Below are positions 1 through 64,000 of a stretch of 64,000 nt of DNA, piece after piece. The notes beneath the pieces are model-generated. The model was not told the DNA's origin and searched no databases. It worked only from the letters and a program-made list of their open reading frames with translations. The position numbers were made by a program, and so were the translations under genes. Position 1 is the first letter of the stretch. Each line of letters starts with the position of its first letter. Source of the DNA: Alphaproteobacteria bacterium (GTDB taxonomy: Bacteria; Pseudomonadota; Alphaproteobacteria; UBA2966); contig JABIFY010000092.1 in NCBI GenBank assembly GCA_018650465.1, positions 79,477-143,476 of the forward strand, in the 5' to 3' direction.

Positions 1-679
1 CCGGAAATTTGAGATTGCTAATCGAGTGCATTTTCCCGTCGGCGAATTTCGCGGATACTTCACGTTCAATCACTTGTCGGGTCGTCAGCATTTCTAGATC
101 CTGGTCGATAAAGGCATCCGAGAGCTCGACAGGGAAGAGATCGTTTGATCGTTTGCCAATGACATCTTTTGACATCAGGCCATACCAGGCTTCGAAAGTT
201 TTGTTGACCATCAGGAAACGGCCATCGCGATCTTTCAGATGAATAGAAACTGGTGAGTTTTCGATTACACTTTCAAAAAGCTGCTCTGTCTGCCGCTTTT
301 CCAATTCGGATTTTACGCGTTCCGTAACGTCGGTGTAGCTGATGACAAAGCCACCGGAATCTGTTTTCTGAAGCATAGCTTCGTAGCCAAATTTATTTTT
401 AACCACAAGATTTGTCTGAATCGTGGCATCAAAATCAAGGATACCCAGTCGCTCACGGGACATTTGTTCCGGGTCGCCGTCACCATAATCTCCCCGGTCA
501 GCAAGAAATTTGGTGACATCACCTACCGGCAATCCCACGTAAAGAAATTTTTCCGGAAACTGAAGAATTTCTTCGTATTTAGCATTCCAGATGACCAGCC
601 TGTGGTCACTGTCGAACATGGCGACGCCCTGGGCTATATGTTTGAGGACATCTGTCAGATGCCTGGAATTATCGCTCAA
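1..679 (-). CDS. PAS-domain signalling protein, N-terminal part (cut by window edge)
   Basis: Translating the minus strand gives an open frame of about 226 residues that runs off the left edge. It holds two PAS-like domains: one near residues 10-110 (AQGVAMFDSDHRLVIWNA, then ISYTDVTERVKSE) and a second from about 130 (ESVIENSPVSIHLKDRDGRF, VNKTFEAWYGL). A short linker, KSELEKRQTEQLF, joins them. This layout is typical of PAS sensor kinases, GGDEF/EAL proteins or chemoreceptors; the output domain lies outside the window. No in-frame ATG exists before the first PAS core, so I chose a TTG at 677-679, which has an AGG about 8 bases upstream. The frame is closed by a stop some 80 bases further upstream. 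The start is uncertain; the PAS assignment is firm. Confidence 0.75.
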   Translation of the reverse strand, partial: MSDNSRHLTDVLKHIAQGVAMFDSDHRLVIWNAKYEEILQFPEKFLYVGLPVGDVTKFLADRGDYGDGDPEQMSRERLGILDFDATIQTNLVVKNKFGYEAMLQKTDSGGFVISYTDVTERVKSELEKRQTEQLFESVIENSPVSIHLKDRDGRFLMVNKTFEAWYGLMSKDVIGKRSNDLFPVELSDAFIDQDLEMLTTRQVIEREVSAKFADGKMHSISNLKFP

Positions 680-1026
680 AATGCTAACCTGATAAATATG
701 CTTGGAATCAAAATATAAAAAGCGGAAAATATTGTCATGGGCAATACTATAAATATAGCACTGTCAGTTCGTAATTCCAGTGAACTTGAAACAGAGTAAA
801 CGTGAATGTTATCGCGGATTTGTTCTGCATACGGGTTTAAAAAATTGGAGACATGTCCGGCAACATGCCCCTTGAGTTTTTTCCCCGGAATCGTGTTAGT
901 GGCTGGAACTTCCGTCGTCTGAATTTGACGAAACGATCAGCCAAAATCTGAGAGACCAAAGACGACCCATTTGACTGTCACGCAGAATGAACACATTATT
1001 CCGTTCTTGTATTATTTGAGGTGAGC
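680..1026. other. Intergenic region between divergent signalling genes
   Basis: About 350 bases separate the minus-strand PAS gene from the plus-strand sensor kinase and must carry both promoters. The first part is AT-rich. I see no convincing open frame, terminator or clear -35/-10 pair. The 3' end holds a Shine-Dalgarno-like GAGG (1018-1021), which favours the GTG at 1027 for the next gene. Confidence 0.4.
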
Positions 1027-2539
1027 GTGCGCGTACTATATATCGAAGCCAAACCGTCAGATTGCGATGCCTTTCGACAAGCCGCCGATGCCATTGGCTT
1101 GATAGTCGACATCTTGCATAGCGGTCACGCAGGCCTCGAAGCCTGCGCAGATGGTCACTATGATATTGTCGCCATTGGCTGCCACCTGGTTGATATGCCA
1201 GGTCTGGATGTCGCCCGCCAAATCCTGAACCGAAATCCGGAACAACCTCTTTTCCTTGTAATCACCAAAGATCAACAATTGCAGGCCGTCGAGCTATTGG
1301 TGTTGGGCGTGATCAGCTTCGTGATCCACGAGGAGGGGCATCCCTGGCTTGGCATGCTGGAGGGGTATCTTGTCAATCTTCGTACCCGCTTTGCCAAACG
1401 AAGTGACCACCTGGAGGCCATGAAGGCATTAAGCAAGAGTGAACAACGACTGGGGGATTTTGCAGAATCCGGGTCAGATTGGTTGTGGGAGACCGACACA
1501 CGCGGTGCTTTTGTCTGGGAATCTCTGCCGGCGGAAAGCAGGTCTGGCTCTATCGTCTCTGATGTTCTTGGCAAAACGCGTGAAGAACTTGCCCGGGGAT
1601 TTGTTCGTCGCTGAGGAGTGGTCCGACTATCGCAGGGCCATTGCAGAACATACGGCCATTGTTGATTTCGAATACAGTTATGCAGGAACGGACGGCGGTA
1701 TACGAACCGCGATGATCAACGGCAAACCGATGTTTGACGAAGCCGGAAACTTTCTTGGCCACCTGGGTGCTGCGTCAAATGTCACGGCGCGAAAACGCGC
1801 TGAAGATGAGCTGAACAAGGCTTTGGTTGATGCCGAACAGGCCAACCGTGCCAAGTCAGAATTCCTCGCCACAATGAGCCATGAGTTTCGCACCCCTCTG
1901 AATGCCATACTTGGCTTCAGTGAAATGCTGCGGGCCCAGTATATGGGACCACTGGGGGCAAAAAATTATGAAGAATATGCCAACGACATCCATCACAGCG
2001 GTGAACACCTGCTGGCCCTGATCAACGATATCCTGGATATTTCCGCCATTGAAGCCGGCAAACGAAGTATGTCTCCGGAAGATATCAATGTCGGTGACCT
2101 GGTTTCAGATTGCGTGCATAACATAGAGAAATTGGCGAGGGACAAGGGGGTTGAGGTGTTGCTCCACATTCCTGAGGGTTTGCCGGTTGTGCAAGCAGAC
2201 AAACGATCCTTGATCCAGATTTGTTATAATATTCTCTCAAACGCCCTGAAATTTACGAACGAAGGCGGCAGTGTGCAAATCACTGCCGGCCAGCAGGGCA
2301 AAGAGATTCTTCTTCAGGTCGAAGACAGCGGCATCGGCATTTCAGCGTCCGATCTCGCCAACATCACCCAGCCCTTCTCCCAGGTAAATTCCGATCCCCA
2401 TAATGTTCGCGAGGGGACAGGTCTGGGCCTCTCGATTGCCAAATCACTGATCGAAGCTCACGGGGGCAGACTGGATATCATCAGTGACATTGGGAAAGGC
2501 ACGACGGTGAGCGTAAGCCTGCCCGTCAGTAGCACGTGA
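1027..2539 (+). pseudogene. Sensor histidine kinase (receiver-like + PAS + HisKA + HATPase_c), interrupted by a +1 frameshift
   Basis: Two overlapping frames read as one histidine kinase. The first (to the TGA ending at 1614) begins VRVLYIEAKPSDCDAF, a receiver-like fold, and enters a PAS domain (ESGSDWLWETDTRGAFVW, VLGKTREELARG). The second frame continues that PAS domain (DLFVAEEWSDYRRAIAEH, GNFLGHLGAASNVTARKRAE) and then gives the HisKA H-box (SHEFRTPLNAILGF) and the ATPase boxes (NILSNALKF, DSGIGIS, GTGLGLSIAKSL). The switch falls around CCCGGGG at 1593-1599; removing one G restores a single frame. The N-terminal receiver lacks a clear phospho-acceptor Asp. GTG 1027 is the likely start because GAGG lies five bases upstream; GTG 1021 is an alternative. 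Either the gene is broken, the sequence has a homopolymer error, or translation shifts frame. The next gene starts 2 bases after the stop. Confidence 0.75.
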
Positions 2540-2540
2540 G

Positions 2541-3626
2541 ATGGCGGCGCGTAAAATGGCCAGGCTCTGGATTTTCTTGCTGGGTTTGACCCTTGTTCCT
2601 GGCGGCGCCGGAACATCCTTTGCACAAAGCACATCTGTCACACAAAGCACATCTGTCACACAAAGCACATCTGTCACACAAAGCATTAAAATCCAGGAAT
2701 GGACCGTGCCCTTTGAAAAAGGTCGCCCACGTGATCCCTCCGTGGCACCTGATGGTTCCGTCTGGTTTGTGGGACAGCAGAACCATTATCTCGCTCGCTT
2801 TGATCCAAAGTCGCAACGTTTTAGCCAGCTCAAACTGGATGACCAGGCAGGTCCCCACAACCTGATCGTGGGTCGGGATGGCATTGTCTGGTACGCCGGT
2901 AATCGCCAAGGCTATATCGGTCGCCATGATCCAAAAGGCGGGCACATTGACAAAATCAAGCTGCCACCCGCTGCCCGTGATCCCCACACACTGGTCTTTG
3001 ACAAGAGCCAGCGTCACATATGGTTCACGGCACAATGGAGCAATCTGGTTGGTCGGCTGAATATCAAAACCCGGCACGTCGATCTGATGAAAGTGCCAAC
3101 GCCTGATGCCCGGCCTTATGGCATTACTCTGGCGGCGGATGGAACAGTCTGGGTTGCCTTGCTGGGCAGTAACAAACTGGCCTCGGTAGATCCGGCCTCT
3201 CTTGAATTGACCGAACATCTTTTACCCGATCTCGATGCCGGACCGCGTCGCCTGATCGCGACCACAAATAATCAAATCTATTATGTCGATTATTCTCTGG
3301 CCGAACTGGGCCATCTGGACCCCGTATCCGGCAAAGTCCGACGATGGCCTACACCAGCCGGTGACGGTGCTGATTCCGGTGCTGGTTCTGGTTCGGGGCC
3401 TTATGCCATGGCCGTGGATGCCAAAAATCGCATCTGGTTCGTGGAAACAGGTGTGCAGCCTAACACGCTTGTGGGCTTCGATGTCAGTTCAGAGGAATTT
3501 GTTTCGGTGACGGCAATCCCGTCGGGTGCTGGCTCGGTCCGTCATATGGTTTATCACGCCCCGACGCACAGCCTCTGGTTCGGTACAGATCAAGGCACCC
3601 TGGCACAGGCCAGATTGCCTGAATAA
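2541..3626 (+). CDS. Exported streptogramin-lyase-like (Vgb family) beta-propeller protein
   Basis: This 361-residue protein has an N-terminal signal peptide (about residues 1-29, basic start, hydrophobic core, ending near GTSFAQ). A short STSVTQ repeat follows, then a chain of seven-bladed-propeller repeats of the virginiamycin B lyase / YVTN type: PSVAPDGSVWFVGQQ, GPHNLIVGRDGIVWYAG, PHTLVFDKSQRHIWFTA, PYGITLAADGTVWVA, GPYAMAVDAKNRIWFVE. Chromosomal members are widespread and mostly of unknown function; true lyases linearise streptogramin B. The predicted periplasmic location argues against antibiotic resistance and for a binding or enzymatic role there. It starts 2 bases after the sensor kinase stop, so the two are probably co-transcribed. 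Confidence 0.7.
   Translation: MAARKMARLWIFLLGLTLVPGGAGTSFAQSTSVTQSTSVTQSTSVTQSIKIQEWTVPFEKGRPRDPSVAPDGSVWFVGQQNHYLARFDPKSQRFSQLKLDDQAGPHNLIVGRDGIVWYAGNRQGYIGRHDPKGGHIDKIKLPPAARDPHTLVFDKSQRHIWFTAQWSNLVGRLNIKTRHVDLMKVPTPDARPYGITLAADGTVWVALLGSNKLASVDPASLELTEHLLPDLDAGPRRLIATTNNQIYYVDYSLAELGHLDPVSGKVRRWPTPAGDGADSGAGSGSGPYAMAVDAKNRIWFVETGVQPNTLVGFDVSSEEFVSVTAIPSGAGSVRHMVYHAPTHSLWFGTDQGTLAQARLPE
2623..2685 (+). repeat. 18-bp tandem repeat, 3.5 copies, in frame
   Basis: The unit cacaaagcacatctgtca occurs at 2623-2640, 2641-2658 and 2659-2676 with a partial fourth copy to 2685. The copies are identical. Being a multiple of three, the array adds repeats of STSVTQ just after the predicted signal-peptide cleavage site of the propeller protein, so copy-number changes would not break the frame. 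Confidence 0.95.
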
Positions 3627-3632
3627 CTTGAT

Positions 3633-3806
3633 CTAATCTGCGCCGCAGACGGGAAAGCGGGGCTCGATGCGCCAGCTTGATTGCGGCATGGTCTTCTTGA
3701 GATCGTGCAAATAACTGTCGACCTTGTTGGATTCGATTTCGACGACACAGAACCGGCTGTCGTCTTTGCGGACGATGTAGGTATTCAGATGATCTGGCGT
3801 ATCCAT
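3633..3806 (-). CDS. Small protein of 57 residues, unknown function
   Basis: The minus strand encodes an ATG-started frame, MDTPDHLNTYIVRKDD to RIEPRFPVCGAD, ending in TAG. A good Shine-Dalgarno (AGAGG) sits about 6 bases before the ATG. The composition is that of a soluble folded small protein, with a beta-like start (TYIVRKDDSRFCVVEIES), then a helix-like stretch (KVDSYLHDLKKTM). I do not recognise the family. It is convergent with the propeller gene, the stops lying only 6 bases apart, and has its own promoter region of about 200 bases before the CoA-transferase. Confidence 0.6.
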   Translation of the reverse strand: MDTPDHLNTYIVRKDDSRFCVVEIESNKVDSYLHDLKKTMPQSSWRIEPRFPVCGAD

Positions 3807-4011
3807 GATAACCTCTTATATAACTTGTGTAACCGGGGCACTTCCGTTCAAGCCGGAGAGACCCTGTTCGCGGTTGATTCGTGTTTGCTTTTCAAAAACT
3901 TGAACCCACATGGTTAATAAATTGATACCAAAACGAAGCGTTTTAGGCTTCAGGGGTTGCCCGGAATCTTGCCTGCCCTAAAATTCAGTAAATTCAAATC
4001 AGGAGTACAAG

Positions 4012-5100
4012 ATGGGACCCCTCAAGGGATTGAAGATTATCGAGATGGCCGGGATCGGTCCTGGACCGTTTTGTGCCATGTTGCTGGCGGATATGGGAGC
4101 TGATGTGATCCGCATTGACCGGCCCGGTGGTAGCAACGTATTGGGCCTGAGTTATGAAGTCATGAACCGCGGTCGGCGCTCCATCGCCCTTGATATGAAG
4201 AATCCGGATGATGTGGAAACCCTGCTTAAGCTGGTGGAAAAAGCCGACGCTTTGTTGGAAGGCTTGCGGCCAGGTGTCATGGAACGCCTGGGTGTGGGGC
4301 CGGATGTCTGCTTCGCCCGCAACGAACGCCTGGTCTATGGCCGCATGACGGGTTGGGGCCAGGAAGGTCCCATGTCGCAAGCTGCCGGACATGACATCAA
4401 TTACATCGCCTTGACCGGCGCATTGCATGCCATTGGTACGGTGGATGAACCTGTCCCGCCCCTGAACCTGGTCGGTGATTTTGGTGGTGGGGCAATGTAT
4501 CTGGCTTTTGGGCTGGTGAGCGGCATGTTGGAGGCAAAGACCTCTGGCAAAGGCCAGGTTGTGGATGCGGCCATGACCGACGGAGCTTCACATCTGATGA
4601 CCATGATGTATAGCCTGCACGGGCTGGGCCGCTGGACTGATGATCGCGGCACCAACTTGCTCGACGGTGGTGCGCCCTTTTATGGTACGTTCAAATGTTC
4701 GGACGGCAAGTGGATTTCACTTGGCTCCATCGAACCACAATTCTATGCCTTGCTGCGGGAAAAAGCAGAAATCACGGACCCCATGTTTGACGACCAGCAT
4801 AACAGGGAAAACTGGCCGGTCATGAAAGTAAAAATCGCTGAAATTATCGCGCAGAAAAGCCGTGATGAATGGTGTGCTATCATGGAAGGCAGCGACGTTT
4901 GTTTTGCCCCGGTTCTTGATTTGGCAGAAGCACCGGAACATGCCCACAACAAGGCGCGTGGGACTTTTGTCAAAAAAGATAACGTCATCCAACCCGGCCC
5001 GGCACCGCGCTTCAGTCGGACCAGTCCGGAACTGGACTTACCCCCACCGCAGCCCGGCCAACATCATGATGAAATACTGAAAGACTGGGGCGTTACCTGA
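4012..5100 (+). CDS. CaiB/BaiF family CoA-transferase (alpha-methylacyl-CoA racemase-like)
   Basis: The 362-residue protein starts [33 protein letters not shown], the CoA-binding N-terminus of class III CoA-transferases. It contains LKNPDD-like text ([16 protein letters not shown]), [14 protein letters not shown] and [11 protein letters not shown], the block that carries the family's catalytic His/Asp in racemases. Length and the C-terminal [19 protein letters not shown] segment match alpha-methylacyl-CoA racemase, which epimerises 2-methyl-branched acyl-CoAs so that beta-oxidation can proceed. A family CoA-transferase activity is the alternative. ATG 4012 follows AGGAG. It stands alone but fits with the acyl-CoA operon further downstream. 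Confidence 0.85.
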
Positions 5101-5141
5101 AAGGGTGACGTTTTAACAAAAATCAGAACGGGAAGATAAAG

Positions 5142-5522
5142 ATGGCATTTGAAAACTTGACGGCCCTGGTTGTAGACGATGACGAGAATCTCATTGAGGT
5201 CGCTAAACTGGCGTTAAATTCGCTTGGCATCAAGGAGGTCAGCCTGGCGGCTGATGGTCTTGAGGCCAAAGGCCTCGTCGAAGCCACAGACAAAGCCTTT
5301 GATATTGTCATTTGCGACTGGATGATGCCCAAACTGGACGGCCCCGGGTTTCTGACTTTCTTCCGCCAGGGAAATAAAGAGGCGCCGTTCATCATGCTGT
5401 CAGGCAAGTCATCCGAAGAGAGTTTTTCGGAGTTGTCGAGTAATCCCAAAGAATATTTCATGACCAAGCAAAGCTCTTTGAACGACATTATGCAAATGAT
5501 TTCAAAGGTGTTGAAGGCATGA
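5142..5522 (+). CDS. Stand-alone response regulator receiver domain (CheY-like)
   Basis: This 126-residue protein is a single receiver domain with no output domain. The acidic pocket is VVDDDEN, the phospho-acceptor Asp is in DIVICDWMMPKLDG, the switch Ser is in IMLSGKSS, and the conserved Lys lies in FMTKQSS. Such proteins act as phosphorelay intermediates or control motility by protein contact. No kinase is adjacent; candidate partners in the window are the frameshifted kinase at 1 kb and the hybrid kinase at 42-44 kb. It follows the CoA-transferase by about 40 bases with its own GGAAG ribosome site. Confidence 0.88.
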   Translation: MAFENLTALVVDDDENLIEVAKLALNSLGIKEVSLAADGLEAKGLVEATDKAFDIVICDWMMPKLDGPGFLTFFRQGNKEAPFIMLSGKSSEESFSELSSNPKEYFMTKQSSLNDIMQMISKVLKA

Positions 5523-5626
5523 CGTCATGTTTTTCCTTGTCTCTTGCTGATCTACTGGCCACATAAGACAAACAGATTGGGCTATTTCGTCGAGAACGAT
5601 TGGTCCGTGTCAGCTAACGGGGGGAG

Positions 5627-6118
5627 ATGATGTCAGAAAAAGAAGATGCTCAAGGTTCGGAAGATGATCACGCAGGTGTGCGCTTTCCACCGCCGTTCAT
5701 CATTCTGTCCTTTCTGGTTGCCGGGATTATGGCGGACAGTCCCTGGGTGACAGGCAGTTTGGCGACATTGCCTGCCATGGTCATGGGCGGCCTGGTTTTT
5801 GCTCTGGGTGCCGTGCTGGCAAAAAGCTCAGTACCCCGGCATCGCAAGGCAGGCTCCAACGTCGAACCCTGGAAGCCGACTACAAAAATTATTTCTGACG
5901 GGGTTTACGGTCGCTCCCGCAATCCCATCTATCTGGCCCTGGTCCTTGGCTATATTGGTGTCGCCATTGCGGCCGGCAGTATCGCTGCCTTTGTCTCCCT
6001 GATCCCCTGCCTGCTGGTCATGCGCTATTACGTCATTGGTCGGGAAGAACGCTATTTGGAAGTCAAGTTCGGGGCCGACTATACCGACTATAAATCAAGG
6101 GTCCGGCGCTGGATCTAA
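5627..6118 (+). CDS. Membrane protein of the isoprenylcysteine carboxyl methyltransferase (ICMT/PEMT-like) family
   Basis: The 163-residue protein has hydrophobic segments near residues 24-42, 46-64 and 105-130. It carries the family's C-terminal block GVYGRSRNPIYLALVLGY followed by REERYLEVKFGADYTDYKSRVRRWI, which binds S-adenosylmethionine in this superfamily. Bacterial members methylate small lipids or isoprenoids, and the substrate cannot be read from sequence. Two consecutive ATGs at 5627 and 5630 follow a strong GGGGGAG, so either may start the protein. Its stop is convergent with the flavin-oxidase-like gene on the other strand. Confidence 0.75.
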   Translation: MMSEKEDAQGSEDDHAGVRFPPPFIILSFLVAGIMADSPWVTGSLATLPAMVMGGLVFALGAVLAKSSVPRHRKAGSNVEPWKPTTKIISDGVYGRSRNPIYLALVLGYIGVAIAAGSIAAFVSLIPCLLVMRYYVIGREERYLEVKFGADYTDYKSRVRRWI

Positions 6119-6126
6119 GGCATCTC

Positions 6127-6753
6127 TCAATACAAACTATTGTCATGATCCTCGTTGACCAGGGCCTGAATATCGTTAAGTCTTTCCGGCAACTTGCCAT
6201 GCGACTTGAGGGATTCAGCCAGAGTTGGCACGTCGCTGGTATCGGGCCAGGCATCGGGGCGCCACAGGCTTGAGCGCGTGATAGATTTGGCGCAATGCAT
6301 AAAGGCTTCTTCCACACTGACGATCATGATCAGATCGGGTTGTTTGCCGCGGATCGCCATGTCGGCCTGCAGGGCGGCGTCCCGCACCAGGGTCGCTTTG
6401 CCTGTTACCCGCAAGGTATAGCCGTAACCGGGGATCAGGAATATCAGGCCAACTGCCGGATCAGACAACAGGTTTTCGTAGGAATCGATGCGTTGGTTGC
6501 CAAGACGATTGGGGATCGCCAGAGTTTTTTCGTCCAGCACCATAACAAAACCCGCGGGATCACCTCTGGGTGACATGGCAACCTTGTCATCACTGCCCCT
6601 GCTGGAAAGAACAATGAAAGGGCAGGCAGCGATAAATCGCTGGAAGAGGTCGTCGATATGATCGATTTTTTTGTCGGGCGCGAATGTGGGTTCGGGAATG
6701 ATGTCGCGCAATTGTTCCCGGCTTGTGATGACCTCGTCGAAGCGATTGTTCAT
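6127..6753 (-). CDS. Pyridoxamine 5'-phosphate oxidase-like FMN-binding protein (MSMEG_1061-type)
   Basis: This 208-residue protein shows the split-barrel FMN-binding pattern: FIAACPFIVLSSRGSDDKVAMSPRGDPAGFVMVLDEKTLAIPNRLGNQRIDSYENLLSDPAVGLIFLIPGYG, then the strand TLRVTGKATLVRD. That order matches the PNPOx-like subfamily whose members are general flavin or F420-type oxidoreductases, not the vitamin B6 enzyme itself. Its ATG overlaps the stop of the sensor kinase (ATGA at 6750-6753), so it is the last gene of the regulator-kinase operon. AGGAG precedes the start. Substrate unknown. Confidence 0.75.
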   Translation of the reverse strand: MNNRFDEVITSREQLRDIIPEPTFAPDKKIDHIDDLFQRFIAACPFIVLSSRGSDDKVAMSPRGDPAGFVMVLDEKTLAIPNRLGNQRIDSYENLLSDPAVGLIFLIPGYGYTLRVTGKATLVRDAALQADMAIRGKQPDLIMIVSVEEAFMHCAKSITRSSLWRPDAWPDTSDVPTLAESLKSHGKLPERLNDIQALVNEDHDNSLY

Positions 6754-8321
6754 TTGACATTCTCCTGACCTTGCAGAGGCAACAGGATATTGAAAACGGC
6801 ACCGCCTGTCTTCCTGTCGCTAACCGTAATGTCACCGCCATGGGCCCGCACGATGGTGCGTGAAATGGCGAGCCCCAGGCCAATACCACCGGTCTCGCGA
6901 TTGCGGGAACTTTCAAGGCGCACGAAAGGTTCAAAAATGCGTTCCCGGTCTTCTGCTGAAATGCCAGGGCCGCTGTCTTCGATAGAAATACACAGGCCAT
7001 CGCCCCGGGATGAAATGTCAACTTTGGCCTTGTCACCATAACGCACAGCATTTTCAACCAGGTTGCGGATCACCCGCTTCAGGGCATTGGGATGGCAGCT
7101 ATAGGGCAGCCGATCCAGATCACTATCGAAATGGACGTCTTGCCCAAGATCAGACAAGTCGGCACATACGGCATCGACCAGGGCCAGCAGATCGACATTT
7201 CGTGTTTGTTCTTCTTCCGCGTCCTGTCGGGCAAACTCCAGGGTGGCATCGGTCAGGGCCTGCATTTCAGCAAGGGTTTCCAATATGCGGTCGCGGTTTT
7301 CCCCGTCTTCGATCATTTCAGCGCGAATACGCAGGGAGGTTATGGGTGTGCGCAGATCGTGGGTAATGGCCGCCAGCATCAAGGTGCGGTCGCGTACAAA
7401 TCGGGTCAAACGATCCTGCATCTGATTGAAGGCCCGACTGGCCTTGCGAATATCTTCCGGGCCCTTTTCCGTCAGTTCCTTGACGTCTTCGCCGCGCCCC
7501 AGGCGTTCGGCATTGTCTGCCAGTTCTGCCAGCGGACGGGTGACGCGACGGACCATGAAGATCACAACTATCACCAACAGGACCGCCATAATGGCAATGG
7601 TCACCAGGGACGGGATGGCCACCGCCGGGCCGGTTGGTGGCACCCGGTTATAAACGTTTAGCCAGACATCGGCATCATTGGACCTTGTTTTGACAGAAAT
7701 CGTCAGGCTGGAGACCGGTCCGCGATGGCGACGACCGAAATGCATACGGCGATTGCGGTCTTCCCGCCATGACTTGAACCAGCCTCTGTGCTGCGGCCAG
7801 GAATCAGCATCGTCGCGCATGTGATCATCGTCATCGTCGTCGTCGTCCTTATCCTTCCGGTCATCATCATCGTCATCCTTCCGGTCATCGTCGTCGTCGC
7901 GATCGTCATCATCGTCTTCCTGCACGGCGACCCTCACGACAGTCGCCTTGTCTGTCAGTGCCCCGATCAAACGGCGTTGCAAAAAGCGGTCAAATCCTTC
8001 GGCGTCTTCGTCTGGTTCGACCGCACTTGTCTTTTCCAGCTGAAAGCGCAGGCGTCGACTGGATGCGGCCTTGACGATGGTTTGATGCAGTTCCGGTTCA
8101 GACTTGTTCAGCAATTGGACCACGGAAGCCGTACGTGACAGCACCTCCTGCTGGGCCGAAAACAAAAAGGCAAGGCGGCGGTCATCACGCAAGATGATCA
8201 GGCTGGCAATTTGCGCGACGACCAAGGCCAGCAACAAAACCGTGATCAATTGACCGGCAAGACTTTTTGGCCAGTATTTTGTAACTGACCAGGTTTTAGT
8301 ATTTGATGACTGCTTTGTCAT
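6750..8321 (-). CDS. Two-component sensor histidine kinase with an Asp-rich periplasmic loop
   Basis: The 523-residue kinase has two membrane segments (about 22-44 and 236-257), a periplasmic domain between them, and a HAMP linker from about 258. The HisKA H-box is AAITHDLRTPITSL; the ATPase boxes are NLVENAVRYG, DSGPGIS and GGIGLGLAISRTI, so this is an EnvZ-class kinase. The odd part is residues 135-172 of the periplasmic loop, which are almost entirely Asp with a few Arg/Lys. This suggests binding of Ca2+ or another divalent or polycationic ligand. Its stop/start codons overlap both neighbours (regulator upstream, flavin protein downstream). The divergent EF-hand gene carries a similar acidic tail, which supports a cation-related signal; that link is inference. 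Confidence 0.9.
   Translation of the reverse strand: MTKQSSNTKTWSVTKYWPKSLAGQLITVLLLALVVAQIASLIILRDDRRLAFLFSAQQEVLSRTASVVQLLNKSEPELHQTIVKAASSRRLRFQLEKTSAVEPDEDAEGFDRFLQRRLIGALTDKATVVRVAVQEDDDDDRDDDDDRKDDDDDDRKDKDDDDDDDDHMRDDADSWPQHRGWFKSWREDRNRRMHFGRRHRGPVSSLTISVKTRSNDADVWLNVYNRVPPTGPAVAIPSLVTIAIMAVLLVIVVIFMVRRVTRPLAELADNAERLGRGEDVKELTEKGPEDIRKASRAFNQMQDRLTRFVRDRTLMLAAITHDLRTPITSLRIRAEMIEDGENRDRILETLAEMQALTDATLEFARQDAEEEQTRNVDLLALVDAVCADLSDLGQDVHFDSDLDRLPYSCHPNALKRVIRNLVENAVRYGDKAKVDISSRGDGLCISIEDSGPGISAEDRERIFEPFVRLESSRNRETGGIGLGLAISRTIVRAHGGDITVSDRKTGGAVFNILLPLQGQENVK
7806..7919 (-). repeat. Low-complexity Asp-codon tract inside the sensor kinase gene
   Basis: This stretch is nearly all GAT/GAC codons (seen on the plus strand as cgtcatcatcg-like text) and encodes the Asp-rich periplasmic loop, residues 135-172. 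Blocks such as RKDDDDDDRK recur, suggesting growth by short in-frame duplication. Confidence 0.85.
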
Positions 8322-9037
8322 TGCGGTTCAACGTCACACGTCAGCATGTAACCACCACCCCAGACGGTTTTGATCAGGGTGGGCTTTTTGGGGTCGTCTT
8401 CCAGTTTTTTTCGCAGGCGGCTGATCTGGTTATCGATGGCCCGGTCAAAGACTTTGGCACTGCGCCCACTGGTGATGTCCAGCAACTGCTCGCGGCTAAG
8501 GACCATTTTGGGGTGCTCCACAAAGGCGCTTAACAAATGAAACTCTGCTGTGCTAAGGGGAATGGCAATCTGGTCTTCGCCGATGGCTTCGCGCTGCCCG
8601 ACGTCCAGCAGCCATTTACCAAAGCGTATCTTGGCTGTTTCGGTCGGGGTGCTACGCGGTGGCAGGCTGTGGGCCCGGCGCAAAACCGATTTGATACGGG
8701 CCAGCAGTTCCCGCGGACTGAAGGGCTTGGTCAGGTAATCATCTGCGCCCATTTCCAGACCCACGATGCGGTCGGTTTCTTCCGCCACAGCGGTCAGCAA
8801 AATAATCGGCAGGTCTGTTGTCTGGCGTAAATGCTGGCACAGGGATAAACCGTCTTCCCCAGGCATCATGATATCCAGCACCACCAGATCAAAGGCGCTG
8901 GCGGCGATTAACTTGCGGGCTTCGGCGGCGTCAACGGCGATGCTGGTGCGATAGTCATGTTGGGTGAGGTACTTACCCAGACTTTCGCGGATATCGCGGT
9001 GATCGTCGACGATCAAGATGTGATGTGCACTTTGCAT
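8318..9037 (-). CDS. OmpR-family DNA-binding response regulator
   Basis: With start at ATG 9037 the protein is 239 residues, the normal length. It has a receiver domain (HHILIVDDHRDIRESLGKYL, phospho-acceptor in DLVVLDIMMPGEDG, LLTAVAEETD, DYLTKPFSPREL) and a C-terminal winged helix (FHLLSAFVEHPKMVLSREQLLDI, VFDRAIDNQISRLRKKLEDD, IKTVWGGGYMLT). A TTG at 9088 would add 17 residues with no family match, so I prefer 9037. The stop overlaps the kinase start (8318-8321), making a cognate pair. The probable target is the divergent EF-hand/b561 promoter, where a 9-mer repeats three times. Confidence 0.93.
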   Translation of the reverse strand: MQSAHHILIVDDHRDIRESLGKYLTQHDYRTSIAVDAAEARKLIAASAFDLVVLDIMMPGEDGLSLCQHLRQTTDLPIILLTAVAEETDRIVGLEMGADDYLTKPFSPRELLARIKSVLRRAHSLPPRSTPTETAKIRFGKWLLDVGQREAIGEDQIAIPLSTAEFHLLSAFVEHPKMVLSREQLLDITSGRSAKVFDRAIDNQISRLRKKLEDDPKKPTLIKTVWGGGYMLTCDVEPQ

Positions 9038-9090
9038 GGCTGGACTATGCCCCTGAAATCCCGTCGGGTGAGAATAAAAGTGTATCAAAC

Positions 9091-9158
9091 TGTCGCAAAA
9101 ACAGAAGCTGCGACGGTTTGCGACAATTCAGTACTTTGGCTGACAAACTTTTGCGACA
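9091..9158. promoter_or_regulatory. Candidate operator: three TTTGCGACA boxes between divergent genes
   Basis: The 9-mer TTTGCGACA occurs at 9117-9125 and 9150-9158 in direct orientation (33 bases apart, about three helical turns) and once inverted at 9091-9099 (TGTCGCAAA). All three are perfect and lie between the response regulator and the EF-hand gene. Direct repeats with this kind of helical phasing are typical of OmpR-family binding sites, so autoregulation plus control of the divergent genes is likely. The regulator assignment is inference. Confidence 0.65.
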
Positions 9159-9221
9159 TCTATGGCCTTAAATGTTTTTCAAGGACGGCAATCACGCTGA
9201 TCTGCAAAAACGAGGTTTGAT

Positions 9222-9737
9222 ATGCAAAAGCGCACAAAAATTCTTCTTGGCACGACGACAGCTGCAATTATCCTGGCCGGGGCCGTTGGGGTCAGCGCTG
9301 CCCGCGATAGCCACAGAGGTGGCATGATGGGGCATAATGGCATGGGCGGTATGGGCATGCATGCCATGGCTGAAAAAATCTTTGACCGGTTTGATGCAAA
9401 CGGCAACGGTGCCGTCAGCAAAGCCGAAGTCAAAAAATTTCCCCGATCTGAAATACAAAAACATGATGCCAACAAGGACGGCAAACTCAGCCTGGATGAA
9501 TTTGAAGCCTTGTGGGTTGGTTATGTGCGGGAACGCATGGTGGACCATTTCCAGAAACTGGATGCCAACGGTGATGCCACTGTGACTGAAGATGAAATCG
9601 CCCGCCCGCTGAACAAGATGATGTCATGGCTGGACCGCAATGATGACGACACCCTGACCAAAGGCGAATTGCGCCACAAACGTTATGGAAAACACCGTCG
9701 CCACGACGACGATGATGATGACCGCAAGAAGGACTGA
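9222..9737 (+). CDS. Exported calcium-binding protein with four EF-hands and acidic C-terminus
   Basis: This 171-residue protein has a signal peptide (residues 1-27, hydrophobic LLGTTTAAIILAGAVGVSAA), then a Met/His/Gly-rich segment (31-49). Four EF-hand loops start at D58 (DANGNGAVSKAE), D82 (DANKDGKLSLDE), D114 (DANGDATVTEDE) and D138 (DRNDDDTLTKGE). The tail HRRHDDDDDDRKKD echoes the Asp-rich loop of the adjacent sensor kinase. It is predicted to be periplasmic and to bind Ca2+. The Met/His-rich stretch could also bind copper or another metal. Divergent to the regulator gene, it precedes cytochrome b561 and is probably co-transcribed with it. Confidence 0.88.
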   Translation: MQKRTKILLGTTTAAIILAGAVGVSAARDSHRGGMMGHNGMGGMGMHAMAEKIFDRFDANGNGAVSKAEVKKFPRSEIQKHDANKDGKLSLDEFEALWVGYVRERMVDHFQKLDANGDATVTEDEIARPLNKMMSWLDRNDDDTLTKGELRHKRYGKHRRHDDDDDDRKKD

Positions 9738-9836
9738 TCGGTCTGATTGGTTTGAAGTTCCCCGGTGCGTCCGGTGCTGTCGAATTACCGGGCAGCACCG
9801 GAGGACCATACAACAGCGTTCATGACGGAGGCAAAA

Positions 9837-10391
9837 ATGCAAATCAGGGATACAGCGAGCAATTATGGTTTTACGTCAATCTGGCTGCACTGGATCAGTG
9901 CTGGCCTGGTTGCCGTTCTATTTGTGTCCGGGAAAATCGTTGAAGACATGTCACGCGGTGCCGCCAAATGGGAATTGATGGCGGTGCATCAATCTCTGGG
10001 CATGTTGCTTTTCATTGTTGTTCTGGCGCGTTTGCTGTGGCGGCTGGGCCAGGGCTTCCCTGATCCTGTTGATAAACAAGGTTCAGTCTTGGCTAAACTG
10101 TCCCGCGCTTGGCACTGGATCCTCTTGGGATTTCTTATGTTGATCCCTGTTTCAGGCTATTTACTGGCTGAAACCGGCCTTCATGACCTGAACTTTTTTG
10201 GCCTGGTTGCTTTACCCGACGTGCTGGGCACGGATCGCGATATGCATGAATTTATTGAAGAAGTACATGAAACCCTGAGCAATTTGCTCCTGCCACTTGT
10301 TGCAGTACATGTTTTGGCTGCCCTGAAACATCATTATTTTGACCGGGACGGGACCTTAAAGCGTATGGTCAGTGCGGGGTACAAGGCATGA
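9837..10391 (+). CDS. Cytochrome b561
   Basis: From ATG 9837 (GGAG five bases upstream) the protein has 184 residues and four membrane segments. Candidate haem-ligand His residues are in SIWLHWISAGLV, LMAVHQSLGMLL, EFIEEVHETLSNLL and AVHVLAALKHHYF. The ending KHHYFDRDGTLKRM is typical of the bacterial b561 (CybB) family, diheme quinol:electron-acceptor proteins of the inner membrane. The longer frame from 9765 has no ribosome site. Its position behind the EF-hand gene and next to a metal- or acid-type two-component system suggests a linked membrane redox response. Confidence 0.9.
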   Translation: MQIRDTASNYGFTSIWLHWISAGLVAVLFVSGKIVEDMSRGAAKWELMAVHQSLGMLLFIVVLARLLWRLGQGFPDPVDKQGSVLAKLSRAWHWILLGFLMLIPVSGYLLAETGLHDLNFFGLVALPDVLGTDRDMHEFIEEVHETLSNLLLPLVAVHVLAALKHHYFDRDGTLKRMVSAGYKA

Positions 10392-10558
10392 GCTGCCTGT
10401 ATTAGGGGGTTCGGAGTGCGAAAAACCAAAAAAAATCAGTAGTTTAGAGCGACTCCAGTTTCGAAATTATCGAATTTCAGGAGGTTATTAGCGTCAAATC
10501 AATGCAATTTACGTGCTGGTTTTTACAAAAAGCTGACCCTCTCGGGGGATTCAAACCA

Positions 10559-10588
10559 TTGACATCGCAGTGAATTTTATTGCATAAA
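10559..10588 (+). promoter_or_regulatory. Probable sigma-70 promoter of the cold-shock gene
   Basis: TTGACA at 10559-10564 and CATAAA at 10583-10588 are separated by 18 bases. Transcription from here would give a 5' leader of roughly 140 bases before the ATG at 10737, similar in size to the structured leaders of cspA-type mRNAs. Confidence 0.55.
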
Positions 10589-10676
10589 TCGATCCACGTG
10601 TTGCATTTGTTATGACTAACTTGAATAGCCGGTACGCCGATTAAGCTGGTTACCCGACAATGTGAGCGTTATCCTT

Positions 10677-10706
10677 TCCGCGCATTCACCTGATGCAGGG
10701 CGCGGA
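10677..10706 (+). promoter_or_regulatory. Leader hairpin upstream of the cold-shock gene
   Basis: TCCGCGC (10677-10683) pairs perfectly with GCGCGGA (10700-10706) around a 16-base loop. It lies in the presumed untranslated leader, about 30 bases before the start codon. Such elements act as temperature-dependent structures in cspA mRNAs; function here is inferred. Confidence 0.45.
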
Positions 10707-10736
10707 TCAACACTCCTGTTAGAGGGAATTAAGACT

Positions 10737-10946
10737 ATGCCTACTGGTACTGTAAAATGGTTCAACCCAACAAAGGGTTATGGTTTCATCGAGCCTGATG
10801 ATGGCGGCAACGATGCTTTTGTTCATATTTCAGCTGTCGAACGCGCTGGTTTGAGCACGCTGAACGAAGGCCAAAAGGTTTCTTTCGAGCTTCAAGCTGG
10901 TCAGAACGGCAAATCTTCTGCTGAAAACCTTTCAGTCGTCGACTAA
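10737..10946 (+). CDS. Cold-shock protein (CspA family)
   Basis: This 69-residue protein is a single cold-shock domain. RNP1 is [12 protein letters not shown]2 is DAFVHISAV, and the start is [16 protein letters not shown]. It binds single-stranded RNA/DNA and keeps mRNA unstructured, usually after a drop in temperature or in stationary phase. ATG 10737 is preceded by AGAGGGA; a longer frame from 10662 only reads through the leader. The long leader with its own promoter and hairpin points to post-transcriptional control. Confidence 0.96.
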
Positions 10947-10958
10947 AGATTTCTGGTT

Positions 10959-11000
10959 CCACCTTTGACCTGATTGGACTTTCCGTCAGGTCAAAGGTGG
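10959..11000 (+). terminator. Strong hairpin downstream of the cold-shock gene
   Basis: CCACCTTTGACCTGA (10959-10973) is perfectly complementary to TCAGGTCAAAGGTGG (10986-11000) with a 12-base loop. It begins 12 bases after the stop codon. No U-run follows, so it may terminate weakly or protect the short mRNA from 3' exonucleases. Confidence 0.6.
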
Positions 11001-11130
11001 CTCCAATTTACAAGATTTGAATGGGGGCGAAGTGGTTGCCTTTCGCCGTACGCTGGACTTTGTCCGGCTTTTTTTGTGCCTGAATTTGGTCAAAATTGCC
11101 AATTTGAGGAATGAATTCGTCAACGAAAAC

Positions 11131-11248
11131 TCCGTCACCCCGCACTTGATGCGGGGTCCATGCATTGGATTTATCAGACATCACTAAGTTTATTCGCGCC
11201 GTGCCTGATCCGACCGCGTAGATGCCGGATCGGGTCCGGCATGACGGT
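11131..11248. repeat. Dispersed REP-like palindromic element, copy 1
   Basis: The element starts CCGTCACCCCGCACTTGATG and ends CCGGATCGGGTCCGGCATGACGG, so its two ends are inverted (GTCA...TGAC) and each end forms its own hairpin. Two further copies lie at 13.2 and 15.7 kb. Similar elements are scattered in many alphaproteobacterial genomes. Confidence 0.8.
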
Positions 11249-11400
11249 GTGTTGTAGTGGCAGGTTTGCCATAAAATGGTGCCCTTGAATTTGCAGTGTA
11301 TGCAGATGAAATTAAACCGGACACCCGTATGTTTGGCACGGGCATGACGAAGTTGGGGTTTTGATTTAGAGTCCTGTACGAGTTTCTTCAGGAGTGATTA

Positions 11401-13233
11401 ATGATTTTTCCACCTCTGCCCGATGCCCATGGTCTGGCCGTTCTGGCTTTGATTGTACTTGCCCTTGTCTTGTTCACGCGGGAAAGCATTGCGCTTGAAA
11501 CCTCGTCACTGGCGGTGTTGGTCATCCTCGTCGCCGGGTTTGAGTTGTTCCCCTATGCGGTTGGCGAAACCAACATACACGCCGTCGATTTTTTCAGCGG
11601 CTTTGGCCACGAAGCCATGGTCGCTGTCTGTGCCTTAATGATCGCGGGCCAGGCCCTGGTGCGGACAGGGGCCCTGGAACCTGTGGGCCGATCCCTGGCC
11701 GCCTTGTGGGCGATTAGTCCGGCACTTTCGCTGTTGCTGACACTGGTGGTCGGCGGGGCCCTGAGTGCGGTGGTTAATAACGTGCCCATTGTTGTGCTGC
11801 TGCTGCCAATTCTCAGCAGTATTTCCCTGCGCTCTGGTAAACCGGCTTCACGCATTTTGATGCCCATGGGTTTTGCCACCCTTGTGGGCGGCATGACCAC
11901 GACAATTGGCACCTCGACCAATTTACTGGTGATTTCCATAGCGGCTGATATGGGCCTGCGCCGTTTCGGCATGTTTGACTTCTTTGTCCCTGCGGCCATC
12001 GCGGGAGGCTTAGGCATTTTGTACCTCTGGCTTTTGGCGCCACGTATGTTGCCTGGGCGCGAGCGCCCCATGGGTGATCTTTCACCGCGAATCTTTACGG
12101 GGCACCTGTTGGTCGATGAAGACAGTCTGGCCAACGGCAAAACCCTGTCGGAGATATTTGACGAAGTTGGCACCGCCATCAAGATCAGCGAAATTCGCCG
12201 TGCCGGTGGCCTGACCCTGAAGCCTTTGCCTGATGTCGTTTTGCTGCCCGGGGACCGCATCAGTGTACGCGACACGCCTGCCAGGTTGAAAGAGCTGGAA
12301 GACGTGCTGGGCACGCGCCTCTATACCGGCGAGACCCTGGTTGATGAAGAACATCCCTTGCTGGCGGAAGATCAACAAATTGCCGAAATTGTCATCACAC
12401 AAGGTTCTTTGCTGGAAGGCCGCACCCTGACCCGGTCCCATTTTGTCGACCGCTTTCAGTTGATGACCCTGGCCTTGCACCGGGCCGGTGTGGAATTGCC
12501 AACCTTGAAAGAAGGCATTGCGGATGTGCGCCTGCGGGTAGGTGATGTTTTGCTGGTGCAGGGCAGTCTGGACCAGATTGCCACCGTCAGGAACAGTGGC
12601 GAGCTGTTGGTGCTGGATGCCACTGTTGCCCTGCCGCACACCAAAAAGGCACCACTGGCCTTGGGCATTATGGTGGGTATTGTGGCCATGGCGGCTCTGG
12701 GGCTGATGTCTATTGCGGTCAGTGCCGTTTGTGGTGTGTTCCTGTTGATCGCGACGCAATGCCTGAACTGGCGCGATGCTGCCCGGGCGCTCAGCACTCA
12801 GGTTATCCTGATTGTCGTGGCCAGTCTGGCCATGGGCACGGCTTTGGTGAAGACCGGCGGTGCTGATTATCTGGCACAGCTTTTTCTGGCCGTGGCGGGG
12901 GATGCATCACCGGTGGTCCTGCTCAGTGGATTGATGCTGGTCATGGCGGTGTTGACCAATATTGTTTCCAACAATGCCGCCGCCGTTATCGGTACACCCA
13001 TCGCCATTGGCATCGCCCAGCAATTGTCACTGCCACCGGAACCTTTTGTGCTGGCCGTCTTGTTCGGTGCCAATATGAGTTACGCCACGCCCATGGCCTA
13101 TAAAACCAATCTTTTGGTCATGAATGCCGGCGGCTATAAGTTCTCTGACTTCCTGCGGGTGGGTGTGCCTTTGACCTTCATTATCTGGCTCAGTTTATCG
13201 TGGCTGCTGCCGGTGTTGTATGGGTTGTTGTAG
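11401..13233 (+). CDS. SLC13/DASS-type permease with two RCK_C (TrkA-C) domains
   Basis: The 610-residue protein has a membrane half (about residues 5-220, including NNVPIVVLLLPIL and the TTTIGTSTNLLV signature), then two soluble TrkA-C regulatory domains (about 220-300 and 305-390). A second membrane half follows, with TNIVSNNAAAVIGTPIAIGIAQQL. The paired SNT/NAA hairpins are the substrate and Na+ sites of the divalent-anion:Na+ symporter family. Members with internal RCK_C domains are often annotated as sulfate or dicarboxylate transporters. AGGAG precedes ATG 11401. It stands as a single gene between two palindromic elements. Confidence 0.88.
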   Translation: MIFPPLPDAHGLAVLALIVLALVLFTRESIALETSSLAVLVILVAGFELFPYAVGETNIHAVDFFSGFGHEAMVAVCALMIAGQALVRTGALEPVGRSLAALWAISPALSLLLTLVVGGALSAVVNNVPIVVLLLPILSSISLRSGKPASRILMPMGFATLVGGMTTTIGTSTNLLVISIAADMGLRRFGMFDFFVPAAIAGGLGILYLWLLAPRMLPGRERPMGDLSPRIFTGHLLVDEDSLANGKTLSEIFDEVGTAIKISEIRRAGGLTLKPLPDVVLLPGDRISVRDTPARLKELEDVLGTRLYTGETLVDEEHPLLAEDQQIAEIVITQGSLLEGRTLTRSHFVDRFQLMTLALHRAGVELPTLKEGIADVRLRVGDVLLVQGSLDQIATVRNSGELLVLDATVALPHTKKAPLALGIMVGIVAMAALGLMSIAVSAVCGVFLLIATQCLNWRDAARALSTQVILIVVASLAMGTALVKTGGADYLAQLFLAVAGDASPVVLLSGLMLVMAVLTNIVSNNAAAVIGTPIAIGIAQQLSLPPEPFVLAVLFGANMSYATPMAYKTNLLVMNAGGYKFSDFLRVGVPLTFIIWLSLSWLLPVLYGLL

Positions 13234-13242
13234 ACCCGAATA

Positions 13243-13346
13243 TCGTCACCCCGCACTTGATGCGGGGTCTACGCCTGTGTCGTGATGTTCGAGGTATCTC
13301 AGTTAGAATGCCGCATGGATCCCGCATCAAGTGCGGGATGACGGAG
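13243..13346. repeat. Dispersed REP-like palindromic element, copy 2
   Basis: It begins CGTCACCCCGCACTTGATGC and ends CCCGCATCAAGTGCGGGATG followed by ACGGA. Its outer arms are almost perfectly complementary over about 20 bases. It fills the gap between the convergent transporter and ligase genes and could act as a bidirectional terminator. Confidence 0.85.
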
Positions 13347-13382
13347 TGTTGGGGGGAGAGTCAGATAATAATAGTTGACCGC

Positions 13383-14891
13383 TCAGCCATAAATATCCCG
13401 CAGCTTCCGCTTGAAGATTTTCCCGGAATCATCGCGCGGTAATTCTTCCACGAATATTACCTGGCGCGGGATCATATAGGCAGCAATCCGCTCCCGCAGA
13501 AAATCATTTACCTGTGTCTGATCCATAACTACTCCCGGTTCCGGCAAGATGGCGGCTACGACTTGCTCGCCAAATTCTGCATGGGGCAAGCCAAAGACGG
13601 CGCAATCATGAATCCCCTTGTGATCAAACAGGGCCGCTTCGATTTCTGCTGGATAGATATTCACACCACCTGAAATCACCATGTCCTTTTTGCGGTCAGA
13701 AATATAAAGATAGCCGTCCGCATCCAGATAACCGATATCACCACAGGTAATCAGGCCGTCAATTTCAACATCGGCGCGGGCCTGGGGATTGCCCTGATAG
13801 GTGAAGTCCGGAATGGGATGCAGGCGGCCAAAAATCTCACCTGCTGTGCCGGTCGGACATTCATTTCCGTCTTCATCCAGAATGCGAATTGTGGCATCGG
13901 GCACGGCCTTGCCCACCGTACCCGGATGGGCAAGGGCATCTTCACTGGTGCAATAGGTAATTGCACCCGTTTCTGTGCCGCCGTAATATTCAAACAACAC
14001 CGGTCCCCACCAGTTTATGATGGCGCCTTTGACATCGGGAGGGCAGGGGGCTCCGGCGATGACGATGTGTTTGAGGGAAGAAATATCATATTTCGCCCGC
14101 ACATCATCCGGCAGTTTCAGCAGGCGGATCAGCATGGTCGGCACCATGAAGGAATGGCTGATTTTGTGTTCTTCGATCAGTCGCAAGGTATCTTGGGCAT
14201 CAAAGCGCGGCGCGATAACAATTTCGCCGCCCACATAAAATGTCGACATGGCGGCCCGGTTGGGGGCGCTGTGATACATGGGCGCGGTCAGCAATAAACG
14301 CGCTTCGGGTACAAAGGAGCCATGATTGCCTTTGGTCGTCACCGCCGTCGCACCCAAGCGCTTGACGCCTTTGGGTTTGCCGGTCGTGCCCGATGTATAG
14401 ATCATCGCTGACCGTGGTTGCGGCGGATCACCCTGCCATGATGCTTGAGCTGCGATCCAGTCATGCCAGTTCAGGGTGTCATCCAGGGCGGTGCAATCCG
14501 CTGTGTTCAGGCCAAAGGCTTCGATCAATTCAAGCGGTGTTTCAACGGCAACCACCGTGATGCCCTGCATCATGTCGGCGGCCATTTGCGGGGCCAGGGT
14601 GCGCCAGATATCGGCATGCACAACCAGGGCTTTTGCCCCGCTGTCAGCCAGGATGTGGGTCGCTTCATCGGCGGTGTAGTGCCAGTTCACCGGCGTCGCT
14701 GTCGCCTCCAGCATGGACGCTGCCAGGGTGGCCACAATGAAAGGAAAATCATTGCGCAGCATAATGGCGACCGTATCGCCAGGTGTTACGCCTGCTGCGG
14801 CAAAACCCGTCGCGGCCTGTCCGGCTTGTGCCCGAATTTGCGCGTGGCTGATTTCACGCGCACCACTGATCAGTTTCTTGGCATCTGTCAT
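13383..14891 (-). CDS. AMP-forming acyl-CoA synthetase (ligase 1)
   Basis: This 502-residue ANL-superfamily enzyme activates an acid to its CoA thioester through an acyl-adenylate. Motifs: P-loop MIYTSGTTGKPKGVKR, ALF/EYYGGTETG adenine-binding block, GYLDADGYLYISDRKKD, and the C-terminal catalytic Lys in RDDSGKIFKRKLRDIYG. The N-terminal part (MLRNDFPFIVATLAASMLEATATPVNWHYTADE) resembles feruloyl-CoA and long-chain acyl-CoA synthetases of catabolic operons. It is the last gene of the seven-gene minus-strand operon, 9 bases after the hydratase gene. The acid it activates cannot be predicted with confidence. Confidence 0.9.
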   Translation of the reverse strand: MTDAKKLISGAREISHAQIRAQAGQAATGFAAAGVTPGDTVAIMLRNDFPFIVATLAASMLEATATPVNWHYTADEATHILADSGAKALVVHADIWRTLAPQMAADMMQGITVVAVETPLELIEAFGLNTADCTALDDTLNWHDWIAAQASWQGDPPQPRSAMIYTSGTTGKPKGVKRLGATAVTTKGNHGSFVPEARLLLTAPMYHSAPNRAAMSTFYVGGEIVIAPRFDAQDTLRLIEEHKISHSFMVPTMLIRLLKLPDDVRAKYDISSLKHIVIAGAPCPPDVKGAIINWWGPVLFEYYGGTETGAITYCTSEDALAHPGTVGKAVPDATIRILDEDGNECPTGTAGEIFGRLHPIPDFTYQGNPQARADVEIDGLITCGDIGYLDADGYLYISDRKKDMVISGGVNIYPAEIEAALFDHKGIHDCAVFGLPHAEFGEQVVAAILPEPGVVMDQTQVNDFLRERIAAYMIPRQVIFVEELPRDDSGKIFKRKLRDIYG

Positions 14892-14900
14892 CGTTTGGCG

Positions 14901-15680
14901 TCAGCGTCCCTTGAATTCAGGTTTACGGCTTTCCGAAAAGGCCCGCACACCTTCTTCAAAATCTGCACTGTTGAAGGCCAGACTTTGAGAAGATGCTTCC
15001 AGTCGCAAGCTGTCTTCCAGCGTGCCGGTGCGGGCAGCTTCGATTTCCGCCTTGATCAAGCCCAAGGCCTTGGTCGGCCCGGACGCCAGGCGTTTGGCCA
15101 GTTTGCGGGCCTCATCCATCAAGTCCTCGTCTTCCACCACATTAAAAGCGAGGCCCCATTCATAGGCTGTGTCAGCATCAATGCTGCCGCCCAGCATGGC
15201 CAGGGCCGTGGTCCGGGCGGCACCAATTTTGTGGGTCAGGAAGGCAGAAGACCCGCCATCCAGAACGGCGCCGATTTTGGCAAAAGACAGATGAAATTTT
15301 GCTGACTGGGCCGCAATAATAAAATCTGAGGCCAGGGCAAGGCTGAACCCGGCACCGGCCGCCGCACCATTGACGGCGGCGATAATCGGCACAGGAATGT
15401 CACGCATCAAGCGGATCACCTGGTTGGTGCCAGCCTTGATCTGTCCTTCGATCAAGGGGCGACGTTCCAGTATGGTGCCAAGGTCAAGATCGGCACCAGT
15501 GCAAAATCCGCGACCACTGCCGGTCAGCAAAATTGCACGCACGGTCTGTTTGTCGGTTTCCGCCGTCAGTTCCCGCAGGATGCCGTTGCGCATGTCGTTG
15601 GACATGGCGTTTAACACTTCAGGCCGGTTCAAGGTCAGGGTCAGCACATCGCCGTCCCGGTCTACCAGGATGTCAGTCAT
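14901..15680 (-). CDS. Enoyl-CoA hydratase/isomerase family protein
   Basis: The 259-residue crotonase-fold protein shows LTLNRPEVLNAMSNDMR, the oxyanion-hole segment LTGSGRGFCTGADLD, and AAVNGAAAGAGFSLALASDFIIAA. At the first usual catalytic-Glu region it reads FAKIGAVLDGGSSAFL; the second Glu position of classic hydratases is not acidic here. It may therefore be an isomerase or a hydrolase-type member, not a standard hydratase. ATG 15680 follows AAGGACC. A palindromic element separates it from the upstream thiolase in the same operon. Confidence 0.88.
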   Translation of the reverse strand: MTDILVDRDGDVLTLTLNRPEVLNAMSNDMRNGILRELTAETDKQTVRAILLTGSGRGFCTGADLDLGTILERRPLIEGQIKAGTNQVIRLMRDIPVPIIAAVNGAAAGAGFSLALASDFIIAAQSAKFHLSFAKIGAVLDGGSSAFLTHKIGAARTTALAMLGGSIDADTAYEWGLAFNVVEDEDLMDEARKLAKRLASGPTKALGLIKAEIEAARTGTLEDSLRLEASSQSLAFNSADFEEGVRAFSESRKPEFKGR

Positions 15681-15730
15681 TTAAGGTCCTTGGAATTTTG
15701 GTGAAATTGAAACTGATTAACCTTCAAACA

Positions 15731-15826
15731 CTCCGTCACCCCGGACTTGATCCGGGGTCCATGCTTTTGAATACAGGTATTCCTCAAGACGAAAGCATGG
15801 ATGCCGGATCAGGTCCGGCATGACGC
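15731..15826. repeat. Dispersed REP-like palindromic element, copy 3, inside the acyl-CoA operon
   Basis: It starts TCCGTCACCCCGGACTTGAT and ends ATGCCGGATCAGGTCCGGCA followed by TGACG. It lies between the thiolase and hydratase genes, both on the minus strand, so it would be transcribed as a double hairpin and may reduce expression of the two distal genes or stabilise the mRNA. Confidence 0.88.
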
Positions 15827-15839
15827 TGTACCTAAAGCC

Positions 15840-17045
15840 CTAAACGCCCTCTTTGCCCACAATGGTTAGTGAACAAATGTTCTGGTGCGGGAAGCCGCCC
15901 AGATTGTGCGCCATGCCGATGGTCGGTTCTTCGCTGCGCTGGCGTTCACCGGCGCGGCCGTTCATTTGCAGGTACATTTCATAGATCATGCGCAAACCCG
16001 AGGCCCCGATGGGGTGGCCAAAGCACTTCAGGCCGCCATCGATCTGACAGGGGATTTCGCCGTCGGCATCAAAAAAGCCATCCATGATATCGTTCACGGC
16101 CCTGCCCTCATCCGAAATATACAGGTCTTCCATGGTCACCAGTTCGGTGATGGAGAAACAATCATGCACATCAAACAGGCTGACCTGTTTGCGCGGATTG
16201 TCGATCCCGGCTTCTTTATAGGCACGGGCCGCCGCGTGACGGGTGGTGGCAAAATAGCTGCCGTCCCAGGAATTGTGCTGGGCTTCGGTGCCGTTGGAAC
16301 CAGACAACTGCATGGCCTTGATGGTGACCAGGTCTTTTTTGCCCATGGACTTGGCGATTTCAGGCGTGGTCACAATGGCGCACGCGGCACCATCACTGAC
16401 ACCGCAGCAATCAAATAACCCCAAGGGATCGGCAATCATTGGCGCGTTCATGACCTTGTCTTCGGTGATCTTGTTGCGCAGATGGGCCTTGGGGTTTTTC
16501 GAACCATTGTCATGGCTTTTGATGGAGACATGCGCCATGGCCCGCTTCAGGTCCTTGGCACTGACACCAAATTTGGACGTATAGGCGGTGGCCAACTGGG
16601 CGAATGATCCAGGGGCCGAGGCATTGGCCCAGAACATGTCGTTGACCGAACCCCGGTTGCGCTGGGGCAGGCCGCCATAGCCGGTGTCTTTCAGTTTTTC
16701 CACACCCATGGCGAGGGCGATATCGCAAGCGCCGGAGGCCACGGCGTATACCGCACCACGGAATGACTCTGATCCGGAAGCACAGTAGTTTTCCACCCGT
16801 GTGACCGGGATATAGGGCAGGCGCAAAGCCATGGACAACGGCACGGCGGACTTACCGACATGCTGTTCCTCAATACCGGTACCGAGCCAGGCGGCGTCGA
16901 TCTGGCTTTTTTCAATGCCCGCATCGCCAATGGCTTCAACAAAGGCTTCGACCATCAGGTCTTCCGCATTGTCGTTCCAGCGTTCGCCAAAATTCGAACA
17001 ACCCATGCCAAGGATCGCGACTTTATCTTTAATACCTGTTGCCAT
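15840..17045 (-). CDS. Thiolase (SCP-x / acetyl-CoA acetyltransferase type)
   Basis: The 401-residue thiolase has the acylated Cys in RVENYCASGSESF (C88), DVHDCFSITE in the middle of the C-terminal half, and the catalytic His in KCFGHPIGASG. The overall pattern is that of SCP2/SCP-x-like thiolases found in sterol side-chain, branched-chain and archaeal pathways, not the classic FadA/PhaA type. It cleaves 3-ketoacyl-CoA to acetyl- or propionyl-CoA. It sits 2 bases behind the HMGS-like/DUF35 gene. DUF35 proteins often form complexes with thiolases of this type, so the two probably work together. Confidence 0.9.
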   Translation of the reverse strand: MATGIKDKVAILGMGCSNFGERWNDNAEDLMVEAFVEAIGDAGIEKSQIDAAWLGTGIEEQHVGKSAVPLSMALRLPYIPVTRVENYCASGSESFRGAVYAVASGACDIALAMGVEKLKDTGYGGLPQRNRGSVNDMFWANASAPGSFAQLATAYTSKFGVSAKDLKRAMAHVSIKSHDNGSKNPKAHLRNKITEDKVMNAPMIADPLGLFDCCGVSDGAACAIVTTPEIAKSMGKKDLVTIKAMQLSGSNGTEAQHNSWDGSYFATTRHAAARAYKEAGIDNPRKQVSLFDVHDCFSITELVTMEDLYISDEGRAVNDIMDGFFDADGEIPCQIDGGLKCFGHPIGASGLRMIYEMYLQMNGRAGERQRSEEPTIGMAHNLGGFPHQNICSLTIVGKEGV

Positions 17046-17047
17046 GA

Positions 17048-18535
17048 TTATTCTCCCTTATTGGTTTTTTGGCTCGCCAGAGCTTCATCTGTTGGTGTCG
17101 CTTTCCAGAAATAGCGCCGGAAACCGCGATTGTTATCATAATCCTTGACCCTGAACATCATGCGCATGCTCATGCCGACCTGCAATTCAAAATCGGGGGC
17201 GATGTCGCAAATGTCATTCATCAAACGACCGCCGCCGTCAAACTGGATCATACCGTAATAGGACGGGGGATCCGGGCTGTAGGTCAGTTTATCAGCCGTA
17301 TAAGAATTCAGGTGAGAAATCTTGTCGGCAAAGGGATGATCTTCCTGGGTGCCAACTTCCCCACAATCCGGGTTCACGCAGATATTGGATTTGGGAAATT
17401 GCGGCGTATCACACGCGGTACAAAGGCCACCAACAAAACGCTGGGCCATGTGCTTGTTGCGATACAAGGTCGTCAGGCCGGTGTTCTTGTCGGTTTCTGC
17501 CCGAATACCACGCTCCATATTGATCAGACCGTTGAAGGCGAGGAAGCGGTTGTAATTGGTCTCTTCGCGGCGACGGGCCAGATGGCCCGTAATACCTCGG
17601 CGAGCGGGATATGATGCCAGGGCATCGGTGGCTTCGAACAACAAGGCATCACAGCCCTGGCCAAAACCTGCCACCAGAATCTTGTCACCGGGTTTGGCGT
17701 GTTCCAGGGCATGAACCAGCATAACCACAGCGTGGGCGGCACCGATCTCACCGCAATTGGCTTGCAGGTTGTCGGCGACCGCATCACCGGGAATGCCGAG
17801 GTTCTTGGCCAACATGCCTGCAACCCGCGCCATGGCGACAGGGAAACAGAAAGTCGAGATATCTTCTGCTTTGACGCCGGTTTTTTCCAGCAAGGCATTA
17901 ATCGCCGCCGGGGCAATTTTCAGATAACCCTCGTCCCTGATCCAGCGTTCTTCCCAGCCATAATCATAATTGTTGTTTTCATCACGATAGTGATCAACAA
18001 AGTCGACGGCTTCCGTATGGCTGCCCAGGTGTTTGGCAATCACATTTCCCTGGCCCAGCAACAAGGCCGCTGCACCATCGCCCGTTGTCATTTCCAGCGG
18101 ACTGGCCGCTTTGGTGCGGCGCTTGTCTGATGTCACCAGAAGTGTCGTATTGTTTGCGGCAGCAGATGTTTGCAAGGCAATGCTTAAGCCTGACGTGCCC
18201 GCCCGTTGGGACGACCCTACATCCAGCGTCATGATGCCACTTTTCAAGGCCAACACGTCGGCGACGATGCCGGCGTTCTGACGATCCTGAAAGGGAAAGG
18301 TGGTTGAGGCCATATAGACCGCCGCGATGTCGTCGCGATCGAGGCCCGTCATGCAGTCGCGCGCGGCTTCCACGGACATGGTGACCGTGTCTTCGTCCCA
18401 GTTGGCCATGGCGCGCTCACCTTTGGCAAGCCCGCGCAAGCCCGGTGCAAACCAGGTGTGGGCCTTGGCGATTTCGCTGCGCTGTAGTCGGCTTTGCGGG
18501 ATATATCCCCCATAAGCCAGAATACCGGTGTCCAT
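17048..18535 (-). CDS. HMG-CoA synthase-like protein fused to a C-terminal zinc-ribbon/OB-fold (DUF35) domain, catalytic residues replaced
   Basis: This 495-residue protein has a thiolase-fold N-terminal region (1-310; MDTGILAYGGYIPQSRLQ, TTGDGAAALLLGQG, QANCGEIGAAHAV, LVAGFGQGCDALLFE). A DUF35 domain follows with a rubredoxin-like Cys4 site (C372, C375, C386, C391) and an OB-fold (about 405-490). In HMG-CoA synthases and KAS III the nucleophilic Cys lies in an ACxAGT-like turn; here the turn reads DVGSSQRAGTSG, with Q110 at that position. The His of the FHSP-type motif appears as Cys (STFCFPVA, C230). The domain is thus probably not a normal synthase and may be a structural or CoA-channelling partner of the thiolase downstream. 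Confidence 0.85.
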   Translation of the reverse strand: MDTGILAYGGYIPQSRLQRSEIAKAHTWFAPGLRGLAKGERAMANWDEDTVTMSVEAARDCMTGLDRDDIAAVYMASTTFPFQDRQNAGIVADVLALKSGIMTLDVGSSQRAGTSGLSIALQTSAAANNTTLLVTSDKRRTKAASPLEMTTGDGAAALLLGQGNVIAKHLGSHTEAVDFVDHYRDENNNYDYGWEERWIRDEGYLKIAPAAINALLEKTGVKAEDISTFCFPVAMARVAGMLAKNLGIPGDAVADNLQANCGEIGAAHAVVMLVHALEHAKPGDKILVAGFGQGCDALLFEATDALASYPARRGITGHLARRREETNYNRFLAFNGLINMERGIRAETDKNTGLTTLYRNKHMAQRFVGGLCTACDTPQFPKSNICVNPDCGEVGTQEDHPFADKISHLNSYTADKLTYSPDPPSYYGMIQFDGGGRLMNDICDIAPDFELQVGMSMRMMFRVKDYDNNRGFRRYFWKATPTDEALASQKTNKGE

Positions 18536-18568
18536 ATTACTCTCCCTACTTATTGATCATGTCTTTAT

Positions 18569-18979
18569 TCAGGTCGCTGGATTGTCTTTGAGACGTCGAA
18601 AACTGCCGGTGGCTGATGCGATTAGTTTGTTATCGCCATCAACAATTTCGCCTTCGGCAAAAAAGATTGTTTTCCCGCCGCCAGTTACGCGTGCGTTGGC
18701 GCGCAGCAATGGGCCTTTCAACGGGCTTATGAAATTGCTGGTCAGGGTAATGGTCATGCACAGACGCCGACCTTCAGGCGGTGCCCGATAACAGCCACTC
18801 ATGCCAAGGACATAATCCAGTCCGGCCAGCAGAACCCCGCCATGGGCAATGCCGAGACCATTCAGATGATCCCCTGTCATGTTCAACTCGGCTGAGGCCT
18901 TGCCGACTTCCCATTCCACCAGGCGGAAGCCGACCAGTTTGTTAAAGCCAACAGGTGTTGTCAAATCGAAGGTACTCAA
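18569..18979 (-). CDS. PaaI-type hotdog thioesterase
   Basis: The 136-residue single-hotdog protein has GDHLNGLGIAHGGVLLAGLDYVLGMSG, the family block with the catalytic Asn/Gly and Asp positions, then LTSNFISPLKGPLLRANARVTGGGKTIFFAEGEI. PaaI-like thioesterases hydrolyse stalled acyl- or aryl-CoAs and release CoA during catabolism. Its ATG overlaps the stop of ligase 2 (ATGA, 18976-18979). Confidence 0.88.
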   Translation of the reverse strand: MSTFDLTTPVGFNKLVGFRLVEWEVGKASAELNMTGDHLNGLGIAHGGVLLAGLDYVLGMSGCYRAPPEGRRLCMTITLTSNFISPLKGPLLRANARVTGGGKTIFFAEGEIVDGDNKLIASATGSFRRLKDNPAT

Positions 18980-20538
18980 ATTTTATTCTCCGCCAGATAA
19001 GCTTTTCGCAATTCCGATTTCATGATCTTGTTGACACTGGACAATGGCATGGGTTCGGTGCGGATGGTCACAGCCCGCGGGCATTTATAATGCGCCAGAC
19101 TTTCCCGACACCAGTCAATGATTTCCTGCTCAGCAACACTGGCCCCGGCAACAAGGGTAATGACCGCATGCACCGCTTCACCCCAATGTTCATCGGGCAG
19201 GCCGATGATGGCATTTTCGCTCACGGCCGGATGCAGGGACAGAACATTTTCGATTTCGATGGGATAGATGTTTTCACCGCCTGAAATGATCATATCCTTG
19301 ATCCGCCCCGTCAGGAACAAAAACCCGTCCTCGTCGAAATAGCCACTGTCCCCGGTATGGAACCAGCCACCTCGCATGGCCTGGGCTGTCATTTCCGGAC
19401 TGTTCAGATAGCCCTTCATGACGTGCGGGCCACGGGTCACGATTTCACCGGTTTCACCAGGTGCCAGGAAGTTGTCTTCTTCGTCGACGATTCGGGCGTC
19501 CACATGACCAACAACTTTGCCAACAGATTTCAGCTTGGTCGCCATCGGCCCATCCAGGGCGTGGTGATGGGTTCCCAGCACAGTGAGCAAAGGCGATGTT
19601 TCCGTCATGCCAAAACCCTGGCAGAATTCAGCATTGGGCAGAAGTTTCATGGCTTTTTGCATCAGCGCCACAGGCATGGGGGATGCGCCATAGGTAATCA
19701 GGCGGACCGACGTCAGGTCATGCTTGGCAAAATCGGGATGGGCGAGGAACATCGTCAGCATAGTTGGCACCATCTGGATGGTATCAACCTTGAATGCCGG
19801 GACCAGACGCAGCACTTCAGTTACTTCAAATTTCGGCAGGATAATTGTGTGGGCACCGAGGAAGGCCGCCCAGAACAGGCGGGCCCCTGCCGCCAGGTGA
19901 AACAGCGGGCCATACAGCATATGGGTTTCGCCTTCCAGAAAACCGTATGCCGCAATGCCGCCGATGGTATTGGCGAAGATGTTGGTGTGGCTCAGCATCA
20001 CACCTTTGGACTGGCCTGTGGTGCCGCCCGTATAAAAGATCAACAATGTGTCATCGTCACTGCTGGACAGGCTGTCAAAATCAACCGATTCCGGGTCCGC
20101 CAGCAATACATCTTCCAGTGACAGCATGCCCTCCGGGGCGGGGCCATGCCCGGCGTGGATCAAGGTTTCGATGAAGGGGCAGTTTTCAGCAACTGCTTTG
20201 GCCTCATCAATAAAGCTGTCGTCAACGATTAGTACCTTTGGCCGGCAATCATTGGCGCAGGCAATCATCTCAGGCACGGCAAGCCGGTTGTTGATCGCCA
20301 CCAGCGCGGCACCGATCCGCGAGGGCACAAAATAGCATTCGAAAAACCAATGGCTGTTCAATCCCAAAAATGCCACTTTGTCTTCAGGCCGGATACCAAG
20401 GCCATACAATCCGGCGGCCAACCCCTGACAACGGGTTTCGGTTTCCGCCCAGGTAAAGGTCTTGTCCTCGAACGTGAGAGACGGCTGGTCTCCCCAGTGC
20501 CAGGCTGCCTTGGTTAACGTATCAGCAAGGCGGATCAT
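18976..20538 (-). CDS. AMP-forming acyl-CoA synthetase (ligase 2)
   Basis: The 520-residue ANL enzyme carries the P-loop LLIFYTGGTTGQSKGVMLSH, the block GFGMTETSPLL, the hinge SGYFDEDGFLFLTGRIKDMIISGGENIYPIEIE, and the C-terminal catalytic Lys in LSSVNKIMKSELRKAY. It is most like medium/long-chain or aromatic acyl-CoA ligases. A second ligase in the same operon suggests two substrates or two activation steps (for example before and after side-chain removal). It starts at the last base of the dehydrogenase stop codon (TAATG). Confidence 0.9.
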   Translation of the reverse strand: MIRLADTLTKAAWHWGDQPSLTFEDKTFTWAETETRCQGLAAGLYGLGIRPEDKVAFLGLNSHWFFECYFVPSRIGAALVAINNRLAVPEMIACANDCRPKVLIVDDSFIDEAKAVAENCPFIETLIHAGHGPAPEGMLSLEDVLLADPESVDFDSLSSSDDDTLLIFYTGGTTGQSKGVMLSHTNIFANTIGGIAAYGFLEGETHMLYGPLFHLAAGARLFWAAFLGAHTIILPKFEVTEVLRLVPAFKVDTIQMVPTMLTMFLAHPDFAKHDLTSVRLITYGASPMPVALMQKAMKLLPNAEFCQGFGMTETSPLLTVLGTHHHALDGPMATKLKSVGKVVGHVDARIVDEEDNFLAPGETGEIVTRGPHVMKGYLNSPEMTAQAMRGGWFHTGDSGYFDEDGFLFLTGRIKDMIISGGENIYPIEIENVLSLHPAVSENAIIGLPDEHWGEAVHAVITLVAGASVAEQEIIDWCRESLAHYKCPRAVTIRTEPMPLSSVNKIMKSELRKAYLAENKI

Positions 20539-21683
20539 TAACCCCTACCTACCAACTCACGGCCGATGATTTCGCGCATGATTTCGCCGGTACCGCCTGC
20601 CAGGCGGGACTGGCGGCCATCGGCCCAGGCGCGAGCGATGGGGTATTCCCACATATAGCCATAGCCGCCAAACAGTTGCAGGCATTCGTCCAGCAATTCC
20701 ATCATCAATTCTGACGACAGCATTTTGCACATGGCAGCATCATTGGCGTCCAGTTTGCCTTCCAGGTGCATGGCGATGCAGCGATCAACAAAGACGCGCA
20801 TCATGGTCGATTTTGAATGCACTTCGGCCAGTTTAAATCGTGTGTTCTGAAACGAGGCAACTGTTTTACCAAAGGCCTGGCGGTCGCGCACATAGTCTAC
20901 GGTCCATTCCAGTCCAGCCTCGATCACGGAGGCACAGCGAATGCCTTGCAACAGACGTTCCTGCGGTAGTTGTTCCATCAGCTGTACAAAGCCGTTGCCT
21001 TCGATGCCGACGATATTGCTGACGGGAACCCGCACTTCATCGAAGAACAATTCGGACGTGTCCTGGGCTTTCCAGCCGATCTTTTCCAGGTTGCGGCCCT
21101 TTTTGAATCCGGCCCGGTCGGCTTCCACAAGAATCAGGCTGACGCCCTTGGCCCGTTCGTCGGACGTACGGCAAGCGACAATAACGATATCAGCCGTCTG
21201 GCCATTGGTAATGAAAACCTTCTGTCCCGAAATCACATAATCATCGCCATCGCGCACTGCTTTGGTTTTTAGATTGGCGAGGTCCGAACCACCCGATGGA
21301 TCGGTCATGGCGATGGCGCCGATAATTTCGCCCGTAACCATCTTCGGTAGCCATTTTTGTTTCAGGTCTTCCGAGGCATATTTCAACAGATAGGGGGCAA
21401 CGATATCTGAATGCAAGGCAAAACCTGGTCCCATGGCACCGACACGGGCCAATTCTTCCAAGACAACGGCGCTGTATAAGAAATCTGCCGCCGGGCCGCC
21501 ATATTCTTCAGGGATCGTGGCGCACAACAGGCCCTGTTCTCCGGCCTGCAACCAGGCTTCACGGCTGATCTGGCCGTCCTTTTCCCATTGTTCATGAAAA
21601 GGCGTAACCTTGTCGGCGATAAATTTGCGCACGGAATCGCGGAAGACTTCGTGGTCGCTGGAATAGAGGTCCCGTTCAAACAT
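20538..21683 (-). CDS. Acyl-CoA dehydrogenase
   Basis: From ATG 21683 the protein has 381 residues, the usual length. Motifs: EEYGGPAADFLYSAVVLEEL, the FAD-binding AIAMTDPSGGSDLANLKT, QKVFITNGQTADIVIVACRT, and the C-terminal LQLFGGYGYMWEYPIARAWADGRQSRLAGGTGEIMREIIGREL. It oxidises acyl-CoA to 2-enoyl-CoA, with electrons passing to ETF. The longer frame to 21746 has a non-family N-terminus. First gene of the minus-strand operon, divergent from the SDR gene. Confidence 0.93.
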   Translation of the reverse strand: MFERDLYSSDHEVFRDSVRKFIADKVTPFHEQWEKDGQISREAWLQAGEQGLLCATIPEEYGGPAADFLYSAVVLEELARVGAMGPGFALHSDIVAPYLLKYASEDLKQKWLPKMVTGEIIGAIAMTDPSGGSDLANLKTKAVRDGDDYVISGQKVFITNGQTADIVIVACRTSDERAKGVSLILVEADRAGFKKGRNLEKIGWKAQDTSELFFDEVRVPVSNIVGIEGNGFVQLMEQLPQERLLQGIRCASVIEAGLEWTVDYVRDRQAFGKTVASFQNTRFKLAEVHSKSTMMRVFVDRCIAMHLEGKLDANDAAMCKMLSSELMMELLDECLQLFGGYGYMWEYPIARAWADGRQSRLAGGTGEIMREIIGRELVGRG

Positions 21684-21759
21684 CTTGTTTGCCTGTCTTC
21701 TCGCTGTTTGTGAATTTGTGTTGACTGACGCAGATGCTAAGGTCATGGTAATTAATAAG

Positions 21760-21783
21760 CAAGCGTATTATCATCAAGCGTAT
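21760..21783. promoter_or_regulatory. Direct repeat in the divergent promoter of the acyl-CoA genes
   Basis: CAAGCGTAT occurs perfectly at 21760-21768 and 21775-21783, 15 bases apart, between the acyl-CoA dehydrogenase and SDR starts, next to an AT-rich TTAATAAG. It is a candidate operator, perhaps for the MarR-type regulator two genes downstream; this link is inference. Confidence 0.45.
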
Positions 21784-21831
21784 CAATTTGAATGCGAGGC
21801 CTCGGCCTCAGGCAAAAATCGGGAGAACGAG

Positions 21832-22752
21832 ATGTCGGAAGAAGGTTTGTTGGCTGGAAAAGTGGCCCTGGTCACGGGTGCTGGACGTGGCGTGGGCAAG
21901 GAAATTTCCCTGTTAATGGCGCAACACGGCGCAAAGGTTGTGGTCAACGATCTGGGCGGAACCGGTGCCGGTGAAGGCGAAGATACCGCCCCGGCCCAGG
22001 AAGTGGTCAATGAAATCAAGGCAAATGGTGGCGAAGCCGTTGCCAACTTTGATTCCGTCGCCGACTTCAAGGCCGCCCATGGCATGGTCGAACAGGCCCA
22101 GGATGAATTTGGTGGCCTGGATATCGTTGTCAACAATGCCGGTATCCTGCGCGACGCCATTTTCCACAAGATGACCGAAGAAGACTGGGATCAAGTGATT
22201 TCAGTTCACCTGAAGGGCGCGTTCAGCGTCAGTCGGGCTGCCGCCGACGTCTTCCGGGCGCAAGAATCCGGCCGCATGATCCACATGACCTCGACATCCG
22301 GTCTGATCGGTAACTTTGGCCAGTCCAACTATGCCGCCGCCAAGTTAGGCATTGCGGCCCTGTCCAAATCGATCGCCCTGGACATGGCACGTTATAATGT
22401 GACTTCCAACGCCATCGCACCTTTTGCCTGGTCGCGTTTGATTGGCACTATTCCGATCACAAACGAAGCCGAACGAGTTCGGATTGAACGCATGAAGCAA
22501 ATGACCCCGGCTAAAATCGCCCCGGTTATTGTCGCCCTGTCCGCGGATGCCGCCCAGCACGTTACGGGCCAGATTTTTGCCGTACGTGGCAGCGAAGTTA
22601 TGCTGATGGGGCAATCCCGACCCCTGCGCTCCATGGGTCGTCCCGATGGCTGGACACCGGAAACTGTGTTGGAGCATGTCTTTCCGGCCATGGAAACGGC
22701 GTTTTATGATCTCGACCGCTCCGGCGACATCTTTACCTGGGATCCGATTTAA
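21832..22752 (+). CDS. Short-chain dehydrogenase (17-beta-HSD4 / MFE-2-like)
   Basis: From ATG 21832 (GGGAGA upstream) the protein has 306 residues. It shows TGAGRGVG (NAD binding), DLGGTGAGEGED, VNNAGILRD, the catalytic Ser block IHMTSTSGL and the active site YAAAK. The DLGG insert and the C-terminal extension after residue 250 are typical of the 3-hydroxyacyl-CoA dehydrogenase domain of multifunctional enzyme type 2. It would oxidise 3-hydroxyacyl-CoA to 3-ketoacyl-CoA, the step before the thiolase, and it stands directly before a MaoC hydratase, recreating the two MFE-2 domains as separate genes. Confidence 0.9.
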   Translation: MSEEGLLAGKVALVTGAGRGVGKEISLLMAQHGAKVVVNDLGGTGAGEGEDTAPAQEVVNEIKANGGEAVANFDSVADFKAAHGMVEQAQDEFGGLDIVVNNAGILRDAIFHKMTEEDWDQVISVHLKGAFSVSRAAADVFRAQESGRMIHMTSTSGLIGNFGQSNYAAAKLGIAALSKSIALDMARYNVTSNAIAPFAWSRLIGTIPITNEAERVRIERMKQMTPAKIAPVIVALSADAAQHVTGQIFAVRGSEVMLMGQSRPLRSMGRPDGWTPETVLEHVFPAMETAFYDLDRSGDIFTWDPI

Positions 22753-22763
22753 GGGGCAATTCG

Positions 22764-23624
22764 ATGGAATTCGATTACGACAAAATCAAGAACCGGCATT
22801 TTGATGATGTGGAACAAACCTATTCGGTGCGCGACAGCATCATCTATGCCTTGGGGTTGGGCTTTGGCCACGATCCCCTGGACGAAAGTCAGTTGCCGTT
22901 CCTGTTCGAAGAATCAGACTTCAACGCCGTGCCGACATTTTCGGTTGTCCTGGCGGGTCCCGGCTTCTGGGCACGTGAACCTGATACCGGCATTGTCTGG
23001 CAAAAAGTTTTGCATGGCGAACAAAAGATCGCCATTCACAAAACCTTGCCGCCGGCCGCCACCGTCATTGGCAAAACAAGGGTCACGGAAATTCTCGATA
23101 AAGGTGCCGACAAGGGTGCCTTGATCTATACGGATCGGGAATTGTTTGACAAAGCCACTGGCGATCATCTGGCGACCCTGACGTCGACGACGTTTGCCCG
23201 TGGCAATGGGGGCTTTGGTGGGGAAAGTGGGCCGCAGCCGCAGCCGCATGTCATTCCTGATCGGGAACCTGATGCGGTTTGCGATTTGCCAAGCCACGCC
23301 TCGGCTGCCTTGTTGTATCGTTTGTCTGGTGACTTGAATCCCCTGCATATTGATCCGACTGTCGCCAAGGGTGCCGGTTTCAAGGCCCCCATCCTGCACG
23401 GCTTGTGCAGTCTTGGCATGGCCGGGCACGCCGTACTGCGGACATATTGTGATTATGACGCCAGCCGTTTCAAAAGCCTGAAGCTGCGTTTCTCCAGCCC
23501 GGTCTACCCCGGGGAGACCATTCGCACAGAAATGTGGAAGGACGGCAATGTCATTTCCTTCCGCTCCCGGGTGATTGAACGGGACGTGGTTGTGCTGAAT
23601 AACGGCTGTGTCGAGATCAGTTAA
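22764..23624 (+). CDS. MaoC-like enoyl-CoA hydratase 2
   Basis: The 286-residue double-hotdog protein begins with a dehydratase-like first half (YDKIKNRHFDDVEQTYSVRDSIIYALGLGFG). The hydratase-2 motif is in the second half, LYRLSGDLNPLHIDPTVAKGAGFKAPILHGLCSLG, with the catalytic Asp/His in GDLNPLHID. Such enzymes hydrate 2-enoyl-CoA to (R)-3-hydroxyacyl-CoA. It follows the SDR by 11 bases, so both form the second half of a peroxisomal-type beta-oxidation route. The upper operon also has a crotonase-type protein. Confidence 0.92.
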   Translation: MEFDYDKIKNRHFDDVEQTYSVRDSIIYALGLGFGHDPLDESQLPFLFEESDFNAVPTFSVVLAGPGFWAREPDTGIVWQKVLHGEQKIAIHKTLPPAATVIGKTRVTEILDKGADKGALIYTDRELFDKATGDHLATLTSTTFARGNGGFGGESGPQPQPHVIPDREPDAVCDLPSHASAALLYRLSGDLNPLHIDPTVAKGAGFKAPILHGLCSLGMAGHAVLRTYCDYDASRFKSLKLRFSSPVYPGETIRTEMWKDGNVISFRSRVIERDVVVLNNGCVEIS

Positions 23625-23635
23625 CGGCAATCGGT

Positions 23636-24106
23636 ATGGCGAATAATTCAGATAGAAATGTCCGACCGCCTCATGTTGTCTTTCATGACGTCGGGCGGTT
23701 CAGGGCGCAATTGTTTGACCGCCTGATCGCCCCCAATGGTCTGACCATGTCCCAGGCCTGGGTGCTGGCCCATTTATTTGAAGATGACGAACTGTCGCAA
23801 ACTGAAATTGCCCGCCGTATGGAAGTCGGCACGGTGACTGTCGGTGGACTGGTCGACCGATTGGAAGCGGCAGGACTTGTCGAACGCCGCAGCGAGCCTA
23901 CGGATCGCAGGGCCAAACGCGTCTGCCTGACCGAAGCGGCACGGCCTTTGGGGCGGGTCATGAAAAAGTGCGCCAATCAAGTCAACGAAGCCGCCTTTGC
24001 TGGACTACCCGATGATGTTATTGAACAGATGATGATAAATCTGGACGCCGTGCGCACCAACTTGCTGAAAGCCCTGCAGCAAGTCGGGCCTGCGGTGGAT
24101 GAATAA
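23636..24106 (+). CDS. MarR-family transcriptional regulator
   Basis: The 156-residue protein has the MarR winged helix: LTMSQAWVLAHLFEDDELSQTEIARRMEVGTVTVGGLVDRLEAAGLVERRSEPTDRRAKRVCLTEAA. The DRR wing is intact. It follows the MaoC gene by 11 bases and precedes HpaH by 18 bases, so it could serve the acyl-CoA genes or the downstream aromatic genes. Because hpaR-like regulation is present separately for the latter, control of the acyl-CoA cluster, perhaps by an acyl-CoA ligand, is more likely. Confidence 0.9.
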   Translation: MANNSDRNVRPPHVVFHDVGRFRAQLFDRLIAPNGLTMSQAWVLAHLFEDDELSQTEIARRMEVGTVTVGGLVDRLEAAGLVERRSEPTDRRAKRVCLTEAARPLGRVMKKCANQVNEAAFAGLPDDVIEQMMINLDAVRTNLLKALQQVGPAVDE

Positions 24107-24124
24107 CCCTTTGGGGAGAATAGA

Positions 24125-24928
24125 ATGCTCGATAAGAATCAGATCAGTGAAATCGCCCTTAAACTGAAGGAGGCCGAGGTCAAGCGTGAGCAGATCGGTC
24201 ATATTACGCTGGCTTACCCCGAGATCACCATTGAAGATGCCTATGCGGTCCAGCGCGAACTGGTGGCCCTGAAATGTGCTGAAGGCCGCAAGATTGTTGG
24301 CCACAAAATTGGCCTGACCTCACGGGCTATGCAGATGTCCGTGGGCATTAACGAGCCGGACTACGGTGCGCTACTGGATGATATGGTTTTCGAAGAAGGC
24401 AGCGATATTCCCCATGACCGGTTTGTTGAACCGCGTCTGGAAGTCGAACTGGCTTTTATTTTAAAGGACCGTCTGGAAGGTCCCGGTGTGACCATCACGG
24501 ATGTGCTGTCGGCCACCGATTACATCTTGCCGGCCCTGGAAATCATCGATGCCCGCATATTGCGCAACGATCCGGAAACGGGTGCATCGCGCAAGGTAAT
24601 GGATACCATTTCAGATAATGCCTCTAACGCCGGTGTGGTTCTGGGGGGTCGTCCCGTCAAGGCGGATGCCATTGATCTGCGTTGGGTCTCGGCGTTGCTT
24701 TTTCAGAACGGCGTAATCGAAGAGACAGGCGTATCGGCCGGTGTGTTGAACCACCCCGCCAAAGGCGTCGCCTGGCTTGCCAACAAATATGCCGCCCACA
24801 AAATTGGCCTTGAACCTGGACAAATTATATTGTCCGGATCATTCACCCGCCCGGTTTTTGTCCATCCAGGCGATACCTTGCATGCAGATTATGGCCCTCT
24901 GGGATCAATTGCCTGCCGGTTTGTTTAA
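24125..24928 (+). CDS. hpaH: 2-oxohept-4-ene-1,7-dioate hydratase
   Basis: This 267-residue enzyme belongs to the vinylpyruvate hydratase branch of the FAH superfamily. Motifs: [53 protein letters not shown] with the metal-binding Glu residues, [11 protein letters not shown], and [32 protein letters not shown]. It hydrates 2-oxohept-4-ene-1,7-dioate to 4-hydroxy-2-oxoheptanedioate in the homoprotocatechuate pathway. The gene is convergent with hpaR, 3 bases apart. The homologous MhpD/XylJ hydratases act on smaller substrates; the neighbours decide for HpaH. Confidence 0.9.
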
Positions 24929-24931
24929 GGC

Positions 24932-25378
24932 TTAGATCTTCTCATCGACCTCTGTCAGTAATTTGTGCAACTGATCCATTTTTTTTGCCCCGATACGACT
25001 CTCGATGTCGAGATATTCTGCTTCGGACTGCTGTCCAATCTTTGCTACCAGGGCGGCGCCCTTTTTGCTGATTGACAGCAAAAAGGCGCGTTGATCGTCC
25101 TGTTCCATACGTCTTGAGATCAGGCCGCGCTGTTCCAACCCTTTGATGGTACGCGACAGGCTGGGTGGACTGAGCAAGGTTGATTTGGAAACATCAACCG
25201 CGCGTAATTCATTGGCTGAGGTCAGGGCGCGTAAAATTCTGAACTGTTGTTCGGTGATGTCATGGGCGCGCAAAATGGGACGAAAGCGGTTCATGACTGT
25301 ATCGCGTGCCCGTAACAAAGCCATGGGGAGAGAACGACCATAGCCGCGAAAGGCAGGCTCGTTCTCCTTGCCGGTCAT
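24932..25378 (-). CDS. hpaR: Homoprotocatechuate operon regulator HpaR (MarR family)
   Basis: The 148-residue regulator begins with the HpaR-typical RGYGRSLPMALLRARDTVMNRFRPILRAHDITEQQFRILRAL and has the winged helix TLLSPPSLSRTIKGLEQRGLISRRMEQDDQRAFLLSISKKG. HpaR represses the hpa genes and is released by 4-hydroxyphenylacetate or homoprotocatechuate in enteric bacteria. Its start overlaps the stop of the FAH gene (25375-25378), so the two are co-transcribed. The likely target is the direct repeat at 26292-26319. Confidence 0.9.
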   Translation of the reverse strand: MTGKENEPAFRGYGRSLPMALLRARDTVMNRFRPILRAHDITEQQFRILRALTSANELRAVDVSKSTLLSPPSLSRTIKGLEQRGLISRRMEQDDQRAFLLSISKKGAALVAKIGQQSEAEYLDIESRIGAKKMDQLHKLLTEVDEKI

Positions 25379-26241
25379 GCGGGGAACTCGTCCACGATCT
25401 TGTTCCGTAAGATACCCACGCCTTCGACTTCCACTTCAACGTTGTCACCGGGCTTGAGGTATTTGGGCGGATCAAAACGCGCACCGGCACCAGTGGGCGT
25501 GCCTGTGGCGATGATGTCGCCGGGGTGCAGTTCCGTGAATGTGGAAATGTAGTTGATCAGATAGGGGATGGGGAACATCATGCTGGCCGTGGTGTCGTCC
25601 TGGCGAACCTCGCCATTGACCCGCGTGGTGACCCGCAGGTTCAGCATATCAGGCATCTCGTCCATGGTCACAAACCACGGGCCCATGGCCCCGGAACGAT
25701 CAAAGTTTTTGCCTTGTGTGACGTTAAATTTGGCGTGCCGAATCCAGTCCCGCAAGGTGCCTTCATTCATGATGGTCACCCCGGCCACATGGTCCAGCGC
25801 CTGGTCCTCGGCGATGCGGCGGCCGCCCTTGCCAATGACCAGAACGATTTCACCTTCGTAATCCAGCTGGTCAGATTCGGGCGGGCGGTGGATGTCTTCG
25901 CCCTGGGCCACCAGGGATTGTGGCGTACGCATGAACAGGGACGGAAAGCCTGGGTCCTGGCTGCCATCTTTGTATTCAGCGTTACGATTGGCGTAATTGA
26001 CCCCCACACATATGGTCATGCGCGGATTGGGCACGGGACGCAGCAAGGTCACATCTGCGAGGTCATAATCAGCGTCTGCTGTTGATGCAGCTCCTTGCAA
26101 TTCAGGCAAGGCATCAGCTTCCAGCACAGCCCGCATATCAGGAAAACGGTCTGCAAACTGTTTTGACAAGTCGATAACCCGATCATTGATGACCGTACCG
26201 TATCCGGCCTTGCCTGATTTTTCGAATGAAATGAATTTCAC
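25375..26241 (-). CDS. Fumarylacetoacetate hydrolase-fold isomerase/decarboxylase of the homoprotocatechuate pathway (HpaG-like)
   Basis: The 288-residue protein has an N-terminal cap (MKFISFEKSGKAGYGTVIND) and a FAH catalytic domain from about 75: RPVPNPRMTICVGVNYANRNAEY, DYEGEIVLVIGKGGRRIAEDQALDHVAGVTIMNEGTLRDWI and GTPTGAGARFDPPKYLKPGD. The DYEGE Glu pair and downstream Asp are metal ligands. In E. coli HpaG two such domains are fused and perform decarboxylation and isomerisation; here there is one domain. It either does both or shares the task with another gene elsewhere. Divergent from hpaF. Confidence 0.85.
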   Translation of the reverse strand: MKFISFEKSGKAGYGTVINDRVIDLSKQFADRFPDMRAVLEADALPELQGAASTADADYDLADVTLLRPVPNPRMTICVGVNYANRNAEYKDGSQDPGFPSLFMRTPQSLVAQGEDIHRPPESDQLDYEGEIVLVIGKGGRRIAEDQALDHVAGVTIMNEGTLRDWIRHAKFNVTQGKNFDRSGAMGPWFVTMDEMPDMLNLRVTTRVNGEVRQDDTTASMMFPIPYLINYISTFTELHPGDIIATGTPTGAGARFDPPKYLKPGDNVEVEVEGVGILRNKIVDEFPA

Positions 26242-26291
26242 GTTGCTGTCTCCTGATTATTTTCTTGACCAAAGGTCTGTCTGAACGTTAT

Positions 26292-26333
26292 TTAACATAT
26301 CAACAGTTAACATATCAACTAAATTCTTGATAT
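26292..26333. promoter_or_regulatory. hpaR: Candidate HpaR operator in the divergent hpa promoter
   Basis: TTAACATATCAAC is repeated perfectly at 26292-26304 and 26307-26319, 15 bases apart. An inverted half, TTGATAT at 26327-26333, pairs with ATATCAA of the second copy. The sites lie between hpaG-like and hpaF, close to both starts, so binding would repress both directions. Assignment to HpaR is inferred from position. Confidence 0.6.
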
Positions 26334-26345
26334 CGGGAGCATCGA

Positions 26346-26747
26346 TTGCCACATTTCATCATCGAATATTCTGCCAATCTGGCAGACAAGGTTGATATTG
26401 GCGATGTCTTGTCGGCTGTCCAGGTGGCGGCCTTGAAGACAAAGGTTTTCCCTCTCGGCGGGTTGCGGGTCCGGGCCTTTCGCTGTGATGATTTTCTGGT
26501 CGCCGATGGCCATCCTGACAATTGTTACCTGCATATGACCCTGCGTATGGGACATGGCCGCGAGCCTGATGTCAAAAAGGCAGCCGGAGAAGCCGTCTTC
26601 GCCGCCTTGTGTGACAGCTTGGCTGATGCATATGACAAAAACGCCCTGGCCATTTCCTTCACCATTGATGAATTGGACCCGGTGCTGAATTTCAAGAAGA
26701 ACAATCTACATGAAGTCGTGGCCGCACGGGCAGGAAGTAAGGATTAA
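26346..26747 (+). CDS. hpaF: 5-carboxymethyl-2-hydroxymuconate delta-isomerase
   Basis: The 133-residue tautomerase-fold protein starts (L/M)PHFIIEYSANL, with the catalytic Pro as second residue, and has VFPLGGLRVRAFRCDDFLVADGHPDNCYLHMTLRMGHGRE and ISFTIDELDPVLNFKKNNLH. These are the CHMI (HpcD/HpaF) signatures. It isomerises 5-carboxymethyl-2-hydroxymuconate to 5-oxopent-3-ene-1,2,5-tricarboxylate. The start is TTG 26346, preceded by GGGAG, and Pro directly follows, which fixes the start well. hpaE follows after 2 bases. Confidence 0.9.
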   Translation: MPHFIIEYSANLADKVDIGDVLSAVQVAALKTKVFPLGGLRVRAFRCDDFLVADGHPDNCYLHMTLRMGHGREPDVKKAAGEAVFAALCDSLADAYDKNALAISFTIDELDPVLNFKKNNLHEVVAARAGSKD

Positions 26748-26749
26748 AC

Positions 26750-28270
26750 ATGTCGACCCTGGATGAAAATCTCGCGAAAGCGCAAACATATCTTGATGGA
26801 TATCGCGAGTCAGGTGTTGAAAACCTGATTGATGGCCAGTCATTACCAGCGTCGTCGGGGGATACGTTCGAGACCATATCACCGGTCGATCTCAAGCCGC
26901 TGGCCTCTGTGGCTCAAGGGACGGCCGCGGATATTGATCGCGCCGCCAAGGCCGCGACCAAAGCCTTTCCCGCCTGGGCCGCAATGCCGGGCAAGGAACG
27001 CAAGGCTATCTTGCATCGCATCGCCGATGCGATTGTTGAACGGGCCGAGGAAATCGCGTTTCTGGAAAGCCTGGATACGGGGCAGTCCATCCGCTTCATG
27101 GCCAAGGCTGCCTTGCGCGGGGCTGAAAACTTCCGGTTTTTTGCCGATCAGGCACCCGGTGCCCGCGACGGCAAGACGCTTCACGGCCCCAACCAGATGA
27201 ATTTTACCACGCGCAAGCCCATTGGTCCGGTGGGCGTGATTACGCCCTGGAATACGCCTTTCATGCTCTCCACCTGGAAGATCGCACCGGCCCTGGCGGC
27301 GGGCTGTACAGTGGTGCATAAACCCGCGGAATTCTCCCCCATTACCGCGCGCCTGTTGGCCGATATTGCCCATGAGGCCGGTTTGCCACCAGGGGTCTGG
27401 AATGTGGTCAACGGTTTGGGCGAAGATGCGGGTCGTGCCCTGACAGAGCACCCCGACATCAAGGCCATTTCCTTTGTGGGCGAATCTCGCACGGGCCAGA
27501 TGATCATGGCCCAGGGGGCGCCAACCCTGAAACGCGTGCATTTTGAACTTGGCGGCAAAAACCCCTGTATCGTCTTTGCCGATGCTGATCTGGAGCGTGC
27601 CCTGGATGCCGCCGTCTTCATGATCTATTCCCTGAACGGTGAACGCTGTACCTCCTCCAGCCGTTTGCTGGTCGAAGAAAGTATCTATGACGACTTTACC
27701 GCCAAGGTGGCAGCGCGGGCGGGCAATATTAAAGTCGGGCATCCGCTGGACCCCGATACTGTGGTTGGCCCCCTGATCCACCCGACCCACGAAGAAAAGG
27801 TGCTGTCCTACTTTGACGTCGCCCGTGAAGAAGGTGCCACGATTGCCACGGGTGGTGCCAAGGCTGACGACGCACCTGGTGGCGGTTGTTATGTCCAGCC
27901 GACTTTGTTTACCGGGGCCCGCAACGACATGCGCATCGCCCAGGAAGAAATTTTTGGCCCGGTGTTAACGGCCATCCCGTTCAAGGATGAGGCTGACGCC
28001 CTGGCCCTGGCCAATGATGTGGATTACGGCTTGTCAGCCTATCTCTGGACCAGCGATGTGACCCGCAGCCTGCGCTTTGCAGACGCGCTGGATGTGGGCA
28101 TGATCTGGGTGAATTCAGAAAATATCCGCCACTTGCCATCGCCTTTTGGTGGTACCAAAGCCTCTGGCATTGGTCGGGATGGCGGCGATTATTCATTCGA
28201 CTTCTATATGGAAACCAAAAACGTGGCGATTGCCACATCAGACCACAAAATCCCGAAACTGGGCGGCTGA
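26750..28270 (+). CDS. hpaE: 5-carboxymethyl-2-hydroxymuconate semialdehyde dehydrogenase
   Basis: The 506-residue aldehyde dehydrogenase has FVGESRTGQMIM near the cofactor, the general base in HFELGGKNPCIVFADADLE, the catalytic Cys in YSLNGERCTSSSRLLVEESIYDDF, and EEIFGPVLTAIPF. Length and the start (VENLIDGQSLPASSGDTFETISPVD) match HpaE. It oxidises the ring-cleavage semialdehyde to the dicarboxylate with NAD+. It lies in the hpaFED order, 18 bases before hpaD. Confidence 0.93.
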   Translation: MSTLDENLAKAQTYLDGYRESGVENLIDGQSLPASSGDTFETISPVDLKPLASVAQGTAADIDRAAKAATKAFPAWAAMPGKERKAILHRIADAIVERAEEIAFLESLDTGQSIRFMAKAALRGAENFRFFADQAPGARDGKTLHGPNQMNFTTRKPIGPVGVITPWNTPFMLSTWKIAPALAAGCTVVHKPAEFSPITARLLADIAHEAGLPPGVWNVVNGLGEDAGRALTEHPDIKAISFVGESRTGQMIMAQGAPTLKRVHFELGGKNPCIVFADADLERALDAAVFMIYSLNGERCTSSSRLLVEESIYDDFTAKVAARAGNIKVGHPLDPDTVVGPLIHPTHEEKVLSYFDVAREEGATIATGGAKADDAPGGGCYVQPTLFTGARNDMRIAQEEIFGPVLTAIPFKDEADALALANDVDYGLSAYLWTSDVTRSLRFADALDVGMIWVNSENIRHLPSPFGGTKASGIGRDGGDYSFDFYMETKNVAIATSDHKIPKLGG

Positions 28271-28288
28271 TCGCATAAGGAAAAGACC

Positions 28289-29134
28289 ATGGGAAAACTG
28301 GCACTGGCCGCAAAGATTACACATGTACCGTCTATGTATTTGTCGGAACAACCCGGCAAAAATCATGGCTGCCGCGAGGCGGCGATTGAGGGGCATCGGG
28401 AGATATCCCGGCGCTGTCGTGATTTGGGTGTGGACACGATTGTGGTGCTGGATACGCACTGGCTGGTCAATGCAGGCTATCATGTGAATTGCTGCGAAAC
28501 ATTCGAAGGCACCTATACCAGCAATGAATTGCCACATTTCATCAAGGACATGTCTTATGAATATGATGGCAACCCGGCCCTGGGCCGGATCATTGCCGAG
28601 GTCGCGACCGTGGAAGGTGTTCCAACCCGCAGCCACGAAATAGACAGCCTTAATCTGGAATATGGCACCCTTGTGCCCATGCGTTACATGAACGAAGACC
28701 GCCATTTCAAGGTGGTTTCCATTCCGGCCTGGTGTGCCTGGCATGAACTGGATGACAGTCGTCTTTTTGGTGCAGCATTGTTGAAAGCCATCGAACAAAG
28801 CGACAGCACAGTGGCTGTCTTTGCCAGTGGTTCCCTGTCACACAGGTTTAATGACAATGGCAGCCCGGAAGAATCCATGCATCAGATCAGTGATGAATTC
28901 TATGCCCAGGTCGACCATCGCGTGGTGGAATTATGGAAAGCCGGTGACTTCAAGACTTTCTGTGCCATGTTGCCGACTTATGCCGATAAATGCGTCGGCG
29001 AAGGTGGCATGCATGACACGGCCATGTTGCTGGGTATGTTGGGTTGGGACAGTTACGACAAGGGTGTTGAAATTCTGACGGACTATTTCCCCAGTTCAGG
29101 TACCGGCCAGATCAACGCCATTTTTCCGCTCTAA
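28289..29134 (+). CDS. hpaD: 3,4-dihydroxyphenylacetate 2,3-dioxygenase
   Basis: The 281-residue LigB-type extradiol dioxygenase has early metal/acid-base residues in KITHVPSMYLSEQPG and VVLDTHWLVNAGYHVNCCETFEG, plus FASGSLSHRFNDNG in the second half. This is the type III family of E. coli HpaD, which uses Fe(II) (or Mn) to open the ring of homoprotocatechuate between C2 and C3. It defines the pathway of the cluster. ATG 28289 follows AAGGAAAAG. Confidence 0.93.
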   Translation: MGKLALAAKITHVPSMYLSEQPGKNHGCREAAIEGHREISRRCRDLGVDTIVVLDTHWLVNAGYHVNCCETFEGTYTSNELPHFIKDMSYEYDGNPALGRIIAEVATVEGVPTRSHEIDSLNLEYGTLVPMRYMNEDRHFKVVSIPAWCAWHELDDSRLFGAALLKAIEQSDSTVAVFASGSLSHRFNDNGSPEESMHQISDEFYAQVDHRVVELWKAGDFKTFCAMLPTYADKCVGEGGMHDTAMLLGMLGWDSYDKGVEILTDYFPSSGTGQINAIFPL

Positions 29135-29163
29135 TTTTCCTCAACTATACAAGCGAGACCATC

Positions 29164-29991
29164 ATGACCCGGACCATGAGCCAGCAGGAAATCGAAGCCT
29201 TCAATGCGGATGGTGTTGCCGTTCTGCGCGGCGCCATCAGCGATGGTTGGGTGGCGCGCATGAACAAAGTCATTGACCAGCAACTGGCAGCGCCCAGCAA
29301 GTGGGGCAACGACGCCAATCCAGGGGCCACGACCAACCGACATTTTTCGGACCGCTATCAGTGGCAACAGAACAGCGAAATCAATGCGTACATCCATGAA
29401 AGTGGCTGTGCCCAGCTTGCCGCCCAGGCCATGGGCAGTGAAACAGCCCGGTTTTATTTTGACCACCTGCTGGTCAAGGAACCGGGGACGGTTAATCCCA
29501 CCCCCTGGCATCAGGACGTGCCTTACTGGCCTTTCCTGGGCTCGCAAATATGTTCGATCTGGCTGGCCCTGACGCCCTGTACGGTGGCCAGCAGTGCCAT
29601 GGAATTTGTCCGGGGCTCCCATCTGGATGGCAAATATTATATGCCCGAAGCCTTCACCGGCGATGGGGATGCAAATGCCGGCTGGATGAATTCAGGCGAC
29701 GGAGAAAAATGTCCCGACATCGCCGCAAACCGCGAAGATTACGATATCATCGGCTTTGACATGGAACCCGGTGACGCCGTGGTCTTTTCCGCCTGGACCC
29801 TGCACGGGGCAGGGGGGAATGCGTCATTGGAGACACGACGGGCTGCCATCTCAACGCGCTGGCTGGGCGACAATGCCGTCTGGCATCCCCATCCCGGTGC
29901 CGACCCGATTGTCACGCAGGATCATGTATCTGTTCAGCCAGGCCAGGCTCCGCTCGACGACAAAATGTTCCCGAAGGTCTGGCAAGCATGA
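29164..29991 (+). CDS. Phytanoyl-CoA dioxygenase (PhyH) family oxygenase
   Basis: The 275-residue protein is an Fe(II)/2-oxoglutarate-type oxygenase. The HxD metal pair is in TPWHQDVPYWPF, the distal His in WTLHGAGGNASLETRRAAISTRWLGD, and the following Arg is the usual 2-oxoglutarate ligand. These residues are intact, so it is likely active. Family members hydroxylate diverse substrates. It sits 29 bases behind hpaD and is probably co-transcribed, but no PhyH step is known in the standard homoprotocatechuate route, so its substrate is open. Confidence 0.82.
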   Translation: MTRTMSQQEIEAFNADGVAVLRGAISDGWVARMNKVIDQQLAAPSKWGNDANPGATTNRHFSDRYQWQQNSEINAYIHESGCAQLAAQAMGSETARFYFDHLLVKEPGTVNPTPWHQDVPYWPFLGSQICSIWLALTPCTVASSAMEFVRGSHLDGKYYMPEAFTGDGDANAGWMNSGDGEKCPDIAANREDYDIIGFDMEPGDAVVFSAWTLHGAGGNASLETRRAAISTRWLGDNAVWHPHPGADPIVTQDHVSVQPGQAPLDDKMFPKVWQA

Positions 29992-30300
29992 GACCGGGTA
30001 AACGCCCCCTGAGTTGATCGGGGAGAATCCGGTTTAACCTGAGACGCTTCTACTTCATTTTTTGGCGCACACCTTGGGTTTCGGGAAATGCAAAGCTTCC
30101 GCGAGGTCCGAAAATGCTCTGGCACCGGACAGGTGCGTCAAACGACCGCAGAGACAATCGACCGCATGTCTTTTTGGGCTGCAAAATAACATTATCGTTC
30201 GCGAAGGACAGCACCTCCCGAGGGCCATGTTTCGCCGTACACTTTCGGTGGTGCCTGGACGGAGTATTAACCTTCTGAATTATTATTTTGGAGCTATCTA
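29992..30300 (+). promoter_or_regulatory. Upstream region of the nos operon
   Basis: These 309 bases separate the PhyH gene from nosZ and should contain the nos promoter. I searched by eye for an FNR/NNR box (TTGAT-N4-ATCAA) and found only isolated half sites (for example TTGAT near 30014), nothing convincing. The 3' end is AT-rich with a GGAG 8 bases before the ATG. Confidence 0.5.
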
Positions 30301-32211
30301 ATGTCGGAAAATAACGAACAAAAAGGCGGCGTTTCACGCCGCGAGCTGCTGGGCAACACGACCAAGGTCGCAACGCTGGCAGGTATCGGTGCAGCCGCTG
30401 GTGTCGGCACCATGATCACGCCAGCCCAGGTGCGGGCTGCGTCAAAAAACCGGGCCGAAGTCGCTCCGGGTGACCTCGACGAATATTATGGCTTCTGGTC
30501 GGGTGGCCAGTCCGGTGAAGTGCGTGTCCTTGGCATGCCGTCCATGCGTGAACTCATGCGTATTCCGGTCTTCAACAGGGAAAGCGCCACAGGTTGGGGC
30601 CAGACCAACGAAAGCCTCAAGATCATGACGGAAGGTCAATTGCCGCATGAAAAAGAATTTCTGAAAGACAAGGGTGGCATTCATCACAACGGTGATACCC
30701 ATCACCCGCATATGTCCTTTACCGATGGCACTTATGACGGTCGTTATGTCTTTATCAACGATAAGGCCAACACTCGTGTTGCTCGCATTCGCTGCGACAT
30801 CATGAAGGTCGACAAGATGATTTCGATCCCGAACGCAGCCGATATTCACGGCCTGCGTCCGCAGAAATATCCGCGTACCGGTTATGTCTTCTGCAACGGC
30901 GAGCATCGCGTGCCTATGCCAAACGATGGTCGTGATCTGGAAAACGATAAAGAATATCACGCCGTCTTCAGTGCCATTGATGGCGACACCATGGAAGTGG
31001 CCTGGCAGGTCATGGTCGATGGTAACCTGGATAACGTTGATGCCGATTACCAGGGCAAATACGCCATTGCCAGTTGCTATAACAGTGAAGAAGGCCTGAC
31101 TCTGGAAGACATGACGTCTGCAGAAGCTGACTGGGCTGTGATCTTTGACATCAAGGCCATTGAAGCTGGCGTTAAAGCCGGTGACTTCAAGACCTATGAA
31201 GGCAAGACACCTGTTCTGGATGGCCGCCACGGTTCGAAATATACCCGTTATGTGCCGATCCCCAACAGTCCGCACGGTGTGAACGCCACGCCTGACGGCA
31301 AATACATGATGATCAATGGTAAACTGTCTCCGACAGTTTCCATCATTGAAATGGCTAAAGTGCCAGACTTGTTCGCTGACAAGATCAAGCCACGTGGTGT
31401 GATCGTTGGTGAACCGGAATTGGGCCTTGGTCCGCTTCATACAGCCTTTGATGGTCGCGGCAATGCCTACACCACTTTGTTCCTCGACAGCCAGGTCTGT
31501 AAGTGGAACATCGAAAAGGCAATTCAGGCCTTTGCCGGTAAAAAAGTGAACCCGATCATGGAGAAGATCGACGTTCAATATCAGCCGGGTCACAACCATA
31601 CGTCCATGGGTGAAACCAAGAATGCCGATGGTCAGTGGCTTATTTCATTGAACAAGTTTTCGAAAGATCGCTTTATCAATGTGGGGCCGCTGAAGCCTGA
31701 AAATGAACAGTTGATCGACATCTCCGGTGACAAGATGAAGATTGTGCATGATGGTCCGACCTTTGCGGAACCTCATGATTGCATGATCGTGCATCGCTCA
31801 CTGGTTAACCCAAACAAGGTCTACGAACGTAACGATCCGATCTGGTCGGACGCACAGGCCTGGGCCGATAAAGATGGTGTTGATCTGGAAGATGCTGAAC
31901 ACGTCATTCGTGACGGCAACAATGTTCGTGTTTACATGACCTCTATTGCACCGAAGTTCAGCATGGAGAAATTCAAGGTCAAACAGGGTAATGAAGTGAC
32001 GATCTTCGTTACCAATATGGATGATCTCGATGATCTGACCCACGGCTTCACGCTTGCCAACTATGGCGTTTGCATGGAAGTCGGACCACAGGCCACAGCA
32101 TCCGTGACCTTCACGGCAGGTCTGCCAGGTGTTCACTGGTTCTATTGTCAGTGGTTCTGTCACGCACTCCACATGGAAATGCGCGGCCGGATGCTGGTCG
32201 AAAAAGCCTAA
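30301..32211 (+). CDS. nosZ: Nitrous oxide reductase, Tat-exported (clade I type)
   Basis: The 636-residue precursor has a Tat signal ([20 protein letters not shown]), which marks the clade I (typical) enzyme. The propeller half contains the CuZ-site His cluster ([19 protein letters not shown]) and further His in [22 protein letters not shown] and [10 protein letters not shown]. The cupredoxin C-terminus has the CuA ligands in [17 protein letters not shown]. It reduces N2O to N2 in the periplasm. Codon use is rich in GGT/GTT/CGT, as expected for strong expression. First gene of nosZDFYLX. Confidence 0.98.
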
Positions 32212-32236
32212 AGGCTGGAAGAAAGAAGGTAACCAG

Positions 32237-33592
32237 GTGGTGGTGGCACGCCAAAAGGGTATCAAGTGGATCAGGAGAGTGGGAGAAATTTCCGCTCTCC
32301 TGTTCCCGCTTGCCTTTGGCTCGTCGTTTATTGCGTCTGTTAATGCCGCTACCATCCAGGTTTCCGCCACTATTCAGGTTCCCGCCGTGGCCGGATCACT
32401 GGTTGCCGCTGTTGCGGCAGCCAGTTCTGGTGACGTCCTGGTTTTGGCGCCAGGCGTGCATCAAGGTCCAATTACAATTGAGCAACCCCTGACAATCACT
32501 GGCAGCCACAAATCTGTCATTGACGGGAAAGGTACGGGGTCAACGATTACAGTTGCTGCTGCCGATGTTGTTATCCGTGGCATTACCGTGCGCAATTCGG
32601 GTCGTGAACTGGCGACCATGGACAGTGGCATATTTATCAACAAATCAGGCCATCGTGCCTTGGTGGAAAACAATCACATATTCGACAATTTGTTTGGCGT
32701 TTATCTCTGGGGTCCCAAAGATGCCATTGCCCGCGGGAACCGCATCAGGGGCCTGCAAACGCGCCATGTGAACTCGCGCGGGAACGGCGTGTCAGTCTGG
32801 AATTCACCTGGATCAATTGTTGAGAACAACAAAATTCGTTTTGGTCGTGACGGCATTTTTTCCACGACCAGCAAAAGGAATATTTTCCGCAATAATGATT
32901 TCCGTCATACCCGCATCGCCATTCATTACATGTACACCAATAATTCCACTGTCACGGGGAATGTGTCTCAAGGTAATCATGTGGGCTTTGCCTTGATGTT
33001 TTCGAAAAAACTGAAGGTGACAGGGAACCACTCAATCGGCGACCGGGATCACGGTATCTTGTTGAATTACACCAATAATTCTGTCATTGAAGGTAATTTG
33101 GTCAAGGACGGCAAGGCAAAATGTGTCTTTATCTATAATTCCTCGAAAAATATTTTTCAGGGCAACCGTTTTGAAGGGTGCCAGATCGGTATTCACTTTA
33201 CCGCCGGTTCGGAACGCAACCAGGTCACTGGCAACGCCTTTATCGCCAATGCAACGCAAGTTAAATATGTCGGGACCCGCGACATCGACTGGTCGTCAAA
33301 CGGTCGCGGCAATTATTGGAGCGATAATCCGGCCTTCGACCTCGATGGCAACGGCATCGCTGACACACCCTACCGGCCCAACGATATGGTTGACCAGGTG
33401 GTCTGGGCCCATCCAGCCGCCAAACTGTTGCTGAACAGCCCTGGTATTCAGGTTCTGCGCTGGAGCCAGTCGCGCTTTCCGTCTTTGCATCCAGGTGGTG
33501 TGCTCGACAGTGCACCCTTGATGAAGCCAATTGAAATCGATATTAAAAAAGAAATTGAAATCAGCGCTAACCAAACTGGAAACAAGTCATGA
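32237..33592 (+). CDS. nosD: Periplasmic copper-processing protein NosD
   Basis: From GTG 32237 (AAGG seven bases upstream) this is a 451-residue exported protein with a signal segment (LLFPLAFGSSFIASVNAA). A right-handed parallel beta-helix of PbH1 repeats follows (VIRGITVRNSGRE, NHIFDNLFGVYLW, NRIRGLQTRHVNSRGNGVSVWN, YMYTNNSTVTGNVSQGNHVGFALM, NYWSDNPAFDLDGNGIADTPY). NosD works with the NosFY transporter to build the CuZ centre of NosZ. Starts inside nosZ are possible but unlikely. The stop overlaps the nosF start. Confidence 0.95.
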   Translation: MVVARQKGIKWIRRVGEISALLFPLAFGSSFIASVNAATIQVSATIQVPAVAGSLVAAVAAASSGDVLVLAPGVHQGPITIEQPLTITGSHKSVIDGKGTGSTITVAAADVVIRGITVRNSGRELATMDSGIFINKSGHRALVENNHIFDNLFGVYLWGPKDAIARGNRIRGLQTRHVNSRGNGVSVWNSPGSIVENNKIRFGRDGIFSTTSKRNIFRNNDFRHTRIAIHYMYTNNSTVTGNVSQGNHVGFALMFSKKLKVTGNHSIGDRDHGILLNYTNNSVIEGNLVKDGKAKCVFIYNSSKNIFQGNRFEGCQIGIHFTAGSERNQVTGNAFIANATQVKYVGTRDIDWSSNGRGNYWSDNPAFDLDGNGIADTPYRPNDMVDQVVWAHPAAKLLLNSPGIQVLRWSQSRFPSLHPGGVLDSAPLMKPIEIDIKKEIEISANQTGNKS

Positions 33593-34512
33593 GCGCGCCA
33601 AATCTTGAACTGAACAATGCCGCCAAAAACTATGATGGCTTGCAGGTCCTGCATGATGTCTCTTTCGCCGTGTCACCTGGCGAGGTTGTTGCGCTTGTTG
33701 GTCATAATGGCGCGGGCAAAACCACGATCATGAAATTATTATTGGGCTTGATCCGACCCACATCCGGCAGCGTCCAGGTGCTGGGCCACGATCCGGCTGG
33801 CAGCAACGCCGCACAGGCGCGTCTTGGCATGGGGTTTTTACCGGAAACAGTCTCTTTTCCCGCCAATATGACGGGCCAGGAAATCATGAATTTTTATGCC
33901 CGGCTGAAACGCCAGGACCGGCAAGACAATGAACGCTTGCTGGATATGGTTGGTCTGGGTGATGCCGCCTCGCGTCGGGTCAAAACATATTCCAAAGGTA
34001 TGCGCCAACGCCTTGGTCTGGCCCAGGCATTAATTGGCTCGCCGCGTGTTTTGTTGCTGGATGAGCCCACCACAGGCCTCGATCCCACCTTAAGGCGCTC
34101 CTTTTACGACACCATCATGTCCCTGAAAGACCAGGGCGTAACTGTTTTGCTGGCCTCCCACGCCCTGAGTGAAATGGAAACCCGGGTGGACCGAATTGCC
34201 ATCATGAACAACGGCCATCTGATGGCCGATGGCAGCATGGCGGAATTGCGCCAACGCGCCAGCTTGCCGGCCCGCATTCGCCTGACGACTGATGACGGGG
34301 CCGCCGGGCGTGCTGCTGAACATTTACAAGGCGCAGATATTCGTCACGTCAATGGACGTACGGTCGAGTTCGATTGTGCCTCGGAGGACAAGATGGAACT
34401 TGTCCGCCGGGTCACCGATATTGGTATTTCTATTGAGGATATGGAGATCGAATTACCTAATCTGGATCGCATCTATGAACTTTATCAGGATGTGGAAGGG
34501 ATTTCATCATGA
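33589..34512 (+). CDS. nosF: ABC transporter ATP-binding protein NosF
   Basis: The 307-residue ATPase has Walker A GHNGAGKTT, signature YSKGMRQRLGLAQAL, Walker B RVLLLDEPTTGLDP and the switch His in LLASHALSE. The family's C-terminal extension is present. NosF energises NosDFY, thought to supply sulfur or another component for CuZ assembly. It overlaps nosD (ATGA) and nosY (ATGA). Confidence 0.96.
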   Translation: MSAPNLELNNAAKNYDGLQVLHDVSFAVSPGEVVALVGHNGAGKTTIMKLLLGLIRPTSGSVQVLGHDPAGSNAAQARLGMGFLPETVSFPANMTGQEIMNFYARLKRQDRQDNERLLDMVGLGDAASRRVKTYSKGMRQRLGLAQALIGSPRVLLLDEPTTGLDPTLRRSFYDTIMSLKDQGVTVLLASHALSEMETRVDRIAIMNNGHLMADGSMAELRQRASLPARIRLTTDDGAAGRAAEHLQGADIRHVNGRTVEFDCASEDKMELVRRVTDIGISIEDMEIELPNLDRIYELYQDVEGISS

Positions 34513-35339
34513 ACGCCTTGTTCGCTATTGCAGGCCAGGAAATCCGTGACGGCTTTCGCAATAAATGGATCATGTCCATGACCTTGTTGCTGGCTGGGTT
34601 TGCCCTGACCCTGACGCTTTTGGGCAGTGCTCCCACGGGCACCGTCGGTACAAACTCCCTGTTGGTTACCGTCGTCAGCCTGTCCAGCCTGACCATTTTC
34701 CTGATCCCGTTGATCGCCCTGATGCTGTCCTATGACGCTGTCATTGGCGAAGTGGAACGCGGAACTTTGTTGCTGTTGTTGTCGTACCCCTTGGCGCGCT
34801 GGCATGCCATTGGCGGCAAGTTTTTGGGTCATCTGGCCGTGCTGGCCTTTGCGACTGTCGTGGGTTATGGCTCTGCCGGGGCTGTTCTGGTTGCCCAGGG
34901 TGTTGAAGCAGACAATGCCAACTGGTTTGCCTTTGCCGCCGTGATCGGATCGTCCGTGTTGTTGGGTGCGGCCTTCCTGGCTATTGGTTATCTGATCAGC
35001 ACCATCGTCAAGGAACGCGCCACTGCCGCCGGAACTGCCGTCGCCGTCTGGTTAATGTTTGTGCTGATCTACGATATGGCGCTGTTGGGTTTGCTGGTGG
35101 CAGATGGTGGTAACAGTATCAGCGGATCGGTCTTTAACGCACTTCTATTAGCCAATCCGACAGATGCCTACCGACTGTTCAATCTGGCGGGCTTTGAAGG
35201 TATGGCCACATTTACCGGCACCATTGGTTTGTCTGCCAATGCCGAGTTTTCTCCGCTTTCCCTGCTGGGCGTACAATTCGGCTGGATTGTTGTGCCCCTG
35301 GGCCTGGCCACGTGGCTGTTCCAGCGCAAGGAAATCTAG
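34509..35339 (+). CDS. nosY: ABC transporter permease NosY
   Basis: The 276-residue membrane protein starts NALFAIAGQEIRDGFRNKWI and has six predicted membrane segments, including VVSLSSLTIFLIPLIALMLSYDAVIGEVERGTLLLLLSYPLARW, the ABC-2-type motif facing NosF. The ending VPLGLATWLFQRKEI is typical. It forms the membrane part of NosDFY. nosL starts 1 base after its stop. Confidence 0.95.
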   Translation: MNALFAIAGQEIRDGFRNKWIMSMTLLLAGFALTLTLLGSAPTGTVGTNSLLVTVVSLSSLTIFLIPLIALMLSYDAVIGEVERGTLLLLLSYPLARWHAIGGKFLGHLAVLAFATVVGYGSAGAVLVAQGVEADNANWFAFAAVIGSSVLLGAAFLAIGYLISTIVKERATAAGTAVAVWLMFVLIYDMALLGLLVADGGNSISGSVFNALLLANPTDAYRLFNLAGFEGMATFTGTIGLSANAEFSPLSLLGVQFGWIVVPLGLATWLFQRKEI

Positions 35340-35340
35340 C

Positions 35341-35886
35341 ATGGTAAATTGTCTCAAAACTTCCGTTATTTTGCTGGGCCTGCTGGCCTTGACTGCTTGT
35401 GGCCCGGATGAAGTTGCCAAGTTACCAAAGCCGGTTGACCTGACCCTGGATGCCACAGGTCATTTCTGCAATATGACCATCCTCGATCACCCAGGCCCCA
35501 AGGCCCATGCCTTTGTCAAAGGCGGGACAGCACCTTTCTGGTTTACCTCGGCCCGTGATGCCCTGGCCTTTTCCATGCTGCCAGAATCTGCCAAAAGTGT
35601 TGCCGTGATTTATGTCACGGATATGGCGACCGTGATAAACTGGACAGATACTGCCGGAGCCAAGTGGATCGACGCCCGCAGGGCCTGGTATGTGATTGAC
35701 AGTTCCAAACGTGGTGGCATGGGGGCTGCAGAAGCTGTGCCCTTTGGTAATCAGGTTGCGGCCACAAAATTCATGCAGGACTTTGGCGGTGAAGTAGTAA
35801 CCTACTCAGAAGTGCCGCGCAGTTATGTTCTGGATGCCGATCAAACCTCCAGTCTTGATGCCGACCCTGAAGGAAAAACAAATTGA
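35341..35886 (+). CDS. nosL: Copper chaperone lipoprotein NosL
   Basis: The 181-residue protein has a lipoprotein signal with lipobox LTAC at residues 17-20, so it is anchored to a membrane facing the periplasm. The NosL core contains FCNMTILDHPGPKAHAFV, the Cys/Met copper(I)-binding segment, and TDMATVINWTDTAGAKWIDARRAWYVIDS. It delivers Cu(I) to NosZ. A longer frame from inside nosY is not the start. Confidence 0.95.
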   Translation: MVNCLKTSVILLGLLALTACGPDEVAKLPKPVDLTLDATGHFCNMTILDHPGPKAHAFVKGGTAPFWFTSARDALAFSMLPESAKSVAVIYVTDMATVINWTDTAGAKWIDARRAWYVIDSSKRGGMGAAEAVPFGNQVAATKFMQDFGGEVVTYSEVPRSYVLDADQTSSLDADPEGKTN

Positions 35887-36890
35887 CGATGCAAATCAAT
35901 CGCCGCCGTTTCATCACCATTAGCGCCGCCGCCAGTGTGACAGCGGGCAGCATCGCCAATAGCCAAGCCTTTGCCGACGCTGCAACGGCGGCTCCCTGGC
36001 GCTGGCAGGGCACAGCACTGGGCGCCAAAGCCAGTTTGCTGCTGCACCATCCGGACAAAAAGGAAGCAGCTCGTATCGTCTCGGCCTGTGTTGCAGAAGT
36101 CAGCCGGCTGGAAAATATTTTCAGTCTGTACCGTGAAGGTTCGGCGCTTGTGCAATTGAACCAAAAAGGCTTCCTCGACTATCCACCCCTGGAACTGGTT
36201 CAGGCGCTGGCTGATTGTCGTCGCATCAGTGACATTTGTGGCGGTGCCTTTGATGTTTCTGTGCAGCCCTTATGGCAACTTTATGCCGGGCATTTCTCAA
36301 AAGCTGATCCAGACCCGGAAGGTCCTTCAGCCCAGGATATCGAGGCCGCCAGGAACCTTGTGGATTACCGGCACATCCTGATTAACCCGGACCGTATTGA
36401 ACTTGCCAAACCCGGCATGGCCATCACGCTGAACGGCTTTGCTCAAGGCTATATAACCGACCGTGTGGCGGACCTCCTGCGCGCAGAAGGTCTGAAAAAT
36501 GTTCTGGTTGATATGGGCGAAACAAGGGCCTTGGACGAACATCCCGACGCCAGACCCTGGCGCGTGGGCATTCGCGATCCAAAGGATAACCAAGGCACTG
36601 TGCGTACTCTTCAGGTGGAAAACCAGGCTACGGCCACGTCGGGTGGCTACGGTCAGACCTTCCACAGCAACAGTTCGCTACATCATTTATTCAACCCGCA
36701 AACCGGCAGTGCCAGTCAGCTTTATGCCAGTGTTACCGTGAAGGCGTCCCTGGCGGCGACAGCAGATGCCTTGTCCACGGCGCTGTCCTGTTTGCCATCT
36801 GAAAAAGTTGCTGATTGTCTGAAACAGGCCGGGGCCGAGGCTGCATATATTTTGCACCACGATGGAAGTTTTGAAGATATCCGCGCCTGA
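35883..36890 (+). CDS. nosX: FMN transferase NosX (ApbE family), Tat-exported
   Basis: The 335-residue protein has a Tat signal (INRRRFITISAAASVTAG). ApbE motifs follow: SRLENIFSLYREGSALVQLNQ, GGAFDVSVQPLW, AITLNGFAQGYITDRVADLL and ATATSGGYGQTF, the last carrying Mg/FAD-binding residues, with HHLFNPQTG. It attaches FMN covalently to a Thr of NosR. The start is either TTG 35883, overlapping the nosL stop, or ATG 35889; the latter gives a normal Tat N-region. Confidence 0.93.
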   Translation: MTMQINRRRFITISAAASVTAGSIANSQAFADAATAAPWRWQGTALGAKASLLLHHPDKKEAARIVSACVAEVSRLENIFSLYREGSALVQLNQKGFLDYPPLELVQALADCRRISDICGGAFDVSVQPLWQLYAGHFSKADPDPEGPSAQDIEAARNLVDYRHILINPDRIELAKPGMAITLNGFAQGYITDRVADLLRAEGLKNVLVDMGETRALDEHPDARPWRVGIRDPKDNQGTVRTLQVENQATATSGGYGQTFHSNSSLHHLFNPQTGSASQLYASVTVKASLAATADALSTALSCLPSEKVADCLKQAGAEAAYILHHDGSFEDIRA

Positions 36891-36928
36891 TTTTTGATCA
36901 GGAAGACTTTTGCTCAGGAAGACGTTGA

Positions 36929-37891
36929 TTAAAAAGTCAGTTCAGAAATGTGGACGGTCAAACCATCACGCAGGCGTTCCAGGCGTGCCACGCACTCACC
37001 GGCTTCTTCTTGGGCTGCGTCAACAATATCTTCACTGGCCGCATGGGCGGCGACGCTCATAAAGGCGTCAAATGCAGCTTCTGTTTCACGTAATGCTGCC
37101 CGCATAACAGCGGGAAGGTCGGTATGCAGTGGAATATCCGGCAAGGATGAGAGCTCTGCATTTTGGCCATTGAGGTCAGGAATTTCCGCCGCCAGATCGC
37201 GCAGCAAGGTGGCTGTCAGGTTATTTACCACGTTATTTGCCATGTCATCTGCCAAGGGATCAGCTTCTGTGGCCAGGTCCAGGTAACGTCGACGTAATGC
37301 TGTCTTCAAACGGGTCGTTGTTTCTTCGAAAGATGCCAGGGTGAGGGGGGTGTCACGTCCGACAATGGATTCCAGTCGAGCACGTTCATTCGTGCGCCAG
37401 GTCCGTTTCCGCTCCAGCCGCAGCAAGGCAATATGCTCCAGTTTTTTTGCGGCAATATTTTCTGATTGTTGTCGGACATCTTCTTGTTCGGCATTTGCGG
37501 CCAGGGCCGAAAAAAATTCGAAAGATTCTTTTTCATTCTTTACGGCCAGGTTCAGGGCTTGCCAGGGGGTCAACAGGACATCTGTCGCTGCCCGGCGCAT
37601 TCTCTCGTCTCCGGCATTTGCCCGCAGGGAATCATCAGCATTTTCTGAAGTCTTGATGACGTCCGGATCGAGGCCAAGACTGGTGGCCCATTGTTCGGTT
37701 TCTGTCTCATAGCCCTGTTCGATTTCAACCAGACGTTTAAACATTTCGACCGCATCCGGGTTATGAAGTTTTTTCATTTCCGTTGCCAGGCGACAATAGG
37801 TCGCGGCAGCTGCACGTTCCAGAGAGGCCGCAAGATGCGCTAAACTCTCAAGCGTCAGATCGGTGGGTGGGTTCTGGATATCAAGAGTCAT
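36929..37891 (-). CDS. Ferritin-like (rubrerythrin-type) multi-helical protein between nosX and nosR
   Basis: From ATG 37891 (AAGGTG 9 bases upstream) this is a 320-residue, all-helical soluble protein. The first half reads as a rubrerythrin-like four-helix bundle with possible metal ligands E25, E56, E58, E120, and E152-H153 (NIAAKKLEHIALL). The second half (LASFEETTTRLKTALRRRYLDLATEADPLA, ALRETEAAFDAFMSVAAHAASEDIVDAAQEEAGECV) looks like a further, degenerate bundle. No signal peptide is evident. Exact function unknown; a diiron oxidase/peroxidase or electron-transfer role in anaerobic metabolism is possible. It is encoded opposite to the flanking nos genes. Confidence 0.65.
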   Translation of the reverse strand: MTLDIQNPPTDLTLESLAHLAASLERAAAATYCRLATEMKKLHNPDAVEMFKRLVEIEQGYETETEQWATSLGLDPDVIKTSENADDSLRANAGDERMRRAATDVLLTPWQALNLAVKNEKESFEFFSALAANAEQEDVRQQSENIAAKKLEHIALLRLERKRTWRTNERARLESIVGRDTPLTLASFEETTTRLKTALRRRYLDLATEADPLADDMANNVVNNLTATLLRDLAAEIPDLNGQNAELSSLPDIPLHTDLPAVMRAALRETEAAFDAFMSVAAHAASEDIVDAAQEEAGECVARLERLRDGLTVHISELTF

Positions 37892-38023
37892 GTGTTGGCA
37901 CCTTGTGTATACTGAATAGATCATAATCCAGGCGTTCCAGCCACCCATGAAACCTGTCATATGCTTTATTGTCCTGCGACTTTTTGCCCCGTCGGATGTG
38001 CCACTTAATTTGAGGATCTCGCT

Positions 38024-40225
38024 TTGAAAACCACCCTGTCCAGCCTGTTCAGACTGCGTACCCTGTTATCCGTGGCAGGACTTGTGCTGGCCTTGATGTT
38101 GCCAGGTGTTGCGGCTGATGTTTTGGCCGCCGACATTAACAAGTTTGCGGACAAATTTGATCTGGCAAAAATTTTCCCGGGTGCTGATCGACTTGGGCCA
38201 GAGGAGGGATCGCCACCATCTGCCCCGGCCTACAAAGGGGATGATCTTGTCGGCTATGTCTTTCTGAATTCAGCCGTGGTGAATGCCACCGGCTATTCCG
38301 GCAAACCCATTCACATCGTTGTCGGCGTGGATACCAAAGGGTTGATTACCGGTGCCCGTATGGTGAAACATTCCGAACCCATTGTGCTGGTCGGCATTCC
38401 TGTCAAAAAGGTGCACGACTTCATCGACAATTATATCGGCCTGAACGTGCTGGATATTGCCAAGACCGGCAAGGATGATCGCGAGCTGGATATCGTCAGT
38501 GGTGCCACGGTAACGGTGATGATCATTGATGACACCATTGTTCGCGCTGCTATTCGGGTGATGCGGGCACGGGGTATTGGTGGTCTGAAGGATCCCAGTG
38601 CCGACAAAAACCGGATCACCTACAGCGTACGCAAAAATCTCGATGAAAAACTGGATTGGATGACCATGCTCGGTGATGGCTCCGTTCGCCGTCGTCTGAT
38701 TTCCGTTGCTGATGTTAATGCGGCCTTCGAAGGTGCCGGCAAGACAAAGGCCGCTGCGCGTCCGGAACCAGGTCCGGATGGTGATGCCTTTGTCGACTTC
38801 TATATTGCGAATGCGTCCATCCCGTCCATTGCGCACAGTCTGGTGGGTGATCAGGAATACAAGAATATGATGGCCGCCCTGAAGCCGGGCGAACACGCGA
38901 TCCTGATGGCCGGGTCGGGGCGTTATTCCTTCAAGGGATCGGGTTATGTTCGCGGCGGTATTTTTGACCGCATCCAGTTAATCCAGGGTGATTACAGTGT
39001 CCGGTTCAGATCCAAGGCCCATAAACGCCTGGCTGATTTTGCCGCAGACGGTGCGCCGCATCTGGCTGAAACCGGCTTGTTTGTTATTCCTGCGGACAGT
39101 GGATTTGATCCGGCCCTGCCATGGCGAATCCAGCTATTGGTCCATCGCGCGATTGGTCCCATCAAAAAGGAATTTCTGACCTTTGATGTTGGCTATGTCA
39201 CACCGCCAAAATATGTTGAAAAGCATCTACCCAAGATGGCCGCGTCTGTTTCAAATTCTGATGGGGGCAAGGCGGAAGCGGAGTCCACAAGACTAGGTGA
39301 TCCATTGTGGGTTAAAATCTGGATTTCAAAGATCCCCGATATCATCATCCTGGGCCTGGGCCTGACTGTGTTGACCGCCATGTTCTTCTTCCAGGACTGG
39401 CTGGCCAAGAGACCCGTGCTGACAGACCGCCTGCGCATCGCTTTCCTGGTTTATACTGTGCTGTGGATCGGCTTTTACGCCCAGGCCCAGCTCTCCATCG
39501 TCAATGTTCTGACCTTCGCTGGTGCCATGATGCAAGGTTTCCACTGGGACTTCTTCTTGCTGGAACCGCTGATTTTCATTCTTTGGGGGTCGGTGGCGGC
39601 ATCTCTGTTGTTTTGGGGGCGGGGGGTTTATTGCGGTTGGCTCTGTCCCTTTGGTGCCTTGCAGGAATTACTGAACCGGATTGCAAAGTTTTTCAAAATT
39701 CCCCAAATCACGGTGCCCTGGGCTTTGCATGAGCGGGCCTGGCCGCTGAAATATCTGATCTTCCTGGGATTGTTTGGGGTCTCGCTTGAATCCTTCGAAC
39801 TGGCTGAACATCTGGCCGAGATTGAACCATTCAAGACAACCATCATTCTGGCGTTCCAGCGCAGTTGGCCCTTTGTGTTCTTTGCCGTCGGTATTCTGCT
39901 CGTAGGCCTGTTCATCGAACGCTTCTTCTGTCGCTATCTTTGTCCGTTGGGCGGCGCCCTTGGTATTCCAGGGCGGATGCGCATGAACGAATGGCTACGC
40001 CGTTATCGCGAATGCGGCAATCCCTGCCAGCGTTGTTCGCGTGAATGCATGGTCCAGGCGATCCATCCGGATGGCCATATCAATCCCAATGAATGCCTGC
40101 AGTGCCTGCATTGTCAGACCCTTTATTATGACGATCATAAATGTCCGCCGATGATTCAAAAGCGCCTGAAACGGGAACGTCGCCAGGCCCTGAGTTCAGG
40201 CAGCATGCGGTCTGAAAAGGCTTGA
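38024..40225 (+). CDS. nosR: Regulatory/electron-transfer membrane flavoprotein NosR
   Basis: The 733-residue protein has a signal/anchor (about 10-35) and a periplasmic FMN-binding domain with covalent-flavin motif DIVSGATVTVMIID. A run of membrane segments (about 430-640) carries cytoplasmic CxxxCP motifs in YCGWLCPFGALQEL and CRYLCPLGGALG. A C-terminal pair of 4Fe-4S clusters is in CGNPCQRCSRECM and CLQCLHCQTLYYDDHKCPP. NosR feeds electrons to NosZ and is needed for nosZ expression. The start is TTG 38024 with GAGG 8 bases upstream. In most bacteria nosR precedes nosZ; here it lies downstream under its own promoter. Confidence 0.95.
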   Translation: MKTTLSSLFRLRTLLSVAGLVLALMLPGVAADVLAADINKFADKFDLAKIFPGADRLGPEEGSPPSAPAYKGDDLVGYVFLNSAVVNATGYSGKPIHIVVGVDTKGLITGARMVKHSEPIVLVGIPVKKVHDFIDNYIGLNVLDIAKTGKDDRELDIVSGATVTVMIIDDTIVRAAIRVMRARGIGGLKDPSADKNRITYSVRKNLDEKLDWMTMLGDGSVRRRLISVADVNAAFEGAGKTKAAARPEPGPDGDAFVDFYIANASIPSIAHSLVGDQEYKNMMAALKPGEHAILMAGSGRYSFKGSGYVRGGIFDRIQLIQGDYSVRFRSKAHKRLADFAADGAPHLAETGLFVIPADSGFDPALPWRIQLLVHRAIGPIKKEFLTFDVGYVTPPKYVEKHLPKMAASVSNSDGGKAEAESTRLGDPLWVKIWISKIPDIIILGLGLTVLTAMFFFQDWLAKRPVLTDRLRIAFLVYTVLWIGFYAQAQLSIVNVLTFAGAMMQGFHWDFFLLEPLIFILWGSVAASLLFWGRGVYCGWLCPFGALQELLNRIAKFFKIPQITVPWALHERAWPLKYLIFLGLFGVSLESFELAEHLAEIEPFKTTIILAFQRSWPFVFFAVGILLVGLFIERFFCRYLCPLGGALGIPGRMRMNEWLRRYRECGNPCQRCSRECMVQAIHPDGHINPNECLQCLHCQTLYYDDHKCPPMIQKRLKRERRQALSSGSMRSEKA

Positions 40226-40406
40226 TCAGGCCCGGGATGGCAATAACTGCGTATCCTATTTCTATTTGAAGCTTGTTGTGTGGTGATCAGGTAAGTAAGT
40301 TGACCGCCCGGCCAATCGCCTGTCCTGCCAAATTGACAGTTGGGCGGACAGTCAGCCGAGGCTGGCTCAATGATTGTTTGTGACGCTTACCTGAAAGAAG
40401 TAGTGC

Positions 40407-42317
40407 ATGACCCGAGGCGTGAAGCGGCTGATCTGGATCGCCGCGAATTTTTTGCTCATATCCTTTGCGACGCGCATCGGTTTGGCCATGTTCAGTGGCG
40501 AAAGCTTTGGCTTTACCGAATGGCCTCGCTTCATCGTTGTCGGGTTGTTGTTTGATCTGACCGTTCTGCCCTGGTTCATGATCCCCTGGACGATTTATGA
40601 TGCGGTAGTGCCGGAATGGCGCGAAGATCACCATATGCATAAATGGGAGCGGCGTTTCGCTTCTCTTGTTGGTTGCGGGTATCTGGTTTTGTTCTGCGTC
40701 GTGGCGACGTCTGAGTTCACATTCTGGGCTGAATTTGGCAACCGCTTTGACTTCATCGCCGTTGATTATCTGGTTTATACCCACGAAGTCATTGGTAATA
40801 TTCGCGAAAGCTATCCGATTAATTTGTGGACCTCGATCATCGTCGCTGCTTGTCTGGTTTTAACCTGGGTCAGCTGGCCGCGTGGCAGCAGGGATATTCC
40901 CGCCCCCTGGCTGCGTCGCTGGAGCCGGGTCGTTGCAGCCGGTCTTGTCGCGGCTTTGGGCTTTGCCATTGTTGATCAGGAAACAGCTGAGTCAAAAACC
41001 AATGCCTTTGTATCGCAACTTTCCAACAATGGCTTTTACGCCTTGTTCCATGCCTATCGCCATAATGAACTGGATTACGAAAAATATTACCCAACCCTGA
41101 AAGCCGATGATCTGGATAGAGACATCAGAACACTGGTCCACCAGCCAGAGGCCAGTTTTGTTTCTGCCAGCGGTATTGAGCGCAAAATTACTGCCCGTGT
41201 CGCCAGGAAAGACATCAATGTCGTCTTGGTCTCGGTGGAAAGCCTGTCCGCTGACTATGTCGGGCGATTTGGTAACAAAGAAGGGCTGACCCCGGAACTG
41301 GATAAGCTGGCCGACAAAGGCCTGTGGTTTACCAAGCTTTATGCCACTGGCACCCGCACTGTACGCGGGCTGGAGGCGTTGAGCGTTGGCACACCACCGA
41401 CGCCTGGCCAAAGCATTGTCCGCCGACCCAATAATGATGGTCTGGTCAATCTTGGCGCGACCCTGAAGGAAAAAGGCTGGGCACCCTGGTGGGTCTATGG
41501 TGGCTATGGCTTTTTTGACAATATGAATGCCTATTTTGCTGGCAACGGCTTCAAGGTTGCCGACCGCACTGATGTTGATAAAGAAGGCATCAAAGTGCAT
41601 GCGGAAAATATCTGGGGCATCGCCGATGAAGATTTATACACCCTCGCCATGTCGCGCATGGATCGGGAACACGCCAAAGGTAAACGCTTTTTCGCCCATG
41701 TTATGACAACATCAAACCACCGGCCATATACCTTTCCGGAAAACCGGGTCGAACAGCCACAAAAGAAACGTGAAGGAGCGGTTCAATACACTGACTGGGC
41801 CATCGGTGATTTCTTGCGCCGGGCCGCTGAAAAACCCTGGTTCAAGAATACCTTGTTCATAATTGTTGCCGACCATACGGCCAAAGCCGCAGGCAAGACA
41901 GACCTGCCCCTGTCGCGCTATCACATCCCCATGGTCTGGTACGCACCGGACCTGATCGAGCCAGGTACCATGGACCGTCTGATGAGCCAAATCGACATTG
42001 GGCCAACGCTTCTGGGCTGGTTGGGTCTGGAATATTCCAGCCGCTTTTTCGGCTATGATATGGCGACCTTGAAGCCAGGGCGAGAGCGGGCCTTCATCAG
42101 TACCTATCAAAAGCTTGGTTATCTGAAAGGTGATCGGCTGGTTGTATTGAATGTGCGGCAGGATCCTGTGGTACAGTCAGGACTGACTCAAAACAAGGAC
42201 CACGCTAACCGATTGACGGACGCGCAGTTGATCGACGAGGCAATATCCTGGTATCAGTCGGCTGCCTTGTATTTTCGTACAGGCCTGTTGAAAGAAGAGA
42301 TCGCATCCGGTGATTAA
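40407..42317 (+). CDS. LTA synthase-family membrane phosphoglycerol transferase / sulfatase-fold enzyme
   Basis: The 636-residue protein has five membrane segments (about 5-190) followed by an extracytoplasmic alkaline-phosphatase-fold domain from about 270. It begins INVVLVSVESLSADYVGRFG, and the nucleophile Thr lies in TGTRTVRGLEALSVG. Further motifs are RFFAHVMTTSNHRPYTFP and TLFIIVADHTAKAAG, the metal-binding Asp/His. Gram-negative members transfer phosphoglycerol or phosphoethanolamine onto periplasmic glucans or lipids. The acceptor cannot be read here. ATG 40407; single gene, 180 bases after nosR. Confidence 0.88.
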   Translation: MTRGVKRLIWIAANFLLISFATRIGLAMFSGESFGFTEWPRFIVVGLLFDLTVLPWFMIPWTIYDAVVPEWREDHHMHKWERRFASLVGCGYLVLFCVVATSEFTFWAEFGNRFDFIAVDYLVYTHEVIGNIRESYPINLWTSIIVAACLVLTWVSWPRGSRDIPAPWLRRWSRVVAAGLVAALGFAIVDQETAESKTNAFVSQLSNNGFYALFHAYRHNELDYEKYYPTLKADDLDRDIRTLVHQPEASFVSASGIERKITARVARKDINVVLVSVESLSADYVGRFGNKEGLTPELDKLADKGLWFTKLYATGTRTVRGLEALSVGTPPTPGQSIVRRPNNDGLVNLGATLKEKGWAPWWVYGGYGFFDNMNAYFAGNGFKVADRTDVDKEGIKVHAENIWGIADEDLYTLAMSRMDREHAKGKRFFAHVMTTSNHRPYTFPENRVEQPQKKREGAVQYTDWAIGDFLRRAAEKPWFKNTLFIIVADHTAKAAGKTDLPLSRYHIPMVWYAPDLIEPGTMDRLMSQIDIGPTLLGWLGLEYSSRFFGYDMATLKPGRERAFISTYQKLGYLKGDRLVVLNVRQDPVVQSGLTQNKDHANRLTDAQLIDEAISWYQSAALYFRTGLLKEEIASGD

Positions 42318-42363
42318 GTTCGTTTCAAGTTCTGTTTGGAACGACTGCTGAGGCTTATCTGGC

Positions 42364-44709
42364 TCAGTCTGTCAGCAGCTCTTTCAGAATTTTCTCAAAT
42401 TCCGGAATATCAAGCGGCTTGGTCAAGTAGGATGTGAATCCGAGCTGTTGGCCTTTTGCAACCTGGTGCGGCATGGCATCCGCACTTAATGCGATGACGG
42501 GGATATCTCTGGTGTCGGAATTTGACTTCAAGGCATCCAGGGCTTCAAAACCGTCCATGCCAGGCAAATTAATATCCATGACAATAATATCAGGTTGGAT
42601 CTCAGCGACCTGGATCAGACCGGCTTCTGCTGTTTCAGCGATGTACAGCTGAGCATTTTTCTGTCGCTTGATCACCTGTTGCATGAGGGTGACATTGGCT
42701 TTGTTGTCTTCAACATAAAGCAATTTGAAAGTTTTGGTTGAAGGAAAACCGCGGGACACTTCCTGCCTTTCTACGATATTTGAATTCGCATTTGAATTCT
42801 TTGGCGTGCGTCGGATAATCCTGTGCCTGTCCAAAGGCACATCAATCCAGAAGGACGTGCCTTCACCCGTCTCGCTTGTATAGCCAATGTTGCCGTGCAT
42901 CGCCTCTATCAGGCGCTTGCTGATTGCGAGACCAATACCCGTGCCTTCTGTTTCGCTGTTTTCCCAACCTAATCGGTTAAAGGGCTCAAAAACCTTTGTT
43001 GCGTCTTCCTCGGCCAAACCTGCTCCGGTATCCGTTACATAAATACGGCATATGGTACCGCGCAAGACCGTCTTGATCGTGACCTTGCCGGAAGGTCGGT
43101 TGTACTTGATCGCATTACTCAGCAGGTTCAGTAATATTTGCCGCAAGCGTGCCTCGTCGGCCCGCAGCAAAATTTCTTCAGTCGTTTCGGTCTGGATAGA
43201 AATTTCGTAACTTTCTGCCAAGGTGGAAATGCCGCCAAGGCAGCTGTCCAGAAGATCCAAAAAGGATATGGTTTCTGAATGAATTGTCATTTTGCCAGAT
43301 TCGATTTGGGCAAGATCGAGCAATTCGTTTATGAGCTGCAGCAAGTGCTGCCCACTAGTTATAATCTGCTTAAGGCTGTCCGCCTGATCTTCGCTCAATG
43401 GTTGCTCTGGATCATCTGCCATGAGCTGACTGAAGCCCAGAATTGAATTCATGGGCGTGCGCAACTCGTGACTGATGCTGGAGAGAAAATCGGTTTTGGC
43501 CTTGTTGGCGGCCTCAGCACGTTCCCGCGCGGCAATCATCTCCTCTGCAATTCGATGTAGTTCTGAAATTTCAGTTGCGGCACCACGATAGCCGGCGAAA
43601 TTCCCGTCTACATCAAAAACAGGTTTTCCATTGACCCGCGTCCAGCCGAACGATCCGTCTGGTTTCAAATAGGGGTATTCAAGGTTTTTGAAAGGTCTGT
43701 GTTCCTTCAAATCCTCCAAATGGCTTTTCCATTCAGGAGAGTCTTCGAATTGCCTGGACATAATTTCAGTTCGTTTTTTACCCAGGACACTTGAGCTTGG
43801 AACACCCGTTCTTTCTTCCATGGTTTCACTAAAAAAGGCATAGCGGTTTTGCGCGTCCGTTTCCCAGTACCAGTCGGTTGAAACATCGGCAATATCGCGA
43901 AATCGCTGTTCATTTTTCAGAACAGCGATTTCTGAGTTTTTCTTCTCGGTGATATCGGTGGCGATAGATGCTGTGCCAACATCGGGGATCTTGTGCTCAT
44001 TGACCCGGAACCAGCGACCGTCCTGTCTTTCGATTTCCATCGGCGGTCCGGGATTGAGGTGGTGGTACAGGCGATTACGCAGCCACTCTTCCTCTCTGCC
44101 AACAGCCGGGGGCACCAATCCTGCCAAGACCATTGCCCGGTAATAATCTTCGCTTTTGACGCCAGGCTTGCAATGTTCAGCGACACCACTGTTAACGTCG
44201 CTAAACTTTTTATTGGAAACAATCAGTTTGTCTTCGTCGTCCCACAAAGAAAATGATTCATCCATATGATCAATGGCGACGGATAACAGATGTTGTGATC
44301 GTGTGGCGTCACGTTGCGCTTCAACCTCGCGGGTGACGAGCCGGCCAACACCGCGATAGCCTGTGAAATTTCTGTCTCTGTCGAATAAGGGAAACCCGTC
44401 GCTGCGCAGCCACACGGCGTCTCCTGACCCCCTGCGACGATAGACAAATTTCCTGAAGGGTTCGTGGCGCTGCATCATTGCCAGATGTTCCAGCCACTCT
44501 TCGTTCGATACATCGGGGGCCCCAAGTTCTTCCCGTGTTTTGCCATGATACCATAAAGCCGGAAGACCTGTCAGTTCTTCAACATTTCCCGATATATAGG
44601 TAAAGCGGAAATTTTCGTCCATTTCCCAGAGCCAGCCATCAACTGCCCTGGCGAAATCGATCAGGCGGTCACGCTCAATCGCCGACGGATCATCCCGATT
44701 ATCTGTCAT
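42364..44709 (-). CDS. Hybrid histidine kinase (three PAS, HisKA, HATPase_c, receiver)
   Basis: The 781-residue cytoplasmic kinase has no membrane segment. PAS domains lie near 15-130 (DGWLWEMDENFRFTYISGNVEELTG), 145-255 (DESFSLWDDEDKLIVSN) and 265-390 (STDWYWETDAQNRYAFFSE). HisKA follows with SSISHELRTPMNSILGF; ATPase boxes are NLLSNAIKYN, DTGAGLAEED and GTGIGLAISKRLIEA. A C-terminal receiver has LLYVEDNKANV, DIIVMDINLPGMDG and YLTKPLD. The receiver would pass phosphate to a separate Hpt protein not seen nearby. Probably transcribed alone. Confidence 0.93.
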   Translation of the reverse strand: MTDNRDDPSAIERDRLIDFARAVDGWLWEMDENFRFTYISGNVEELTGLPALWYHGKTREELGAPDVSNEEWLEHLAMMQRHEPFRKFVYRRRGSGDAVWLRSDGFPLFDRDRNFTGYRGVGRLVTREVEAQRDATRSQHLLSVAIDHMDESFSLWDDEDKLIVSNKKFSDVNSGVAEHCKPGVKSEDYYRAMVLAGLVPPAVGREEEWLRNRLYHHLNPGPPMEIERQDGRWFRVNEHKIPDVGTASIATDITEKKNSEIAVLKNEQRFRDIADVSTDWYWETDAQNRYAFFSETMEERTGVPSSSVLGKKRTEIMSRQFEDSPEWKSHLEDLKEHRPFKNLEYPYLKPDGSFGWTRVNGKPVFDVDGNFAGYRGAATEISELHRIAEEMIAARERAEAANKAKTDFLSSISHELRTPMNSILGFSQLMADDPEQPLSEDQADSLKQIITSGQHLLQLINELLDLAQIESGKMTIHSETISFLDLLDSCLGGISTLAESYEISIQTETTEEILLRADEARLRQILLNLLSNAIKYNRPSGKVTIKTVLRGTICRIYVTDTGAGLAEEDATKVFEPFNRLGWENSETEGTGIGLAISKRLIEAMHGNIGYTSETGEGTSFWIDVPLDRHRIIRRTPKNSNANSNIVERQEVSRGFPSTKTFKLLYVEDNKANVTLMQQVIKRQKNAQLYIAETAEAGLIQVAEIQPDIIVMDINLPGMDGFEALDALKSNSDTRDIPVIALSADAMPHQVAKGQQLGFTSYLTKPLDIPEFEKILKELLTD

Positions 44710-44831
44710 CTAAAAACAATTTGAACTGCATGTCGGTTAACACCTGTCTTATGGCCGGGTGGGACTTGACCCTTGGTCGCCGATAAAAAATGGTTCTAAA
44801 TGTATTTGCTTCGAATTTGAGTCCGTAATTA

Positions 44832-45827
44832 TCAATCTTGATGGTTAATGGAAGCAATATGAAGGGCTTTGTCGGCTTTGGGCAAAAATGATCCCGAGAA
44901 ACTGTTGATGGCGAGCTGCTTGACCTGTTCTGAACTCAGGCCCAGCCCTTCGGTGGTGGCCAGATAATTTGCGTTCATATAGCCACCAAAATAGGCCGGG
45001 TCATCGGAATTAATGGTCACTGAAATACCCTTGTCGAGCATATTGCCAACGGGGCTGTCTTCTATTTTATCTATGACTTTCAGCGCTGTATTGGACAAGG
45101 GGCAAACTGTCAGGGTGAGATTGCGGTCGATAATGGCGGCGATCAGGTCCGGGTCTTCCATGGCGCGATTGCCGTGGTCAATCCGGTCGACACCAATATC
45201 GAAGATTGCCTCATGAACATAGGCTGGCGGCCCTTCTTCACCCGCATGCATACATAGTTTCAGACCGAGCTTTCGGCACTGGGCGAACAGGCGGGCGAAT
45301 TTGCGAGGCGGGTGTCCGCTTTCGGAACTGTCCAGGCCAACGCCCGTAATTTGATCAAGCCAGGGCTCAGCCTGTTTCAGGGTTTCGAAGCCGTCTTCTT
45401 CGCTCAGGTGGCGCAAGAAACTCATGATCAGGCACCAGCTGATGCCATGAGTTTTTTCGCCATCTTCCAGTGCGGCGACAATGCCCTTGATAACGGTGTC
45501 AAAAGAAACACCGCGCGACGTGTGGCCTTGTGGATCGAAGAAGATTTCCACGTGACGCACATTGTCGACTGCACAGCGGTCAAGATAGGCCGTGGTCAGG
45601 TCGTAAAAGTCCTGTTCCACCCTGAGCACGTTCATGCCCTGGTAATAGATGTCGAGAAATTCCTGTAAATTGGAAAAGCGATAGGCTTGTCGCAATTCAT
45701 CGACACTGGCATAGGGAATGTCGATGTTGTTGCGCGCCGCGATGCTGAACAGCAATTCAGGCTCCAGCGATCCTTCTATATGTAAATGAAGCTCAGCCTT
45801 GGGCAGCGCAGCGATCAGGTCTTTCAT
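44832..45827 (-). CDS. Adenine deaminase (adenosine-deaminase-like, type found as PA0148)
   Basis: The 331-residue metal-dependent hydrolase has zinc motif ELHLHIEGSLEPELLF, then HVEIFFDPQGHTSRGVSF, the substrate/metal blocks CMHAGEEGP and VDRIDHGNRA, CPLSNTALKV and the zinc Asp in VTINSDDPAYFGGY. The FFDPQ-HT-RG and SSE-GHPP patterns fit the adenine deaminase branch (yeast Aah1, Pseudomonas PA0148) better than true adenosine deaminase. It deaminates adenine to hypoxanthine for purine salvage. Adenosine deaminase is the alternative name. ATG 45827. Confidence 0.88.
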   Translation of the reverse strand: MKDLIAALPKAELHLHIEGSLEPELLFSIAARNNIDIPYASVDELRQAYRFSNLQEFLDIYYQGMNVLRVEQDFYDLTTAYLDRCAVDNVRHVEIFFDPQGHTSRGVSFDTVIKGIVAALEDGEKTHGISWCLIMSFLRHLSEEDGFETLKQAEPWLDQITGVGLDSSESGHPPRKFARLFAQCRKLGLKLCMHAGEEGPPAYVHEAIFDIGVDRIDHGNRAMEDPDLIAAIIDRNLTLTVCPLSNTALKVIDKIEDSPVGNMLDKGISVTINSDDPAYFGGYMNANYLATTEGLGLSSEQVKQLAINSFSGSFLPKADKALHIASINHQD

Positions 45828-45867
45828 GAATATCGCCTTTTATTATTGTTCCAAAGCAAAATGTAGA

Positions 45868-46560
45868 TCAATTATTCAAGCTGGCCAATGCTTTTGACAG
45901 GTCGTCAAAATGGTCAATGACCGCATCAGCCCCCAGCTCGCGTGCCGGGGTCACGGTGTAGCCAAATGAGACCAGCACCACGGGAACGCCGGCATTGCGG
46001 GCGCCTTCAACATCTGTGATGGAATCGCCGACCATGACGGCACCTGCCGCGTCGGCTCCCGCTTCGCGAATGGCGGTCCGGATGTGATCGCCATCGGGTT
46101 TGCAAACGGCCAATGAATCGCCGCCCAAAATGGCGCTGAAATAGGGTGTCAGATGTAGATCACTGATCAGCCGCCGGGCAAAGTGCGCTGTTTTGTTGGT
46201 ACAAACAGCCATGGGCACTTTGGCGGCTGCCAGAGATTCAAGATTTTCAATCACACCGTCATAGATTGTTGTATTGTCACTGATGTGGTCAGCATAATGC
46301 ACCATACCTGCCGCCAGCAGCCGATCCAGAACGGCTTCTTCCACCGGGCCACCGGATGCTTCGGCCCCCAGTTTGATCATTTGTCGCAAGCCCCCGCCGA
46401 CCATGCCGCGCAAGGCTTGCAGGGTGACCGGCGCACGGTCAATCAGGGCCAGGGCGTGGTTGGTTGCTGGCAACAGATCGGGGGCACTATCGACAAGGGT
46501 GCCGTCCAGATCAAATACGACAGCGCTGGGTAGCGGGGCTTCGAATACGGGGAATGGCAT
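45868..46560 (-). CDS. gph: Phosphoglycolate phosphatase (HAD superfamily)
   Basis: From ATG 46560 the protein has 230 residues. HAD motif I is VVFDLDGTLVDSAPDLL, motif II is AVCTNKTAHFARR, and motif III/IV is GDSLAVCKPDGDHI with VMVGDSITDVEGARNAGVPVVLVSFGYT. It removes phosphate from 2-phosphoglycolate, a by-product of DNA repair or oxygenase reactions. A frame extension to 46641 has no family match. Divergent from glmU across a 238-base gap. Confidence 0.9.
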   Translation of the reverse strand: MPFPVFEAPLPSAVVFDLDGTLVDSAPDLLPATNHALALIDRAPVTLQALRGMVGGGLRQMIKLGAEASGGPVEEAVLDRLLAAGMVHYADHISDNTTIYDGVIENLESLAAAKVPMAVCTNKTAHFARRLISDLHLTPYFSAILGGDSLAVCKPDGDHIRTAIREAGADAAGAVMVGDSITDVEGARNAGVPVVLVSFGYTVTPARELGADAVIDHFDDLSKALASLNN

Positions 46561-46798
46561 GGCGGTCCTGGCTGATATAAATAGTCGTAAGATATGGTTG
46601 TAAAACGTGACTTGGCGGCGTGGCACAGGTGTGGCAAACAATGGGGCGAAAACCTGTTTTGCTTTGCCGAGTCAAAATGAATGGTTCTTTATTCATGGCA
46701 GAGTGTCCTGTGACAAGGCAAAACATGTATTTTGGGCCAAATTTTTACCTGAAATTGGTTTACGCCGCTTTTTGTCGAACTTGATAACCGAGGTTTCC

Positions 46799-48187
46799 TT
46801 GCCAACTGCATCTATAGATCTCGCCGCCGTCGTGCTGGCCGCCGGTCAAAGTACACGTATGAATTCTGCTGTCTCGAAAGTTCTGCATGAAATTGCGGGG
46901 GAGGCTTTGCTGGGCCACGTGCTGGCCGCTGTTGCCAGCCTTGATGCGTCTCCGGTCGTTGTTGTGGCCGGACGTGGCCAGGATGATGTGGCGGGGCTGG
47001 CGTCATCGCAAGGAGCCGAGGTCGCCATTCAGGATCCACCTTTGGGCACCGGACATGCCGTGTTGCAAGCCCGCGCAGCCCTGGAAGGCTTCGGCGGCGA
47101 TATCATGGTTGTCTATGGCGATACCCCCCTGATACGCCCTGAAACCTTGCAGTTGCTGATCGACCGTCGTCATCAGGCCGATAACCCGGCCGTCGTCGTT
47201 TTTGGCTTTCGTCCCGCTGATCCGGCACTGTACGGCCGTCTGGTGCTTGATGACAGCGATCACCTCGCCCGCATCGTCGAAGCCCGCGATGCCAATGAGA
47301 CCGAAAAAGCCATCAACTTGTGCAATGGCGGTGTCATGGTGCTGGATGGTGCAATCGCTTTTGATCTGCTGGCCAACCTTGGCAACGACAATGCCAAGGG
47401 TGAATATTACCTCACCGACATCATCGCCGAAGCCGCCAAAAACGGTCGGGTCTGTGCTGTGATTGAAGGGGATGAGCAGGAAATAATGGGCGTCGATCAT
47501 CGCACGGCCCTGGCCGCTGCCGAGGCCACCTTGCAGGATCGCTTGCGAGCAAAGGTCCTGGCGGGGGGGGCCACCCTGGTTGATCCAGGCACGGTCTGGT
47601 TTTCTGCCGACACGGTCGTTGGACGCGATGTTTATATTGAACCCAATGTATTCTTTGGACCGGGCGTCGTGGTGCAGGATAATGTCACCATCAAGGGCTT
47701 CAGCCATATCGAAGGCGCTATCATTGGTGACGGGGCAGTCATTGGCCCCTTTGCCCGCCTGCGCCCCGGCACCGAACTTGCAGAAGATACCAAGGTCGGT
47801 AATTTTGTTGAAATCAAAAAAGCCAAAATTGAAGCCGGAGCCAAGGTCAATCATTTAAGTTATATCGGCGATGCCCGTGTGGGGATGAAAGCCAATATCG
47901 GCGCGGGGACCATCACCTGCAATTACGATGGTTTCAACAAGTCCCACACCGACATCGGGGCCGGGGCCTTCATCGGCTCGAACTCGGCTCTGGTGGCCCC
48001 GGTGAAAATCGGTGATGGCGCAACTGTGGGGGCGGGCAGTACCATCAGCAATGACGTGGCTGCTGATGACTTGACGGTCACACGTGCACCGCAAAAGAAC
48101 ATTGCCGGTGGGGCCGAGAGGTTGCGCAAACGCTATCGGTCAGAAAAAGAAGCCCGCCAAAACGACAACACGAAACAGGACAAATAA
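46799..48187 (+). CDS. glmU: Bifunctional GlcN-1-P acetyltransferase / GlcNAc-1-P uridyltransferase
   Basis: From TTG 46799 (GAGG five bases upstream) the protein has 462 residues, close to the usual 456. The N-terminal pyrophosphorylase domain starts AAVVLAAGQSTRMNSAVSKVLHEIAG and has PLGTGHAVL and VVYGDTPLI. The C-terminal left-handed beta-helix has GAKVNHLSYIGDARVG and NIGAGTITCNYDG, with the catalytic His. It makes UDP-GlcNAc for peptidoglycan and LPS. ATG starts further upstream would add a non-family extension. One base before glmS. Confidence 0.95.
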   Translation: MPTASIDLAAVVLAAGQSTRMNSAVSKVLHEIAGEALLGHVLAAVASLDASPVVVVAGRGQDDVAGLASSQGAEVAIQDPPLGTGHAVLQARAALEGFGGDIMVVYGDTPLIRPETLQLLIDRRHQADNPAVVVFGFRPADPALYGRLVLDDSDHLARIVEARDANETEKAINLCNGGVMVLDGAIAFDLLANLGNDNAKGEYYLTDIIAEAAKNGRVCAVIEGDEQEIMGVDHRTALAAAEATLQDRLRAKVLAGGATLVDPGTVWFSADTVVGRDVYIEPNVFFGPGVVVQDNVTIKGFSHIEGAIIGDGAVIGPFARLRPGTELAEDTKVGNFVEIKKAKIEAGAKVNHLSYIGDARVGMKANIGAGTITCNYDGFNKSHTDIGAGAFIGSNSALVAPVKIGDGATVGAGSTISNDVAADDLTVTRAPQKNIAGGAERLRKRYRSEKEARQNDNTKQDK

Positions 48188-48188
48188 T

Positions 48189-50012
48189 ATGTGTGGCATT
48201 GTTGGTGTTATTGGTGAAAGCGATGTGGCTCCGCGCCTGATTGAAGGTTTACGGCGGCTGGAATATCGCGGCTATGACAGCGCCGGGATTGCCACCCTGG
48301 TCAACGGGCATATTGATCGCCGCCGGGCTGAAGGCAAACTGATCAATCTTGAGGTCCGTCAGGCGAGCGATCCGCTAAGCGGTGACGTCGGCATCGGCCA
48401 TACCCGCTGGGCCACCCATGGCGTGCCCAACGAAGTCAACGCCCATCCCCATGCCACCAGTCGTGTGGCCCTGGTGCACAACGGCATCATCGAAAATTAC
48501 AGGGAAATCCGGGTCGAGCTGACCAAGGCCGGCTGCAACTTTGCTTCCGACACCGACACGGAAGTCGTCGTGCAACTGATCTCACACTTAATGGCAGAAG
48601 GTGACGATCCGGTGGCCGCTACCGGCAAAGCCCTGAAGCGTCTCGAAGGGGCCTTTGCGTTGGCCATTATCTTTTCCGGCGAACATAACCTGATGATCGG
48701 TGCCCGTCGCGGCTCTCCTTTGGTTGTCGGCTGGGGCGATGGTGAGATGTATCTGGGCTCCGACGCCATGGCCCTGGCGGGTCTGTCGGATCGTGTGACA
48801 TATTTGGAAGAAGGCGATTGGGCCATCCTCAATCGCACCGGGGCTGAAATCCGCACCGCAGAAGACGCGGTTGTCGAACGGGAGGTGAAACTCTCTTCGG
48901 TTTCTGGCGGCCTGGTAGGCAAGGGCAACCATCGCCATTTCATGTTGAAGGAAATCTATGAACAGCCCGCCGTCATCGGCGAGACCCTGAACACCTATTT
49001 CAATCCAGCCAGCCGCACCATTCAGATCCCCGAAGCGCCCTTTGATCTGGCGTCTGTACCAAAGGTCACCATCATCGCCTGTGGCACGTCCTTTTATGCC
49101 GCCATGATCGCCAAATACTGGTTTGAACAGGTTGCCGGTCTGGCCGTGGATATCGATATCGCCTCTGAATTCCGTTATCGCTCAGCGCCATTGGTGGAGG
49201 GTGGCCTGGCTTTGTTTATTTCCCAGTCGGGAGAAACCGCCGATACGCTTGCCGCCTTAAAATATGCCACGGAGCATGGCCAGCACACGGCAGTGATTGT
49301 CAATGTGCCGGAAAGTTCCATGGAGCGGACTGCGGATTATGTTCTGCCGACCCATGCCGGGCCAGAAATCGGTGTGGCCTCCACCAAGGCCTTTACCTGT
49401 CAGCTGGTGACGCTGGCCTGTTTTGTTATTGCCACGGCTGTGGCACGCGGGGCCATCGACAGTGCGGAAGAAGCGCGCTTGTCAGCTGCTATCGCCGAAG
49501 TGCCGTCACGCGCTGCCGAAGTTCTCAACCACGACGAACGCCTGCGCGATCTGGCTCAGGATATCTGTGAAGCCCGAGATATTTTGTATATCGGGCGCGG
49601 TGTCAGCTACCCCATCGCCCTCGAAGGCGCGCTCAAATTAAAAGAAATCTCCTACATCCACGCCGAAGGTTTTGCCGCCGGTGAACTGAAACACGGCCCC
49701 ATCGCCTTGATCGATGAAAGCGTGCCCGTCATCGTTATCGCCCCCTCCGATAACCTTTTCGACAAAACCGCCTCCAACATGCAGGAAATCATGGCCCGTG
49801 GCGCCCGCGTGGTCTTCCTGTCTGATGATGCCGGCATCGCCAAACTCGGCGACGCCGCCGAAGCCAGCATCGCCCTGCCAGCCGTCGACCCTTTTGTGGC
49901 ACCTATCCTCTATGCCATCCCGGTTCAGTTATTGGCCTACCACGTCGCCGTCGCCAAAGGCACGGACGTGGACCAGCCAAGGAACCTGGCGAAGTCGGTG
50001 ACGGTGGAGTAG
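48189..50012 (+). CDS. glmS: Glutamine--fructose-6-phosphate aminotransferase (isomerising)
   Basis: The 607-residue enzyme starts MCGIVGVIG, fixing the start because Cys2 is the glutaminase nucleophile. The glutaminase domain has RLEYRGYDSAGIA and GHTRWATHG; two SIS sugar-isomerase domains follow (ACGTSFYAAMIAKYWFEQ, SQSGETADTLAALKYA, HAEGFAAGELKHGPIALID) and the conserved C-terminal DQPRNLAKSVTVE. It makes glucosamine-6-phosphate, the substrate chain leading to GlmU, with which it forms an operon. No glmS ribozyme is expected or seen. Confidence 0.97.
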   Translation: MCGIVGVIGESDVAPRLIEGLRRLEYRGYDSAGIATLVNGHIDRRRAEGKLINLEVRQASDPLSGDVGIGHTRWATHGVPNEVNAHPHATSRVALVHNGIIENYREIRVELTKAGCNFASDTDTEVVVQLISHLMAEGDDPVAATGKALKRLEGAFALAIIFSGEHNLMIGARRGSPLVVGWGDGEMYLGSDAMALAGLSDRVTYLEEGDWAILNRTGAEIRTAEDAVVEREVKLSSVSGGLVGKGNHRHFMLKEIYEQPAVIGETLNTYFNPASRTIQIPEAPFDLASVPKVTIIACGTSFYAAMIAKYWFEQVAGLAVDIDIASEFRYRSAPLVEGGLALFISQSGETADTLAALKYATEHGQHTAVIVNVPESSMERTADYVLPTHAGPEIGVASTKAFTCQLVTLACFVIATAVARGAIDSAEEARLSAAIAEVPSRAAEVLNHDERLRDLAQDICEARDILYIGRGVSYPIALEGALKLKEISYIHAEGFAAGELKHGPIALIDESVPVIVIAPSDNLFDKTASNMQEIMARGARVVFLSDDAGIAKLGDAAEASIALPAVDPFVAPILYAIPVQLLAYHVAVAKGTDVDQPRNLAKSVTVE

Positions 50013-50015
50013 GGT

Positions 50016-50360
50016 ATGTTGACCTTTTCGGTCAACAACAAAACCTTTCGCCCCGTATCAAACGTCGAAAACGGTGACGTGGGTGAAGGCACTGTCTTTC
50101 ACTATTTCCAGGACGGCGACATCATCCAGGCGGATTATGCCGGTGGGGATGTGGTTATGGGCCATTTGGTGGGCAAGGTTTTGCCGTCGGGCCAGTTGCA
50201 GTTTGCCTATCATCATGTGAATGCGGCGGGCGAAGTTATGGCCGGGCAGTGTTTATCGACGCCTGAACTTTTGCCCGATGGCCGGTTGCGCTTTCATGAG
50301 GCGTGGCAATGGCTGACCGGGGATCGTTCAAAGGGCACCTCGGTGATTGAGGAAGTCTGA
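50016..50360 (+). CDS. Small conserved protein, lipocalin-like strands, unknown function
   Basis: The 114-residue protein has alternating beta-strand patterns: GEGTVFHYFQDGDIIQADYAGGDVVMGHLVGKVLPSGQLQFAYHHVNAAGEVMAGQCLSTPELLPDGRLRFHEAWQWL. Similar proteins are often (without evidence) named n-acetylglutamate synthase in databases; nothing here resembles that enzyme. No signal peptide. It starts 3 bases after glmS and is probably co-transcribed. Confidence 0.75.
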   Translation: MLTFSVNNKTFRPVSNVENGDVGEGTVFHYFQDGDIIQADYAGGDVVMGHLVGKVLPSGQLQFAYHHVNAAGEVMAGQCLSTPELLPDGRLRFHEAWQWLTGDRSKGTSVIEEV

Positions 50361-50451
50361 GACCAAAAAATCTGAAGCCAGCTGATCTGGAAATCTTTTG
50401 TTGGCTGGCGTAGGCTTTCTGAAATGAAAATTGCCTTCAGGAGAAGCCACT

Positions 50452-51051
50452 ATGTCGACCCCCAAAACCCTGCTTGAAATGTCTGGTGCGAACATGGCAC
50501 CGCCGTCCTGGGACGATGCAGTGCTGGTGCTGATTGATTGTCAGCAGGAATATGTCGATGGTGCCCTGGCTTTGCCGGGCGTGGCACCGGCCCTGAAGGA
50601 ATGTGCGAAATTGCTGGATCTGGCGCGCGGTGCGGGCGCACCCGTCGTGCATGTGGTGCATCATGGGCCAGCGGGCGGTGGCATGTTTGATCCTGAGGGG
50701 CCCAGTGGTGCAGAAGCCGCCGAGGTCACACCGCTTTCAGGTGAAGCAATTGTCGCCAAGGGCCTGCCCAACAGTTTTGCCGGGACTGATCTGCACGCCG
50801 TGCTGGAAGCCACCGGGCGCACCAAACTGGTGCTGGCGGGCTTCATGACACATATGTGTATTTCCTCCACGGCCCGTGTTGCCATGGACCTTGGCTATTC
50901 AAATACCGTGGTCGACGTGGCTTGTGCCACCCGCGATTTGCCGGACGGGCAGGGCGGTGTGTTGGCAGCGGATGATCTGCACCGGGCGGCTTTGGTGGCC
51001 TTGTCCGACCGGTTTGCGGTGATCGTCAAGGATGCCAGTGTTTGGTCGTAA
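50452..51051 (+). CDS. Isochorismatase-family cysteine hydrolase
   Basis: From ATG 50452 (AGGAG upstream) the protein has 199 residues. Catalytic triad candidates are D in AVLVLIDCQQEYV, K in AIVAKGLPNSF and C in LVLAGFMTHMCISSTARVAMDLGY, the nicotinamidase/isochorismatase signature. The substrate is unknown; many members act on small amides or N-carbamoyl compounds. Convergent with the chemoreceptor gene. Confidence 0.88.
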   Translation: MSTPKTLLEMSGANMAPPSWDDAVLVLIDCQQEYVDGALALPGVAPALKECAKLLDLARGAGAPVVHVVHHGPAGGGMFDPEGPSGAEAAEVTPLSGEAIVAKGLPNSFAGTDLHAVLEATGRTKLVLAGFMTHMCISSTARVAMDLGYSNTVVDVACATRDLPDGQGGVLAADDLHRAALVALSDRFAVIVKDASVWS

Positions 51052-51100
51052 AAATACCTGTTCATAGATGTGCTTGGGGTTAATTACCGGGTCGCTCCAC

Positions 51101-51141
51101 AAAAAAACGGCAAGGCCTCGGTTCTCCCGCGCCTTGCCGTT
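51101..51141 (-). terminator. Rho-independent terminator of the chemoreceptor gene
   Basis: AACGGCAAGGC (51106-51116) pairs with GCCTTGCCGTT (51131-51141). On the minus strand the hairpin is followed by a run of seven T (AAAAAAA at 51101-51107 on the plus strand). This is a clear terminator about 40 bases after the stop of the minus-strand chemoreceptor gene. Confidence 0.88.
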
Positions 51142-51181
51142 GATCTTTGGGCCGTTGATCTTTGCCTGAAAGGCCTCGTTG

Positions 51182-53344
51182 TCAGGCAGCCTTGATGTCG
51201 GCAAGGAAGCCTTCGATTTCACGGCGGAACTTGTCAAATTCACCAGCCAGTTCCTCGGCTGAATTTTGAACGTTTCCGGATGCTTCGCCGGTCTGTTCTG
51301 CACCACTCTTTACCTTGACAATGTTCTGGGAAACTTCGGTTGTGCCGCTTGCCGCTTCCTGAACACTCCGGCTGATCTCCGCGGTTGCAGCCCCTTGTTC
51401 TTCAACTGCTGAGGCAATGTTGGTAGCAATTTCATTCATCTCGGCGATGGTTGTTGAGATACCTTCAATTGCCGACACAGCCTCATTGGTCGATCCCTGG
51501 ATGGCAGAAATCTGTACGCCAATGTCTTCCGTGGCCTTGGCCGTCTGGCTGGCAAGGTTCTTGACTTCCGAAGCCACCACAGCAAAACCCTTGCCGGCAT
51601 CACCGGCACGGGCCGCTTCAATGGTGGCGTTCAGTGCAAGCAGGTTGGTTTGCTCGGCAATGTCATTGATCAGATCAATAACCTCGCCTATTTGGCGGGA
51701 TCCTTCCGCCAGTTGCTGAATGGTATTATTCGTCGTGTTTGCAGCAACCACAGCCTTGCCCGAAATTTCAGCCGAGTGGCTCACCTGACGACTGATTTCG
51801 CCGATAGACGAGCTCAGTTCCTCAGATGCACTAGCGACGGTTTGCACGCTGACGCTGGCCTCTTCTGCAGCCGAAGCCACAGCGACACTTTCGGTTTCAG
51901 TATTTTTGGCGATATCCGACATAGACAGAGCCGAAGATTTCATTTGCTCTGATTGTGCCGCAACACTGCCAAGAGCCGTCTCCGCGACGTCCCCGAAATT
52001 GTTTGTCAGGGTTTCAATATGTGCCTGGCGCGTGGCCCGGGCTTCGTTGTCTGCGGCTTCGCGGTCACGCTCGGCCTGCTCCTGACGTTCACGTTCCACA
52101 GCGGCCTGTTTTTCTTCCTCTTCCAGACGAACCTTTTCGATGGCGTTCTGCTTGAAGACTTCAACAGCACGCGCCATGTCACCATTTTCGTCCGAACGTT
52201 CCAGCCCTGGGATATCAACTTCCAGATTGCCGTTGGTCAGTTCGTCCATGACATGAATGATGGCCTTGATTGGGCCAATGATGGAGCGGGCACTGACGAT
52301 GCTGACGAATGCTGCAATGACAACCCCTGCCAGCAGCAAAATCCACAACTCGGTGACAAGTGTCGAGGCATCATCAGCCGCACCGACACCATCTTTGACC
52401 AGCAAACCCCGCTGGTTCGCAACCATACCGCCGGCCCGCGTGCCGTCGTCGGCCATCTCACCGGACAGGATTGTCAGCAGTTTGCCCGCTCTGGGGGCTG
52501 CTTCGGAAACCAGGGTGTAGTTCGCCATATTCCATTTCTTTGAACCGCGAATGGCAAACATCTTTGGTGGCAATGATGCAAAATCTTTTCTGGCTTTCAC
52601 AATCTTGTTGAAAGAAGTCAGTTGGCCGGGCCGCAACAAGGATGCCGATTGACCGATTTCCTTAAAGGCCTTGTCGTTTCCTTTCCACAGCTTGTTGAAA
52701 TTGGTGGCAAATTTCTTTTCGCCGGTTAGCAAATATGCGCGGATGTTGGCAAGTCCCAGTCCCAGACTGCCGCGAAAGTTTGCCATGGAGATCAAAAGGC
52801 GACGGCGATCAGCTGTCGGCTCAAATGTTGCTTCCTGGTTGATCATGGCGGTGATTTCTTTGGAGAGCACGGCGGCACGTGGTGCTGCATCGGTCACCAG
52901 CATTTTTGTCGCCGGTTGTTCTTCAGCGCTGTGGGCAATCTTTTCGGTCTTTTCTTGCGCCAGCTTGAATTCAGCCAAGGTCGTCTTGAAGATGTTCCAA
53001 TTTTCAATATTGGCCGGAACGGTCCAGTTTTTCGAGTAGTTATCCATTTCAGCCGACGTTTTGGCAATGTCCTGCCAAACAGTGGCGCGTTGTTTTTTGA
53101 AGATTTCGTTCCCGGTCAGCATCCAGCCCCGCAATGCGGCGAGTGAGGAATTAATGTTGTTGACCATACCTGCACTGGCGGCTGCTGTTGGCATACGCAA
53201 TTCAACAATGCGTTGGGTCGTGGACTGCATGCCGTTGACTTGCCACATTGTAATGGCAATAGCTGCGACGAGGATAACGACAATGACTGTGTAACCAGCG
53301 ATGAGTCGCCCTCGAATGCCGATGCTGAATGACGGGGATTTCAT
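51182..53344 (-). CDS. Methyl-accepting chemotaxis protein
   Basis: From ATG 53344 the protein has 720 residues. TM1 is near residues 10-32 and TM2 near 325-345 ([22 protein letters not shown]). The large periplasmic sensor is all-helical, about 290 residues, compatible with a helical bimodular (HBM) domain. A HAMP linker follows ([24 protein letters not shown]), a coiled coil rich in Glu/Arg, and the signalling tip [31 protein letters not shown]. No C-terminal CheR/CheB pentapeptide is seen. HBM receptors bind organic acids, but the ligand here is unknown. The GTG at 53359 is an alternative start. Confidence 0.92.
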
Positions 53345-53711
53345 ATCTTGTTGCTCCACAATTTATTTGGTTCTCGCATAAAGTAGAATATTGGAAAGAG
53401 TGTATCAACACCCTGAGTTGATAAACCCAGTATCCAGACTTTGACGTTCTGGGTTAATAAATATTGAGGCCGGGCAATGAGTCAAATGTTTTAATGAATG
53501 TTAAAGTTGCCACTAATTTATGTAAAAATTTAGCGAACTTGTGTCAAAGGCGCTATTTTCTATTTCAAAAGTCTAATAAACGTCGCGAAGCTGAAAATAC
53601 AACCATACCTGCCATTCAACGCCTGAAGCGGGGTTAATAAAATGCCCTGGTGGCTTGCGGCAATTGGTGAATAAGGCAGAATAAGAGAAATTTTGTCAGA
53701 GGAAAAAATTC
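53345..53711. other. Intergenic region between chemoreceptor and SDR genes
   Basis: About 370 AT-rich bases with divergent promoters. An inverted repeat, AACCCAG (53424-53430) and CTGGGTT (53449-53455), is the only clear structure and may be an operator. I could not identify a sigma-28 flagellar-type promoter for the chemoreceptor. No gene seen. Confidence 0.5.
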
Positions 53712-54470
53712 ATGAATCTTGAGAGCAAAGTCATTCTTGTGACCGGTGGCGGGCGTGGCCTGGGACAGGCCTATGCCCAGGCACTTGCGGCAGAGGGTGC
53801 CAAAGTGGTGGCTGGAGATATTCGCGATACAGGCGAAACGGTTGCTTCTGTTGAAGCCGCAGGTGGCGACATTTTGGGGCTTGATCTGGATGTCACGGAC
53901 ATGGCCAGTTGCCAGAATATGGCGGACAAAGCTGTCGAAAAATATGGCCGCATCGATGGCCTGGTTAATAACGCGGCCCTGTATGGGGACATCAGCGGCG
54001 GGCGCTTTAACGAATTGTCCGATGACCAGTGGGACCGGGTGATGGACGTCAACGTCAAGGGCATCTGGCAATGCTGCAAGGCCTGTGTCCCTGCCATGAA
54101 AGAGGCCGGTGGCGGCTCCATCATCAATATCTCTTCCCTGGCAGCGACCTATGGCATGCCTTACGCCATTGATTATGCAACTTCGAAGGCGGCCGTCATC
54201 GGCATGACCCGCAGCCTGGCGCGTGAGCTGGGGCGCAGCTGGATCAGGGTCAATGCTGTGGCCCCCAGTGCGGTGCTGACGGAAGGTACCAACGACTTTA
54301 TGGGCGAGGTCAAGGACAAGGCCCTGGCTGTGATCGCCGGTAACCAAAGCCTGCAAGCCAACCTGACAACAGATGATATGACCGGCACGATTATTTATCT
54401 GGCATCGGATGCCAGCAAGTTTGTCACCGGCCAGACCATCATGGTCGATGGCGGCAGCGTGATGTTGTAG
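53712..54470 (+). CDS. Short-chain dehydrogenase/reductase (classical SDR)
   Basis: The 252-residue protein has TGGGRGLG (cofactor), VAGDIRDTG with an Asp after strand 2 favouring NAD, VNNAALYGD, the catalytic Ser in INISSLAATYG, YATSK, and the C-terminal SKFVTGQTIMVDGGSVML. The substrate is unknown. It is followed 11 bases later by the split TPP decarboxylase, so it may reduce the aldehyde released by that enzyme (for example sulfoacetaldehyde to isethionate) or oxidise a hydroxy-acid feeding it. Both are inference. Confidence 0.9.
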   Translation: MNLESKVILVTGGGRGLGQAYAQALAAEGAKVVAGDIRDTGETVASVEAAGGDILGLDLDVTDMASCQNMADKAVEKYGRIDGLVNNAALYGDISGGRFNELSDDQWDRVMDVNVKGIWQCCKACVPAMKEAGGGSIINISSLAATYGMPYAIDYATSKAAVIGMTRSLARELGRSWIRVNAVAPSAVLTEGTNDFMGEVKDKALAVIAGNQSLQANLTTDDMTGTIIYLASDASKFVTGQTIMVDGGSVML

Positions 54471-54481
54471 GGACCGCAACT

Positions 54482-55036
54482 GTGGAGAACCAGGCGGGGG
54501 AGAACCAGGCGGGGGAGAACCAGGCGGCAAACTGGCCCGACGACGTCTATGCAGTGTTCAAAAGCCAGGGCATTCAGCAACTGGTCTATGTGCCAGATGC
54601 TGGTCATGCCCGCCTGATCGAACTGGCCATTGCCGACCCGGACATGCAAGCCACGGCATTGACCACAGAAGAAGAAGGTATTGCCTTGCTGGCCGGAGCC
54701 TGGCTGGGAGGGCAGCGTGGTGTCTTGTTGATGCAATCCAGTGGCGTCGGTAACTGCATTAACATGCTCAGCCTGACCAACACCTGCCGCTTCCCCTTGC
54801 TGACCCTGGTGACCATGCGCGGCGAATGGGCCGAGTTTAATCCCTGGCAAGCCCCTATGAGCAAAGCCACGCAGTCCTCGCTGGAAAATATGGGTGTGCA
54901 ATGCTTTCGCCTCGAAGATCAGGCAGAGGTCGCACAAACGGTCGACGCCGTGGCCACCCAGGTTTTTGCCGGTGATCAGGCCGCCGCAATTCTGTTGGGC
55001 CAGAAGCTGATCGGCAAGAAGGAGTGGTCGAGATGA
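54482..55036 (+). CDS. TPP-dependent decarboxylase, PYR-domain subunit (sulfopyruvate decarboxylase alpha-like)
   Basis: From GTG 54482 (AGGGA upstream) the protein has 184 residues. After an N-terminal GENQA repeat comes a TPP-enzyme PYR domain: DDVYAVFKSQGIQQLVYVPDAGHARLIEL, then the catalytic Glu in TALTTEEEGIALLAGAWLGGQRGVLLMQSSGVGNCINML, and LTLVTMRGEWAEFNPWQAPMSKATQ. The GVGNCINML block is typical of sulfopyruvate/phosphonopyruvate decarboxylases (ComD, Ppd N-half). The partner PP subunit overlaps its stop (ATGA). Confidence 0.85.
   Translation: MENQAGENQAGENQAANWPDDVYAVFKSQGIQQLVYVPDAGHARLIELAIADPDMQATALTTEEEGIALLAGAWLGGQRGVLLMQSSGVGNCINMLSLTNTCRFPLLTLVTMRGEWAEFNPWQAPMSKATQSSLENMGVQCFRLEDQAEVAQTVDAVATQVFAGDQAAAILLGQKLIGKKEWSR
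54485..54529 (+). repeat. 15-bp tandem repeat at the start of the TPP decarboxylase subunit
   Basis: gagaaccaggcgggg occurs at 54485-54499 and 54500-54514, with a third copy (two mismatches at its end) at 54515-54529. The unit encodes E-N-Q-A-G in frame. It adds a disordered N-terminal tail not expected in the family. Confidence 0.92.
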
Positions 55037-55629
55037 CGGATATGATCAGGCCCTTCGGCACCCTCGATCGGCGTGAGGTCGTCGCGGAATTACTGCGCGA
55101 CCGCGAGGACTTGTTGTTGGTCACAGGCCTCGGCTCGCCCACTTACGATGCCGCCGCCGTGGAAGATCATCACGCCAACTTTTATCTTTGGGGGGCCATG
55201 GGTGGCGCGGCTTTAATGGGTCTCGGTCTGGCTTTGGCCCAACCATCGAGGCCGGTGCTGGTCATAACCGGAGATGGTGAACAACTCATGGGCCTGGGCG
55301 GTCTTGCGACCATTGCCGTAAAAAAACCGGCCAATCTCAGCATCGTCGTGCTGGACAATGGTCACTATGGCGAAACCGGTATGCAGACCAGCCATACAGG
55401 GTATGGCCTGAAATTACCGGAAGTCGCCACGGCCTGTGGTTTTGCTGAGAGTGTCGAAATCGAAGAGATGCCTGGCGTTGAACATTTGCGTGGCCAGCTT
55501 CATGGCAACGCGCCTGGTCCAAGGTTCGCCAGTGTACGCATCGCCCCAACCTCGCCCGAACGCATCCTGCCGTCGCGCGATGGTGTGCGTATCAAAAACC
55601 GTTTTCGCGATCATCTGGGCCCGTTTTAA
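55033..55629 (+). CDS. TPP-dependent decarboxylase, PP-domain subunit (sulfopyruvate decarboxylase beta-like)
   Basis: From ATG 55033 (GGAG eight bases upstream) the protein has 198 residues. The thiamine-diphosphate motif is VITGDGEQLMGLGGLATIAVKKPANLSIVVLDNGHYGETG, a GDG...N motif for Mg-TPP, preceded by HANFYLWGAMGGAALMGLGLALAQ. This matches ComE and the C-terminal half of phosphonopyruvate decarboxylase. With the upstream subunit it should decarboxylate a 2-oxoacid bearing a sulfonate, phosphonate or similar group. The precise acid is not proven. Confidence 0.87.
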   Translation: MTDMIRPFGTLDRREVVAELLRDREDLLLVTGLGSPTYDAAAVEDHHANFYLWGAMGGAALMGLGLALAQPSRPVLVITGDGEQLMGLGGLATIAVKKPANLSIVVLDNGHYGETGMQTSHTGYGLKLPEVATACGFAESVEIEEMPGVEHLRGQLHGNAPGPRFASVRIAPTSPERILPSRDGVRIKNRFRDHLGPF

Positions 55630-55647
55630 AGCTCGTAGGCACAACTT

Positions 55648-56532
55648 CTATTCGACTTCCTTCAGGACCCAGTCACGAAAGGCGGCGATGCGTGGCACCT
55701 CTGCCTGGTCACTGGGGTAGACGACATAAAAATCGTAACTCTCCGGCGCCTCCAGGCCGCAAGGAATTTCCAGTCGACCGGCCTTAAGATGTTCGTCAAC
55801 AAAAGCTTTGGGCACCAGGGCCACGCCCAGTCCGGAAATGGCCGCTTCGATGGCGACGGCACTGGATTCAAACTTTGATCCTTTTTCCGGATCGGGGTGT
55901 TTGATGCCGAGAGCGTTAAGCCAACTGCGCCATTGCCCCATTGTGGGCATAATGTGAATCAGCGGCGCGTGTTTGAGGCTCTCAGTATTGCTGAGAGCTT
56001 CGCCTTTGTCCGAAAGCAATCCAGGTTTGTAGACCGGCACCAGTTCTTCAGACATCAGAAAATGACTGGCCAGGCCAGACCAATGACCCGACCCGCTGCG
56101 GATCGCCATATCAATATCCGTGCGATGCAGGTCAACAAGGTCGGCGGACGAGCTCAGGCGGACTTCGATGTCAGGAAAGGCAAGCTGAAATCTGGCCAGG
56201 CGTGGCATCAGCCAGCCAATGGTCAAAGCCGGTGCGGCGCTGATGGTCAGGGGGTGGTTTTCGGATTGGCGCATCAACATGCCGGATGCATTGCTCAACT
56301 GTGTCAGGGCATCCTTCACCGGCGTCAGATATATCTTGCCCTCCGGGGTCAGGGCCACACCACGGCCCGGTCGATCAAACAGCGCCAGGCCCAGATAAGC
56401 TTCCAGTGATTTGATGGCATGGCTGATGGCCGAGGGCGTCAGGTTTAGCTCAAGGGCTGCTTCATTGAAACTGAGCAACCGCCCGGCAGCCTCAAATACG
56501 CGCAAGGTGTTCAGCGGGGGTAAAGTGTTCAT
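55648..56532 (-). CDS. LysR-family transcriptional regulator (GcvA-like)
   Basis: The 294-residue protein has the helix-turn-helix LLSFNEAALELNLTPSAISHAIKSLEAYLGLALFDRPGRGVALTPEGKIYL and the effector domain ISAAPALTIGWLMPRLARFQLAFPDIEVRL. This pattern is typical of the alphaproteobacterial GcvA-like group, many of which control amino-acid or metabolite catabolism. It is convergent with the TPP decarboxylase genes and may regulate them or the hydroxyacid-dehydrogenase genes on the other side. Confidence 0.92.
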   Translation of the reverse strand: MNTLPPLNTLRVFEAAGRLLSFNEAALELNLTPSAISHAIKSLEAYLGLALFDRPGRGVALTPEGKIYLTPVKDALTQLSNASGMLMRQSENHPLTISAAPALTIGWLMPRLARFQLAFPDIEVRLSSSADLVDLHRTDIDMAIRSGSGHWSGLASHFLMSEELVPVYKPGLLSDKGEALSNTESLKHAPLIHIMPTMGQWRSWLNALGIKHPDPEKGSKFESSAVAIEAAISGLGVALVPKAFVDEHLKAGRLEIPCGLEAPESYDFYVVYPSDQAEVPRIAAFRDWVLKEVE

Positions 56533-56717
56533 GATATATCCAATACATGAAAATAATTCATGATATGCACGAAAATTGATCGTTTGAATATTCTGAGTTA
56601 AAGCAATAAATCCTTTATATCAACAGTTACAGAGAGCCAATCTACAATCAGGTGGTTTCGATTATCAAAGAAAATTCACTTGTTAAATGTTTGGCCAAAC
56701 AGATAAAGGAATGAAAA

Positions 56718-56906
56718 ATGAATATCTCGACCGCTGGTTCCGAAAGATACGATCTCGGCAATTTGAAGTATGATGCCAATGGATTTATCGATTATGACTA
56801 CTACCAGGCACGTGGACGGAGATTGCAGGCAAGGTCCTTCGGCAGTTTTTTCCAGCAAGCAGGACGCTATCTGGCCAGGGATTATCTGGCGGGCTTCAGA
56901 CGTTAA
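56718..56906 (+). CDS. Small protein of 62 residues with Arg-rich C-terminus
   Basis: ATG 56718 follows AAAGGAATGAAAA, a good ribosome site. The protein MNISTAGSERYDLGNLKYD... ends with ARGRRLQARSFGSFFQQAGRYLARDYLAGFRR, an amphipathic, Arg-rich helix pattern seen in small alphaproteobacterial proteins (DUF1127 or RSP_7527-like groups). These are linked to RNA binding or stress in some species. Family membership is a guess from the pattern. It has its own AT-rich upstream region next to the divergent LysR gene. Confidence 0.55.
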   Translation: MNISTAGSERYDLGNLKYDANGFIDYDYYQARGRRLQARSFGSFFQQAGRYLARDYLAGFRR

Positions 56907-56914
56907 AGGGGGCG

Positions 56915-57745
56915 TCAGCCAAATCCGTACAGCTCAGCCGGATTGTCCACCAGGATCCGGTTTCGTGTGGCGTCGTCATCGGCCCAGTACAGCAGTAAAT
57001 CCAGCAAATCGGCCTCATCATATTTGCCATGGTGATTGGGATGGGGCCAGTTGCTGGCCCACAGCATCCGTTCGGGCGCTGCCGCCACCAGGGCCCGGGC
57101 TGATGCATCCAGATCATCCCAGCGTGGTGCACCGTTCAACCCGGACTCGTAAGGCGCTGACAGTTTGACCCAGCAGTTACCCGCATCGATCAAGTGCAAC
57201 AGGGCCTTGAACGAAGGATGGTCCAGGGGTACCGGATCCATAAATCGCCCCACATGATCGACCACCAGGGTGGCGGGCAGGCGGGAAAGCTGTTCGTGAC
57301 GGTCGGCAAAATCCCGCCCGTTCATTTGCAGCTGAATATGCCAGCCATGTTCAGACACCTTGTGGGCCACTGGTTCCAAAGTTTCCCATGGCACAGCCGC
57401 CCCTGCCAACATGAAAAAACGGGCCCCACGCGCCCCGGCCGCCGTCAGCTTTTCCAGATCGAGGTCTGTTGTTGCCTCGTCGACCACAACAACCAACCTG
57501 CAATTATTGCCAAAGTCTTTGGCCATTTCCAGCTGACATGTGTTGTCCCGGCCATAGGTTGAGGGCTGCACAATCACCACACGTTCCAGCCCCAGCCTTT
57601 GCTGCAAAGCCTTGTAATCATCAGCACTGGCATCGGGCGGCGTGAAGGCGGCACTGGTGGCCGTCTCATACCGGGTCGCATCATAAAAATGCATATGGGT
57701 GTCACAAGCCCCTTTGGGCGTCTTCAGGTCAGGCAGGCGCAACAT
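56915..57745 (-). CDS. Amidohydrolase-family TIM-barrel hydrolase (2-pyrone-4,6-dicarboxylate lactonase-like)
   Basis: The 276-residue protein begins PKGACDTHMHFYDATRY with the HxH metal motif. It continues with ERVVIVQPSTYGRDNTC, LQMNGRDFADRHEQLSRLPATLVVDHVGRFM (an Asp-His pair) and ERMLWASNWPHPN with further catalytic residues, ending NPAELYGF. This is the COG3618 group including LigI, which opens the ring of 2-pyrone-4,6-dicarboxylate, and lactone hydrolases of sugar pathways. It is divergent from the 2-hydroxyacid dehydrogenase gene; a lactone or dicarboxylate substrate is likely. Confidence 0.85.
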   Translation of the reverse strand: MLRLPDLKTPKGACDTHMHFYDATRYETATSAAFTPPDASADDYKALQQRLGLERVVIVQPSTYGRDNTCQLEMAKDFGNNCRLVVVVDEATTDLDLEKLTAAGARGARFFMLAGAAVPWETLEPVAHKVSEHGWHIQLQMNGRDFADRHEQLSRLPATLVVDHVGRFMDPVPLDHPSFKALLHLIDAGNCWVKLSAPYESGLNGAPRWDDLDASARALVAAAPERMLWASNWPHPNHHGKYDEADLLDLLLYWADDDATRNRILVDNPAELYGFG

Positions 57746-57856
57746 GTTTAATTCCCGGTCCAGATTGATCCATAGTCGATTACTGTCTCGATAAGTCGAA
57801 TAGCGTCTCGATTATAGGCACGAATGATGGAATAATCCTGCTCAAATCATATCGGA

Positions 57857-59053
57857 ATGCCCTGTCCCTTTATTTCTGAGGCCCCTGCCGTGACCGGATC
57901 AAAAGCTCTCGAGAAATGCGTCAATATTGAAGACCTGCGCCGACTGGCCAAGTCAAAACTCCCTGCGCCCATTTTCCACTTCGTTGATGGCGGGGCCGAG
58001 GAAGAAGTGACCATGCGCCGTAACATCAGCGCCTTTGATGATTATGAAATCGAAACCGAATATGCCGTTGACGTCAGCTCCATCGATACGTCGACCACGG
58101 TACTGGGTCAAAAAATTGACTGGCCGGTGATGACGGCACCCACCGGAACGGTTGGTCTGGTACGGGCCGGGGGCGAACTGGATGCGGTGCGGGCGGTGGC
58201 AAAGTCGGGCACCATTTACACCCTGTCCTGTATGGCCAATGTCACTCTCGAAGAAGCGGCAGCGGCATCGGACGGTCCCAAAATGTTTCAGGCCTATACC
58301 TTTCGCGACCGTGGCATCACTCGTGAGTTTCTGGCCCGCATGAAGGATGCCGGTTATGAGGCCTTGTGTTTGACCTATGATGTGCCGGTCATCGGTATGC
58401 GGGAACGCGATCAGAAAACCGGTATGAAAATGCCACCGCAATTTTCCCTGAAGGAGTTGTTCCAGTTTGCCATTCGGCCGGAGTGGGTTTGGCGATATCT
58501 CACCGGACCCAAATTCAGCATTGGCAATGTGGACAGGTACATGGGTGGCGATAGCAGCGATGTGTCGACGGTGATGAAATTTGTGAACAGTCAGTTTGAT
58601 CCCAAGGCAACCTGGAAAGATGCAGAAGGCCTCATCGCCGACTGGGATGGGCCGGTTGCCATCAAGGGCATTATGACTGCCGCCGACACCGACCGCGCCC
58701 GCGATGTGGGTGCGACGGCGGTGATTGTTTCCAACCATGGCGGGCGGCAACTGGACGGTGCCCCGGCGGCAGTTGACCGACTGCAAACGGTCGTTGAAGC
58801 CAATGATGGTGCTATGGAAGTTATTCTGGACGGCGGCATCCGTCGTGGTCAGCACGTGGTCAAGGCACTGGGCATGGGCGCAGATGCTTGCATGATCGGG
58901 CGACCTTATTTGTATGGCATGGGGGCAGGTGGCGAGGCCGGTGTCAGCCGGGCCCTGACGATCTTGCGGGAACAGTTCGAGCGCTCCATGGCGCTCAGCG
59001 GTTTTGTCTCTGTCAGTGATATCAGTCGCGACCGAGTTACCCGGCGCTCTTAG
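57857..59053 (+). CDS. FMN-dependent 2-hydroxyacid dehydrogenase (LldD/glycolate-oxidase family)
   Basis: The 398-residue protein matches the family along its length: VNIEDLRRLAKSKLPAPIFHFVDGGAEEEVTMRRNISAFDDYEIE, PTGTVGLVRAGGELDAVRAV, QAYTFRDRGITREFLARM, catalytic Lys in GPVAIKGIMTAADTDRA, base His/Arg in VIVSNHGGRQLDGAPAAVDRL, and LDGGIRRGQHVVKALGMGADACMIGRPYLYG. It oxidises an (S)-2-hydroxyacid, likely passing electrons to the respiratory chain. L-lactate is the commonest substrate, but an unusual acid is possible given the lactonase-like neighbour. Confidence 0.9.
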   Translation: MPCPFISEAPAVTGSKALEKCVNIEDLRRLAKSKLPAPIFHFVDGGAEEEVTMRRNISAFDDYEIETEYAVDVSSIDTSTTVLGQKIDWPVMTAPTGTVGLVRAGGELDAVRAVAKSGTIYTLSCMANVTLEEAAAASDGPKMFQAYTFRDRGITREFLARMKDAGYEALCLTYDVPVIGMRERDQKTGMKMPPQFSLKELFQFAIRPEWVWRYLTGPKFSIGNVDRYMGGDSSDVSTVMKFVNSQFDPKATWKDAEGLIADWDGPVAIKGIMTAADTDRARDVGATAVIVSNHGGRQLDGAPAAVDRLQTVVEANDGAMEVILDGGIRRGQHVVKALGMGADACMIGRPYLYGMGAGGEAGVSRALTILREQFERSMALSGFVSVSDISRDRVTRRS

Positions 59054-59976
59054 CTAACAAGAATGCGGTATCCCACTCTGGGAAAATGAACACAGACTTG
59101 TCCCACCTGTGGATCTTCTCGCAACACCGCAATCGAATCCCTGTTCAGGATATGTAAACTGCCACTGACAACCGGGTCGCCGCCATCTTCATCTGGCGTA
59201 ACACCAACGAGTTGCCCGCCTGATAATCCAAGAGGATCAGTGCTGTCGATATCCTGTTGGAATTCAGGTGAGGCGTCTTTGGCAATTTCCAGTGCCTCCG
59301 TCGAAGGCATCCCGGTGCTGCTGCCGTGGCCAATATCGCGCACCCGAATTTCCCAGGCCTCGAGTGCCGGGAATTCAGACAGAAACCCTGGACCGCCTCG
59401 CCAACGTCCGCGCAGGAACCAGACCAGGTAATAACAAAAGGCATCGGGCAAGCCTGGCTTGTCACCAAGGATGAAGGGACGACCGGTCTCCAGGCGCTGA
59501 TTGATCCAACTGAACTGCGCGCGAACCTGTGATATCAGGTGTGGAATGTCCCGGGCGACAGCATGCAGGTCGACATTTTCCCCCAGATAAAGGCGGCTGC
59601 GATCACGGGCAAAATCCTCAGGGATGCTGTCCGCTGTTGCCGACAACACCAGTTTGATCATCGTTGTGAACAAGGGACCATCCGTCCAGCGGCTGATGCC
59701 CCAGCCAAGACCATCCGTATCACCTGGAAAAAAGGTCGGTTCAGGATAACGCCGTTCCAGCTCGCGCATGATGCCCTGGCTGTCGCAAAAAATATCTGCA
59801 CCAAACTGCATGACGGGCGTGCGCCGATAGCCGCCGGTTAATGGCATCAAATCAGGTTTTGGCGGAATACGTGGAATCTCCACCGAACGCCAATCCAGGT
59901 TTTTGAAACCCATCCCCGTCCGTACTTTTTCAGCTACGGGCGATTGCGGGTAGTGATGGAAGATCAGTTCAGTCAT
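59050..59976 (-). CDS. Glutathione S-transferase-like protein
   Basis: From ATG 59976 the protein has 308 residues. The N-terminal thioredoxin-fold half reads MTELIFHHYPQSPVAEKVRTGMGFKNLDWRSVEIPRIPPKPDLMPLTGGYRRTPVMQFGADIFCDSQGIMRELERRYP, with the Ser of SPVAEKV and the QS/DS glutathione pocket; an alpha-helical half follows. A C-terminal part with an added insert makes it longer than typical GSTs (about 210-230). The frame to 60117 adds 47 residues without family match. Its stop overlaps the dehydrogenase stop by 4 bases (convergent). Confidence 0.82.
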   Translation of the reverse strand: MTELIFHHYPQSPVAEKVRTGMGFKNLDWRSVEIPRIPPKPDLMPLTGGYRRTPVMQFGADIFCDSQGIMRELERRYPEPTFFPGDTDGLGWGISRWTDGPLFTTMIKLVLSATADSIPEDFARDRSRLYLGENVDLHAVARDIPHLISQVRAQFSWINQRLETGRPFILGDKPGLPDAFCYYLVWFLRGRWRGGPGFLSEFPALEAWEIRVRDIGHGSSTGMPSTEALEIAKDASPEFQQDIDSTDPLGLSGGQLVGVTPDEDGGDPVVSGSLHILNRDSIAVLREDPQVGQVCVHFPRVGYRILVS

Positions 59977-60169
59977 GGGAATATGTATTTCTGAAGAAGT
60001 GGATAAAGCTGGTGCGAAAGCTGCTATGAGACAGCATTGGCTGTGCACTCTACTATCTGGTCCGAGACATGCAACCAGGGACAAGAGACTACGGATGCGA
60101 GGCAAATTTATTGCCACCTGAACGTCGACGGATCACCTTCCTTGCAGCCTTTGAGCGTGACTCTATCGT

Positions 60170-60188
60170 GAATAAATAATATTTATTC
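60170..60188. promoter_or_regulatory. Palindromic operator candidate upstream of the DJ-1/PfpI gene
   Basis: GAATAAATA (60170-60178) and TATTTATTC (60180-60188) are perfectly complementary around one central A, making a 19-base palindrome about 110 bases before the start codon. The regulator is unknown. Confidence 0.5.
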
Positions 60189-60229
60189 TTGCAAGTTTTA
60201 CCAACTTTTTGTAGATATTGCTTTTCAGG

Positions 60230-60270
60230 TCAGGATCCGGTCCAGCATTTTGCTGGTGCCGGGACCCTGA
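60230..60270 (+). promoter_or_regulatory. Leader hairpin before the DJ-1/PfpI gene
   Basis: Three nested pairs, TCAGG/CCTGA, CCGG/CCGG and CCAGC/GCTGG around ATTTT, form a long interrupted hairpin 26 bases before the ATG. Without a poly-U tail it could be a leader structure; no known riboswitch is recognised. Confidence 0.4.
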
Positions 60271-60295
60271 ATTTATTCACATCCGGAGATGAACA

Positions 60296-60922
60296 ATGTC
60301 TGCAAAATCCATTCTGATGCTGGTTGGAGAGTTCAGCGAGGAGTACGAAATATTTGTCTTTCAGCAAGCCTTTGAAGCCGTTGGCCACAAGGTCGAAGTT
60401 GTCTGCCCAGAAACCAAGGCCGGATTTCAGTTGGCAACCAGCGTGCATGATTTTGGCCCGGACCTGATGACCTGGAGCGAGCACCGGGGTCACAACCAGG
60501 AAATCACCAAAGATTTTGATGCGGTCGATACGGCCGACTATGACGCGGTCTATGTGGCTGGTGGTCGCGGGCCTGAATATATCCGCACATATCCTCGTGT
60601 GCTGGAAATCCTGCGCGAATTTCATCGCGACGACAAACCTATTGCCTCGATCTGTCATGGTTTGCAGGTTTTGATCGCCGTACCGGAAATCATCGCCGGC
60701 AAAAAGGTGTCTGGCCTGTTCACGGTGGCGCCCGAGGTGGCCCTGACTGACGCAACCTATGTGCCCATTGGGCCAAAAGCTGCTTTAAGGGATGGCAAGC
60801 TCGTCACCGCCGAAGGCTGGACCGCACTCGCCGCCTTCATGCGGGAGTTCATGAATTTGCTGGGCACAGAAATTATTCACCACCCCGTTGGTGCTCTGGA
60901 TCAGGCTGAGGCCGCTGAATAG
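60296..60922 (+). CDS. DJ-1/PfpI-family protein
   Basis: The 208-residue protein has the flavodoxin-like fold: KSILMLVGEFSEEYEIFVFQQAFEAVGHKVEVVCPE, DAVYVAGGRGPEYIRTYPRVLEILREF, and the nucleophile-elbow Cys in KPIASICHGLQVLIAV. A Glu in VGEFSEEYE may complete the active site. Members are glyoxalases, peptidases or chaperones against glycation and oxidative stress. It stands alone between a possible operator and a terminator. Confidence 0.9.
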   Translation: MSAKSILMLVGEFSEEYEIFVFQQAFEAVGHKVEVVCPETKAGFQLATSVHDFGPDLMTWSEHRGHNQEITKDFDAVDTADYDAVYVAGGRGPEYIRTYPRVLEILREFHRDDKPIASICHGLQVLIAVPEIIAGKKVSGLFTVAPEVALTDATYVPIGPKAALRDGKLVTAEGWTALAAFMREFMNLLGTEIIHHPVGALDQAEAAE

Positions 60923-60945
60923 GATTTTTAGCCAAAATTGATTTG

Positions 60946-60980
60946 AACGAGGCCGGAAATTCCGGCCTCGTTTGCTTTTA
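60946..60980 (+). terminator. Rho-independent terminator of the DJ-1/PfpI gene
   Basis: AACGAGGCCGG (60946-60956) pairs with CCGGCCTCGTT (60962-60972) around AAATT, followed by TTTGCTTTTA. The stem begins 24 bases after the stop codon. Confidence 0.88.
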
Positions 60981-61142
60981 GGGCCCTGGTTATCGAGGAA
61001 ATTTGAAGGAAATTGCCAAAATCTGGCGCCAGTGAACAATATTTTCTATGGATATCCAAATGACACTTAACCAAGATCAAGCCTTTGAAAACTATAATAG
61101 AATCAGCGCTTTTGGCATAAATAATCCTACTATATTTTGAAG

Positions 61143-61177
61143 AAAGTACGATTATATAATCTAAATAATCATACTTT
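61143..61177. promoter_or_regulatory. Inverted repeat upstream of the ABC transporter operon
   Basis: AAAGTACGATTAT (61143-61155) and ATAATCATACTTT (61165-61177) are complementary at 12 of 13 positions with a 9-base centre. A third, looser copy (AATAATCCTACTAT) lies about 20 bases upstream. They lie about 70-100 bases before the transporter ATP-binding gene and may bind its regulator. Confidence 0.5.
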
Positions 61178-61245
61178 TTAGTTGATTCTCGTTTTCTCCC
61201 TCTATACAGTCCCTGGCAGTTGAGGATCACCCAAGGGGGGGGACC

Positions 61246-62349
61246 ATGTCGGAATTAAGCGTCACAGGACTAAAAAAGGCATTTGGCGATATCGTTGCGC
61301 TGGATGGTGTTGATCTTTCCGTCGACAAGGGCGAATTTTTCGCTTTGCTGGGGCCAAGTGCCAGTGGCAAAACCACAACCCTTCGTACTATTTGCGGCAT
61401 CGAACGCGCTGATCAGGGTACAGTCATGTATCAGGGGCAGGACGTCACCCACGCTGAAGTCCGGGGGCGTGACATTGCCATGGTCTTCCAGACCTTCGCG
61501 CTATATCCCCATCTCTCCATTTTTGAAAATCTGGCCTATCCCTTGCGCCAGGCAGGTGTCACCCGCGACGAGATTAACCGTCGGGTTGGCGAAACCGCTG
61601 AAATGTTGCGCCTGACCCATACCTTGAAACGCAAGCCCGGTACGGCCAGCGGTGGCGAACAACAACGCATTGCCATTGGCCGCGCCCTGGTGCGCCGTCC
61701 TGGTCTGTTGTTGTTGGACGAGCCTTTAACAAATCTGGATGCCAAGCTGCGCAACGACACGCGCGCTGAATTCAAACGTCTGCACCGCGAACTGGGCATG
61801 ACTGTTGTCTTTGCCACACCGGACGAGCTGGAAGCCCTCAGCATGGGCCAGCGCATTGGTTTGCTGACGGACGGCAAGATCGTTCAAACCGGCACGCCGG
61901 ATGAACTCTACACCCAACCCAAGAACGCCTATGTGGCGTCAATGGTCGGATCACCCCGGGTCAATCTGATCAACGCAACACGGCGTGGCGCGGATGCCGC
62001 GCCTAGTGTGGAAACACCTTTTTTGTCGGCAGAAAAAGGCCCCTGGGCCGAGGCCCTGAAGGCCTTTCCTGTGGGCAGTGATTTGTATTTTGGTTTTCGT
62101 CCCAACGACATCCAGCCATTAGGTGATGGCCAGGTTGCAGGGGGGCCGTCTTTTACGGCCCGTGTGCATCTGACCGAGCCGCTGGGGGACATTGTAATTC
62201 TGGACCTCGAAGCAGGGGGGGCTGAACTGAAGATGGTTCTTCCCGAGGAACAGGCAGTCCGGTACAGCGTCGGTGACGAAGTACCGGTTTTCGTTCGAGT
62301 GGAGAACACACATGTGTTCGCTCGGGATACCGGCACAGCAATCCGCTAG
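61246..62349 (+). CDS. ABC transporter ATP-binding protein (MalK/UgpC-like, sugar-type importer)
   Basis: The 367-residue ATPase has Walker A GPSASGKTT, signature ASGGEQQRIAIGRAL (Ala in place of the usual leading Leu/Ser), Walker B LLLLDEPLTNLDAKLRNDTRAE and C-terminal OB-fold regulatory domains (from about 240), as in CUT1 carbohydrate importers. The H-loop reads VVFATPDELEALSMGQRI: the usual switch His (TVTHD-type) appears to be Pro/Asp here (ATPDE), a departure also seen in some paralogous MalK-like subunits that pair with a second ATPase. The solute-binding protein follows after 64 bases. Confidence 0.88.
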   Translation: MSELSVTGLKKAFGDIVALDGVDLSVDKGEFFALLGPSASGKTTTLRTICGIERADQGTVMYQGQDVTHAEVRGRDIAMVFQTFALYPHLSIFENLAYPLRQAGVTRDEINRRVGETAEMLRLTHTLKRKPGTASGGEQQRIAIGRALVRRPGLLLLDEPLTNLDAKLRNDTRAEFKRLHRELGMTVVFATPDELEALSMGQRIGLLTDGKIVQTGTPDELYTQPKNAYVASMVGSPRVNLINATRRGADAAPSVETPFLSAEKGPWAEALKAFPVGSDLYFGFRPNDIQPLGDGQVAGGPSFTARVHLTEPLGDIVILDLEAGGAELKMVLPEEQAVRYSVGDEVPVFVRVENTHVFARDTGTAIR

Positions 62350-62413
62350 GTCGGCAACATCAGACGGTGCGGTGGTGCCGTCTGATCTCCAAAACCAACA
62401 GGAGGAGGTTTCG

Positions 62414-63844
62414 ATGAAAAGTAAATTCAGTATCGCAAGCGTCTTGGCTGCGAGTGTTGTTGCGGGCGCATTGACCGTCGCATCAGCGCCAGCAGTTTCC
62501 AAGGACATTGTTCTGAATATGGCAGGTCCGGACTGGGGTCCGACCCGTTTTTTGCAGGAATATTTTAACAAAACTTATAAAGCCAAATCTGGCAACAACG
62601 TGAAGTTGGTTTTTGACTTTATTCCATGGCCAAGTTTTTATGATCGTGTTGCCGCTTCTCTCACCTCGGGTGAAAAGAAGTATCAGATGATCATTTCTGA
62701 CAGCCAGTGGATTGGTACCTTCATCGAAGGTGGCCACTTCATGAAGCTCAACAAATATATCGACGCAGACCCTGAGCTTCAGGCGATCATGAAAGACATC
62801 CATCCGGCCATGACGGAAAACTATTCGACTTATCCGCACAAGTCGAAGAACTATTATGGCTTCCCACAGTTCCCGGATACCAAAGTAACCTGGTTCCGCA
62901 ATGACCTGTTCTGCCACGAGGGCGAGCGGGCTGACTTTAAAGCCAAGTTCGATCAAGTTTTGCCTTGCTCATATGACGAGTGGAAAAACACAGACTGGGA
63001 TGTCTGGGCCAACGTTGGTAAATTCTTCCGTCGTGATAAAGGTGCCAAACTGGGTGATGGTGTTGCCGAAAATGATTTCTACGGCGTTGCCTACCAGGCT
63101 GGTAAAGTCGGTGACTTCTCCTCCATGCAAATTCTTGCCTTTATCTGGCAGCATGGTGGCGATATCTGGGACGAAGCCAATGCACCAAACGCACAAGCTG
63201 AAGGTGTTGTAAACTCGGCAGCTGCTGTCGAAGGCTTCCAGCATTATCTTGATATTCTGAAGTATGCGCCTCCGGTCCACAAAACTGGCCAGATGGGTAT
63301 CTTCGCAATTCAGGAACTGTTCATGCAGGGCAAAGTTGCTGCCATCATCGACTGGGCCGGTGTTGCACCGCCTGCTTTGGATCCGAAAGTATCCAAATAT
63401 GCAGACAAAACCGGTTTTGCCATGACACCGGGCTTGCGCAAATCTGACGGTTCTATCGACCGCACAGATAACATCGGTGGTCAGCCTTTTGTTTTGACAA
63501 CATGGAACTCTGAAGAAGTCACCAAAGAGGCTTTGGAAGTTGTGAAGTGGTGGATGTCCAAAGACGTACAGATCGAGTTCTCCAAAAACGGTGGTGAGCC
63601 TGGTTTGATGAGTGTCATGAACATGCCTGAGTATAACGACTTCCTGCCATGGAACCGTGCTCATGCTGAACTGCTTCAGTATCAGAAAGATGTCTGGCAC
63701 ACACCAGAGATGTTCGAAATGCTGACACAACAGCAGGAAGAGTTCGACAAGGCAATCACAGGCCAAAAGACAGCCAAGGAAGCCATGGACGCCATTGCCA
63801 AGTTCCAGCAAGAGCTGCTGGTCGAAGTTGGCAAAATCAAATAA
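62414..63844 (+). CDS. ABC transporter extracellular solute-binding protein (sugar-type, family 1)
   Basis: From ATG 62414 (GGAGGAGG upstream) the protein has 476 residues with a signal peptide (residues 1-27, ASVLAASVVAGALTVASAPAVS). The mature part is a family 1 binding protein: DFIPWPSFYDRVAASLTSGEKKYQMIISDSQWIGTFIEGGHFMKLNKYI, FGVAYQAGK-like YGVAYQAGKVGDF, IFAIQELFMQGKVAAIIDWAGVAPPALDP, GGQPFVLTTWN. It delivers a sugar or polyol to the permeases, which must lie beyond the window. Codon use is typical of strong expression. A frame extending back into the ATPase gene is not the start. Confidence 0.92.
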   Translation: MKSKFSIASVLAASVVAGALTVASAPAVSKDIVLNMAGPDWGPTRFLQEYFNKTYKAKSGNNVKLVFDFIPWPSFYDRVAASLTSGEKKYQMIISDSQWIGTFIEGGHFMKLNKYIDADPELQAIMKDIHPAMTENYSTYPHKSKNYYGFPQFPDTKVTWFRNDLFCHEGERADFKAKFDQVLPCSYDEWKNTDWDVWANVGKFFRRDKGAKLGDGVAENDFYGVAYQAGKVGDFSSMQILAFIWQHGGDIWDEANAPNAQAEGVVNSAAAVEGFQHYLDILKYAPPVHKTGQMGIFAIQELFMQGKVAAIIDWAGVAPPALDPKVSKYADKTGFAMTPGLRKSDGSIDRTDNIGGQPFVLTTWNSEEVTKEALEVVKWWMSKDVQIEFSKNGGEPGLMSVMNMPEYNDFLPWNRAHAELLQYQKDVWHTPEMFEMLTQQQEEFDKAITGQKTAKEAMDAIAKFQQELLVEVGKIK

Positions 63845-63870
63845 TCGTTCGAAACGAACTGAACGATTAA
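63842..63870 (+). terminator. Intercistronic hairpin after the solute-binding protein gene
   Basis: TAATCGTTC (63842-63850) pairs with GAACGATTA (63861-63869) around a 10-base loop, overlapping the stop codon. There is no U-run. Such hairpins behind binding-protein genes often keep that mRNA segment more abundant than the downstream permease genes. Confidence 0.6.
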
Positions 63871-63892
63871 TTTAGGGAAAGGGAGAGGATCA

Positions 63893-63955
63893 ATGAAGAG
63901 GGTGTTCAGAATTCCGTGTCACTGGCATAGTTTAAATATCCAACACGTCGTCTAA
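63893..63955 (+). CDS. Possible 20-residue peptide with strong ribosome site
   Basis: ATG 63893 follows GGGAGAGGATCA, a strong Shine-Dalgarno, and opens a frame of 20 residues (MKRVFRIPCHW to IQHVV) ended by TAA. It may be a leader or translation-coupling peptide, or the remains of a start region. The next likely gene start is ATG 63988 (GGGACA before it), cut by the window edge. Confidence 0.3.
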   Translation: MKRVFRIPCHWHSLNIQHVV

Positions 63956-63987
63956 TCTGCCTTCAAAATAGATTGAGAGTTGGGACA

Positions 63988-64000
63988 ATGTCAAATTCCA
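63988..64000 (+). CDS. Possible start of the next gene, cut by the window edge
   Basis: ATG 63988, preceded by TTGGGACA, opens a frame beginning MSNS that leaves the window. By position, after an ATPase and a binding protein, it should be a permease of the importer, but four residues cannot prove this. Confidence 0.3.

Follow-up and report, generated by a model that had tools for sequence, protein, structure and literature searches.

Why should a membrane sensor kinase and the small exported-type protein encoded next to it both carry runs of aspartate? The question is raised by a 64,000-nucleotide stretch of an alphaproteobacterial genome (lineage UBA2966), hereafter the window, in which the following genes lie side by side:

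6127..6753, minus strand: PPOX-type flavoprotein gene (TIGR04025, 217 bits vs. a cut-off of 170)
6750..8321, minus strand: sensor histidine kinase, 523 aa (Pfam HAMP, HisKA and HATPase_c, AlphaFold model, homologs)
8318..9037, minus strand: OmpR/PhoB-type response regulator (Pfam Response_reg and Trans_reg_C)
9222..9737, plus strand: exported-type protein with four EF-hands, 171 aa (Pfam EF-hand_1/5/6/7, family alignment)
9837..10391, plus strand: cytochrome b561 family membrane protein, 184 aa (PF01292; the start is an ATG after GGAGG)

The initial annotation proposed a module of sensor, EF-hand protein and b561 cytochrome. Its structural readings are borne out: the sensor loop of about 38 mostly Asp residues is found at residues 135-172, the EF-hand protein has four intact EF-hands and the announced tail HDDDDDDRKK, which reads HDDDDDDRKKD, and the next gene does encode a b561 protein (PF01292, 105.9 bits vs. 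a cut-off of 30.1).

The sensor has the order TM1, extracytoplasmic domain, TM2, HAMP, HisKA, HATPase_c, the transmembrane segments having been read off the sequence and the model rather than taken from a TM predictor. Two of its segments stand out:

7719..7799, minus strand: basic, aromatic, His-containing segment, residues 175-201 (read from the sequence)
7806..7919, minus strand: Asp tract of the sensor loop, residues 135-172 (sequence and AlphaFold model)

The tract (38 residues with 27 D, 1 E, 3 K and 4 R) is encoded by a mixture of GAC and GAT codons, which rules out a pure DNA repeat. In the AlphaFold model of the sensor (mean pLDDT 67.3) it shares a low-confidence stretch with residues 175-201 and is probably disordered, lying between predicted strands 129-135 and 204-211. 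A second inspection of the model returned the kinase domains and barely tested the residues before 291; we therefore claim no fold for the sensor domain. Orthology to EnvZ was rejected (220.6 bits, below the NCBIfam equivalog cut-off of 415), as was membership in the heavy-metal sensor kinases CzcS/SilS/CopS (129.5 bits, TIGR01386 cut-off 292.55), and PhoQ does not appear among the 25 NCBIfam matches listed of 85.

The EF-hand protein is scored at 45-55 bits by the Pfam EF-hand models, and its Pfam matches at E <= 0.001 consist of these models and a marginal DUF7151, LTXXQ not being among them. Its export was read from the hydrophobic N-terminus, not computed; this N-terminus holds 9 Met/His within 20 residues. 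The loops and the tail are as follows:

9393..9428, plus strand: EF-hand loop 1, D58-E69, DANGNGAVSKAE (sequence)
9465..9500, plus strand: EF-hand loop 2, D82-E93, DANKDGKLSLDE (sequence)
9561..9596, plus strand: EF-hand loop 3, D114-E125, DANGDATVTEDE (sequence)
9633..9668, plus strand: EF-hand loop 4, D138-E149, DRNDDDTLTKGE (sequence)
9702..9734, plus strand: acidic tail HDDDDDDRKKD (sequence; co-varies with the sensor loop)

By manual reading, the Ca ligand positions of all four loops are occupied by acceptable residues; a PROSITE-style pattern matches three of them, loop 3 failing at position 6 (Ala) alone. The structural model of the protein is of low confidence (mean pLDDT 59). The EF-hands of lanmodulin carry Pro at loop position 2, where the four loops here have Ala, Ala, Ala and Arg, and the score on NF053806 (29.8 bits) lies below the cut-off of 135, so lanmodulin and lanthanide sensing were rejected.

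Between the sensor gene, with which it has a 4-bp overlap, and the EF-hand gene sits the response regulator gene (8318-9037), which the initial description of the module range passed over. Its start is an ATG that agrees with relatives; orthology to OmpR was rejected (263.9 bits, NCBIfam equivalog cut-off 331). The divergent promoter contains:

9081..9097, plus strand: TGTATCAAACTGTCGCA, conserved candidate regulator site (sequence comparison)
9110..9158, plus strand: further promoter repeats, GCGACGGTTTGCGACA (9110-9125) and TGACAAACTTTTGCGACA (9141-9158)

An exact match to TGTATCAAANTGTCGCA occurs solely in this module's promoter in each of five genomes, repeats resembling GCGACGGTTTGCGACA and TGACAAACTTTTGCGACA are present in L061, L078, L079 and L080 (judged by eye), and the 17-base core of the repeat cluster has no second exact copy in the genome. 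The conserved cluster would fit autoregulation. A large regulon was rejected: at up to three mismatches TGTATCAAANTGTCGCA has 40 sites in the source genome (G000) vs. 17 in a reversed control, and only one site is exact. One of the ten near-match loci inspected (L101) is the module's own promoter, and the others are within genes or ahead of unrelated genes, e.g. a one-mismatch site ahead of a transporter binding-protein gene (L092, in G061). The sole near-match site found in two genomes, G000 and G001, precedes a gene for a HlyD/MacA-like adaptor; the site is absent at the homologs in G061-G063, which leaves a candidate target in two of five genomes.

The b561 protein retains His 18, 51, 144, 158 and 165 in 9/9 linked homologs and His 93 in 8/9; its identification as the superoxide oxidase CybB was rejected (67.9 bits, NF008566 equivalog cut-off 170). 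Among 33 EF-hand loci, its gene comes after the EF-hand gene in only 8 and is thus an optional partner. At the other end, the PPOX-type gene shares 4 bp with the end of the sensor gene and is a possible operon member; it is not at this place in G001.

A sensor-regulator pair opposite an exported EF-hand gene, within about 5 kb, was found in at least 22 of 386 alphaproteobacterial genomes, adjacent pairs being counted by hand from tables and the review of neighbouring genes covering part of the loci. The EF-hand gene is divergent from the sensor-regulator genes in 31 of 32 compared loci, the exception being L070, where all three genes are co-directional. The accessory slot can be filled differently: in G015 it holds an LTXXQ (CpxP/Spy-family) protein (38.3 bits vs. 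a cut-off of 24.3), followed by a b561 gene and accompanied by an acid-rich sensor loop, and in three other genomes an unclassified small protein. The corresponding stretches, with a related sensor and no EF-hand gene, are L075 (LTXXQ) and L220, L221 and L223 (unclassified protein), and in L076, L222 and L224 a manual look at the stretch recognised no such accessory beside the related sensor. PepSY as a third accessory type was rejected: since only one of the three proteins matches the Pfam YpeB PepSY model, weakly (E = 0.036), and NCBIfam returned no match, this accessory is left unclassified.

Do the two tracts change together? Over 32 loci, close relatives included and kinship uncorrected, the acidity of the sensor loop follows that of the EF-hand tail (Spearman 0.83), and the relation persists in phylogenetic contrasts (r = 0.66, 0/10000 permutations), with windows of 6-20 residues, with the EF-hand tree and after removal of the window's clade (r = 0.70, n = 26). 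Contrasts between the catalytic part of the sensor and the tail gave r = 0.08, and loop vs. catalytic part r = -0.05; the EF-hand N-terminal linker, intended as a further control, was borderline against the loop (r = 0.34, p = 0.057). The 32 loci omit L205 (the same as L084), L077 (the same as L061), L212 (a stop interrupts the sensor), L064, L074, L083 and L085 (stretch without a sensor, or EF-hand gene cut off) and all loci without an EF-hand. The tails of L206, L214 and L215 were placed by hand, the pattern having put the last EF-hand in the wrong position; L206 thereby rose from 1 to 9, and the other two kept their score of 5. In composition, too, sensor inserts match their own tails better than mismatched pairs do (0/20000; 23 groups, near relatives merged by hand), also when D and E are excluded (81/20000). 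Basic loops go with basic tails (r = 0.47, 60/10000), and charge complementarity was rejected, as neither acidic loop vs. basic tail (r = 0.24, 1871/10000) nor basic loop vs. acidic tail (r = 0.23, 2006/10000) is significant after phylogenetic correction. Half of the loci (16/32) have no strongly acidic sensor tract (score <=5 of 12), so the tract is dispensable for the architecture.

It could be argued that the tracts are functionless low-complexity expansions, co-varying through relatedness or through a genome-wide preference for acidic residues. They do differ in length and position and are predicted to be disordered, and without correction, the more acidic the catalytic part, the more acidic are both loop (Spearman 0.61) and tail (0.53). 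Phylogenetic correction, however, keeps loop against tail and reduces catalytic-part acidity against loop and tail to r = 0.12 and 0.21, neither significant. Moreover, runs of five GAY codons in any frame are scarce, with 8 places in the 4.8 Mb of G000 (place counts made by hand from tables), two of which are the sensor and EF-hand genes, about 1.8 kb apart. Both genes also have such runs in G001, G061, G062 and G063, and Curvivirga (G064) has one in the EF-hand tail only, which makes five of six genomes with both genes positive. We regard neutral expansion as improbable. The acidic motif that the initial annotation saw on both proteins is real, its tracts co-varying after correction for phylogeny. 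The claimed three-gene module holds for the sensor-regulator and EF-hand genes and is weaker for b561; the lack of a conserved neighbourhood in relatives, named at the time as evidence against the proposal, was not what we found, as the sensor-regulator/EF-hand neighbourhood is conserved.

Plasmid-borne relatives bear on the nature of the ligand. Among ten plasmid regions inspected around EF-hand matches (of 77 records), five (L231, L232, L233, L234 and L238) have an EF-hand gene that diverges from a sensor-regulator pair, and the pair has one or more copper genes nearby (multicopper oxidase, CopB, azurin family, copper-binding protein or copper P-type ATPase) on plasmids from Ruegeria, two Celeribacter, Martelella and Roseovarius. 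In the four plasmid members scored, Met/His residues number 10-13 within 20 residues at the N-terminus of the accessory and 6-8 within the sensor loop, which is Met/His-rich and not Asp-rich. Together with the Met/His-rich N-terminus of the window's own EF-hand protein, this would suit a heavy-metal (copper-like) envelope stress system, in which the EF-hand protein serves as a metal chaperone or scavenger in the periplasm and a toxic metal, or the oxidative damage that it causes, is what the sensor detects. Nevertheless, the Pfam search of 8 neighbouring proteins of the window revealed no copper gene, Asp is a hard ligand, unlike those of the copper(I) type, and L230, L235 and L239 have EF-hand and copper genes with no sensor pair found. 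Met/His matching as a general rule was rejected as well (contrasts r = 0.26, 1199/10000, not significant), one clade carrying the signal. Of the remaining regions, L237 has neither copper genes nor sensor, and L236, which is unannotated, gave no sensor match. Around sensor matches on plasmids of Sinorhizobium, Indioceanicola, Rhizobium, Skermanella and Palleronia (5/5 regions inspected, out of 223 records) no EF-hand lies beside the pair. A heavy-metal system of this kind appears unlikely to us for the window's module.

Calcium homeostasis is a further candidate, with sensor loop and EF-hands both binding Ca2+, the EF-hand protein acting as a buffer and b561 as a downstream redox enzyme. The canonical ligands of the four EF-hand loops, the Asp tracts of both proteins and the precedent described for CiaX-CiaRH of S. 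mutans speak for it. On the other hand, homologous modules sit among copper genes, b561 is the exception rather than the rule behind EF-hand genes, and EF-hands can be structural, in which case Ca2+ would belong to the scaffold without having to be the signal; we consider this explanation doubtful.

Known systems share parts of the architecture. ZraP, whose gene is divergent from zraSR, is reportedly a repressor of ZraSR. The cpxP gene is divergent from cpxRA, and CpxP is described as inhibiting CpxA through salt-sensitive contacts thought to be electrostatic (PMC6737893, PMC4160245). As in both cases, a small exported-type accessory is encoded here adjacent and divergent to a regulator-sensor pair, but it is an EF-hand and not an LTXXQ protein, and the sensor bears a long Asp tract. 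S. meliloti SMb21562-SMb21561-SMb21560 comprises a CpxP-like (LTxxQ) protein, a regulator and a sensor, with reported increases of 69-, 27- and 14-fold in a tolC mutant (PMC2912261). This alphaproteobacterial set likewise joins accessory, regulator and sensor, the accessory there being of the LTxxQ kind. CiaX is a short secreted peptide. In CiaXRH of Streptococcus mutans a review describes it as a calcium-binding accessory that mediates repression of CiaRH by calcium. The present module also encodes a putative calcium-binding accessory (here of EF-hand type) with a two-component system; CiaXRH, in contrast, is Gram-positive, has another kind of accessory and forms a single operon instead of divergent units. 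PhoQ reads cations through an acidic cluster in its periplasmic domain, and we know of no EF-hand accessory with a matching tract for it. Divalent cations are reported to repress this sensor kinase (PMC4473727). The acidic cluster in the extracytoplasmic domain is common to both sensors, although the tract here is far longer, lies between predicted strands and is predicted to be disordered. CaBP-SigV of Caulobacter vibrioides combines a periplasmic EF-hand protein with a stress regulator and is described as Ca/pH responsive (PMC13171946); an ECF sigma factor takes the place of the two-component system, and a tract common with a sensor, as seen here, goes unmentioned in the abstract. LcoA-BcnA, a membrane b561 and an exported protein described as countering membrane lipid peroxidation, resembles the window's pairing of b561 with an exported protein, its partner there being a lipocalin, and the same source gives CybB as a superoxide:ubiquinone oxidoreductase (PMC9113575). 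For the combination of sensor, EF-hand protein and acidic tracts, no published description was found among the matches listed in open-licence PubMed Central.

The matching acidic stretches and their co-variation in relatives suggest a circuit that senses a cation or metal and has an exported partner of its own. To the more specific reading of the module as a CpxP/ZraP-like three-component envelope system, whose EF-hand accessory shares the sensor's ligand-type tract, we give about an even chance. If the regulator activates the divergent promoter, the exported protein would be a partner that it induces, like CpxP in the case of CpxRA and ZraP in that of ZraSR. The disordered acidic insert between two extracytoplasmic strands may be the ligand-responsive part of the sensor, reading a cation near the inner membrane (Ca2+, another divalent ion, a toxic metal or a polycation). 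The induced EF-hand protein would then lower the signal, either because it too binds the ligand or because it makes contact with the sensor, and thereby close a negative feedback loop, to which b561, where present, might add a redox arm of superoxide or quinone chemistry. That both partners are acidic does not in itself predict contact, and a shared environment could have selected for acidity in both proteins. The 'secreted buffer' role first proposed for the EF-hand protein is possible; a feedback accessory of the CpxP/ZraP type suits the gene order at least as well.

A tentative extension, which we rate as a rather long shot, makes the accessory a secreted decoy of its own sensor. Carrying a copy-like version of the ligand-binding insert, the induced protein would withdraw exactly the ligand of the sensor, be it a metal ion or a polycation. 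Partners would then be paired lineage by lineage, Asp-rich with Asp-rich and, in the copper-associated clade, Met/His-rich with Met/His-rich, and the accessory slot would be a plug-in position, open to folds as unrelated as EF-hand, LTXXQ and an unclassified small protein, beside a sensor-regulator core that does not change.

The ligands of most bacterial sensor kinases are unknown, and the module described here gives an evolutionary handle on them, namely a swappable sensor tract whose changes are matched by those of a tract in an exported protein. Should this link prove causal, the ligand class of a sensor could be predicted from the composition of its accessory, accessory control of kinases, known for CpxP-type folds, would extend to EF-hand proteins, and one group of exported alphaproteobacterial EF-hand proteins would gain a role.

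The window locus (53.6% G+C, in a genome, G000, of 4.8 Mb) holds a sensor-regulator pair that is divergent from an EF-hand gene, with a cytochrome b561 gene downstream of the latter:

6127-6753, minus strand: PPOX-type flavoprotein gene, overlapping the end of the sensor gene by 4 bp
6750-8321, minus strand: sensor kinase, overlapping the flavoprotein gene
8318-9037, minus strand: response regulator, overlapping the sensor kinase gene
9222-9737, plus strand: EF-hand protein, divergent from sensor and regulator
9837-10391, plus strand: b561 cytochrome, after the EF-hand gene

The 4 bp overlap suggests that the flavoprotein and sensor genes may share one transcript; the flavoprotein gene does not adjoin the sensor in G001, a genome of the same genus. 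In the extracytoplasmic loop of the sensor, 27 of 38 residues (135-172) are Asp, and the EF-hand protein contains four EF-hand loops and a tail reading HDDDDDDRKKD. The predicted sensor model places the tract in a low-confidence stretch (137-182 and 184-201 below pLDDT 50) between strands 129-135 and 204-211. Hand counting from the search table gave 8 places with runs of five GAY triplets (any frame) in G000, 11 in G001, 6 in G061 and 4 each in G062 and G063, and in each of these genomes the sensor and the neighbouring EF-hand gene account for two of them. In Curvivirga (G064) such a run is found in the EF-hand tail and not in the sensor, where the tract is Glu-rich.

The module of sensor and EF-hand protein proposed in the initial annotation proved to be real and conserved. 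Within the own genome and its relatives the sensor was matched in 21 of 61 genomes (E ≤ 1e-60) and the EF-hand protein in 25 (E ≤ 0.001), and across the class an EF-hand profile matched 98 of 386 genomes (E ≤ 1e-12). Comparison of profile-search places put the two genes within about 5 kb on opposite strands in at least 22 of the 386, a lower bound counted by hand from the sensor matches listed. The opposite-strand arrangement is found in 31 of 32 compared loci, the exception being L070, where sensor, regulator and EF-hand gene all run in the same direction. The L070 sensor (L070:1749-3134), beside the EF-hand gene, has Tyr at the expected phospho-accepting His (AAISYDLRTPL) and is possibly kinase-dead. 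Loci L066, L067 and L069 carry an extra small exported-type frame between regulator and EF-hand gene, a possible second accessory. L083, on a contig labelled Anaerolineae and possibly misbinned, encodes an EF-hand protein that closely resembles its counterpart in L084, from an alphaproteobacterial MAG.

The sharpest point of the initial annotation, that sensor and EF-hand protein carry matched acidic tracts, survives a phylogenetic test. Each of 32 loci was scored for the 12-residue stretch richest in acidic residues, once in the sensor loop and once in the tail that follows the last EF-hand. The two scores were correlated (Spearman 0.83), and independent contrasts, computed on a tree built from the cytoplasmic part of the sensor, gave r = 0.66 (0 of 10000 permutations); scoring Asp only gave r = 0.68 (p 0.0001). 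The value stayed between 0.60 and 0.74 when the scored length was varied from 6 to 20 residues and when the EF-hand tree was used, was 0.70 with the window's clade removed (n = 26) and 0.66 with four plasmid members added (n = 36). Among the controls, the sensor catalytic part was correlated neither with the tail (r = 0.08, p 0.65) nor with the loop (r = -0.05, p 0.79), and the loop gave r = 0.34 (p 0.057) with the EF-hand N-terminal linker. Without correction, the overall acidity of the catalytic part followed that of loop and tail (Spearman 0.61 and 0.53), a correlation that was no longer significant after phylogenetic correction (r = 0.12 and 0.21). With one member for each of 23 groups, the composition of the sensor insert was closer to its own tail than to others (0 of 20000), also when D and E (81 of 20000) or D, E, K and R (87 of 20000) were left out. 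A strongly acidic sensor loop is lacking in half of the loci (16 of 32), and acidity switches between sister groups on the tree, e.g. L208/L210 are acidic and L062/L065 are not.

The three-gene circuit with b561 that the initial annotation proposed represents one of several versions. A b561 gene lies downstream of the EF-hand gene in at least 8 of 33 EF-hand loci (the window, L061, L078, L079, L080, L209, L211 and L212), a lower bound given that certain stretches end close to the EF-hand gene; in L078 and L079 one more membrane-protein-like frame separates the two. The slot divergent to the sensor-regulator pair also has other occupants. In G015 (L075) it holds a divergent LTXXQ protein (38.3 bits against a cut-off of 24.3) with b561 next in line, and a 12-residue stretch of the sensor loop there contains 10 acidic residues. 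In G304, G219 and G271 it holds a small exported-type protein for which no family was matched, and no such accessory was recognised at the slot in G054, G361 and G392. By eye, the G271 accessory (L223:2088-2756, minus strand) resembles two tandem copies of the unit that is present once each in L220 and L221.

The gap between regulator and EF-hand gene is itself conserved in part. Inspection by eye found TGTATCAAAnTGTCGCA, a candidate regulator site at 9081-9097 on the plus strand, and further TGCGACA-type repeats kept in the window, L061, L078, L079 and L080, and TGTAACA/TGTATCA-like elements retained in some distant members. The exact 17-mer occurs once per genome in five genomes, always in the regulator/EF-hand promoter. 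Both genomes of the genus have a near match ahead of an HlyD/MacA-like adaptor gene (L099 and L095; G000:C119:56816 and G001:C121:44105), and the motif is absent before the adaptor homologs in G061-G063. Upstream of position 1087 in L244 (G061), the frame before the adaptor homolog has an Arg/Lys-rich end reading TSDQRKKL and is perhaps a Spy-like protein.

EF-hand matches were also found on 77 plasmid records, mostly of roseobacter genera. A sensor-regulator pair is divergent to the EF-hand gene in five of ten plasmid regions examined (L231, L232, L233, L234 and L238), each with at least one copper gene nearby. In the four scored plasmid members, Met/His residues number 10 to 13 per 20 ahead of the first EF-hand and 6 to 8 per 20 in the sensor loop, a composition which suggests that part of the family may have a metal role; the Met/His match of sensor and accessory involves one clade and is not significant after phylogenetic correction. 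Plasmid CP070277.1 (H8), named Dysgonomonadaceae, possibly in error, is of equal length to the Martelella lutilitoris plasmid NZ_CP066787.1 and gives an equally scoring match.

The nearest worked-out precedent for the system is CpxP, which is described as the product of a divergent gene that inhibits its sensor, with salt releasing the contact (PMC6737893, PMC4160245). In the mechanism that we propose, the sensor tract would read a cation or metal, which may be calcium, a copper-like metal or a polycation, the regulator would drive the EF-hand gene, and the EF-hand protein would in turn feed back on signalling.

Follow-up and report, generated by a model that had tools for sequence, protein, structure and literature searches.

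The closest described relatives of the locus analysed here are enzyme complexes in which a protein of the KAS III/HMG-CoA synthase (HMGCS) fold accompanies a thiolase-fold protein and a DUF35 protein. In the heterododecameric PhlABC of Pseudomonas protegens (PpATase; 5M3K, 5MG5) and its Chromobacterium counterpart (CsATase; 9SKH), which C-acylate phenols in the synthesis of antibiotics, the subunits are encoded as separate proteins. The catalytic Cys and Glu are replaced in PhlA by Gly115 and Cys83, and ATase activity requires expression of the entire operon. PhlA, PhlB and PhlC line a single cavity, in which the substrate is contacted by PhlC alone and Cys88 of PhlC is the catalytic residue (PMC6392133); a C88S mutant of the CsATase PhlC is dead (PMC12955522). 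PhlA was termed an inactive member of the thiolase superfamily, possibly a chain-length regulator, as early as 2010, when fusions of DUF35 to thiolase-superfamily, SDR and SCP2 domains were also noted (PMC2954200). The multi-component acyltransferase MucABC of Streptococcus macacae (9VBO, 9VBT) likewise contains a separate HMGCS-like subunit lacking the Cys, with Glu at that position and distant in sequence from the protein analysed here, and streptococcal muc clusters make tetramic acids; we identified 9VBO as MucABC via a fold search, and a literature search found no paper that names this entry. The archaeal thiolase/HMGCS/DUF35 complex has the same three domains, although its HMGCS still has the catalytic residues (Cys114, Glu82, His and Asn) and supplies HMG-CoA to the mevalonate route. 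DUF35 is also bound to catabolic enzymes of the SCP2-thiolase fold in the steroid aldolases Ltp2-ChsH2 and Sal-Shy and in the benzoylsuccinyl-CoA thiolase BbsAB, but these have no HMGCS-like subunit, and catalysis in Ltp2 and Sal relies on Tyr pairs or Tyr/Cys rather than on the Cys/His set of thiolases.

On the minus strand of the window (the whole 64,000-nucleotide stretch that was analysed), an intact ORF occupies 17048-18535, reading from 18535 to 17048. Its 495-residue product is KAS III/HMGCS-like in its N-terminal part and carries a zinc ribbon and OB fold of the ChsH2/DUF35 type at its C-terminus. The Pfam families ACP_syn_III_C, zf-ChsH2 and OB_ChsH2_C all match above cut-off. The DUF35 part (residues 365-481 approximately; 17093-17443, minus strand) has both PF12172 and PF01796 over cut-off together with the ribbon cysteines C372, C375, C386 and C391, and a 62-sequence profile matches it to 6ESQ_E (E=1.2e-15) and PhlB (E=7e-12). 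The best solved relatives by sequence are PhlA (5M3K, 4.7e-30, strengthened to 3.3e-55 with the 62-sequence profile), the Chromobacterium homologue (9SKH), archaeal HMGCS (6ESQ_I) and 9VBO, and an AlphaFold model (mean pLDDT 89.5, pTM 0.91) gives CsATase, PhlA, archaeal HMGCS and MucABC as top Foldseek matches; each of these top matches is a subunit of a thiolase-type complex. An earlier sequence-only reading had described the gene as an HMGCS-like/DUF35 fusion that retains a Cys4 zinc ribbon and an OB domain, and the Pfam, PDB and Foldseek matches and the model agree with it on both points. The gene is under purifying selection (dN ~0.09 and dS ~1.16 against an 85 % identical orthologue; dN/dS ~0.08). 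All four ribbon cysteines are kept in 132 of 166 fused relatives. We note that 23 of the 83 close relatives have partly lost the zinc-ligand cysteines of DUF35, with the other conserved residues of the domain staying in place.

The synthase half lacks the residues expected of an active enzyme. Q110 (codon 18206-18208, minus strand, as are all codons given here), within SSQRAGTSG, falls exactly on the nucleophile Cys of archaeal HMGCS 6ESQ (ADLEFACKAGT) in an alignment with 6ESQ and FabH, and in the AlphaFold model it sits at the nucleophile elbow, in the loop joining strand 102-106 to helix 112-127. The sequence-only reading had put Q110 at this position, and it was right that both Cys and His are gone, but it misassigned the His by two residues: it had chosen C230 (FCFPVA), whereas the catalytic His of HMGCS and FabH aligns with P232 (17840-17842). 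Two further losses that it did not list are those of the HMGCS catalytic Glu, replaced by T78 (18302-18304), and of the KAS/HMGCS catalytic Asn, replaced by E263 (17747-17749). PhlA differs in detail, having Gly and Gln where the window protein has Gln and Pro. In the 83 close relatives, position 110 is occupied by Gln (68), Leu (10), Arg (3) or Met (2); Pro stands at position 232 in 81 of them, Asp or Glu at 263 in 81 and Thr at 78 in 77. D105 and G262 are present in all 83 and H268 in 80; near-invariant motifs of the family include WDED and RYFWKA. The cysteines of the synthase half each occur in at most 75 % of these relatives, the most frequent being C61, which lies in a helix (61 of 83), and C230, C261 and C295 are present in 40, 39 and 45.

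These replacements extend through the family. Our set of 166 DUF35-fused relatives, drawn from genome contigs, from plasmids and from genomes of Pseudomonadota and Desulfobacterota, spans Pseudomonadota, Desulfobacterota, Actinomycetota and one haloarchaeon, and includes proteins of Rhodococcus, Mycobacterium avium (on a plasmid), Streptomyces and Haloarcula. The catalytic Cys at 110 is found in none of the 166, and Glu is likewise found in none, His in two and Asn in 24, all four residues being absent in 140, although these figures are counts rather than independent events because sampling is uneven and many of the sequences are related. Loss of the catalytic residues is thus family-wide and above chance. 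Position 110 is Gln in 78 of the 166, with Leu, Arg, Met, Thr, Val, Pro and others in the wider family, and such variation fits lost catalysis without defining a function for the site. In six relatives a Cys stands one residue before the nucleophile position (e.g. NCLRAGT), the elbow residue itself being non-Cys. Some unfused relatives encoded beside a thiolase (three of them) also lack the Cys; FabH- and MvaS-like proteins from the same searches (four) keep Cys, His and Asn and have no thiolase neighbour. In a quick tree, some deep forks of which are open, the state of the Cys requires at least two changes, and the PhlA/MucA group and the fused clade lie on separate branches near archaeal HMGCS.

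On these grounds the window protein is not assigned to the archaeal-type HMG-CoA synthases, all four of whose catalytic residues are replaced, and it scores below the HMGCS cut-offs (NF003274, 198 versus 244 bits; TIGR00748, 139 versus 353). It is not a KAS III (FabH) protein, as the Cys-His-Asn triad is missing, nor a KSQ protein or chain-length factor, since Gln is present in fewer than half of the fused relatives and the neighbours are beta-oxidation genes rather than those of a type II PKS or modular setting. It does resemble PhlA in having a KAS III/HMGCS fold without Cys and Glu and in being encoded with an active thiolase-fold protein and DUF35. An inactive HMGCS-like partner of a thiolase is therefore already known in kind from PhlA, and what differs here is the fusion to DUF35, where PhlA and PhlB are separate, and the catabolic setting; a literature search found no paper on the fused catabolic family.

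The thiolase gene (15840-17045, minus strand) lies 2 bases downstream of the pseudosynthase gene (17046-17047), as the sequence-only reading had it. PDB and NCBIfam matches identify its product as an SCP2/SCP-x-type thiolase (690 bits to NF004810), with the nucleophile Cys and the HDCF and GHP motifs of that class, and it is catalytically complete (C88, H294, C296 and H344). Among solved structures it is closest to the archaeal acetoacetyl-CoA thiolase (6ESQ_A, 2.4e-58), a far better match than PhlC (~1e-18 to 1e-20), to which it is only distantly related. The four catalytic residues are present in all of the 151 compared thiolases, a set that includes the archaeal 6ESQ chain and that very divergent thiolases would escape because it was gathered by similarity to this family. 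The pairing of the two genes is similarly widespread. Of the 78 same-strand pairs in a first sample, 61 are no more than 300 bases apart, many of them separated by 2 bases, and some relatives have their thiolase gene 0.3-6.6 kb off; in a second sample a nearby same-strand thiolase gene was found for 94 of 98 fused genes, and three of the 98 have none in the sequence stretch examined. When neighbourhoods of 80 loci were clustered, the thiolase was the only constant partner, the other context being variable. A mirror-tree comparison of the two families gives r=0.86, against 0.14 for the best of 500 permutations, shared species history being part of the correlation. Median identity to the window protein is 56 % for the fused gene and 72 % for the thiolase, and lower conservation of the former is as expected if the pseudosynthase is non-catalytic.

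The remainder of the operon is of beta-oxidation type. On the minus strand with the pseudosynthase and thiolase genes are those for an acyl-CoA synthetase (13383-14891), an enoyl-CoA hydratase/isomerase (14901-15680), a hotdog thioesterase (18569-18979), a second acyl-CoA synthetase (18976-20538) and an acyl-CoA dehydrogenase (20538-21746). Divergent from this operon, on the plus strand, are an SDR gene (21832-22752) whose product resembles the (3R)-hydroxyacyl-CoA dehydrogenase domain of MFE-2 (2ET6, E=2.8e-106; 17-beta-HSD4 1GZ6, E=2e-57) and a gene for a MaoC hydratase like MFE-2 hydratase 2 (22764-23624; 1S9C, E=6.3e-59; Pfam MFE-2_hydrat-2_N). In the same region, outside this operon, is an alpha-methylacyl-CoA racemase-like gene (4012-5100, plus strand), which received no name from NCBIfam and was named from PDB sequences (the 2-methylacyl-CoA racemase MCR, 411 bits); relatives of it with at least 30 % identity are found near the pseudosynthase/thiolase pair in four other loci. 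In peroxisomes, AMACR, MFE-2 and SCPx serve the beta-oxidation of branched-chain and bile-acid substrates (2-methyl-branched and steroid side-chain acyl-CoAs), and racemase-, hydratase-2-, (3R)-dehydrogenase- and SCP2-thiolase-like genes are likewise present within one region of the window, so that the substrates may resemble that class; to our knowledge, however, no HMGCS-like or DUF35 subunit takes part in the eukaryotic pathway. Directly adjoining the beta-oxidation cluster are genes of homoprotocatechuate degradation (HpaH, HpaG-like, HpaE and HpaD; 24125-29134), with two MarR-like regulators near, and farther along the window is an apparent nitrous-oxide reductase cluster, recognized by reading (NosZ with a Tat-type leader, NosD, F, Y, L and X-like; 30301-36890).

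A departure from this arrangement is seen at eight Desulfobacterota loci, where the pseudosynthase/DUF35 protein is joined to an MFE-2-type SDR in a single protein of ~800-914 residues and the thiolase is encoded by the next gene. Seven of the eight fusion proteins end in an SCP2-like stretch (confirmed by Pfam in the three that were scanned), and four of the loci encode upstream a MaoC-SDR-SCP2 protein (confirmed by Pfam in the one scanned), a domain set similar to that of MFE-2. By linking the dead synthase covalently to SDR and SCP2 domains, these natural fusions are evidence that it forms part of the beta-oxidation machinery.

We consider it likely, with a probability of about 0.8, that the window protein is a catalytically dead HMGCS/KAS III-fold and DUF35 protein that acts in an obligate complex with the adjacent, active SCP2-type thiolase, stabilising it and sharing its cavity. 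A non-catalytic thiolase partner is the best reading because catalytic residues are lost family-wide in the one protein and retained in the other, because the pairing is constant and because PhlA provides a precedent, although gene pairing alone is no proof of binding. In such a complex the thiolase Cys88 would perform the chemistry, a thiolytic cleavage of 3-oxoacyl-CoA substrates that are probably bulky or 2-methyl-branched, and the pseudosynthase and DUF35 parts would most likely stabilise the thiolase and complete a large shared acyl/CoA cavity adjoining its active site, the part that PhlA and PhlB play towards PhlC. The scaffold for the adjacent thiolase that the sequence-only reading proposed largely agrees with this; such a role has a precedent in PhlA, which has been shown to be non-catalytic yet required, and the likening of the protein to a chain-length factor in that reading is unsupported, because the setting is one of beta-oxidation and not of chain building.

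An extension of this explanation is that the dead site keeps its CoA-binding groove and channels 3-oxoacyl-CoA from the dehydrogenase to the thiolase in a beta-oxidation metabolon. We regard it as tentative, with the odds leaning against it. The Desulfobacterota fusions with thiolase next to them point this way, as do SDR and MaoC neighbours at several other loci, the holding together of hydratase and aldolase by DUF35 in ChsH2-Ltp2 and Shy-Sal (PMC12329534) and the position of CoA at the interface of all three archaeal proteins, as quoted in PMC6392133; PpATase, however, reportedly lacks the CoA-binding residues of the archaeal complex (PMC6392133), and the flexible linker in CtShy-CtSal was judged inconsistent with direct channelling (PMC12329534). 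That the pair instead works in biosynthesis, catalysing C-acyl transfer or a Claisen reaction in the manner of PhlABC or MucABC, seems very unlikely: it has the same three domains and the same residue loss as those systems, but the genes around it are typical of catabolism (ligases, an acyl-CoA dehydrogenase and hydratases), homologues occur in an estrogen-degradation-type cluster (compare PMC7793797) and near phenylacetate genes, and the thiolase is nearer to the archaeal enzyme than to PhlC.

Very unlikely, in our estimation, is that the protein is still an enzyme, using another nucleophile or using its Gln in the manner of the KSQ malonyl decarboxylases. The prevalence of Gln110 and H268 among the close relatives would be in keeping with this, as would the Cys at position 109 in six of the 166; against it, Gln is exchanged for many other residues in the wider family and both His and Asn are gone, on which grounds a KSQ-like role is rejected, as is the use of another Cys, since none in the synthase half is conserved and those at 109 are one residue off. 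Simple decay of a non-functional gene could account for the lost catalytic residues, but is scarcely credible for an intact ORF that is conserved across phyla with near-invariant motifs, and the dN/dS ratio rules out a pseudogene.

The non-catalytic partner reading bears on a gene that has been encountered before. In a study of estrogen degradation, the HMG-CoA-synthase-like EGO55_13555, next to the thiolase EGO55_13550, was left without a role and its condensing activity was doubted (PMC7793797). One of our loci, on plasmid p3 of Novosphingobium sp. ES2-1, has the gene order of the edc estrogen cluster and carries a gene of the indolepyruvate ferredoxin oxidoreductase family close by. Its pseudosynthase, which has Leu at the nucleophile position, is likely to be the counterpart of EGO55_13555; we thus offer a candidate answer for the role of that "HMG-CoA synthase". 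There are also consequences for annotation. Ten Desulfobacterota proteins exceed the cut-off of NF003274, "hydroxymethylglutaryl-CoA synthase", with 250-359 bits and yet lack Cys and Glu, and single Desulfobacterota genomes contribute as many as seven paralogues to the hits; bacterial mevalonate-pathway calls may therefore be wrong, because pseudosynthases can be annotated as HMGCS and NF003274 passes inactive ones. The findings imply a large family in which a dead synthase has turned into the constant partner of a degradative thiolase, within a gene set that can be likened to the peroxisomal MFE-2/SCPx route. At not quite even odds, this may represent a widespread and, to judge from the literature search, previously undescribed class of bacterial catabolic thiolase that needs a dead HMGCS-DUF35 protein, which would couple it to an MFE-2-type hydratase/dehydrogenase/SCP2 protein as a metabolon for branched or polycyclic acyl-CoAs, including those of the estrogen pathway.
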